A stretch of DNA of 35,885 bases from Thiotrichaceae bacterium (lineage in GTDB: Bacteria > Pseudomonadota > Gammaproteobacteria > Beggiatoales > Beggiatoaceae). The notes beneath the pieces were generated by a model, which saw only the letters and a program-made list of their open reading frames with translations, was not told where the DNA came from and searched no databases. A program made the translations under genes and the position numbers. Location of the stretch: positions 1 to 35,885 of the forward strand of contig JAOZSV010000021.1 in NCBI GenBank assembly GCA_029939505.1. Direction: 5' to 3'. Positions 1 to 35,885 of the stretch are shown piece by piece. Each line of letters begins with the position of its first letter. The first letter of the stretch is position 1.

Positions 1-50
1 GGACGCTGGCGCGTCCTGACTGCATTCCCACGCCGGCGCGTGGGAACGAG
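1..50. repeat. Tandem GC-rich hairpin repeat (GGGAACGAG type)
   Basis: Two consecutive palindromes are visible: GGACGC/GCGTCC (1-6 with 11-16), then TTCCCACGC/GCGTGGGAA (25-33 with 38-46), ending in GGGAACGAG. This matches a type of dispersed GC-rich hairpin repeat common in filamentous sulfur bacteria and cyanobacteria. It may continue beyond the left edge. It could also act as a terminator for whatever lies upstream, but no U-run follows. Bases 51-204 hold only AT-rich sequence with fragments of other repeats (TAAGGGCAACC near 74; AACCTGACAGGTTT near 168). Confidence 0.6.
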
Positions 51-204
51 AAAAATACTTGCCAAAAAATTTATAAGGGCAACCTTTTCAGAAACGTTAT
101 CAGTTTACCATAAGTTAATGTTTAATCAAAGAAATTTAGCTCGCTTATAAATTAAGGGCAAAAAAAAACCTGACAGGTTTGAGGTTTGTCACTTTGGCGA
201 ATCA

Positions 205-237
205 AGAAATCCGATTTTTGGAAAAAATCGGATTTCT
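205..237. repeat. T/A-tract palindrome, AGAAATCCGA arm type
   Basis: Perfect 15-base arms, AGAAATCCGATTTTT and its complement, with a 3-base loop. It is one of several such palindromes in the window (29518-29550, 32087-32119, partial copies near 30278 and 32165). The layout of arm, T-tract, loop, A-tract and complementary arm is shared with the TTCGAGG-type elements inserted in genes elsewhere here. Lying 53 bases past the stop of the giant minus-strand gene, it could serve as its terminator. Confidence 0.75.
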
Positions 238-255
238 AAAGCGATTTTATGAAAA

Positions 256-284
256 GGTGGGTTTCGTACCTCTACCCACCCTAC
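256..284. repeat. Partial GTAGGGTGGG-type repeat
   Basis: The segment GGTGGGTTTCGTACC followed by CTACCCACCCTAC is a shortened relative of the 86-bp inverted repeats at 6946-7031 and 8204-8289. It ends six bases before the stop codon of the giant minus-strand gene. Confidence 0.6.
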
Positions 285-289
285 ATTCA

Positions 290-3200
290 CTAATGGCATC
301 CGTTCGGTAGGTATTCCTGTGGTATGCCATTGGGTATAGTGACACTACTACATGTCCAGTTCTGATTATCTGGTTCATAGACTAAACGAATATTTTTACC
401 AGCAACCGCCGGATCAATGCACTCTTCTTCCACCGTTTTTAAAGTGGCTTGAAAAAAGAACTCTCCTGAAACAATGTTAGCGGTATAGGTACCAGAATTT
501 CGGCCACCCAGTTCTTCTATACTAGGCCATTGACCAACAGCGCCCAAATATTCTTCCGCAGGCGTTTTCAACTCTGCTAACAAGCCAAGTGCCTCTCCAA
601 CGGCTTGCGACACGGTTACCGGACATTTCACACAATCATCGCAATCAGGGATAGGAGTCTCGTCATCGCAATCGCAACTCGGCAAATTCAATGAACAAGC
701 CGCAACTGGCATAGCGATACCTTCTACATCATTATACTGATGACTCAACGTTTCATCAGCTTCAATGACTTGACAGGTTTCGACATCGAAGGCGTGTAAA
801 CCAAAGGGCACATTATGAGTGCCTATCAGCAATAAGCCTTCTGGCGTGATTTCTAATGCCTCAGTTTCGCCGAGTAGCTTGTCAGGGCAAATCACGTCTA
901 ATGTATCGGTCTCCCAGTCATATTGCCAGAGGTCGGTGCCGACTGCGCCGAGAAAGACTTTCTCCTCGTTTTTCTTCAAGGTAAGCCCTTCTATGAGTGG
1001 TTTGTCATAAGGTAATTCCAAAGTACCCACACCCGTTGTCAGGTTAATCGTTATCAAACCATCGCCCTTTGCCCAGGCATATAATGTACCGTCAGGGCTA
1101 AATGCAAGGTCTTCGATTTCCTTAAAGCCGCTGCTTCCGACTGGGAAAAGTTTACCCGTTTCTCCATCCACTCTATAGAAATGTCCCTGTTTCTCATTCG
1201 TGACATTGTCTCCCGACGCGGCGTAAATCATATTCGTTTCGGGATGAATGGCAAGGCTCTCAATATCGTGTCCCTTGTACATGGGTCCTAACGCGCTGAC
1301 TGTGAGATCATCAAGATTCACTGTGAAGAACTGCGAGTTGTTGAGTCCTTTGTCATTGACGGCGTAGAGTTGACAAGTAGCGGGTGCGATATTTTCCTCG
1401 AAAATCACTTCGCTGCCTTCTTCTCCCGGTGTGATAACAGACTTGCCACCTCCAACGGCTTCCGTATTACGGGGTTCGCTCCTGTTAAAGGACAAGGTTT
1501 TTTCACCGCCTTCAGCTAACACGGTGAAATTGATCGTGACGAGGGTAAATTCACCCGTCGCTAAGTCATTTTTCCATGCACCAGCGACAAAGTTAATATG
1601 CCCTGTCACGTTGTCAAAATCGTTTTCCAAAATATCGTCAAAACGATCACCTGCCGTTAAGTGATTAACCCGTAGTTTTTGTGGGTCAAAGTTAAGATAA
1701 ACCGCAGTCGCATCAACGGCTTGGTTCGCATCGACTAGAATCGCAACGTCAAAGGATGAACCACCCGTTAATCCTGCTGGAATTGATGTTGTCCGTAAAC
1801 TGACTGAACCACCACCGTCACGAACACTCTTTCGTAATGTCGGCGGCGTGACAGACGTATCCCATTCACAAATAGCAGGGTTTTCATCACCTTTTGGCTT
1901 TTTATAATTAGCATCAAACAACAGCTTGTCTGCGGTGTTGACGCAATTATCCTCATCAAGATCAGCGTTTTCAATGTAACCATTATCACCCTGACACTTA
2001 TCTTTGCTTGTCTTGATGGAAGACCTATCAAGCAACTCCACCTTGTTGTTATCATCAACATCTCCCTCTAAAAGCGTTCCAAAGTCAAGCAGGTTGTCAC
2101 CACCCAGCATTAAGGGTGGTCCAATCCGATTTGCCAATGTATGTGGTGCTTTGACGCAGATTGAGTAATTGCCAGATGGTTCTGGGAGTATACAATGCCC
2201 TAAACCATCCGTTTCGATGGTGTAAGGTTGATTGCCGTCAACATAGATTTTCAGATCAGTTTCCCAACGAGAATTAGCCGGCGGTATGGTAGGGCGACCT
2301 TGCAAAGTCACTTTACATTCCATACACTCTTGTGTGACAATTGTTTCATCGTCAGCCGCGACGGAAAGCGTTTCACCTTCAAAGGTTGCGATTGTCGAAT
2401 CAAATTGCAAGTTAGTACCGTCAATGGCTGCCAAAACGGTGAAATTGAAGGTAACCAGTTCAAACTCTCCACTGGGCGGTTCATTGTCCCAAACACCAGC
2501 TGCAAAGTCAATGGAACCCTCATTAATGTCTTCTGTGAGGACATCATCTAATACCCCACTATTTGTAATTGTATTCGCCTGTAATTTGGTGGAGTCAAAT
2601 TTCAGGGAAAACTCGACACCATCAATAGACTGAGATTCTGGCGTTGTCTGGAAGGTGATGTTAAAGCTCTTGCCAACGCAGATGGGAGAAGAGTTGGAAG
2701 TGGCTATTAATTCTACCTCAGTGGCATTAGGAGCGGGTTTGTTAGGCGATAACCCATGACATTTACTCATATTACTTGAATAAACTTGCCATTCACCACC
2801 AGTCACTGGATTATCCGTAACCACGTTTTCATCAAATCCTTTGACATAAGTATGCCCTGCGGCATCACCATTACAATAAATCCCACTGCCTTCTTTAGCG
2901 GTATTACCAGTGACAGCAATATTACTCAAATCAACATAAAGATGATCTGGGTTATGGCTGCTATGAACATAAAGTCCACCACCATTGCCAGTTGCGACAT
3001 TGTCTTTAAAGGTGACATCCGTGAACTTATTGCGTCCACCATAATAGCCGGAGCCATAGATGAGATAAGCACCTGCACCTTCAGGCGCTTTATTGCCACT
3101 TATTTCACCACCTTTATAGTCAAAGGCTGCTAGATAGTTATGCAAACCACCGCCAGATTTAGTCGCAGTGTTATTTCTAATCACGACGTTTTCTAGTGTA

Positions 3201-5779
3201 GTGAGTTGCGAACCTCTATTCCAAACAGTATTGGATGTGATGACAATACCACCACCACTTTTAGCTTGATTATTTTCTACAATCAAGTTTTTCAGAGTGG
3301 GTGTTGAAAAACCACCTAGATAAATCCCACTGGCAGAGCCTTTGGTGATAGTAAAACCATCTAACACGGCTTTGGCAGTTTCTTCACTTTTGGCTGTCAC
3401 CACCGTACCATTCTGATTACCATCAATCACGGTATTTTCAGCACCATCAGTCGATTTAACGATGATGTTTTTGCCATTGAAATTGATGTTTTCAACATAC
3501 GTGCCGGGATGGACTAAAACAGTATAGTCCTCTTTGGCAACGTCAATGCCGTGTTGGATGGTGGCAAAAGGTTTAGCTTCTGAACCATCATTTGTGTCTA
3601 AGCCACTGGTGGAAACATTGCAGGTTTGATTTGGGCATGACATATCCCCAGCTGCTTGTTTTACCGTAACAGTTTGCGGGCTATTTTCTGCACCCGGTGC
3701 GACAACTGTAATTGTACCAGTTCTTTCTCCACCAGAATTGGCATCATAACGAACTATGATTGTGCCGCTATTTTCGCCATAGTCGCCACTTTCAATTGTT
3801 AGCCATGAATCATTCGCTTCGGCTATCCAACCCATTATTGGACCAGTACCACTGTTTGCAACATCAATGGTGATTGTATCGCTGGTTTCAACAACATCAT
3901 GGGAAGTTTGGCTAACAGATAATGTAGTATCCTGTGATGACTTCACCAACCTAATTGTTGGATTGTAGGTACATCCATTACTACCCTGTGCTATTATATC
4001 GCAATCTGGGTTTTGTCCATGCTGTCCAACCCATAGTTTTTTTATGGAAGTACCAAATGCAAAACAACCTTGTTGATTATAAGTAGGAAATTTTCCAAGT
4101 TTACCATTAATTTCCGTCATAAAATCGACACCAAGATCGTTTTTAGTCCCACCAGCAGTAACACCTGATGCATCAAAATACCCACTTGATGGAATAAGAG
4201 TACCATCATCTTTTTCTAACTTCCACGAATAACCAATACCAGTTGATTTACCAGTTATACAGAAGTTATTATCAATCTTGATTTCAGGAGGACAATAGCC
4301 AAAATTCATATCTTCAACAACATCATACTTTTCCAAATCAATGGAATAAGTCTTGGAACCACCAGGATAGCTTTGTTCAACTTCTGACTTCACATAAAGA
4401 GTATAGTCTCCTGGAAAGTCTAAATCCTCAAACTTATAGTTGCCGTCATTATCTGTAAACTCAAGAAACTTTATGTCGTTGATTTTGTCATCGTTGTATT
4501 TCAGCCATACTTGCCAATCGTACAAGCCAGACTCGCCTGCGTCTATTTCACCATTGCAGTTCTTGAGGTCGTCAGTATTTAAGTCATTCCATACATTACC
4601 ACTAATAGAAGCAGGTAATTGAAGGCCAAAATCAAGATTATCTACTGAATCACATGCCAAATTAACAGTGTGGGAACCTTGTGAAGGTTCAGTTATATTT
4701 TTTCCAGTAAGGTCCTGTCCTTTTACACGAACATTATGTGTTAGCCCCGTTTTGTTGAACAGGAAAGTATATTCACCATCTCCATCTGTTTGAGTACTAT
4801 TAGTAGTAATTATACTACCATCTTTGAAAGTTTGTACGCCTATATCATCCAACAATGGTTCGAGTTTTCCAGGTTTGTATTCATTACGAAGCTTATCGCC
4901 ATTAATGTCATACCAAATCTTACCACCGATAGAAGGACATGTACCACATTGTGTTATACTAATGCTCCCAGATTTATCAAAAGCATAACCATCTAATGTA
5001 TAACTCACTTGGTACTTACCGGACAATGTAACTTGTAATGTCTTTTGTGTCCCTACTGGACTGTTATCTTTATACCATTGATAACCATATCCTTCAGGTG
5101 CTTCATTAGCAACCAATGTAGCTGTATTAGTAGAACACAAAAATCTGCTACTGCCACTTTGAAGTGCGATTGTTGGAGTTGGAGGGCAGTCAGAATAACT
5201 CCGTGATTTAGAATAATCCCACCACTTATCACGTCCGCTATGGGTATACTTAATAGTAAAATCTCCATCACCATTTTTGCATAACTCATATTTTTGCTCA
5301 GGAGTAAGGTTGAACTTATCCCATAAAGAATCATTCCAGTATCTATCTTCTAAATCATGTTTACATTCAACATGACGAGAGCACAACATTCCATTACAAG
5401 AACTAGGCCAACCGCCAGTTGCATACGTGAGCGATGGAGAAAGTGTAGTAAGCGTTATTTCAGTACTGCAAGTAAAATCTCTCGCCAAAGCATCACGCCC
5501 CATCGCCATCAAACCCACGACAAGTGCAACAAACACAACCCCCCGCCAAACAGACGCAGGAGATTTCAGGGAACTAGCCCCCGTAGTAGATACCACCGGC
5601 ACATCCGGCGAAAGGATAACAGATAACCACCGCGTCACCGGTAGTAATCGGCTTATCCCACTAAAGATAGCGAGTATGCCCGCCATTAACCCTCGCCCAA
5701 GTCTAAAACCACTTGAGCAAGCGGAGGAAAAGTCCTCCAATCGTCGTACCCAATTGGTACGTTTATATTGAATTGACAT
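290..5779 (-). CDS. Giant secreted modular adhesin with C-terminal pilin-like domain
   Basis: Probably a secreted or surface protein of 1829 residues. The first 100 residues hold two hydrophobic stretches; the second (about 78-99, ending ALA-RD) looks like a signal peptide behind a long N-terminal extension. In order: a Cys-rich and Ig/PKD-like part (about 100-280); two SdrD-B-like domains (282-385, 391-495); a BACON-like domain (618-710, WLTIESGDYG); a DUF1565/right-handed beta-helix (717-1000); a cohesin-like domain (1022-1150); a dockerin-like double Ca-loop segment (1238-1292); a second cohesin-like domain (1325-1450); a beta-propeller-like SMP-30/NHL-type region (1469-1695); a Cys/Asp-rich linker; and 1719-1829, which resembles the C-terminal globular domain of type IV pilins (VSQA, EEY, G.WP, W.C, YLP..C). 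The start ATG has AGGA 11 bases upstream. Domain borders are by eye. Role inferred: adhesion or matrix scaffold. Confidence 0.85.
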   Translation of the reverse strand: MSIQYKRTNWVRRLEDFSSACSSGFRLGRGLMAGILAIFSGISRLLPVTRWLSVILSPDVPVVSTTGASSLKSPASVWRGVVFVALVVGLMAMGRDALARDFTCSTEITLTTLSPSLTYATGGWPSSCNGMLCSRHVECKHDLEDRYWNDSLWDKFNLTPEQKYELCKNGDGDFTIKYTHSGRDKWWDYSKSRSYSDCPPTPTIALQSGSSRFLCSTNTATLVANEAPEGYGYQWYKDNSPVGTQKTLQVTLSGKYQVSYTLDGYAFDKSGSISITQCGTCPSIGGKIWYDINGDKLRNEYKPGKLEPLLDDIGVQTFKDGSIITTNSTQTDGDGEYTFLFNKTGLTHNVRVKGQDLTGKNITEPSQGSHTVNLACDSVDNLDFGLQLPASISGNVWNDLNTDDLKNCNGEIDAGESGLYDWQVWLKYNDDKINDIKFLEFTDNDGNYKFEDLDFPGDYTLYVKSEVEQSYPGGSKTYSIDLEKYDVVEDMNFGYCPPEIKIDNNFCITGKSTGIGYSWKLEKDDGTLIPSSGYFDASGVTAGGTKNDLGVDFMTEINGKLGKFPTYNQQGCFAFGTSIKKLWVGQHGQNPDCDIIAQGSNGCTYNPTIRLVKSSQDTTLSVSQTSHDVVETSDTITIDVANSGTGPIMGWIAEANDSWLTIESGDYGENSGTIIVRYDANSGGERTGTITVVAPGAENSPQTVTVKQAAGDMSCPNQTCNVSTSGLDTNDGSEAKPFATIQHGIDVAKEDYTVLVHPGTYVENINFNGKNIIVKSTDGAENTVIDGNQNGTVVTAKSEETAKAVLDGFTITKGSASGIYLGGFSTPTLKNLIVENNQAKSGGGIVITSNTVWNRGSQLTTLENVVIRNNTATKSGGGLHNYLAAFDYKGGEISGNKAPEGAGAYLIYGSGYYGGRNKFTDVTFKDNVATGNGGGLYVHSSHNPDHLYVDLSNIAVTGNTAKEGSGIYCNGDAAGHTYVKGFDENVVTDNPVTGGEWQVYSSNMSKCHGLSPNKPAPNATEVELIATSNSSPICVGKSFNITFQTTPESQSIDGVEFSLKFDSTKLQANTITNSGVLDDVLTEDINEGSIDFAAGVWDNEPPSGEFELVTFNFTVLAAIDGTNLQFDSTIATFEGETLSVAADDETIVTQECMECKVTLQGRPTIPPANSRWETDLKIYVDGNQPYTIETDGLGHCILPEPSGNYSICVKAPHTLANRIGPPLMLGGDNLLDFGTLLEGDVDDNNKVELLDRSSIKTSKDKCQGDNGYIENADLDEDNCVNTADKLLFDANYKKPKGDENPAICEWDTSVTPPTLRKSVRDGGGSVSLRTTSIPAGLTGGSSFDVAILVDANQAVDATAVYLNFDPQKLRVNHLTAGDRFDDILENDFDNVTGHINFVAGAWKNDLATGEFTLVTINFTVLAEGGEKTLSFNRSEPRNTEAVGGGKSVITPGEEGSEVIFEENIAPATCQLYAVNDKGLNNSQFFTVNLDDLTVSALGPMYKGHDIESLAIHPETNMIYAASGDNVTNEKQGHFYRVDGETGKLFPVGSSGFKEIEDLAFSPDGTLYAWAKGDGLITINLTTGVGTLELPYDKPLIEGLTLKKNEEKVFLGAVGTDLWQYDWETDTLDVICPDKLLGETEALEITPEGLLLIGTHNVPFGLHAFDVETCQVIEADETLSHQYNDVEGIAMPVAACSLNLPSCDCDDETPIPDCDDCVKCPVTVSQAVGEALGLLAELKTPAEEYLGAVGQWPSIEELGGRNSGTYTANIVSGEFFFQATLKTVEEECIDPAVAGKNIRLVYEPDNQNWTCSSVTIPNGIPQEYLPNGCH

Positions 5780-5962
5780 AATTTAATGTTTCCTAACAGG
5801 TTAAAGTGTTTAAGTGTGATAAAAATAGACTTGCCCTTGCTACACCTAAACTTAAAACAAGGGTAAGTTTTCAGTAATCAATAATCAATTATCAGTTATC
5901 AGTTTCAGGCAAAAGTTTTTCCGCGCTAAAAAAAGGACAAGAGGTTGTTTAAGAAAAAAAGC

Positions 5963-5991
5963 TTGACAAGCAAATAAGCCCTCTTTATAAT
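5963..5991 (+). promoter_or_regulatory. Consensus sigma-70 promoter of KilA-N unit 1
   Basis: TTGACA (5963-5968), a 17-base spacer and TATAAT (5986-5991): both hexamers and the spacing match consensus exactly. The same promoter is conserved at 7207-7235 in the second unit. Predicted transcription start is about 5998-5999, which is where the terminal stem of the short RNA begins. Confidence 0.85.
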
Positions 5992-5998
5992 TCACCAT

Positions 5999-6064
5999 AC
6001 ACTTAGCTAGGGAAAGCTACCCGAAAAGGTGGTAACCATAGAATGCCACTCTGCTAAGTGTTTT
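5999..6064 (+). ncRNA. Stem-closed structured leader or small RNA, copy 1
   Basis: ACACTTAGC (5999-6007) pairs perfectly over 9 bp with GCTAAGTGT (6053-6061), and a short U-run follows (to 6064). Inside are a small GGG/CCC hairpin and GTGG...CCAC pairing. The predicted start lies 7-8 bases after a perfect -10 box, so the transcript would begin at the stem. It could be a small RNA ending at its own terminator-like stem, an attenuator, or a cis-regulatory leader for the KilA-N gene 42 bases downstream. I do not recognise a known riboswitch class. Copy 2 is at 7243-7308. Confidence 0.55.
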
Positions 6065-6105
6065 GTTCCCCCTTAAAATTCTATAACTACTATGGAGTGT
6101 CAAAT

Positions 6106-6930
6106 ATGACAACTCAACTAATAAGCCGTGATTTTCACGGTGCTAGAATCCGCCAGCGTTCTGATGGCTATTTGAATGCGACTGACATGTGTCAAGCTAA
6201 TGGTAAACGACTTAATGATTATCTTCGCCTTAAAATTACTAACGAGTTTTTAAAAGAACTATCTAAATCTACCGGATTGCCCATAGAACCTCAAAACGGG
6301 AAATCCCGCTTTGGTGAAAATAAAGGACTTACAGAAATCACTCATGGAGGAAATGATGCTGGTGCATGGGTTCATCCCAAGGTGGCTATTTATTTAGCTA
6401 TTTGGTGTAGTCCTGAATTTGCTGTACTTGTAACCGATTGGGTTCATGAACTCCTAACCAAAGGTTCAGTATCACTAGACCCAAAACTAGAAATTGCCCC
6501 ATTCGCTCAAGCCCAAGCCGAAGAATTAGATAAGCTTGGTATCATCGGCAATGCCAAACAAATCGCCCTCAACAACTCCATAAAGCAACAGTTTGATTGC
6601 GATATATTGCAATTATTTGGTATTGAATCCCCGACTGCCGAAATCCAGCAAGCCCTACTTATTCCAACTGAAATAGCCAAACGAGTTGGTTTAAAAAGTG
6701 CCAGACCAGTTAACGTCAAGTTAATTGAATTTGGACTCCAAACCAAACACCGCGACGACAAAAAACGCCTTTATTATGAACTGACAGAAGAAGGCAGCAA
6801 ACACGCCCAATACCAAGACACCAGCAAAAAGCATAATTCTGGTACCTTAGTCCGTACTCTAAAATGGTACGAAAGCGTCTTACAATTCTTCCAAGCCTTG
6901 CCAGTTTCCAAAGTATTTAAACTCACATAA
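6106..6930 (+). CDS. KilA-N domain DNA-binding protein, copy 1
   Basis: 274 residues. Residues 4-115 form a KilA-N domain (SRDFHGARIRQRSDGYLNAT near the N-terminus; GAWVHPKVAIYLAIWCSPEF later), a DNA-binding fold known from phage and large DNA virus proteins and related to APSES domains. Residues about 185-255 (PTEIAKRVGLKSARPVNVKL, KKRLYYELTEEG) resemble a winged-helix-like module found in phage regulators. The start is set at 6106 rather than the in-frame ATG at 6058 because GGAG lies 8 bases upstream (6094-6097) and the paralogue starts at the same point. It is transcribed from the promoter at 5963-5991 through the structured leader. Likely a phage-derived regulator; its targets are unknown. 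Confidence 0.85.
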   Translation: MTTQLISRDFHGARIRQRSDGYLNATDMCQANGKRLNDYLRLKITNEFLKELSKSTGLPIEPQNGKSRFGENKGLTEITHGGNDAGAWVHPKVAIYLAIWCSPEFAVLVTDWVHELLTKGSVSLDPKLEIAPFAQAQAEELDKLGIIGNAKQIALNNSIKQQFDCDILQLFGIESPTAEIQQALLIPTEIAKRVGLKSARPVNVKLIEFGLQTKHRDDKKRLYYELTEEGSKHAQYQDTSKKHNSGTLVRTLKWYESVLQFFQALPVSKVFKLT

Positions 6931-6945
6931 AGTCTTTTAGTAAGC

Positions 6946-7031
6946 GTAGGGTGGGTAGAGTGAAACGAAACCCACCACCACCATTTAATATTAATTGAGA
7001 AATGGTGACGCTTCGCTCCTACCCACCCTAC
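6946..7031. repeat. 86-bp inverted-repeat element (GTAGGGTGGGTAG), copy 1
   Basis: Perfect 13-bp terminal inverted repeats, GTAGGGTGGGTAG (6946-6958) and CTACCCACCCTAC (7019-7031), enclose a short core that contains AAACGAAACCCACC. It sits 15 bases after the KilA-N stop and could act as a bidirectional terminator. The copy at 8204-8289 is nearly identical. Bases 7037-7206 are the duplicated upstream leader, with TAATCAG heptamers at about 7110-7147. Confidence 0.8.
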
Positions 7032-7206
7032 ACTTGCTAACAGGTTAAAGTGTTTAAGTGTGATTAAAATACACTTGCCCTTGCCACACCTAAACTTAAA
7101 ACAAGGGAAAGTTTTCAGTAATCAGTAATCAGTAATCAGTTATCAGTTTCAGGCAAAAGTTTTTCCGCGCTAAAAAAAGGACAAGAGGTTGTTTAAGAAA
7201 AAAAGC

Positions 7207-7235
7207 TTGACAAGCAAATAAGCCCTCTTTATAAT
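7207..7235 (+). promoter_or_regulatory. Consensus sigma-70 promoter of KilA-N unit 2
   Basis: TTGACA (7207-7212), 17-base spacer, TATAAT (7230-7235), identical to the promoter of unit 1. It precedes the second structured leader by 7 bases. Confidence 0.85.
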
Positions 7236-7242
7236 TCACCAT

Positions 7243-7308
7243 ACACTTAGCTAGGATAGCTTCCGAAACGAGAGGTAACCACAGAATGCCACTCTGCTAA
7301 GTGTTTTT
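7243..7308 (+). ncRNA. Stem-closed structured leader or small RNA, copy 2
   Basis: The 9-bp terminal stem (7243-7251 with 7296-7304) is identical to copy 1 and is followed by a run of five T (7304-7308). The interior has changed: the GGG/CCC hairpin of copy 1 is GGA/TCC here, a change that keeps pairing, whereas GGTAACC and GAATGCCACTCT are kept. Retention of pairing across the two copies supports a folded RNA, but two sequences are little evidence. Confidence 0.55.
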
Positions 7309-7360
7309 ATCAAATGTCTGTGAAATCCTTCCTAATTAACTACTGTGGAGAGTCTATAAA

Positions 7361-8188
7361 ATGACCAACCAACAATTAATAAGCCGTGATTTTCACGGTG
7401 CTAGAATCCGCCAGCGTTCTGATGGGTATTTGGATGCTACGGCAATGTGTAAGGCAACAGGTAAACTATTCAAAGATTATCGTCGCCTTAAAACCACTCA
7501 GGAATATCTTGAGGTTTTTAGTTTAAAGAGGAGAATTCCCCCCTTTAAAATTATCGAAGTAAAATCAGGTCGTTACGGTGGTTCATGGATACATCCAATA
7601 GCATCTATTAATTTAGCTACTTGGTGTAGTCCCGAATTTGCCGTTATGGTGTCGGATTGGGTTTTTGAACTCCTAACCACAGGCTCAGTATCACTTTACC
7701 CAAGACTAGAAATTGCCCCATTCGCCCAAGCCAAAGCCGAAGAATTAGATAATCTTGGTATCATCGGCAATGCCAAACAAATCGCCCTCAACAATTCCAT
7801 AAAGCAACAGTTTGATTGCGATATATTGCAATTATTTGGTATCGAATCCCCAACTGCCGAAATCCAGCAAGCCCTACTTATTCCAACTGAAATAGCTAAA
7901 CGAGTTGGTTTAAAAAGTGCCCGTCCAGTTAATGTCAAATTAATTGAACTTGGCTTACAAACCAAACACCGCGACGACAAAAAACGCCTTTACTATCAAC
8001 TAACCGAAGAAGGCAGCAAACATGCCCAATACCAAGACACTGGCAAAAAACATAACTCTGGTACCCTAGTCCGTACTATCAAATGGTTTCGAGGTTCAAG
8101 TTTTTTTCCGAAAAACTTGAACCTCGAAGAAAGCATCTTACAATTCTTCCAAGCCCTGCCCATTCCCAAAGTATTTAAACTCACATAA
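7361..8188 (+). CDS. KilA-N domain DNA-binding protein, copy 2, with in-frame palindrome insertion
   Basis: 275 residues, paralogue of the upstream KilA-N protein. The KilA-N domain (residues about 5-105) has diverged strongly from copy 1 after the conserved opening SRDFHGARIRQRSDGYL, whereas residues from about 120 to the end are nearly identical. Near the C-terminus copy 1 reads KWYESVLQFFQ, and this copy reads KWF, then 13 extra residues, then ESILQFFQ. The extra 39 bases come from the palindrome at 8088-8128, so the insertion keeps the frame. Start: GGAGAG lies 8-13 bases upstream. The end of a minus-strand reading frame overlaps the 3' part. Same likely role as copy 1, possibly with a different target. 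Confidence 0.85.
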   Translation: MTNQQLISRDFHGARIRQRSDGYLDATAMCKATGKLFKDYRRLKTTQEYLEVFSLKRRIPPFKIIEVKSGRYGGSWIHPIASINLATWCSPEFAVMVSDWVFELLTTGSVSLYPRLEIAPFAQAKAEELDNLGIIGNAKQIALNNSIKQQFDCDILQLFGIESPTAEIQQALLIPTEIAKRVGLKSARPVNVKLIELGLQTKHRDDKKRLYYQLTEEGSKHAQYQDTGKKHNSGTLVRTIKWFRGSSFFPKNLNLEESILQFFQALPIPKVFKLT

Positions 8189-8931
8189 AGTCTTTTAGTA
8201 AGCGTAGGGTGGGTAGAGTGAAACGAAACCCACCACCACCATTTAATATTAATTGAGAAATGGTGACGCTTCGCTCCTACCCACCCTACACTTGCTGACT
8301 CTGCTTCTTCAAAATAATAACTCACCGTTTTATTGAATGTCTCGCTTAAAATATATTGGAAAACGAATTGCAATAGTTCTTTAAAAGAAATATTTGGATC
8401 ACTCAAAAACACAAAGAGTTCTAAAAGTGATTCTAATTTGATTTTATTGAAGCACCATAACGGGATTATAATAATTGTAATCGTCAATAAAACGATTACT
8501 GTAAAAACCTCTAACAATCTCAGAAAAAATCCGGGTAAATCTACAAAGCTACCGCTAATCAGGGAGGCTATGGCAACAATTCCAAATGAAGACAATGCTA
8601 AAATCAATATAATTGTAATCGTCAACAAAACGATTGCTATAAAAAACCTAAAAATCCTTTCGATGTTCCTCGAAAACAATCTCAGAAAAAAATCGTGAAA
8701 CTTTACAATCAAGCTACTAATAATCAGGGAGGCTATGACAACAATTCCAAATGAAAACATTCCTACAAGAAATCCGTATATAAATGAAAACAATCCGAAA
8801 ATAGATAATCCAAAAAGTGCTTGGAATTTGAATTTGATTTTATTGGCGCACCATAACGGGATTATGATAATTGCCATAATCAATGAAACGATTACTATAA
8901 TAACAATTTCAAATAAGTCTTTTTCAGTCAT
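7996..8931 (-). CDS. Multi-pass membrane protein, 3' end replaced by the KilA-N duplication
   Basis: Start set at the ATG at 8931, which has GGGGAGGAA 6 bases upstream; a TTG at 8952 is less likely. About 211 residues (to about 8298) look native: a very hydrophobic protein with repeated membrane modules, FSFGIVVIASLI then SSFGIVAIASLI, and IIIIPLWCANKIKF then IIIIPLWCFNKIKL. The rest (GWVGAKRHH onward) is the antisense of the inverted repeat and of the KilA-N gene, so it is a chance extension after truncation. The same FSFGIV module begins the next gene (8992-9831), which suggests the two derive from a duplicated pair. Function not recognised. Confidence 0.55.
   Translation of the reverse strand: MTEKDLFEIVIIVIVSLIMAIIIIPLWCANKIKFKFQALFGLSIFGLFSFIYGFLVGMFSFGIVVIASLIISSLIVKFHDFFLRLFSRNIERIFRFFIAIVLLTITIILILALSSFGIVAIASLISGSFVDLPGFFLRLLEVFTVIVLLTITIIIIPLWCFNKIKLESLLELFVFLSDPNISFKELLQFVFQYILSETFNKTVSYYFEEAESASVGWVGAKRHHFSINIKWWWWVSFHSTHPTLTKRLYVSLNTLGMGRAWKNCKMLSSRFKFFGKKLEPRNHLIVRTRVPELCFLPVSWYWACLLPSSVS
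8088..8128. repeat. TTCGAGGTTCAAG-type palindromic element inside the KilA-N gene
   Basis: 41 bp: TTCGAGGTTCAAG, T-tract, short loop, A-tract, CTTGAACCTCGAA. Comparison with the uninterrupted paralogue at 6869-6890 shows the empty site and a net insertion of 39 bp. Same family as 18895-18937 and 18994-19036. Confidence 0.9.
8204..8289. repeat. 86-bp inverted-repeat element (GTAGGGTGGGTAG), copy 2
   Basis: 13-bp perfect terminal inverted repeats at 8204-8216 and 8277-8289, essentially identical to 6946-7031. It marks the right border of the duplication and the junction with the truncated membrane protein gene. Confidence 0.8.
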
Positions 8932-8991
8932 GCGATTCCTCCCCTTGTTCAAATTTAACCCGTTTTAAACCGGCTTATGCACATTCCCAAA

Positions 8992-9831
8992 TCACAACTC
9001 TTTGGGATACGCACCAGTCAAATCGTAGATAATCTCATACCGTTTATATGCCTCACTACGCCGCCCCATTTCGAGCAAGAGTTCTGCGCTGACTTTCAAA
9101 GCCCTCACATGGCTTTTCATTAACTTAGGATCATGAGAATGATCTGCTTTTCGACAGATACTGATTGCTTGACTAAAGTACCTCAACGCCTTTTTCAATT
9201 GCCCTTCTTTATACAAAACAATCCCCATTTGCTCAAACAACTTTGCACGATTCACATCAAACTTAGGATTTTTAAGGAGCAATGGCATTTTATAAATATC
9301 CAGTGCCTTGTCAAAGTAAGTGATGGTGTCGTGCGAAAAACCACGTTGATACGCATTCTTCGCCGCTTTTTCAAAGAGTTTGGCTTGCTGAACAGCTGGT
9401 TTTATTCTATAATTGAAATTCCAAACCTTGTACATAAACAAGGTAACGACAAAGCTAATGATAATGATTCCTTCCAACAAAGAATCGCCGGGAAAAATGA
9501 CCAAAAATAAAATAACCGGAATCACAAAAATAAAAGTTCGTCCATAACTGATTGATTTGCGATTCAAACGACGATTACTCTCCTTAAAACAACGCTGTTC
9601 TACTTTATCGACGAACCAATTTAAAAGATGATTCAAAGCGAAAAACTTCAGCGTTGTTATCAAAAAGTTAATAGGAGAAAACAAAATTTCTACAATGATT
9701 CCTAACAATTTTAGAAAAAATCTGGGAAAGCTCACAATCAACCTACCGAGAATCAGGGAGATTATGATAACAATCCCAAATGAAAACAATAACAAATGAA
9801 ACAGTGCTAAAATCAGTTCATGAGACATCAT
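8992..9831 (-). CDS. Membrane-anchored TPR protein
   Basis: 279 residues. The N-terminal half has several hydrophobic segments (about 5-28, 40-65, and 98-134 with IFVIPVILFLVIFPGDSLLEGIIIISFVVTLF split across two spans). The C-terminal half is soluble, with TPR-like helices (AKNAYQRGFSHDTITYFDKAL; GIVLYKEGQLKKALRYFSQA; SAELLLEMGRRSEAYKRYE). The start region SFGIVIIISLILG resembles the repeated module of the gene at 7996-8931. TPRs mediate protein binding, so this may be a membrane scaffold; partner unknown. The gene ends 61 bases before the neighbouring start and both read leftward, so they may be co-transcribed. Confidence 0.75.
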   Translation of the reverse strand: MMSHELILALFHLLLFSFGIVIIISLILGRLIVSFPRFFLKLLGIIVEILFSPINFLITTLKFFALNHLLNWFVDKVEQRCFKESNRRLNRKSISYGRTFIFVIPVILFLVIFPGDSLLEGIIIISFVVTLFMYKVWNFNYRIKPAVQQAKLFEKAAKNAYQRGFSHDTITYFDKALDIYKMPLLLKNPKFDVNRAKLFEQMGIVLYKEGQLKKALRYFSQAISICRKADHSHDPKLMKSHVRALKVSAELLLEMGRRSEAYKRYEIIYDLTGAYPKEL

Positions 9832-10281
9832 AACATCAACATGTTCCTTTTTTATTTAGTAATTAAGCTAAGAAGTGACTGCTTATCAAAAAAATTAAAA
9901 ACAGTAACTTCGCTTAACCAAATTAAAGTATAGATAATTAAGCATATTGACAAAATTTGTATAACAACTAAAATTTGGATTCCTGCTATCATAGAATCCA
10001 TTTACTTACAGCAAAAAAAATTTTAGCTCTTACTTGGTATACGAAAAAAACTCCTTAAATTGACAAAATTTTTAAAACAAGCAAACTAAATTTTAAATTT
10101 CTGTTATCATGGAAGCCGTTTATAGATTGCAATTGTCAATATTGCGTAAAATCTGTTACAGTCAAAAATTTTTCCCGTATTCAAACATACGATGAATGTT
10201 GCGATAAGTCATTTTGTCAAAAAAATATAGTCATAAAAAATATTGAAATCTGTTGACAATATAGAAAAATTTCTATAAAAA
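9832..10281. other. Gene-free AT-rich region with two imperfect 75-bp repeats
   Basis: No convincing gene. Two imperfect copies begin TTGACAAAATTT at 9947 and 10060. Each contains CTG(C/T)TATCAT(A/G)GAA and then TTTA. Several TTGACA-like -35 hexamers occur (9947, 10060, 10253). The last is followed after 15 bases by TATAAA just before the TnpB start codon, a poor spacing. This may be the left end of the TnpB element plus an old promoter region. Confidence 0.45.
10267..10280. repeat. 14-bp direct repeat, left of TnpB
   Basis: AAATTTCTATAAAA occurs at 10267-10280, two bases before the TnpB start codon, and again identically at 11565-11578, 20 bases after its stop. The pair brackets the gene exactly. 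It may be a product of insertion or recombination, or the original sequence upstream of the next gene. Confidence 0.6.
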
Positions 10282-11544
10282 ATGAAAGCACTGAAAACGA
10301 AAATGAGAGGTTTAGACAAGAGTCAATACAAGAGATTGAAGGAATTAACTCATCACGCCAAAAATCTCTATAACCAAACATTGTGGACGTTAAAAGAAGC
10401 TTTTGAAGCGACGGGGTTGTATTTTTCTTACCCCAAGATGGATAAAGCGATGAAACAAGTTGAGAACCTTGAAGGCGAGGTGAATTACAAGCTGTTAAAA
10501 GCCAAGGTATCTCAACAGAACTTACGACGACTTGACAAGAATTTCAAGTCTTTTTTCCATTGTTATCAAGATTTTAAAAAAAATCCGGGTAAATACAAAG
10601 GACAACCTAAACCACCTCGTTTTAAACAAAAGCAATACGATAATCTGATCTACGATTATCAAGCGTTTTCAGTTAAAGACGAGGCGGTGTTTTTGGAAAA
10701 AGGCTTAAGTTTTCCTTGTCCTAAAAAGTTGGTTGGCAAGACAATTAAACAAATTGAGATTGTTCCCAAATATAGGTATTTTGAAGCGATTTTTGTTTAT
10801 GAGGACGATGAGACGGTTGCGAAAGTGGCACCAAACGATAAGATTATGGCTATTGATTTAGGACTTAATAACTTAGCGACTTGCGTGACCAATGGTACAG
10901 TCAAACCTTTTATTGTTGATGGTCGTCAGCTTAAATCTCTCAATCATCACTATAATAAACGCTTTGCTAAACTTCAGTCTCACTTAAAAAAGACTCGTGA
11001 TCGTCAGTGGTCAAACCGGTTACAGCGTTTGACTGAGAGGCGTAATGCAAGAATTGCTGATTATTTACATAAAGCCACTCGTCAAGTCACTGAAATTTGT
11101 GTTGAAAATGGTATTTCTAAAGTGGTGGTTGGGGATGTTAGCAAATCTCTTGACCAAATCAACTTAGGTAAAAAGACTAATCAGAACTTTGTGAATTTAT
11201 CTCTCGGTCAGTTTATAAACAAATTACGTTATAAACTTGAGTTACATGGCATTATGCTAGAAGTAATAAATGAGAGTTATACTTCAAAAGCGAGTTTTAT
11301 TGATGGTGATATTTTGCCTAAAAAATACGAACCTAAAAAAAACACACATACATTCAATGGCAAACGAGTTAAACGCGGTTTATACCGGTCACAAAACGGT
11401 ACGACTATCAATGCTGATGCGAACGGTGCGTACAACATTTTAAGAAAAAGTAACCCTAAGTTTTCCTTTTCAGAATTAACCAAGAAGGTAGGCGAGGGGA
11501 TATTGGATTGGTTACATCCTTATACACGTTTGAAGTTCTGTTGA
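10282..11544 (+). CDS. tnpB: TnpB-family RNA-guided nuclease (IS200/IS605-like OrfB)
   Basis: 420 residues. TnpB proteins are RNA-guided nucleases carried by IS200/IS605 and IS607 elements. Visible: an N-terminal helical OrfB region (KYKGQPKPPRFK), RuvC-I AIDLGLNNLAT with D192, and RuvC-III INADANGAYN with D379. The usual RuvC-II glutamate site reads VVVGDVSKS (281-289), with Gly instead of Glu. A candidate replacement is E331 in INESYTSKASFIDGD, a pattern I recall from TnpBs with a rearranged active site. The CxxC zinc finger that normally follows YTS is absent. No TnpA transposase is present, so mobility would need help in trans. Flanked by a 14-bp direct repeat. The guide RNA would be expected from the 3' end and downstream flank (about 11450-11618). 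Confidence 0.85.
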   Translation: MKALKTKMRGLDKSQYKRLKELTHHAKNLYNQTLWTLKEAFEATGLYFSYPKMDKAMKQVENLEGEVNYKLLKAKVSQQNLRRLDKNFKSFFHCYQDFKKNPGKYKGQPKPPRFKQKQYDNLIYDYQAFSVKDEAVFLEKGLSFPCPKKLVGKTIKQIEIVPKYRYFEAIFVYEDDETVAKVAPNDKIMAIDLGLNNLATCVTNGTVKPFIVDGRQLKSLNHHYNKRFAKLQSHLKKTRDRQWSNRLQRLTERRNARIADYLHKATRQVTEICVENGISKVVVGDVSKSLDQINLGKKTNQNFVNLSLGQFINKLRYKLELHGIMLEVINESYTSKASFIDGDILPKKYEPKKNTHTFNGKRVKRGLYRSQNGTTINADANGAYNILRKSNPKFSFSELTKKVGEGILDWLHPYTRLKFC

Positions 11545-11564
11545 TTTTTCGTTAATAGTTCTAC

Positions 11565-11578
11565 AAATTTCTATAAAA
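11565..11578. repeat. 14-bp direct repeat, right of TnpB
   Basis: AAATTTCTATAAAA, identical to 10267-10280. It lies in the 74-base gap before the sigma-like gene. Confidence 0.6.
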
Positions 11579-11618
11579 TTGTGACCTAGTCAACATCAGA
11601 TGAAAAGGTAGGAACACC

Positions 11619-12584
11619 ATGCTAGACTATGAAAATCTTCTAAAACTATTAAGAAAAACTGAGCGAAAAAAACTTGAAGAATATGCGGAGTCGCAAATAG
11701 AGCCATATAATAAATTAATTGAACATTCACTTTGCAAAACAGATCATGATCGAAAGCCTTGTCATACGACGGATAAGGGCGAGCCTTTGTGTGCCCAAAC
11801 TTTAGATGCGTTGTCTCTTTTAGAAATGGCTATGGATAATTTGCGTGGGGGAAAGTATACGCCGGCTACTAAGGGCTTAAATGCTTTGCCTGGTCAAAAA
11901 TATATTATGGATAAATCCAGTCAGGAACAAAAAAAGTTTGCTTTTGAGGCGGTTAAATTTGCTATTAGAAATTGTGTCAAATGTTTTCCTATGCTTTGCC
12001 GTATAAGCATTTATCAACAAATTTATAGCCCTTGCTACAAGTTATATGCCAAGAAAAAATGTATAGAACATCACCTTGATTTGTCTCCGGATGAGCTAAT
12101 TGAAATAACAATTAATAAACGTTTACTCAATCCTTCAGTTTGCTTTCCAAGACCCAGTACAGAAACTCTGAAAGCCTTTATCTACCAGCATATAAAAGGT
12201 AGTGTCCAAGATTGCTTTAAGAGTGAAAAAAATATAACTGAAAATGAACCATCAAATTCTGGCACTGGAGCAACTGAGCTATTAATTATTCTTCAAGATT
12301 TACTCGAAGAAATTGATAATGAAATTGATAGTATTCCAAATCAAAAGATGAGGGAACGGGTACAAAAGTTTTTTGATGCTTTAAAAAGTGGAGAAATTGA
12401 TCTAATGGAGGATAACGACGAAGAAATTACCAAAATGTTAGACATAACTACACGTCAATATAGGTATCTTCGTGACGAATATTTTAAACCTATTGTTGAA
12501 TCCCTTATTACCCTTGAAGAATTTGAAGAATTATGCGTGAAGCTGAAAAAAATCTACATTGAACCAAGTAATGAAAATGATTGA
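11619..12584 (+). CDS. Divergent sigma-factor-like regulatory protein
   Basis: 321 residues, soluble, starting after AGGTAGGA. I do not see a standard sigma-70 signature, but two stretches resemble one. PSTETLKAFIYQHIKGSVQDCF (about 179-200, here split by my reading) is like the region 2 helix. Residues about 236-295 (KMRERVQKFFDALKSGEIDL, then DITTRQYRYLRDEYFKPIVE) resemble a region 4 helix-turn-helix. It has many Cys residues (eleven in the first 200), which is unusual. The next gene encodes a membrane protein and the one after a secreted CHAT protease, an arrangement that fits sigma, anti-sigma and target. This assignment is inference; it may instead be an unrelated helical protein. Confidence 0.45.
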   Translation: MLDYENLLKLLRKTERKKLEEYAESQIEPYNKLIEHSLCKTDHDRKPCHTTDKGEPLCAQTLDALSLLEMAMDNLRGGKYTPATKGLNALPGQKYIMDKSSQEQKKFAFEAVKFAIRNCVKCFPMLCRISIYQQIYSPCYKLYAKKKCIEHHLDLSPDELIEITINKRLLNPSVCFPRPSTETLKAFIYQHIKGSVQDCFKSEKNITENEPSNSGTGATELLIILQDLLEEIDNEIDSIPNQKMRERVQKFFDALKSGEIDLMEDNDEEITKMLDITTRQYRYLRDEYFKPIVESLITLEEFEELCVKLKKIYIEPSNEND

Positions 12585-12631
12585 TATAGCGTTTCCCGAT
12601 CAACCTCAGTATAAGTTTTATTATTTTTTGG

Positions 12632-12667
12632 AGCTTTGGGCGTTACCAAATCACGAGTGCCAAAGCT
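12632..12667. repeat. Palindromic repeat between sigma-like and membrane protein genes
   Basis: AGCTTTGG (12632-12639) pairs with CCAAAGCT (12660-12667), inside a longer imperfect palindrome bounded by GGAG and CTCC. This is a dispersed-repeat type hairpin in the 126-base gap. It could reduce read-through or stabilise the upstream message. Confidence 0.55.
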
Positions 12668-12710
12668 TTGAACTCCATAATATTTTAATGACTGTATAGG
12701 AAAAACTATT

Positions 12711-13526
12711 ATGAACCACGACACAGTAAAACAACACACAATAGATATTAAACGCGCACCTCGTTTGATCTCGCAATTAGCTTACTTATGTGAGCAAGAA
12801 GTAAAAGAAGTTTTCCACTTAGTTTCGGATTTAAGAGTCATACTTCCTAAAAAAGTGGGTAGCATGACAGCAAAGGTTTATTTAGAATCTGATCTTGAGC
12901 CGAGTTTTACTTATGAATTGATTATTGATCATTTAGGTAAGAAAGATTCTAAATTAGTGCAGAAGTTTAATAATGAACTAAATGATAAACCTTTGTATTT
13001 TTCTGAAGATGATAAGAAAGACTTTATCAGTTTTTCTCAAGGTATGACAATTCTTAAAAAAAAAGAGCTATTTTGTCAGTCAATAAAGGGATTGGAGCAT
13101 ATAAATGTGCAGGCACCGGTAACCAAACAAAAATGGCTTTCACAAATTGCTGCGTTTTTATGGGAATGGAGAATTGGGATGTCTTTTGCAACTTCGGTAT
13201 TGGTGGCGGTTATCGTTTTATTGCAGGTGATGCCATTGGAACCGGGAATACCGGTTGGAACAACGGTGAAAGGTTCGTCTGCTCCACAAGAGTTGGTGGT
13301 GTCTGAACCGCAAATAACAGCCCAGACGTTGCGAGCAGATTTAGCCAAGCTTGGTTTGGTTGCTACTGTGAAATCAGTTAGTGAAGGTTGGATGGTTGAG
13401 GTGGTTGATTTATCTGTTGATAATCCAGAGGATTTGTTTGTTTTGTTGCAGGAGTATGAGTTGGAATTGCCCGCGCCGGGAGAGAGTGGTTTGAGAATTC
13501 TGGTGGTGGCAAAGGATAATAATTGA
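12711..13526 (+). CDS. Single-pass membrane protein, possible anti-sigma or sensor
   Basis: 271 residues. Residues 1-150 are soluble and probably cytoplasmic (ISQLAYLCEQEVKEVFHLV near the start). One membrane span follows (about 155-176, MSFATSVLVAVIVLLQVMPL). The C-terminal 95 residues probably lie in the periplasm and form a small alpha/beta domain (TLRADLAKLGLVATVKSVSE, then LRILVVAKDNN). This architecture is that of membrane anti-sigma factors or signal sensors, but no known family motif is visible. It lies between the sigma-like gene and the CHAT protease gene, 83 bases before the latter's start. The likely start has TAGGAAAAA 10 bases upstream. Confidence 0.65.
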   Translation: MNHDTVKQHTIDIKRAPRLISQLAYLCEQEVKEVFHLVSDLRVILPKKVGSMTAKVYLESDLEPSFTYELIIDHLGKKDSKLVQKFNNELNDKPLYFSEDDKKDFISFSQGMTILKKKELFCQSIKGLEHINVQAPVTKQKWLSQIAAFLWEWRIGMSFATSVLVAVIVLLQVMPLEPGIPVGTTVKGSSAPQELVVSEPQITAQTLRADLAKLGLVATVKSVSEGWMVEVVDLSVDNPEDLFVLLQEYELELPAPGESGLRILVVAKDNN

Positions 13527-13609
13527 AGGTGTATTATCCTTTTTCCAAAAAACTGTTGTATTATAATCTTGTCTATATCTTAATTTTCAATTTTTTTAAG
13601 GAAAACAAT

Positions 13610-16600
13610 ATGCACACACTCAAAACCATTACCTTGGCATTAATGCTAATTATTTTTTCGGTAGCAGGGCTACGAGCGGAGCCGGTTGCTATTTATGCTA
13701 CAAGTGCGAAGAATATTCGTATTGTACCATTAGTGCAAGGAGATATTCCCAACTTGAATGAAGGAGTTGATTTAGTAGCTTCGGCACCTTGTGAAGACGA
13801 TATTACTCAATCAGTTTTTATAGTTCCCTTAAACAGCAGTAGAGAATTTCTTACTATTTGGTGGAATAAAAATACTGACAAAACTTGTTATTCCAGATTT
13901 ATTTCCGATGGGAATGGTAGTTTTACTGAAAAGTACATGGGTGATTGGTTAGGTGGTGGAACATCTGTGTGGAGTAAGGGAACAAATGGTGATATTGGTA
14001 ATATTTGGTCACCGTTACCTTCTGCTGATCTTAATGGTGATAAAATAGATGATTTGGTGCTTATTCGTTGGCATAGATTAGGAACTCGTCCAAAATCTGT
14101 TGAATACAAGGTAGCACTTGGACAAAGTGACGGTAGTTTTGATTTTAGCGGTATTGCTACTACTTTTATAACTGGTGCTTGGACTGGCTCTGTTACGTTA
14201 GCCGATACAGACGGTGATAATCATGCTGATCTTGTTTATTACCGTTTTAGACATGGTGGCTCTCATTCCACTGATGTTTACTCATTAAAAGGACGAAGCA
14301 ATGGTACATTTGCCTCGGTAGCTGATAAAAAGTTACTTGTGAGTACTGGTGCTGGTCGAGGCAGTGCTAATCTTGCTGCAATTGGTGATTTTAATTCTGA
14401 TGGATACCCTGATTTATTTTTACCTCCTGATGATGATGTTTTAGATGAAGGGCAAGCTTATATTTCATTTGGTGATGAAAATAGTAAATTTACACCAATT
14501 TTAGAATCTATTGATTTTGTTTCAAGAAACGAAGGCAGAACAGGAGATACCTTCTCGGCAAGTACAGAAGCTTATGATGTCAATTTAGATGGTCATCTTG
14601 ATATTGTTGCTAATGCTAATCGATGGAATATCTTGACATCTAAAAAAGTTTATTTTGGTAATGGTAATGGGCAGTTTTCGATTACTGGAAAAAAATTATT
14701 TTCTGCTCCCAAAGGTACGCCTTACCCTCGATTAGCTTGGTTGTTTACATCTGAGCAGCGAGCGGAGGAAATTTCGCTTGAACAATTTGCTAATGAATTT
14801 AATACCCTCTTTCAGGCTAAAGACTGGAAAAAAATTGGACAATTATTTATCAATAACCCTAACACTGCCAAGCAGTTTCAACAGATGTTGGCTCGTGCTG
14901 GTGAGGGAACGGGGAAACAGGTGGAGCAGACACGTGCTTTAGCTGGGTTAGTGGCAAAGTTGCGCCAAGGTTTGTCTGGTAGTAAAAATCCTATGCTTGC
15001 CCGTTTACTAAAAGAAGGTAAAAAAGCCTATAGTATTGCTGAATATCGTACTGCTATAAGAAAGTGGGAACAAGGTTTAAATCTAGCACGTCAAACTAAA
15101 AGCCAATTGTATATTGGAGCATTTATTGGTAGTCTCGGCGTGGTGTACGATAATTTAGAACAATACCAAAAAGCCTTGATTTATCAACAGCAAGCCTTAG
15201 AAATTAACCGTAAAATTGACAATAAATATGGGGTTGGAAATAGCTTAAACAACATTGGCAACATATACGGAACATTAGATCAATACCAAAAAGCCTTAAA
15301 TTATTACCAGCAAGCTTTAGAAATCAACCGCAAAATCGGTTATAAGCGCGAGATTGGAATTAATTTAGCTAACATTGGCGTGGTGTACAAAATATTAGAA
15401 CAATACCAAAAAGCCTTGATTTATCAACAGCAAGCCTTAGAAATTATCCGTAAAATTGACGATAAATATGGGATGGGAAAGAGTTTAAGCAACATCGGTA
15501 ACGTGTATGGAAAGTTAAAGCAATACCAAAAAGACTTGAATTATCAACAGCAAGCCCTAAAAATCAGACAAAAAATTGGTGATAAGCACGGAGAAGCCTA
15601 TAGCCTTGCTAACATCGGCGTGGTCTATAAACATTTTGGCAAATATCAAAAAGCCAAAAAATTTTTTCAAAACAGTTTGGCTATGTTTGAAAAATTGGGT
15701 ATAGAAGATTCTTGGAAAGCACTACATAATTTAGCTTCCATTGAAGCTAAACTCAACCAACCCGAACTAGCCATTCAACACTACCAACAAGCTCTTGACA
15801 ATATAGAAATACTTCGTACAGGCATAACCACTAAAGAACTCAAAACTTCTTTTATGCGTAAAAAAAGATATATCTATGATGAGCTGATTGCTCTTCTACA
15901 ATCCCAGCACTCAAAACAACCAAATAAAGGCTACGACCGTAAAGCCATAGAAATCTTTGAACGTAAACAAGGCCGACTATTTTTAGAAGAAATGGGGCAA
16001 AGTGGAGTACGGCGGTTTGTGGGCTTAGATGATGAAATTATTACTGAAGAACAATCTCTTATGCTAAAGTGGCAAAAATTAGAAATACAAGCTTTTACAC
16101 CACAAGAATATACCGCTCTTGAACAAGCAGAAGAACAATTAAAAAAGCGTATCAAAGCAGAATATCCCAAGTACTATGCTCTGAAATACCCTCAGCCTGT
16201 TGATTTAGCAACGCTACAAAGCCAAGTATTACAGGAAAATGAGATGATGTTAGTTTATGGAGTAATGAAAAAAAATATCGTTTTATGGGTTATCGGTAAA
16301 CAACACTTTCAAATGTTCACCCTGCCAGTCGATGAAACCACTTTAAAACAAGAAGTCAAAAAATTACGGGCATACTTCAACCCCTTATTTAAAAATAAAT
16401 TTCTCAAGTATAGTCAAAATCTATATCAAACACTATTGCCGGAAGCAGTACGCCAACTGATAAAAGATGCAAAAACACTCTATATTATTCCAACTGGACC
16501 TTTATATGGACTGCCTTTTGGCTCGCTAGTAACATCCAACCCAAAGCAACCAATTCACTACCTTATCGAAGACTATCCAATAAGTTATCTATCCTCAGCA

Positions 16601-17380
16601 TCACTACTCAAAATCCTTCGCACCACAGAACGCAAAACCCAACCATCAGAACCGTTCTTAGCCTTTGCAGACCCAGAATATCCACCGTGTAATAGTACAA
16701 GCAACACCAAAACAGAAACTTTTACCGAACTACGCACCGAAGCCTACCTCAAATCAATCAAAGGTAACTGCTTCACCCGCCTCGCCGCCACCGCAGACGA
16801 AGTGCGTGAGATTGCAAACCTATTCAATGCCGATCACAGCAAAGCCCTCTACTTAGGAGCCAAAGCCAGTCGCAGCACCGTATTCGCCCTCAACAAAGAC
16901 GACAAACTAGACGATTATCGCTACATAATGTTCTCAGTACACGGCATAATCCCAAACAAAACCAACCAAATAGAACAACCCGCCTTAGTCCTATCAAACC
17001 CAACCACAGACGGCTACCTAACAATGGCAGACGCATTCGCCCTCAAACTCAACGCCGACTTCGTCAACCTATCTGCTTGCAACACCGGCTGCACCAAAAA
17101 AGACTGTAGCGAAAACGTGCGTGGCGAAGGCATCATGGGACTAACCCGCGCCTTCATGTATGCCGGAACCTCCCGTGTCGCCGTTACCTTATGGTCAGTA
17201 GATTTATATTCGTCTAAAGATTTGAATGTAGGACTATTTACCCATCTCAAAGCCAACAAAAAAATGGCCCACGCCCTACGAGAAATTAAGCTAAAAATGA
17301 TTCAAGGCAAAGCAAGTAATGAGCAATATGCACATCCCTACCACTGGGCAGGGTTTGTGGTGTATGGGGATGGACAATAA
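13610..17380 (+). CDS. Secreted FG-GAP/TPR/CHAT caspase-like protease
   Basis: 1256 residues. Start set at 13610 because AAGGAAAAC lies just upstream and the protein then begins with a clean signal peptide (MHTLKTITLALMLIIFSVAG, cleavage near LRA-EP). Residues about 130-370 hold four FG-GAP/VCBS-type calcium loops (LNGDKIDDLV, TDGDNHADLV, FNSDGYPDLF, VNLDGHLDIV). Residues about 500-720 hold at least five TPR repeats of 40 residues with almost identical units (EQYQKALIYQQQALEI). Residues about 870-1253 are a CHAT domain, a clan CD caspase-like fold. H1111 in SVHG and C1157 in LSACNTG form the expected dyad, so it should be active. CHAT proteases act in controlled proteolysis, cell death and gasdermin or Craspase-like pathways. 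A signal peptide on such a protein suggests action outside the cytoplasm. Confidence 0.88.
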   Translation: MHTLKTITLALMLIIFSVAGLRAEPVAIYATSAKNIRIVPLVQGDIPNLNEGVDLVASAPCEDDITQSVFIVPLNSSREFLTIWWNKNTDKTCYSRFISDGNGSFTEKYMGDWLGGGTSVWSKGTNGDIGNIWSPLPSADLNGDKIDDLVLIRWHRLGTRPKSVEYKVALGQSDGSFDFSGIATTFITGAWTGSVTLADTDGDNHADLVYYRFRHGGSHSTDVYSLKGRSNGTFASVADKKLLVSTGAGRGSANLAAIGDFNSDGYPDLFLPPDDDVLDEGQAYISFGDENSKFTPILESIDFVSRNEGRTGDTFSASTEAYDVNLDGHLDIVANANRWNILTSKKVYFGNGNGQFSITGKKLFSAPKGTPYPRLAWLFTSEQRAEEISLEQFANEFNTLFQAKDWKKIGQLFINNPNTAKQFQQMLARAGEGTGKQVEQTRALAGLVAKLRQGLSGSKNPMLARLLKEGKKAYSIAEYRTAIRKWEQGLNLARQTKSQLYIGAFIGSLGVVYDNLEQYQKALIYQQQALEINRKIDNKYGVGNSLNNIGNIYGTLDQYQKALNYYQQALEINRKIGYKREIGINLANIGVVYKILEQYQKALIYQQQALEIIRKIDDKYGMGKSLSNIGNVYGKLKQYQKDLNYQQQALKIRQKIGDKHGEAYSLANIGVVYKHFGKYQKAKKFFQNSLAMFEKLGIEDSWKALHNLASIEAKLNQPELAIQHYQQALDNIEILRTGITTKELKTSFMRKKRYIYDELIALLQSQHSKQPNKGYDRKAIEIFERKQGRLFLEEMGQSGVRRFVGLDDEIITEEQSLMLKWQKLEIQAFTPQEYTALEQAEEQLKKRIKAEYPKYYALKYPQPVDLATLQSQVLQENEMMLVYGVMKKNIVLWVIGKQHFQMFTLPVDETTLKQEVKKLRAYFNPLFKNKFLKYSQNLYQTLLPEAVRQLIKDAKTLYIIPTGPLYGLPFGSLVTSNPKQPIHYLIEDYPISYLSSASLLKILRTTERKTQPSEPFLAFADPEYPPCNSTSNTKTETFTELRTEAYLKSIKGNCFTRLAATADEVREIANLFNADHSKALYLGAKASRSTVFALNKDDKLDDYRYIMFSVHGIIPNKTNQIEQPALVLSNPTTDGYLTMADAFALKLNADFVNLSACNTGCTKKDCSENVRGEGIMGLTRAFMYAGTSRVAVTLWSVDLYSSKDLNVGLFTHLKANKKMAHALREIKLKMIQGKASNEQYAHPYHWAGFVVYGDGQ

Positions 17381-17678
17381 TTTAGACTTGACAGGTTTTT
17401 TATTATCACTAAAATAGGGGACAGACCACATTTATTATCGAAGCAACCTTGGCTTTCAAAAGGGAAATTTTCTTTGCCATTCTGAAAATAAATTAAAGGG
17501 AGAATAGGGGACAGACCCCATTTTCCCACCACATATTTAGTTATCCAAAATAAGGTCACTGTTAAATTACTCCAAAACATTTTGCTCCATTTTGGTATCA
17601 ATACTCAGGAGAAATTCTATCTTGAAGCAGAGTTTGAAGTCTCTCTTTGAATATTGGAAACGAGACAAAAAGTGTGAG
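17381..17678. repeat. Gene-free region with two AATAGGGGACAGACC repeats
   Basis: About 300 bases without a convincing gene. AATAGGGGACAGACC occurs at 17413-17427 and 17503-17517 in the same orientation, followed by CACATTT and CCATTTT. Repeats of this GGGGACAGACC type are often found with REP-associated (Y1) transposases; no transposase is present here, so these are probably relics. An AGACTTGACAGG-type fragment lies at 17383. Confidence 0.6.
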
Positions 17679-18269
17679 TTACAATGATGAAATTTCATCA
17701 AACAGCCAATTAAGAATGTTAAGAACATTTTGTAAATCAGCAATGACGGATGTAGATGTTGAATCTATCACAAAAACACGGTTTTCTAATTTTCCAAATT
17801 GCCAAAATTCACCTGTTGACACTATTCCATAACAGATTGTTGCCCCAAGTAAAGAAGAGGCGACCATTTCAGCCAAAGCTTGTGTCCACCCTTCATCAAA
17901 ATTATCTTGTTTCGCTTCTATAACACAAAGAGACGGTCTTGCCATTGTTCCATATTTGGTTCTTGCTGCAATTAGATAATCGGGTTTTCCAACTAATCCC
18001 TTTTCTTTATCTACATCATAAGAGACATGAGACCAAACTTTGAGAGAATAATTTTTTGCAACCATTTTTAAAATCGGTCGAATAATGGCTTCACAAATGG
18101 CATATTCACTGACATAATTAGTATCATCATGTAACTCTTCTTCTATCATAGATATTAATATGTCTGAAACTTCATAAGGTTTTTTTTTGATAAATGATGT
18201 TCTATTAATGACTTCAATATCAAATTTTTCGGCGACTTCTCCAACTGATTTAAACGTACCATAAGACAT
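17679..18269 (-). CDS. Orphan PD-(D/E)XK nuclease-like protein
   Basis: 196 residues. A PD-(D/E)XK core is visible: D97 in GKPDYLIAA, then E118-A-K120 in LCVIEAKQDNF, then Q130 in GWTQALAEM, the usual order for restriction-type nucleases and related prokaryotic nucleases. The C-terminal part continues the alpha/beta fold (ATICYGIVSTGEFWQFGKL). Start supported by AAGGATAA a few bases upstream. It stands alone between the CHAT gene and the restriction-modification locus, on the other strand. It may be a solitary defence or mobile-element nuclease or the DNA-cutting part of a lost operon. Substrate unknown. Confidence 0.7.
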   Translation of the reverse strand: MSYGTFKSVGEVAEKFDIEVINRTSFIKKKPYEVSDILISMIEEELHDDTNYVSEYAICEAIIRPILKMVAKNYSLKVWSHVSYDVDKEKGLVGKPDYLIAARTKYGTMARPSLCVIEAKQDNFDEGWTQALAEMVASSLLGATICYGIVSTGEFWQFGKLENRVFVIDSTSTSVIADLQNVLNILNWLFDEISSL

Positions 18270-18299
18270 TTACGTTATCCTTATTCCTATTCTCTGTAG

Positions 18300-18397
18300 C
18301 AATGCCATTAAGTTAAGGGCAACCACAAGGGTGTGCAGCCTACAAATCGTCATGTAGGGGCAAATCCTTTATGGTTGCCCTTAACTTAATGGCAGTG
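18300..18397. mobile_element. MITE-like palindromic element with 11-bp direct repeats
   Basis: Perfect 23-bp arms, TGCCATTAAGTTAAGGGCAA-CCA (18303-18325) and its complement (18372-18394), enclose 46 bases that contain GTAGGGGCAAATCC. The element is bracketed by ATTCTCTGTAG at 18289-18299 and 18398-18408, consistent with a target-site duplication. It has no coding capacity. A fragment of the same arm (TAAGGGCAACC) occurs near 74. It lies 31 bases upstream of the start codon of the minus-strand nuclease gene. Confidence 0.75.
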
Positions 18398-18550
18398 ATT
18401 CTCTGTAGGTTGTGCCAGTCAATCATTAATCGTCAAAAATGACTTTCATGTTGATTATTTATACTACCACTTTTTTTTTTAAAAGATCAAGTAAAAAAAT
18501 GTCTAAAACTCGAACAGGCTGCCAGTTTTTCGTCTGACAACAGTAACTAC

Positions 18551-18593
18551 AAGGATTATTTATAATAAAGGATTATTTATAATAAAGGATAAT
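18551..18593. repeat. 17-bp tandem repeat
   Basis: AAGGATTATTTATAATA is repeated twice and followed by a third partial unit (starts 18551, 18568, 18585). It contains TATAAT-like hexamers and precedes the small gene at 18641, so it may be a duplicated -10 region. Elsewhere 18409-18550 shows only a T10 run and no gene. Confidence 0.7.
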
Positions 18594-18640
18594 CACTCGC
18601 TATTCCTCAATATGAATCCACCATCAAATAAACCGCTCAA

Positions 18641-18850
18641 ATGATCACAAACGATAAACAAATTGATTCTTGCCTAGAAAACTTATGTCAGCAAGGTTGC
18701 CGAACAGTCAACCAAGTGATTCAACGACTTGAACAGGAAGAAGTCATTGATACTGTAAAACATTTAAGTGCTGCCCAACAGAAAACACTTTTGCAGGAGT
18801 TAAAAAATATTATGGCGGTTTATGCAGAAACTCAATCCTGTCAAATTTAA
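18641..18850 (+). CDS. Small hypothetical protein
   Basis: 69 residues, soluble and helical (CRTVNQVIQRLEQEEVIDTV, then HLSAAQQKTLLQELKNIMAVY). I do not recognise a family. Coding is plausible from the amphipathic helices and an ordinary composition, but no clear ribosome binding site precedes the ATG. The stop codon overlaps the ATG of the relic reading frame that follows. It might be a small regulator or an antitoxin-like partner of a lost gene. Confidence 0.5.
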   Translation: MITNDKQIDSCLENLCQQGCRTVNQVIQRLEQEEVIDTVKHLSAAQQKTLLQELKNIMAVYAETQSCQI

Positions 18851-18894
18851 TGATGATTTCTCTTCATAAAAGAATTAAACGCTTTGAAAATCAA

Positions 18895-18937
18895 TTCGAG
18901 GTTCAAGTTTTTTTATCGAAAAAACTTGAACCTCGAA
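18895..18937. repeat. TTCGAGGTTCAAG-type palindromic element
   Basis: 43 bp: TTCGAGGTTCAAG, T7, ATCG, A6, CTTGAACCTCGAA. Its position within the type IIG relic matches residue 17 of the intact gene, where no such sequence is found. Confidence 0.9.
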
Positions 18938-18993
18938 TAGATATATACAAACAAAGCGACTACAACGAAACAAAAACGCGCAACGAGAATCCT

Positions 18994-19036
18994 TTCGAGG
19001 TTCAAGTTTTTTTATCGAAAAAACTTGAACCTCGAA
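18994..19036. repeat. TTCGAGGTTCAAG-type palindromic element
   Basis: 43 bp and identical to 18895-18937, only 56 bases downstream. It sits at the junction between the type IIG fragment and the cold-shock fragment. Confidence 0.9.
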
Positions 19037-19267
19037 TACAAAAAGGTGTTTTATTCACTTGGAAGGATGAAAAGGGATTTGGTTTTATACTGCCAGAAAA
19101 TTGTGGTGAAGATGATTCATATTAGCGCGTTTGGCGGAATCAGTCGTCGCCTTACGGAGATGGTATGCCTTGTGAACAACGATGTGGGCATTAATATTAT
19201 TTATCCACCTTAACAAAACGGGTTTTGGTTAAATTGGAAAACGAAATACCGCTTTGCAAATATAATC

Positions 19268-22200
19268 ATGTCAATACGACTCAAAATCAAAAACATAATA
19301 AAACGCTTTGATAATCAAATAGATAGATATAAACAAAGCGATTACAACGAAACCCAAACGCGCATTGAGTTCATCAATCCGTTTTTCACCGCTTTAGGCT
19401 GGGATGTAGAAAACAAGCAAGGGCTTTCAATCACTCATTGCCCTGTTATCCACGAAGACACCTTAAAAATTGGCAGGGCAACCAAAATCCCCGATTATAG
19501 TTTTCGTGTCGGCGGGGTGCGAAAGTTTTTTGTCGAAGCGAAAAAACCGTCAATCAGCCTAAAAAATGATCCTGAACCTGCTTACCAATTGCGCCGCTAT
19601 GGCTGGAATGCCAAATTATCTCTGAGCATTGTCACCAACTTTGCCGAGTTTGCCGTTTATGATTGTCGCATCAAACCAGAATCTACGGATAAAGCATCCA
19701 CTGCTCGTGTTTGGTACTTACAGTTTACTGACTACCTTGAACATTGGGAAGAATTGGTGGAACGATTTTCCTTTGAAGCGGTTTGGCAGGGCAAGTTAGA
19801 TCAATATGCGACTGCCCAGACAAATACCAAAGGTGCTATAGAAGTTGATGCGGCATTTTTAGCCGAAATGGAAGAGTGGCGAAAAATATTAGCGCGTCAT
19901 ATTGCCTCAAACAATCAAGCATTAAGCCAACGCGAATTAAACAAAGTCGTTCAACAAACCATTGATCGCATTGTTTTTCTACGAATCTGTGAAGATCGGG
20001 GCATTGAAGATTATGGGCGTTTGTTGAGTTTGCAAAACGGCACCCAAATCTATCAACGTTTAATTCGACTTTTTCGTGAAGCCGATGAACGTTATGATTC
20101 GGGTTTATTTCATTTTAAAGCCGAAAAGGGGCGCGAAGAAGCAGATACTTTATCGCCTACCCTAACCATTGCCGATGAGATTCTCAAACCGATTATAAAA
20201 AGTCTCTATTATCCTGACAGCCCTTATGAGTTTTCAGTATTGGGGGCGGATATTTTAGGGCAAGTCTATGAACGATTTTTGGGTCAAGTCATTCATCTGA
20301 CTGACAAACATGAAGCCTTTATCGAAGAAAAGCCCGAAGTGAAAAAAGCGGGCGGTGTCTATTATACGCCTACTTATATTGTCGATTATATTGTCAAACA
20401 AACCATTGGTACCTTACTCAAAGATAAAAAAGTCGGATTACGCAGTCGCGTGAATCAATTAAAAATCCTTGATCCCGCTTGTGGCTCAGGTTCATTTTTA
20501 TTAGGGGCTTATCAATTTCTGCTCGACTGGCATTTAGAAGCGTATTTACAAAATCCCAACAAATGGGCAAAAGGCAAAAATCCGCGCCTTTATCAAGCGA
20601 TTGGCAAAACGTGGAAATTAACCGTTTCTGAGCGCAAGCGCATTTTATTAAACCATATTTACGGTGTCGATATCGATTCCCAAGCGGTGGAAGTCACTAA
20701 ACTCTCCTTATTACTCAAAGTCTTGGAAGACGAACAAAGCGTCATTTCTCAACTCTCTTTATTAAAAGAACGGGTGTTGCCTGATTTAGATAACAATATA
20801 AAATCCGGTAATTCATTGATTAGCAATGAATTTTATCAAGAACAACAATTAGGGCTTTTAGATGAGGAGACATTGTATCGAATTAATGCCTTTGACTGGG
20901 ATTCGGAATTTGGTGAGGTGATAAAAGCGGGGGGATTTGATGCGGTGATTGGAAATCCGCCTTATGTACGGCAAGAATTGCTAAGTGAATCAAAGGTTTA
21001 TTTTAAAGAACATTATAAAATCTATCATGGCGTTGCTGATTTATACGTCTATTTCATTGAAAAAGGAATCTCCTTACTCCGTGAAAATGGAATATTTGGC
21101 ATTATTGTCTCCAATAAATGGATGCGAGCCAATTATGCTCAACCATTGCGGCAATGGCTGAAACAGCAATGCTTAATCGAAATTATTGATTTTGGTGATT
21201 TGCCCGTTTTTCAACAAGCCACTTTAAGAGTTCAGAAAGCCAAACCTCCCACGACTTATACATGTATTTTAAGAGTTCAGAAAGCCAAACCTCAAGCCAC
21301 CTTTCAAGTGTCGCAAATCAAAACACTGGATTTTGATGATTTAAAAACTGAGGTGGCATCTCATGCTTATCGCATTGAACAATCCTCATTAAATCATGAA
21401 GGTTGGTCATTAGCTGATAAAAAGAGGCAAGCCCTTTTGGATAAATTGTACCAAAAGGCTATGCCCTTAAAAAAATATGTTGAGGGCAAAATTTTTTATG
21501 GCATCAAAACTGGGCTTAATGAAGCTTTTGTGATTGATGCCAAAACACGAGATAAATTAATGGCCAGCGATGCCAAAAGTGAGGAATTGATTAAGCCATT
21601 TTTATTGGGTAGGGATATTAAACGTTATCAAGCAATTTCAAATGAACGTTATTTAATTTTCACTCGTCGTGGTGTGGAGATTAAAAAATATCCAGCGATA
21701 AAACGGTACCTTCATCAGTTTAAAAAACAGCTGATGCCAAAGCCTAAAAATTGGAAAGAAGAGTGGCAAGGACGCAAACCAGGTAGTTATCAGTGGTATG
21801 AAATTCAGGATACGATTGCTTATTATCATGAGTTTGAAAAACCCAAAATTATCATTCCCGCTATTGTTCAAAAAGCCTCTTATGCCTTTGATAAGTTAGG
21901 CTTCTATTCTAATGACAAAACCTCAATTATCGCCTGCGATGATTTGTATTTATTGGGATTGTTAAATTCTCAAGTATTGGATTTTGTACTTCATTCAATC
22001 GCCTCAACCAAACGAGGCGGATATTTTGAATATAAACCGATGTATGTCCAAAAACTGCCTATTCGCTCAATTGACTTTGATAATCCAACCGACAAAGCCA
22101 CACATGATAAAATAGTACAACTGGTTGAAATCATGCTAACACTCAACCAAAAACTCGCCACTTCTCTTGATTCGCACAGCAGAACAGTCTTTAAACGTCA

Positions 22201-22294
22201 AATTGAAGCGACTGATCGGCAAATTGATCATTTGGTTTATCAATTGTATGGTTTGACGACTGAAGAAATTGGGATGGTGGAGAACAGCAATTAA
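19268..22294 (+). CDS. Type IIG (Eco57I-like) restriction-modification enzyme
   Basis: 1008 residues. It probably methylates adenine in DNA and cuts with an N-terminal nuclease in the same chain. Nuclease: D76 in KIPDYSFRV and E90-A-K92 in KFFVEAKKPS, a PD-(D/E)XK pattern (HSDR_N-like start RIEFINPFFTALGWDVE). Methyltransferase: GGVYYTP (362-368), motif I DPACGSGSF (402-410), motif IV NPPY (563-566). The C-terminal third should hold the target recognition domain. An internal 45-bp duplication repeats LRVQKAKP (about 653-660 and 668-675). It is the first gene of a tight cluster: the helicase gene starts 12 bases after its stop. Relics of the same gene lie on both sides of the cluster. Restriction specificity unknown. 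Confidence 0.85.
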   Translation: MSIRLKIKNIIKRFDNQIDRYKQSDYNETQTRIEFINPFFTALGWDVENKQGLSITHCPVIHEDTLKIGRATKIPDYSFRVGGVRKFFVEAKKPSISLKNDPEPAYQLRRYGWNAKLSLSIVTNFAEFAVYDCRIKPESTDKASTARVWYLQFTDYLEHWEELVERFSFEAVWQGKLDQYATAQTNTKGAIEVDAAFLAEMEEWRKILARHIASNNQALSQRELNKVVQQTIDRIVFLRICEDRGIEDYGRLLSLQNGTQIYQRLIRLFREADERYDSGLFHFKAEKGREEADTLSPTLTIADEILKPIIKSLYYPDSPYEFSVLGADILGQVYERFLGQVIHLTDKHEAFIEEKPEVKKAGGVYYTPTYIVDYIVKQTIGTLLKDKKVGLRSRVNQLKILDPACGSGSFLLGAYQFLLDWHLEAYLQNPNKWAKGKNPRLYQAIGKTWKLTVSERKRILLNHIYGVDIDSQAVEVTKLSLLLKVLEDEQSVISQLSLLKERVLPDLDNNIKSGNSLISNEFYQEQQLGLLDEETLYRINAFDWDSEFGEVIKAGGFDAVIGNPPYVRQELLSESKVYFKEHYKIYHGVADLYVYFIEKGISLLRENGIFGIIVSNKWMRANYAQPLRQWLKQQCLIEIIDFGDLPVFQQATLRVQKAKPPTTYTCILRVQKAKPQATFQVSQIKTLDFDDLKTEVASHAYRIEQSSLNHEGWSLADKKRQALLDKLYQKAMPLKKYVEGKIFYGIKTGLNEAFVIDAKTRDKLMASDAKSEELIKPFLLGRDIKRYQAISNERYLIFTRRGVEIKKYPAIKRYLHQFKKQLMPKPKNWKEEWQGRKPGSYQWYEIQDTIAYYHEFEKPKIIIPAIVQKASYAFDKLGFYSNDKTSIIACDDLYLLGLLNSQVLDFVLHSIASTKRGGYFEYKPMYVQKLPIRSIDFDNPTDKATHDKIVQLVEIMLTLNQKLATSLDSHSRTVFKRQIEATDRQIDHLVYQLYGLTTEEIGMVENSN
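21221..21311 (+). repeat. 45-bp in-frame tandem duplication inside the type IIG gene
   Basis: TTAAGAGTTCAGAAAGCC recurs with an offset of 45 bases (21224 and 21269) together with CAAACCTC. The 15 added codons keep the frame, in the region between the methyltransferase core and the expected recognition domain. Confidence 0.8.
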
Positions 22295-22306
22295 AAGGTC
22301 TTTTTT

Positions 22307-25300
22307 ATGACTCATGATGCGGAAAAAAACGATGAGCAAACCAAAAATATGGATGAATTTGGCAGTTTACAAGGGCGTACCTACGAGCTTGGCGGATTAG
22401 CTGGCGCAATAGGTGCGCTACGCCCTTTCAGGGCTTCAAAAGAATGCAAACAACAAATGGCTCGCATTATTTCTCGGCTCGGTGAGTTTAAGTTGAGCAA
22501 AATAATCAGTCAATTTGGCAAAGAATTTGATACAAAATCTCTTGATTTAAAATCACTCAAATCTGCGCCCTCTATTTTAAGTGCGAGATTATTTCAAGGT
22601 TATGTTCAAGGGTTTTGCGAAACTCAGCAGTTCATAAAATCTCTACCCGCTACCACAAAACCTCAATTAGTATGGGTTTATGCTAATCCCGCCCTTGGGC
22701 AAGAAACCAACGATGCCTTTGCTTTAGCACAACAAGAATTCGCCTTGATTGCCGATTTTTCTGATTTCAATTTCAGCACACTTAATGAAACGGGGAAATG
22801 CCCTTATGCTGATTTCTTATTGATTGTCAGAACATACTATAATAAGGCGTACCAATTTCATTTAATTTGTTACGAATTATCAACGCATAATGCGCCTACC
22901 ATAGATACTGAAATTAATTTATCTAATCCTGATGACATTTTTGAAAGTCTCAAACGTGGCAAAAATACGTTCACCAATCTGACTAAAACACGAGATTTTC
23001 GGATTGCCAGTGAAACGCTTGGCTTGGAAATCTCACAAGATTTGAAAAATTATTTTAGTGGCTTACTCACTCACGACAAAATCGCTAAAAAGCTGTTTCA
23101 AGGCGGGGGCTACGTTTACTCGCTTTATGAGACGATTAAAGATCGCATTATTTTAAATAAGCCCTTTGATCAATGGGAAAAGGCTAAGATTGAGTTCCAT
23201 GTTGTTGCGTTTACAGATCGCCATCGGCATTTTTTGCATCTGAAAGAAGATGAATCTGAACTTTTACAAAATATGGGGGTTATTTATCAACAAGGGATTA
23301 AAAGCGGCAGATACGATTTCCCTGAACAACAAAGCAAGCTGAGAGAAGAGCAAATACTGAACACTGAAAATGCTATCTTGCGAAATATACGACTCAATTT
23401 TCCGCAGGTACTCAAAGAGCCGCTTAGGGATTTGTATTACCGTGCCACAAATATTTTTGAGTGTCAACAACCCAACGATGATTACCTCAACTATTCTTTT
23501 CCAACGGAAAAAATAGAAGGTTACTGCCCCACTGCTACGCTGCCGACATTTGAACAATTACAATCATGGCTACCTATTGGGCTTGCCAAGCAACTTCAGG
23601 CGGCTGGTTTAAAATCAATGCAAGATGCTCATGCCGAACTGGTTAAGTCGGTTTGGAAAGACAATGATATTTTGGTGTTGTCAGGCACGCCGGGGATTGG
23701 TAAAACCACTGCTTTGCGTAACATTTTGTCTGACTATTCCTGTGGTTATTTACTGATTTATTTAAGTCCGCGAATCCAAGTGAATATGGATTTGATGGCA
23801 AAATTCGATCCGACGCTTGAGGGAAACAATCTTAAAGGAAAAGAGGAACTTATTTGCATCAATACCAATTCTACACTCATCAAAGCGGCTGACTCTCATC
23901 ATGGTAAAGCAGCACTGAGTTGCTGTAGCCAAAAAATACCTGATGATCCTAAGTTTTTGTTTTTAAGCCAAGAAGAGACAGAATCACTAGAAATCAAAGA
24001 GCTTAAAAAAAATCAATCTAACTATGGACGCACGGAGATAAGTGCTGCCACCGAGGTATCGCGGTATACTCATCACGGTGTCTTCAAGACGATAATGCAG
24101 GCAATTCACAGACTTAATGATCGGTACAGCTATAAACGCATCATTGCTTGTGTTTCAACGCAGTCAAATAGACAACGGAATCGGGAAACCACCACAGTTG
24201 GTGATCATTTGAGCAAAATGTTTGGCGATAGTCATAAAAAACTGGATATGACGTCTATTGAACAATTTGCCAATAACATCAAGGAAATTGTCTTTTTTGT
24301 TGATGAAGTCACTGGCGATGGTGCCGGGCGGAAAACCGTGCAGGAGATGATTCAGTTTCGCAAAGACGTGATGGATAAGTTTGATGATGTAGGAAAATCT
24401 TGTCCCCTGAAATTTCGTGTTCTGATTGCCGATGCTTCGCTCGTCAATGCGTCATCGGTTGAAAGTTATCTCAATGAAAAACAATCTCAACCTGAGCAGA
24501 TATTATTTACCGGCGATGCTGATTGTAAAGGACTGAGTATTGAAGACACCAAAATTTTGGGGCAGCCCGCGAAAATAATTAATGCGAATGTCTATCCCGC
24601 TGCAACGCTGACATTGAAATGGCAACCCGTTTTGGACTTTTGTGCGATTAAGAAAGAAGGAGATAAAGGCAAAGTAGTTGCCAAAGCCTATCGTGAACTC
24701 GAAAATTCCCTGCGCCTCAAACTGGCTCAAAAGTTGGTTGAGCGTTGGCAACAAAAGCCTAAAGAACAAACGATTGTTATTATTCAGAATAAAGAATCAA
24801 TCGATCAGCTAAGAAACGCTATTATTGAGTATGCCAAGGATAAAAAATGTGGTTATCTTGATATTATTTGTCTCCATGCACACTCTAAGCCTCAGATTAA
24901 GCGCGATATTGTCAGCCCTGCCACGGTTGAAGAAAAAAGCCAAAAACCACGAGAAGTGCCTATATCACAAAAAGGCGATCTGGCTGATATAATTCTAATG
25001 ACTTCATCAGGAACACGAGGCATCAGTTTTCCCAACGCCAGCAAAATTATCTGCCTTATTCCCACATTTTCCATAGAAAGTAATTTCATGGAATTTTTAC
25101 AAGGCATGTATAGGGGACGTGGTAGCGGCAAAGGCAATCAACTGAATCGAGAAATTGAACTGATTATCCCGCAAGTACTCGTCGCTCCCCCCGGTGGCAG
25201 CACGTCTGCTATTAAAGCGTCGCAAATATCCAATTTATTTGCAACACTGATGCTGATGCGAATGAGCATTTTGACGCGCCTATTTGGTGCCTCTAAATTA

Positions 25301-26224
25301 TTTGGTAAATCCGTATCCTGCATACCCCTTTCGGGCAGCTTAGTTGAAGGTGCCGCGCAATCAACAATGGATAATATTTCGAGTGCGATTGAAGCTTTAG
25401 AAAGAGCGCATAAACAGAATCCGAGTGATACTAACCTTCGCTATATTAAAGAAAATATACGTGACGTTTTTAAAAACGAAAATGTCGTATTGCACCATAA
25501 CGCTAAATATGCGACGACACTTGCCTCAACGACGTATAGAAATCGCTTATTGAAACAATTTACTCAAGACGCTAATAGAGGGCTTCATGTTATTGCGACA
25601 GAAAATTACCTCCCGGATGGATGTTATACAGTGGGTGAGTTGATATTGCAAAAGCTAGATAGTCTCGAAGGCGACATGAGAGAAAAGAATAGGCATTTAG
25701 TGGAAACTCATATAGAAGAAAAGCTCAAAGTCATCGAAGCCATCTGTGTTAAACTGAAAACTTTTATTAAGGAGAAGAACACAATCAAGGCTGTGCGCGA
25801 TCCGGCTAATACACTTTACCCCATCCTAAATGTGATTGCTGGTGACGAGCCAGACAGTGATACTGAAAGCGAACTGGGTGGCACAGTACTCAATCGCTGG
25901 CTGGCTTTTCCTATCAGTGCCCTACATATTGAGAATTTCTGGAAAAACCAAGTTGAGCCACTTCGCTTTAAAGAGGACATGAAAGAAATGATGAAAGCGT
26001 ACTTTCATGCCTACTTATGTCAGCCAAATTATACGCTCCCGATACATAGCCACTATGATGACAATGCGTTGCCTTGGCTATTGTTACGTGGACCAGAAAT
26101 AGAGCAACGACTCAACGCACAATTTCAAACGCGCTATTTTGTCAGTTCCAAGTCTTTATCATTACTAAATATAATGTTATTAGCTCATACTGCAAAGGAG
26201 GAGAAAAATAATGGCTCAAATTGA
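22307..26224 (+). CDS. Large SF2-type helicase of a putative defence operon
   Basis: 1305 residues. The helicase core occupies about 450-950: Walker A GTPGIGKTTA (460-469), Walker B IVFFVDEVTGDG (661-672, DEVT rather than DEAD/DEAH), a motif III-like LIADASL (706-712), motif V MTSSGTRGISFPNA (898-911) and motif VI QGMYRGRGSG (932-941). Residues 1-400 have no family I recognise; YADFLLIV...FHLICYELS (167-192) could be a decayed nuclease fold. The C-terminal 350 residues are helical and unassigned. It starts 12 bases after the type IIG gene (AAAAGG upstream) and overlaps the next gene by 14 bases, so translation is probably coupled. By analogy with helicase-containing defence systems it may remodel or unwind foreign DNA. 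Confidence 0.75.
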   Translation: MTHDAEKNDEQTKNMDEFGSLQGRTYELGGLAGAIGALRPFRASKECKQQMARIISRLGEFKLSKIISQFGKEFDTKSLDLKSLKSAPSILSARLFQGYVQGFCETQQFIKSLPATTKPQLVWVYANPALGQETNDAFALAQQEFALIADFSDFNFSTLNETGKCPYADFLLIVRTYYNKAYQFHLICYELSTHNAPTIDTEINLSNPDDIFESLKRGKNTFTNLTKTRDFRIASETLGLEISQDLKNYFSGLLTHDKIAKKLFQGGGYVYSLYETIKDRIILNKPFDQWEKAKIEFHVVAFTDRHRHFLHLKEDESELLQNMGVIYQQGIKSGRYDFPEQQSKLREEQILNTENAILRNIRLNFPQVLKEPLRDLYYRATNIFECQQPNDDYLNYSFPTEKIEGYCPTATLPTFEQLQSWLPIGLAKQLQAAGLKSMQDAHAELVKSVWKDNDILVLSGTPGIGKTTALRNILSDYSCGYLLIYLSPRIQVNMDLMAKFDPTLEGNNLKGKEELICINTNSTLIKAADSHHGKAALSCCSQKIPDDPKFLFLSQEETESLEIKELKKNQSNYGRTEISAATEVSRYTHHGVFKTIMQAIHRLNDRYSYKRIIACVSTQSNRQRNRETTTVGDHLSKMFGDSHKKLDMTSIEQFANNIKEIVFFVDEVTGDGAGRKTVQEMIQFRKDVMDKFDDVGKSCPLKFRVLIADASLVNASSVESYLNEKQSQPEQILFTGDADCKGLSIEDTKILGQPAKIINANVYPAATLTLKWQPVLDFCAIKKEGDKGKVVAKAYRELENSLRLKLAQKLVERWQQKPKEQTIVIIQNKESIDQLRNAIIEYAKDKKCGYLDIICLHAHSKPQIKRDIVSPATVEEKSQKPREVPISQKGDLADIILMTSSGTRGISFPNASKIICLIPTFSIESNFMEFLQGMYRGRGSGKGNQLNREIELIIPQVLVAPPGGSTSAIKASQISNLFATLMLMRMSILTRLFGASKLFGKSVSCIPLSGSLVEGAAQSTMDNISSAIEALERAHKQNPSDTNLRYIKENIRDVFKNENVVLHHNAKYATTLASTTYRNRLLKQFTQDANRGLHVIATENYLPDGCYTVGELILQKLDSLEGDMREKNRHLVETHIEEKLKVIEAICVKLKTFIKEKNTIKAVRDPANTLYPILNVIAGDEPDSDTESELGGTVLNRWLAFPISALHIENFWKNQVEPLRFKEDMKEMMKAYFHAYLCQPNYTLPIHSHYDDNALPWLLLRGPEIEQRLNAQFQTRYFVSSKSLSLLNIMLLAHTAKEEKNNGSN

Positions 26225-29200
26225 GGAAAGCCGCATAAATCACGGCAAAATTGATCTAAGTCATCTGTTCAAGCCGATTATTGAGTGTCTTCAAAAAGAC
26301 GAGAATAGTCTGCTGAAAGAACATGAAGGCAAAATCTATGTGATGACAGACAAGATTATTGGGTGCATTCTCGAAAATCAGGCTTGTGTAAACAGTATGC
26401 GTAAGGAAGGGCATCTTTTTTCTGATCTCAAATGGGCAACTGCCATTGCCACATTGCACAAAGATAAAGTTGCCCAAAAGCAAATGAAACAGGCTGTTCA
26501 TTTGGAAGAGGTGATTTACGAGACTCTGCAATCCCTCTTATATGAAAAAGAGGTGGACTTTTTTGGGCAAAGTGCGTCATCCTATTTTGACGCATTAAGT
26601 GCCTTGGCAGGTAAAAAAAATGAGATAGGCAGACAGCAATCTGCCGCTTTTCCTGATGCCCAATTATTGAAAGACTACCCCGGTACTAGAGCTATCTTAC
26701 GTGTTCCTCGGCATACGATTCAAATGAAAGGTGAACTCTCAGAGGCATTTGTAAAGGCGGTCAAACAAGTCGTGGAAAAGAGATTATCTAGGGATGAATA
26801 CCCTGAAGATGAGATTGATTCAATCATTCAGACTATCGAAAAAGGCTTAGATGATAATACTAGCCCGTTAAGTCCAGCCTTAAAGGTTTTTGACGAAAAT
26901 GCGTATGGCAGAATACGGAGAACTTATGCCTGTAGTGTCTTAGAAAAAATGGTACCGGCACTTGATAATAATTCCCCAGCTATTTCCTATATTCGTAGAG
27001 TGAGTGATTTTAACGAACTTGTCCAAGGTACATTAGGGCTGTCAGCTAAAGATTTGGTACTTGAATTTCCTAATTCAGATGGGAAAGGCACGATGAATTT
27101 CGATCTGATGAACGAATTTTCCCGTGCTGACGCTTTAAAGAAATTGCCTTTTTGGTTTAGGTTCGATGAATTGCTTTTTGAAAGTACGAAGACAGAGAAC
27201 ATCACAACCACCTTGGGTCAACATTTCAAAATGAATGGTCAAGTGAGCGAAGGGTTTGATTCGGTGTTTGAATTTCGCGTCGATAAACTCACCACGATGG
27301 CAAATCTGCTTAAAGAAGCTTGTACGAAAGGACAAGGGTTCCCCAATGAATATGATATTCGCAAGGCTTTACGGATTGCTGTTCTTTATTATGTCGTTTT
27401 TTATCACATTCCTAATCCACAAAGCGAGCCTAAAGATGCCCTAGCCAATTACAATGAATTTCGTGAAAAATTAGCCAACTTAGTCGCCAATAAGGTTGGC
27501 TTGGAAGTCATTTTAGCGCGTATTGCAAAAGGGCTTAGTGATCATAGGATTATTCGTAACAACACTGCTATTCGGCAAGCTTTTAAAAAGTTATTACAAA
27601 GCCGTCAACCAGAGAAGTTTTTACCTAAACAAAAACTCTACCTCACCATCTCCAATGAGATTCTCAACAATACTGCTGGTATAGTGGGTGGAAAACCAAT
27701 TGTGTCACAAGACTATGATACGAGCTACCTAAAATTCCTGAAGGTAACGCGCTTTTCAGATGCTGATCCTAGCGCACTTTTAAAGGAAGAAATCCGCTTT
27801 ACCGAGTCACTGCGTTATTTAACACTTCCTGCAAACAATCAACCCCGAAAAAGAGAAATGAATCGTGATATTGATCGCAAAGTGCTTGGTGTGCTTTTCA
27901 TGCCCAAAGATAACGAAATGCGTTATTTCGCGTTGCCATTTAAAACATTCACCAATCTGATTATTTCTTATGATAGAAACCAGATAAACGGCATAAACCC
28001 ACAATCTGGCAAAGATGATTATTTGACAGGGCTTGCCCAACTCACTTACGTGTTGTTGGTGTATGGGGTACTCAAGGCGGTTGAACGTCTTGAAGCTGAA
28101 TACCAACAAAGTCTTCTTGAGACGACTGATGATAACAGTATAAAACATGCGAACCGAACAATGATGTTGATGTTGTCGTTATTTCCTGATGAAGAAAAAC
28201 ACTTTACCCATGATGCACACAAGGCAATTGAACATATCATTAGACAGTACATGCCGACTAAAAGTCAGGGATTTAGGCTCCTTTACTCTAAAAACTGGGA
28301 TGAGTTTGTCAAACAGAGTAGCTCGGAACAAATAAAAGAACAAGCGAATAACCACATTCAACAGGAGATGAAAAAGGATTATCGTGCCGCCAACATCATA
28401 GGAGGCTTGTCTTCCGGCTTAGACTCACTCTGGCATTTGCCCGATGAACCCAGTCTGAAAAAAGTCGCCATGATTGTCGTAACATCACGCGCTTGTGATA
28501 AAACCCGTCAAGATTCTGAGATAGCTGATCGTAAAGTCATGTATGGCAACATCCATCGCTTTGAATATGAAACTCAAGACGAAAATGGCTTGAAGCACTT
28601 TTACCGACATCAACCCGTCGAAGCCTTCTGCGATGACATGAATGTGGCCGATAGTTTCAAAAACCCTTCGGTGCTTTTTCGTACCATCAGGCAATTATAT
28701 AAGGAAGGTTGTCGTAATGTGATCGTTGTGACAAAGGTACCTTTTACTCGTCGCATACGCATGACGACAGATGAGAATACCACTTATATCAACCCCAAAA
28801 TTCTTCATGAATTGTATAAAAAAATGCCTGAACTTCGGATTTATCCGTTATTCACTCAAAAGTCTTATGGTGTGCGTCTGCTGCCAAAACAGCCTAGACA
28901 ACCCATGTTCATTCCTTATAATCCAAGTTATGACGAGTCTATTCCAGATGAACCGAATAATAGCACCTTATTTCGTGCCGCCTCGGTGCTGACTAATCAT
29001 GTCATTGAAAAAAAATGGGAAGTGGGTGATAAATTGCATAGTGGTATCACAGATTACCTGTTTCGGTGGTATCCTGAAACAGCAACCATTCAAAGTCAGG
29101 CGATGGCGGCATTGACGAACCACGGTAAAGAACAAACCGGTTTACACGAAATCCTCAGATTTTTACATGCCAATGCTTTTGAGCAAGTTCTTGGGAGTAA

Positions 29201-29420
29201 GAATGCACTAGAAGCCAAGCTAGATGCGCTTGAAACAATCATTGGAAACAGACACGAGAATATTGGGCATCAGGCCGATTCGTTAAAGTTTCCTAAACCC
29301 AAGAAAGGCGAAGGTCCTAACAACAAAACTCATGACTTTTCAATTAACATGATTGCTTTGCTCAAGCATCTTGAAAATCAATCGAATGAGTACCGCAAAA
29401 AATTTGTGCATCAAAAATAG
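26211..29420 (+). CDS. Large protein of unknown family, partner of the helicase
   Basis: 1069 residues; no known family recognised. It begins inside the helicase gene with a very strong Shine-Dalgarno (AAAGGAGGAG, 8 bases before ATG). Residues 1-500 look alpha-helical. Residues about 545-600 form a strand-rich part (RKVLGVLFMPKDNEMRYFAL). Residues 750-892 alternate strand and helix: KKVAMIVVTSR, then FRTIRQLYKEGCRNVIVVTK, then PELRIYPLFTQKSYGVRLLP, with conserved-looking R, D, K and Y. This could be a Rossmann-like or RNase H/PIWI-like fold, but I cannot show catalytic residues. The C-terminal tail is basic. Its tight coupling to the helicase suggests the two proteins form a complex. No transmembrane segment or signal peptide. 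Confidence 0.65.
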   Translation: MAQIEESRINHGKIDLSHLFKPIIECLQKDENSLLKEHEGKIYVMTDKIIGCILENQACVNSMRKEGHLFSDLKWATAIATLHKDKVAQKQMKQAVHLEEVIYETLQSLLYEKEVDFFGQSASSYFDALSALAGKKNEIGRQQSAAFPDAQLLKDYPGTRAILRVPRHTIQMKGELSEAFVKAVKQVVEKRLSRDEYPEDEIDSIIQTIEKGLDDNTSPLSPALKVFDENAYGRIRRTYACSVLEKMVPALDNNSPAISYIRRVSDFNELVQGTLGLSAKDLVLEFPNSDGKGTMNFDLMNEFSRADALKKLPFWFRFDELLFESTKTENITTTLGQHFKMNGQVSEGFDSVFEFRVDKLTTMANLLKEACTKGQGFPNEYDIRKALRIAVLYYVVFYHIPNPQSEPKDALANYNEFREKLANLVANKVGLEVILARIAKGLSDHRIIRNNTAIRQAFKKLLQSRQPEKFLPKQKLYLTISNEILNNTAGIVGGKPIVSQDYDTSYLKFLKVTRFSDADPSALLKEEIRFTESLRYLTLPANNQPRKREMNRDIDRKVLGVLFMPKDNEMRYFALPFKTFTNLIISYDRNQINGINPQSGKDDYLTGLAQLTYVLLVYGVLKAVERLEAEYQQSLLETTDDNSIKHANRTMMLMLSLFPDEEKHFTHDAHKAIEHIIRQYMPTKSQGFRLLYSKNWDEFVKQSSSEQIKEQANNHIQQEMKKDYRAANIIGGLSSGLDSLWHLPDEPSLKKVAMIVVTSRACDKTRQDSEIADRKVMYGNIHRFEYETQDENGLKHFYRHQPVEAFCDDMNVADSFKNPSVLFRTIRQLYKEGCRNVIVVTKVPFTRRIRMTTDENTTYINPKILHELYKKMPELRIYPLFTQKSYGVRLLPKQPRQPMFIPYNPSYDESIPDEPNNSTLFRAASVLTNHVIEKKWEVGDKLHSGITDYLFRWYPETATIQSQAMAALTNHGKEQTGLHEILRFLHANAFEQVLGSKNALEAKLDALETIIGNRHENIGHQADSLKFPKPKKGEGPNNKTHDFSINMIALLKHLENQSNEYRKKFVHQK

Positions 29421-29481
29421 AATATCACGACTGGCAAAAAATTAACGCTTAAGTATTGAAGCCGGATTCTTTCTGATTTTT

Positions 29482-29593
29482 CTAGTACACTGTCAAGCGG
29501 AAATTTCCAGTTTATTGAGAAATCCGATTTTTTGAAAAAATCGGATTTCTTTGACTTTTGAGTGGTACGGAAACTTCCGCTCTCCTGCACTAG
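29482..29593. mobile_element. MITE-like inverted repeat with palindromic core
   Basis: CTAGTACACTGTCAAGCGGA (from 29482) and the complement of the right end (CTAGTGCAGGAGAGCGGAAG, read from 29593) match imperfectly over about 25 bases. The centre is the palindrome 29518-29550. No coding capacity. It lies in the 225-base gap after the operon. Confidence 0.55.
29518..29550. repeat. T/A-tract palindrome, AGAAATCCGA arm type
   Basis: AGAAATCCGATTTTTT, G, then the complement; 33 bp. Same type as 205-237 and 32087-32119. It may terminate transcription of the operon 98 bases upstream. Confidence 0.8.
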
Positions 29594-29644
29594 TATCAAA
29601 AAATTCCTAAAAAATTTATGCCTACCCAACAAGTCAAAACCTTA

Positions 29645-30622
29645 GTATAACGCTTTGAAAATCAAATAGATACATATAAACAAAGCGACTACAACGAAAC
29701 CAAAACGCGCATTGAGTTCATCAATCCGTTTTTTACCGCTTTAGGCTGGGATGTAGAAAACAAGCAAGGGCTTTCCATCACTCATTGCCCTGTTATCCAC
29801 GAAGACACCTTAAAAATTGGCAGGGCAACCAAAATCCCCGATTATAGTTTTCGTGTCGGCGGGGTGCGAAAGTTTTTTGTCGAAGCGAAAAAACCGTCAA
29901 TCAGCCTAAAAAATGATCCTGAACCCGCTTATCAATTGCGCCGCTATGGCTGGAATGCCAAACTCTCTCTCAGCATTGTTACCAACTTTGCTGAATTTGC
30001 CGTTTATGATTGTCGGAAAAAACCGGGAAAAACCGATTCGCCAGCAATAGGCGCGAATTAAACAAAGTCGTTCAACAAACCATTGATCGCACTGTCTTTA
30101 TTACTCAAAGTCTTGGAAGATGAACAAAGCGTTATCTCGCAACTCTCTTTATTAACTGATGTGACGCACTATGTTTCCAAGATGTTTAAGAAATCTTTGA
30201 AAAAAATCGAATCTAGGCTAAAGTTTTTTCTTCAAAAAAACTTTAGCCTAGATTTCTAAACGGCGAAACGATGTTTAAGAAATCCTTTGAAAAAATCGGA
30301 TTTCTAAGCTCGAATAGAATCGCTTTGCGTCACATCAGTTATTAAAAGAACGGGTGTTACCCGATTTAGATAACCATATAAAATATTGTAACTCATTGAT
30401 TAGTAATGATTTTTATAAATTCAACCATTAGGGCTTTTAGATGAGGAGACATTGTATCGGATTAATGCATTTGACTGGGAGGCGGAATTTGCAGACGCGA
30501 TGAAAGCGGGGGGGCTTTGATGCGGTGATTGGAAATCCGCCTTATGGGGATTTTTTGTCACCCGTGGTTTATCAATTGTATGGTTTGACGAAAGGGGAGT
30601 TTGAGATTGTGGAGAACAGCAA
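29645..30622 (+). pseudogene. Decayed copy of the type IIG restriction-modification gene
   Basis: 29645-30025 matches the 5' end of the gene at 19268 almost base for base (RYGWNAKLSLSIVTNFAEFA and the EAKKP nuclease motif are intact), but has no start codon. It then jumps across deletions: a fragment equal to about 19930-19975 is joined to one equal to about 20705-20790, which is interrupted by an insertion (30155-30339). Fragments around NPPY and the last 60 bases of the gene follow, with stop codons. The copy keeps gene order from start to end, so it is a decayed whole gene rather than a random fragment. 30623-30745 holds no gene. Confidence 0.85.
30155..30339. mobile_element. 185-bp MITE-like insertion in the type IIG relic
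   Basis: 14-bp terminal inverted repeats ACTGATGTGACGCA (30155-30168) and TGCGTCACATCAGT (30326-30339), bracketed by a 5-bp direct repeat TATTA (30150-30154, 30340-30344). The intact gene has the empty site CTCTCTTTATTAAAAGAACG at about 20756, so both the insertion and the duplication are directly shown. The interior holds a nested palindrome, CTAGGCTAAAG to CTTTAGCCTAG (30213-30251), and an AAGAAATCC-type palindrome (30278-30307). No open reading frame. Confidence 0.85.
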
Positions 30623-30772
30623 AGTTTTGTCCAAATCTTTCTAAAAAATCGGATTTTTAAGTCGCAATATTTATCTGGATAACTATTTTACAGGGGGTGA
30701 GGTGAGTGATTCACGGGTGATTGAATTCTCAAATTGACTCAGATATAGCATTGGCCGATTGAGTCAAGTACA

Positions 30773-31351
30773 TTATTTAAGACAATGCTCGAAACAATTT
30801 TGAGCGTCTGTAGAAGTAATCGTTTCTAAGGCTTGGGCAATTGCTTCATAAAGTTTTTCCAAAGAAGTTATCGTTGCTTTTTTAAGAGAATTTTTGACTT
30901 TCGCCCAGATCAACTCAATCGGATTCAATTCGGGAGAGTAAGGGGGTAAAAAGAGAATTTGAACCCCTGTTGATTCAATTAGTTCAATGATTTCTAGGTC
31001 TTTGTGAGTGGAAGCATTATCCATAACTCCTACCTTACCGGGTTGAAGGAGTGGAAATAGAAATTGTCTTACAAAAAATTCAAAGACATGAACGGTTAAT
31101 GTACCTTCAAAACACATAGCGGTTAGAATTCCATGACTTCCCAAAGCACCAATCGTACTGACTCGAGTACCTTTAGTGAGAGAATTAGGAATATAAGCTC
31201 TTTCTCCTTTATTTGAACGAGCAAAACGACCCGTCATATTTCTCAAAGCACCCGTTTCATCAATAAAAATGAGATCGGATGGATTGAATTTTGACACATT
31301 TTCTTGATATTTCGCCAGCCTCTCCAGATTTTGAGGTTTTTCTCGGTTCAA
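30773..31351 (-). pseudogene. IS630 transposase, DDE catalytic part (frame 3)
   Basis: 192 residues carrying the catalytic triad: D in LIFIDETGALR, D in VGVMDNASTHKD and E in LNPIELIWAKVKN, with PPYSPELNP between. All three acidic residues are present. It joins the preceding frame near a run of nine A on the coding strand (31360-31368), where ITRKKK changes to a frame reading NREKPQNLERLAKYQ. The run may be a mutation or a slippery site that makes the full enzyme at low level. Confidence 0.8.
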
Positions 31352-31538
31352 ATAAGCTCTTTTTTTTTCGAGTGATTTTTAGCTTTTTTAAAGTTCGAAC
31401 AATTGTCGAACGACTAACAGGTTCAAAGTTCTGACCATACTCGGAACGAATCTCTTCCAAAGTCAACGCAGGTTGTTCTTTAATGAGTTCTTGAATCCTG
31501 TTTTCGCCAGCACGCTTTCGCTTTTCGACCACCACCAT
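31260..31538 (-). pseudogene. IS630 transposase, middle part (frame 2)
   Basis: 92-residue frame. RIQELIKEQPALTLEEIRSE and STIVRTLKKLKITRKKKSLF are the second helix-turn-helix region of IS630 transposases. Real homology ends at the A9 run; residues after that are out of frame. Confidence 0.75.
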
Positions 31539-31707
31539 ATGCTTTAGGAGCTGCGTTTCCCGTTAAAAAATAACGTTTAAGCAAATTCGTCACAAAACTA
31601 AAGGAAACTTTAAAACGTTTTGCTAGTATTCGCATTGAACCTTCATCATTTTCATAAGCATCTATTATTTTTTGACGCAAATCAATTGAATAAGCTTTTC
31701 CCATCAA
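31480..31707 (-). pseudogene. IS630 transposase, N-terminal helix-turn-helix part (frame 1)
   Basis: 75 residues, beginning MMGKAYSIDLRQKIIDAYEN and containing ILAKRFKVSFSFVTNLLKRY, a typical IS630 N-terminal DNA-binding helix-turn-helix. After YGGGRK the frame is lost and homology continues in the frame 31260-31538. With two breaks in one gene, the enzyme is probably dead unless both are recoded. Confidence 0.75.
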
Positions 31708-31782
31708 ATTTCTCCAAATTGGGTTTAAAATTCAATTTATTATAAACCTATTTTGTACTTTATGCAATCGGTCAATGCTATA

Positions 31783-31947
31783 CCAATCGTGTTAGCAGCA
31801 GTGTTGGTACTCAGTGGTGGATATTTATTGCGCCACTACTTTATGTATGCGGGGACTTATGAACGTCCTTATCCCGCGATGAATAGTGTTCAACAACATT
31901 CACAGGCTCCGGTCGAAAAACCGCTTATTCAACGGCATGAAGTATAA
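31783..31947 (+). pseudogene. 3' remnant of an NrfD-like membrane protein gene
   Basis: After the right end of the IS element the frame reads IVLAAVLVLSGGYLLRHYFM and then a short hydrophilic tail to a stop at 31947. The pattern of a hydrophobic helix with GGxLLRxxxxYAG resembles the last span of NrfD/PsrC-type quinol-interacting membrane subunits. The apparent ATGs at 31753 and 31762 belong to the IS end, so no native start remains. The 5' part of the gene is not found on the other side of the IS, where the type IIG relic lies. Confidence 0.55.
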
Positions 31948-32311
31948 AATCCTAAAAAAAACCGGCGAGGTTTAGCGAAAACGCAGATTCGCCCCTACAG
32001 CCACAGAATATGCGGGGTTTTGTAGGGGCATCTCTGTTAAATTTGAAGCCATTTTACCGTTTTTTTTTCACCCCTATGCGAAAACGAGAAATCCGATTTT
32101 TTTCAAAAATCGGATTTCTTTACCCTCAAGAATACCTCATTTTTCAAACGGAACACGAAAACGAGCGATTTTTTTCAAAAATCGGATTTCTTTACCCTCA
32201 CTGGTGTTGACTCGTATGGGTTTAGCTTCTCGTACCTCTATCCACCCGACGACTCAGCTTATTGATTATTATTAATTTAAAGAGTGCCTAATCATTGAGA
32301 TATTAATTTTT
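31948..32311. repeat. Gene-free repeat-rich region
   Basis: No gene seen; an open frame at 32010-32210 is made of repeats. Contents: inverted GCCCCTACA/TGTAGGGGC (31991-31999, 32021-32029); the palindrome AGAAATCCGATTTTT at 32087-32119; and a second damaged copy at 32165-32189. The two copies lie in matching context (CGAAAACGAG before, TTTACCCTCA after), so they arose by a local duplication of about 70 bp. Confidence 0.7.
32087..32119. repeat. T/A-tract palindrome, AGAAATCCGA arm type
   Basis: AGAAATCCGATTTTT with the complement after a short loop, 33 bp. The next copy (32165-32189) has lost part of its left arm (GCGATTTTT instead of GAAATCCGATTTTT), which shows how these palindromes decay. 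Confidence 0.8.
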
Positions 32312-32359
32312 TTGACCTTGGTTTCCGTTAGTTCGTATCAACACAGGACAAATTTAATA

Positions 32360-33361
32360 ATGTTCACAATACCACAAACAGACTCACAAAGTTTTATTTC
32401 CTTGATTTTAAACAGGTTATCCCCACTTGGTCCGAGGGTCAAAAAGACCTTCACGCGACTGATGTTATTGACGCTCCTAGCAATGGCATCAAGTCCTGCC
32501 AATGCTTGGCTCTTCAACAGACCGCCTAAAGTGACGATTATCAGCCCGACGACCAGTGATAACATCTATGTCACCGAAGACGACACCATAGACATCGCTG
32601 GTACCGCCGAGGATTTAGGAGGCATCAAGCGTGTTGATTGGATACTCTTCGATTTAGATGCCTGGGAAGAGATTGATTCTGGTGAGGCGACTATTAACAA
32701 AGTGGGTTTCTCAGCCACTTGGTATGTTAATGATATCGAACTACCAGATGGTACGAGTTATATTACTGTTATCGCCTTTGATCTGCTTGGTGGTTCTAAC
32801 CATGATCGTTTAACCATTCTTCGATCTAAGGAACCTTTGAAAGAAATCTTCGACGATGACATTGCCCAATCTGATCCCAAAGAGTCTTGTGGACGACAAA
32901 CAGGTGATCCCATTGACACTGCCACAGGCGCACAATTTCTTGGGCAAACCTTACTCACTGTCCAAGGCATCATGCCAATTTCCTTCGCTTTGGAATATAA
33001 CTCTTTGCTGACCAAAAAAGGAGTCACTGGTCGAGGTTGGGGAAACCAAAATGTCAGTACCCGTTTAGAAGAATTAGACAACGGCGATGTCAAAATTCAC
33101 TGGACAACGAATCGTTACAATCTTTTCATCAAACAAGCCGATGGACAATATGAGTCGTCTCACTCAGCTTGTCTGTTTGACAAGTTAGTCAAAAACGCGG
33201 AGGGTAGTTTTACCCTCTCTCGCAAAAATCAGACAGTTTATCAGTTCAATGCCCAAGGGCAACTGATTCAGAGGGGCAATAAGAATGATCAGTCCTTAAC
33301 CTTCAGTTACGATGGTGACGGGCGGCCCGGACCACAGAACCCGTTTCTGGTGTCTTCTTAG
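32360..33361 (+). pseudogene. RHS/YD-repeat secreted protein, N-terminal part
   Basis: Start set at ATG 32360 (AGGA 11 bases upstream). A hydrophobic signal or membrane segment (LMLLTLLAMASSPANA) lies near residues 35-50. An Ig-like domain follows (PKVTIISPTTSDNIYVTEDD) and then a DUF6531-like RHS N-terminal domain (GDPIDTATGAQFL, FALEYNSLLTKKG, GRGWG). Reading continues through YQFNAQGQLIQRGNKN to YDGDGR at about 33330. There an indel shifts the frame: the true continuation, TEPVSGVFLDYAYNNEGLLE, is in another frame and runs to the palindrome at 33437. RHS proteins form hollow shells around a C-terminal toxin or act as adhesins. Confidence 0.8.
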
Positions 33362-33436
33362 ATTATGCCTACAACAATGAGGGTTTATTGGAAACCGTCA
33401 CAGACCCACTGGATCGCCAAGCCAAACTGGAATATG

Positions 33437-33479
33437 TTCGAGGCTAAAGTTTTTTCTTTAAAAAAACTTTAGCCTCGAA
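33437..33479. repeat. TTCGAGGCTAAAG-type palindromic element in the RHS gene
   Basis: 43 bp: TTCGAGGCTAAAG, T-tract, loop, A-tract, CTTTAGCCTCGAA. It introduces a stop (TAA) after LEYVRG; the RHS sequence resumes with TDHFLTKMTDAAGQ immediately after it. Confidence 0.9.
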
Positions 33480-33501
33480 CACTGATCACTTTCTCACCAA
33501 G

Positions 33502-34596
33502 ATGACTGATGCGGCTGGACAAACGACAACCTACACCTATAATTCGTTTGGACAAACGCTAACGGCAGTCAATACTGATGTGCAACTGTTCAGCAATACT
33601 TATGACGACAACCACCGAATCATCGCTCAAGATGACAGTATCAGCGACAACCAACTAATTCATCTCTCCTACGATGAAGATAGCCAACCTGGCAAACTGA
33701 TCACGACGGTGACCAATCGCGTTGGCGATACCAAGATATACACCTTTGATGACAATAACCAATTGCTGAGTCTCAAAGATGAGTTAGGCTATACGGAAAC
33801 CTACACTTATGATGTTAACGGTAAACGCACCAGCGTCACTGATGCCAATGGTCAGACGACGCATTTTGAATATGATACCAACGGCAACCTTAAAACCCTC
33901 ACCGATGCCGCCAACCATCAGACGCAATTGACTTATGACGATGACAATCATTTATTGTCGGCAGAAAATGCGCTCGGCAAACATATCAACTTTGCTTACG
34001 AAAACAACCATTTAACGAGTATTACTGACCCGTTCAACCATGTAACACGCTACACCTACAACAATTATGGACAAGTGTTGACCAAAACCAGTCCACTTCA
34101 GGCTGTCACAACTTATGAATATGAGAATGGCCAACTGGTTCGTGTGATTAATCCAGAAGGCATTGTCTATACTTTAAGCTACGACGCGGCAGGGCGTTTA
34201 ACCACTCTGACGGATGTTGACCACAACACGACAACCCTTGCTTACGATGGTGTTGATCGGCTAAACAAAGTGATTAATCCATTAGGGCATGAAGTCAGCA
34301 TGACTTATGATAGTCGCAACAACCTACTGACTTTCACCGATGCAAATGGTCATGTCACGCACCGCCATTATGATGGTAGTGGCAAGATGGTAAGCCAAAT
34401 CAATGCGTTAGGTAAAAAAACGCGCTATGAATATGATGGCGAAGACCGTTTAATTCGGGTAATTGATGCTTTAGCGCAGGTCACGGAATTGGGTTATATT
34501 CGAGGTTTGAGTTTTTTAAAGAAAAACTCAAACCTCGAATGCTTCGGGGCGTTTAATTACTGTGAGCAATCCGCTTGGACAAACGCAAACGCTTGA
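33502..34596 (+). pseudogene. RHS/YD-repeat protein, middle part 1
   Basis: From 33480 the frame reads a series of YD repeats (YTYNSFGQTLTAVNT, YTYDVNGKRTSVTDANGQ, YEYENGQLVRVI, YDAAGRLTTLTD) with a period near 21 residues. Genuine RHS sequence ends at LGYI (34498), where the palindrome at 34499-34539 follows; residues after it to the stop at 34596 are out of frame. The ATG at 33502 is internal and is not a native start. Confidence 0.8.
34499..34539. repeat. TTCGAGGTTTGAG-type palindromic element in the RHS gene
   Basis: 41 bp: TTCGAGGTTTGAG, T-tract, loop, A-tract, CTCAAACCTCGAA. The arm differs from the other two families in the same gene, yet both arms changed together. It shifts the reading frame; RHS sequence resumes with SGRLITVSNPLGQT. 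Confidence 0.9.
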
Positions 34597-35314
34597 ATAT
34601 GATGCGGCTAATAATTTACTCAAGCGTTTTGACGCACTGGGCAAACAAGTCGTGTCGCTTAATTATGATGCGTTGAATAATCTGACTCAAGTGACGGATG
34701 CTTTGAACCAAAGTAGCCGTTTTGAGTATGACGAATTGAGTCGACTGACAAAAAGCACAGAACCGCTGAATCGGGTGAGCCAATTTGGTTATGACGATTT
34801 AAATCGGTTAGTGTCGAGTGTTGATGCGTTGACGGGGGAAAGTTCGCAAGGCTTTGATGCCGATGGCAATAAAGAGAGCCTGATTGATCCCAACGACAAT
34901 GAAACCCAATTTAACTTTGATTTAAGTGGTCGTTTGGTTCAAGAAACCTTAGCGACGAGTGACAAAGTTAAGTACACCTACAATGCCAAAGACTTGCTGG
35001 CACAACTTACCAATGGGCGAGGACAAAAACGCCAATTTGAATACGATGCGATAGGACGACTCACTCGTTGGACTGATCCCGATGGCTCCGTCTCTTATAC
35101 TTATGACAAGAATGGCAATGTCCTAACTGTCACTGATGCCAATGGCACCATTACCCGTTTCTACGATAAACTCAATCGCGTCACCAAATACACCGATACT
35201 CAGGGCAATACCCTACAATACGCCTACGATGAAGTCGGCAACTTGGTCACCTTAACTTATCCAGATGGCAAGCAAGTCCATTCGAGGCTAAAGTTTTTCT
35301 TCAAAAAACTTTAG
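34562..35314 (+). pseudogene. RHS/YD-repeat protein, middle part 2
   Basis: Homologous sequence starts at about 34543 (SGRLITVSNPLGQTQTLEYD) and continues through YD repeats (YDALNNLTQVTDALNQ, YDAIGRLTRWTDPDGS, YDKLNRVTKYTDTQG-like) to YPDGKQVH at 35280. The palindrome at 35281-35321 then causes a stop at 35314. Same gene as the neighbouring fragments. Confidence 0.8.
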
Positions 35315-35321
35315 CCTCGAA
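35281..35321. repeat. TTCGAGGCTAAAG-type palindromic element in the RHS gene
   Basis: 41 bp, same arm as 33437-33479 but with a loop shorter by two bases. It sits between YPDGKQVH and NEYDAASQLVKV. Confidence 0.9.
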
Positions 35322-35344
35322 ATGAATACGATGCTGCAAGTCAA

Positions 35345-35866
35345 TTGGTTAAAGTGATTGATTGGGCAAATCGTATCACTGAATATGATTATGATAAAAA
35401 TGGTCGTTTAATCAGCACCTTGCGTCCAAATGGCACCCATAAGACTCGTGTCTATGATAAGGCGGGACAACTGAAGCAACAGAAGGATATCGTGGTTGCC
35501 ACTTCTGAAGTGATTAGCCAATTTGATTTCAGCTACGACGCTGCTGGCAACATCGTTAAAGAAGAAACCAGCCCCGAAGTTGATCCAAACATTAATCTGG
35601 ATATGACCTATCAAGCAGCGAATCGCCTAGCCACCGTTGATGACAAAGTGGTACAATTCGATGCCGATGGTAATATGACAAAAGGGTCTTTGGCGGGTGA
35701 ATTGACGAACTTTGGGTTTGATTCACGCAATCGGTTAATTCAAGCTGACTCAACGGTTTATCGCTATGATGCTGAAAATCAACGGATTGGTGTTAATCAA
35801 ACCCAATATGTTATTAACTCTCAACCTGCGCTTAGGAATGAGGATTTTATAAAATCCCAAACTTAA
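35345..35866 (+). pseudogene. RHS/YD-repeat protein, C-terminal core part
   Basis: From about 35320 the frame reads NEYDAASQLVKVIDWANRI, then further YD repeats (YDKNGRLISTLRPNGT, YDAAGNIVKEETS, FGFDSRNRLIQAD), then YRYDAENQRIGVNQTQYVINSQPAL. RHS and YD proteins usually continue from here into the conserved core end (YGLGL-like) and a variable tip. Here the sequence breaks off at about 35829 and a stop follows at 35866. The last 34 bases carry a direct repeat AAATCCCAAA (35852-35861, 35876-35885), so another insertion probably begins there and extends past the window. No toxin tip is present. Confidence 0.75.
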
Positions 35867-35885
35867 GTTGGTAATAAATCCCAAA

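What the first reader, a model, noticed from the sequence alone, without database searches (positions are those of the whole stretch)
19268..29420. Tight three-gene cluster: type IIG enzyme, SF2 helicase, unknown 1069-residue protein
The genes are spaced 12 bp and -14 bp, read the same way and total 10 kb. The first has clear nuclease and methylase motifs, the second clear Walker and motif VI sequences, and the third matches no family I know. Large helicase plus large unknown partner plus modification enzyme is the logic of BREX, DISARM and similar defence systems, but the hallmark PglZ, BrxC, BrxL or DUF1998 proteins are absent. It may be an undescribed anti-phage system. The coupling is seen in sequence; the defence role is inferred.
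Basis: partly seen in the sequence, partly recalled or inferred. Interest (0 to 1): 0.78.

Follow-up and report, generated by a model that had tools for sequence, protein, structure and literature searches.

The report
Undescribed helicase plus Argonaute-like defence pair
Two neighbouring bacterial genes, a DNA/RNA-unwinding motor and a protein that looks by predicted shape like a gene-silencing Argonaute with lost scissors, travel together through several bacterial phyla and probably form a guide-directed defence system against invading DNA that current catalogues do not name; the restriction enzyme next door is only a neighbour.

Summary
The three genes, their coordinates and their 12 bp and -14 bp spacing are confirmed. 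The conserved unit is the last two genes only. The "unknown" 1069-aa protein has no sequence hit in Pfam, NCBIfam, PADLOC or PDB, but its AlphaFold2 model (pLDDT 80, pTM 0.80) matches Argonaute/PIWI structures in all 50 best rows (Z 9.2-10.8), with both catalytic aspartates apparently replaced. Its partner is a true SF2 helicase carrying an N-terminal domain whose topology and invariant residues (E27, D169, D/E190, K258, K262, Q265xxxY269) suggest a RecB-like PD-(D/E)XK nuclease with a displaced lysine. The pair is adjacent and co-oriented in 35 loci from Gammaproteobacteria, Desulfobacterota, Cyanobacteria and Ktedonobacteria, with near-identical divergence (Mantel r 0.986), often among known defence genes and on conjugative plasmids. 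The type IIG gene is autonomous and is swapped for other genes elsewhere. The closest known systems are ApsAB, DdmDE and the pPIWI-RE triad; all differ in architecture. Best reading: a new variant of helicase-Argonaute interference. Guide use, nuclease activity and target (plasmid or phage) are inferred.

The parts
19268..22294 (+). Type IIG restriction-modification enzyme (neighbour, not part of the conserved core)
   Evidence: PDLC03604 731 bits; common and tandemly repeated in genomes without the pair
22307..26224 (+). Core gene 1: SF2 helicase (1305 aa) with N-terminal nuclease-like domain
22307..23299 (+). Predicted RecB-like PD-(D/E)XK domain (residues 1-331): E27, D169, D/E190-x-S192, D257, K258, K262, Q265xxxY269
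   Evidence: secondary structure (alpha-beta-beta-beta-alpha-beta); conservation over 34 sequences; inference, no database match
23684..23710 (+). Walker A / helicase motif I GTPGIGKTT (residues 460-468)
   Evidence: G, PGIGKTT invariant
24302..24319 (+). Walker B / helicase motif II DEVTGD (residues 666-671)
25100..25123 (+). Helicase motif VI QGMYRGRG (residues 932-939)
26196..26203 (+). Strong Shine-Dalgarno AGGAGGAG for core gene 2, inside the end of core gene 1
26211..29420 (+). Core gene 2: divergent Argonaute-like protein (1069 aa), apparently catalytically inactive
27918..28445 (+). MID-like domain (about residues 570-745); invariant Q686-G687
28446..29366 (+). PIWI/RNase H-like domain (about residues 746-1052); S/T-S/T-R replaces Asp at end of beta1, (K/H/Q)-A/V-P at end of beta4
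29631..30622 (+). Decayed second copy of the type IIG gene (pieces of 86-96% DNA identity, frameshifts and stops)
18874..18996 (+). Stub of the type IIG N-terminus upstream of the intact gene

Best explanation
Genes 2 and 3 are a two-gene helicase-Argonaute interference module. The Argonaute-like protein binds a short nucleic-acid guide and recognises complementary invader DNA, but cannot cut because its PIWI catalytic aspartates are gone. It recruits or loads the helicase, which unwinds or travels along the target. An N-terminal RecB-like nuclease domain of the helicase then nicks or degrades the DNA. Shown here: conserved operon, SF2 motor with all motifs, Argonaute fold of the partner (predicted model), co-divergence, frequent defence-gene neighbours. 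Inferred: loss of catalysis, nuclease activity of the N-terminal domain, guide use, and the target (plasmid and/or phage DNA). The type IIG enzyme is a separate R-M gene sitting beside the module.
For: Fold: AF2 model pLDDT 80.3, pTM 0.80 from 31 sequences. Foldseek top hit is Pyrococcus Argonaute, prob 0.96. VIA-align: all 50 best rows are Argonaute/PIWI or Med13, Z 9.2-10.8, about 300-400 residues aligned, including short pAgos over residues 534-1052. Motor: Foldseek E down to 5e-10 and VIA Z up to 16.6 to SF2 helicases, motifs invariant. Pairing: 35 loci with both genes, all same strand, many overlapping. In 39 genomes of the host family, all 9 with the Ago-like gene also have the helicase, and 9 of 10 with a real helicase match have the Ago-like gene. 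Mantel r 0.986, 0 of 2000 permutations. The Acinetobacter partner is homologous (hhalign 99.8%). Context: IetS, HEC-01A, HEC-06, NsnA/B, PD-T4-2, GmrSD, type IV REase and MADS3 relatives nearby; conjugative plasmids. Precedent: ApsAB, DdmDE (PMC11096173; PMC12904381).
Against: No experiment. Foldseek E-values for the Argonaute match are weak (4.7e-3) and profile-profile comparison with long pAgos gives no significant score. The MID 5'-phosphate motif Y-x3-K...K is not conserved; only Q-G is. The N-terminal nuclease assignment rests on topology and conserved residues; the canonical lysine position is Ser192, and profile search found nothing. Defence-gene enrichment in the flanks was not measured against a control.
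Confidence: 0.62

Rival explanations
1. The pair is a divergent member of the described ApsAB/DdmDE family itself (helicase-nuclease plus Argonaute-like antiplasmid systems), not a separate lineage.
For: Same two-component logic; ApsB homologues carry a conserved Q-G in the MID motif, as here (PMC11096173). ApsAB-like systems were reported in some cyanobacteria and beta-proteobacteria.
Against: ApsA has its nuclease at the C terminus, Walker A at 218 and motif VI at 1140; here Walker A is at 460, motif VI at 932, no conserved D...DxK lies in the C-terminal part, and the nuclease-like domain is N-terminal. ApsB was reported to lack a PIWI RNase H fold; here it is present in the model.
Confidence: 0.2
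2. A three-gene system in which the type IIG enzyme marks self DNA and the helicase and large protein attack unmodified DNA (BREX/DISARM-like logic).
For: Tight spacing in the window; an intact 69% identical IIG gene next to a decayed pair in G019 and a IIG fragment beside the pair in G008.
Against: IIG relatives of 57-71% identity occur, some in tandem, in genomes without the pair; among the other pair loci only two in close relatives and one distant Dolichospermum gene show a IIG match; no PglZ, BrxC, BrxL or DUF1998.
Confidence: 0.06
3. A housekeeping or mobile-element function (repair, replication restart, plasmid maintenance or competition between elements) rather than host defence.
For: Found on several conjugative plasmids; helicase-Argonaute combinations could serve inter-plasmid conflict.
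Against: Patchy occurrence, decayed copies (L012, L055), neighbours rich in defence families, not a fixed chromosomal gene in any clade seen.
Confidence: 0.1
4. A member of the pPIWI-RE triad (REase, DinG helicase, PIWI-RE).
For: Same functional parts: nuclease, SF2 helicase, PIWI.
Against: No PF13032 match, whereas the true pPIWI-RE of the same genome (contig C78) is found at 6.7e-27; hhalign 0.2% for the PIWI proteins and P-loop only for the helicases; gene order and number differ.
Confidence: 0.02

Closest known systems
ApsAB antiplasmid system (E. coli ST38; PMC11096173)
   Same: Two-gene operon of an SF2 helicase-nuclease and an Argonaute-like protein; conserved Q-G in the MID region; defence islands; scattered over phyla.
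   Different: ApsA nuclease is C-terminal (D1420, DVK1435) and the helicase core is spread over about 900 residues; ApsB has the Y-x3-K...QG...K motif and no PIWI RNase H fold. Here the nuclease-like domain is N-terminal, Walker A to motif VI is about 470 residues, a PIWI fold is predicted, Y-x3-K is not conserved.
DdmDE (Vibrio; described in PMC11096173 and PMC12904381)
   Same: Helicase-nuclease plus a pAgo-type partner that guides it to plasmid DNA.
   Different: No sequence from DdmDE could be obtained for comparison; no DdmD/DdmE hit appeared in the PADLOC scans, though presence of those models in that library was not verified.
pPIWI-RE triad (PMC3702460)
   Same: PIWI protein, SF2 helicase and restriction-endonuclease-fold domain encoded together.
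   Different: Three genes in fixed order with a DinG helicase; the host genome carries a real one on another contig and it shows no profile similarity to this pair.
Catalytically inactive long-B prokaryotic Argonautes with co-encoded effectors (PMC10620215)
   Same: Long Argonaute-like protein without catalytic residues, paired with an effector.
   Different: No significant profile match to long pAgos; effector here is a large helicase.
Type IIG restriction enzymes (PADLOC PDLC03604)
   Same: Gene 1 is a full-length member.
   Different: Not part of the conserved pair.

Membership tests
SF2 helicase | Motifs I, II, III, V, VI in a two-RecA-domain core | tested here: met
   Invariant GxPGIGKTT, DEVxGD, DAS, MTSSxxRG.SF, QxxYRGRG in 34 sequences; VIA Z up to 16.6, rmsd 3.7, 334 residues to Prp2
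PD-(D/E)XK nuclease superfamily (HEL N-terminus) | alpha-beta-beta-beta-alpha-beta core with E, D, D/E and K active-site residues | tested here: inconclusive
   Topology in model and invariant E27, D169, D/E190, K258/K262, Q265xxxY269 fit; the usual Lys position is Ser192 and no profile hit was found; the domain was not folded or searched alone
Argonaute/PIWI fold superfamily (UNK) | MID plus PIWI RNase H-like domains | tested here: met
   All 50 best VIA rows Argonaute/PIWI/Med13, Z 9.2-10.8, rmsd 4.5-6.1; Foldseek 1u04 prob 0.96 but E 4.7e-3
Argonaute/PIWI fold superfamily (UNK) | Pfam Piwi (PF02171) sequence profile | tested here: not met
   No match in the window genome at E <= 0.001; not required for structural membership
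Catalytically active Argonaute | DEDX tetrad in the PIWI domain | tested here: not met
   No Asp at the ends of predicted beta1 (S/T758, S/T759) or beta4 (A841, K/H/Q842) in 35 sequences; positions inferred from predicted strands, not from a superposition
pPIWI-RE | PF13032 profile | tested here: not met
   Only contig C78 matches in the host genome; hhalign probability 0.2%
pPIWI-RE | REase - DinG helicase - PIWI gene triad | tested here: not met
   Two-gene unit in 35 loci
ApsAB | ApsB MID motif Y[X]3K[X]nQG[X]nK | tested here: not met
   Q686-G687 invariant but Y-x3-K and the distal K are not conserved
ApsAB | C-terminal PD-(D/E)XK in the helicase protein | tested here: not met
   Only E1126 is a conserved charged residue after residue 1010
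ApsAB | Sequence relationship to ApsA/ApsB | not tested
   Sequences not obtainable; a motif-VI pattern search gave only chance hits
DdmDE | Structural relationship to DdmD/DdmE | tested here: inconclusive
   Not among displayed fold-search rows; lists are truncated
BREX | PglZ, BrxC, BrxL with PglX | tested here: not met
   No such proteins beside the pair in the window; gene 1 scores far below the curated BREX PglX cut-offs
DISARM | DrmA helicase, DrmB (DUF1998), DrmC | tested here: not met
   No DrmA/DrmB/DrmC match for genes 2 and 3
Helicase-Argonaute defence | Guide-dependent elimination of plasmid or phage DNA | not testable with these tools
   Needs experiment

The most novel reading that the evidence does not exclude
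A third, independent lineage of helicase-Argonaute interference systems, spread over at least four phyla and missing from Pfam, NCBIfam and PADLOC, in which a catalytically dead, highly divergent Argonaute directs a helicase whose N-terminal RecB-like nuclease uses a lysine displaced onto helix B.
Probability: 0.5. Interest if true: 0.82.

Novelty: new variant of a known kind. Interest (0 to 1): 0.74.

Why it matters
It would add a widespread, unannotated branch to the few known systems that couple an Argonaute-like protein to a helicase. It would show that this solution against invading DNA arose or diversified more than once, with the nuclease at opposite ends of the helicase. It gives a concrete, testable two-gene unit, with intact copies on well-studied cyanobacterial plasmids (Trichormus variabilis ATCC 29413, Tolypothrix PCC 7712), and new divergent Argonautes to examine as programmable DNA binders.

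Tried and rejected
Three-gene unit: rejected. pPIWI-RE membership: rejected. A conserved third gene: the genes found between or beside the pair differ from locus to locus, e.g. what reads as a C5-methyltransferase plus a second gene in L088, a short repeat ORF in L043, and unrelated ORFs in L019, L010 and L089; flank clustering found no cluster in more than 5 loci. Close-relative search of genome contigs with the single Ago-like sequence found nothing because of divergence; the helicase profile worked. Viral contigs gave only P-loop matches; phage records none. Sequence search of PDB with the profiles of the Ago-like protein and of the N-terminal domain: nothing meaningful. Profile comparison with long pAgos: no significant score, although the one aligned stretch covers the MID Q region. 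Attempt to obtain ApsA by its motif VI: only out-of-context chance hits. PADLOC family name DdmE not accepted. Co-occurrence test in cyanobacterial genomes could not be centred. A Pfam scan of the intervening genes failed on a wrong coordinate and was not repeated. DdmDE paper not held. DdmD/DdmE did not appear among the displayed fold-search rows, which proves nothing.
Full report
Observation. The three ORFs lie at 19268-22294, 22307-26224 and 26211-29420 on the + strand, with 12 bp and -14 bp spacing. The third start codon has an AGGAGGAG Shine-Dalgarno inside the end of the second gene. Gene 1 is a full-length type IIG enzyme. Gene 2 shows only weak Pfam P-loop and Helicase_C matches and gene 3 none; gene 3 has none in PADLOC or NCBIfam either, nor do its 30 aligned relatives at a meaningful level in Pfam and PADLOC.

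What the conserved unit is. A single-sequence search of 191 related genomes found gene 3 in six. A Nostoc plasmid (pNPM2) carries a distant gene 3 next to a gene 2 homologue, in the opposite order. A helicase profile then found 41 loci in Desulfobacterota (e.g. Desulfonema magnum), Cyanobacteria, Ktedonobacteria (Thermogemmatispora, Ktedonobacter, Dictyobacter) and the Beggiatoa-like Gammaproteobacteria, and plasmid records added Trichormus, Tolypothrix, Acinetobacter and Cupriavidus. In 35 non-redundant loci both genes are present, always on the same strand, often overlapping or within 100 bp; the lone-gene cases are contig ends, a gene whose partner lies on a separate short contig, or decayed copies. 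Order is helicase-first in Desulfobacterota and some Beggiatoa relatives, Ago-first elsewhere. Pairwise distances of the two proteins correlate at r = 0.986 over 30 loci (0 of 2000 permutations). Among 39 genomes of the host family, the Ago-like gene occurs in nine, all of which have the helicase; only one further genome has a real helicase match without it, on a 4.4-kb contig. The highly divergent Acinetobacter partner is still homologous (hhalign 99.8%, 973 columns).

What the type IIG gene is. Genes 57-71% identical to it occur in relatives without the pair, and there are tandem arrays (G034:C530, in a genome whose pair genes lie on other contigs, and G029:C297, in a genome with none). Around other pair loci a similar gene appears only in L012 (68%), as a fragment in L088, and as a distant relative in L047. 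In the window itself a decayed second copy (29631-30622) and a stub (18874-18996) flank the cluster. In L088 the two core genes are separated by what reads as a C5-cytosine methyltransferase and a second gene. I read the type IIG gene as one of several exchangeable neighbours.

Gene 3 is Argonaute-like. AlphaFold2 with 31 sequences gives pLDDT 80.3 and pTM 0.80. Foldseek's best PDB hit is Pyrococcus furiosus Argonaute (prob 0.96, E 4.7e-3). VIA-align's 50 best entries are all Argonautes, PIWI proteins or the PIWI-related Med13, Z 9.2-10.8, rmsd 4.5-6.1, about 300-400 residues, including MID-PIWI-only short Argonautes aligned to residues 534-1052. The tool's stated background for unmatched models is a best Z of 7-8 and 4-5 at rank 50. 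The invariant Q686-G687 sits where the MID glutamine is expected, and the weak hhalign alignment to long pAgos falls on that stretch. At the ends of predicted strands beta1 and beta4, where active Argonautes carry two of their catalytic aspartates (established knowledge), the family has S/T-S/T-R and (K/H/Q)-A/V-P instead. I therefore infer a catalytically dead PIWI domain; the mapping rests on predicted strands, not on coordinates.

Gene 2 is an SF2 helicase with an N-terminal nuclease-like domain. Motifs I, Ia, II, III, V and VI are invariant or nearly so over 34 sequences. The model matches SF2 helicases over residues 435-1013, VIA Z up to 16.6. The N-terminal 330 residues are predicted as helix (81-112), strand (120-126), strand (170-178), strand (181-191), helix (258-277), strand (294-302), the order of the PD-(D/E)XK core. 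The conserved residues fall where that fold needs them: E27 on an N-terminal helix, D169 at the start of the second strand, D/E190 at the end of the third, and D257, K258, K262 and Q265xxxY269 on the following helix, the last resembling the QxxxY motif of RecB-like nucleases (family motifs from general knowledge). Ser192 replaces the usual lysine; K258 or K262 could take its role. This is an inference that profile searches did not confirm.

Context. Among 89 proteins encoded in the flanks of the pair in many genomes, PADLOC at 1e-10 finds IetS, HEC-01A, HEC-06, NsnA/NsnB, PD-T4-2, type IV REase, MADS3 and others, and Pfam finds GmrSD restriction domains in four. No control set was scanned, so enrichment is not measured. 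Several copies are on conjugative plasmids. The host genome also has a canonical pPIWI-RE triad on another contig, which shows no profile similarity to the pair.

Comparison with known systems. ApsAB couples a helicase-nuclease with an Argonaute-like protein and eliminates plasmids; Walker A, ATPase and MID-motif mutants lose activity, a nuclease mutant loses it partly, and no effect was seen on eight phages (PMC11096173). The authors link it to DdmDE, which is described as DNA-guided (PMC12904381). The present pair has the same logic but a different layout: nuclease-like domain at the other end of the helicase, a compact motor, a predicted PIWI fold, and no Y-x3-K motif. I could not obtain ApsAB or DdmDE sequences, so common descent within that family is open. 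I file the pair as a new variant of helicase-Argonaute interference, not as a member of ApsAB, DdmDE or pPIWI-RE.

Verdict. Defence function, guide use, nuclease activity and target remain to be shown by experiment.

Noticed in passing
window 29631-30622 and 18874-18996: Decayed second copy of the type IIG gene directly downstream of the pair and a small stub upstream; the pair lies between IIG copies.
   Followed up: partly
G000 contig C78, about 10080-17493 (L068:6081-13494, - strand): A canonical pPIWI-RE triad (REase-like 379 aa, DinG-like helicase 1111 aa, pPIWI-RE 975 aa) in the same genome, with a P-loop ATPase-like 483-aa ORF behind it.
   Followed up: partly
G034:C530 and G029:C297: Tandem arrays of three to four related type IIG genes.
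   Followed up: no
window 6058-6930 and 7361-8188: Two KilA-N domain proteins side by side; a related gene also lies near the pair in L014.
   Followed up: no
window 13523-17380: A 1285-aa protein combining FG-GAP repeats, TPR repeats and a C-terminal CHAT protease domain.
   Followed up: no
window 290-5779 (- strand): 1829-aa protein with BACON and PMP repeats and a pilin-like match at its C-terminal end.
   Followed up: no
window about 204-240, 29515-29550, 30210-30254, 32086-32121, 33438-33478: Short palindrome-like repeats of 33-45 bp matching each other in both orientations, resembling REP or MITE elements.
   Followed up: no
L088:4082-6154: In genome G008 a C5-cytosine-methyltransferase-like gene and a second ORF sit between the Argonaute-like gene and the helicase.
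   Followed up: partly
window 10282-11544: IS605-type OrfB/TnpB-like gene upstream of the cluster.
   Followed up: no
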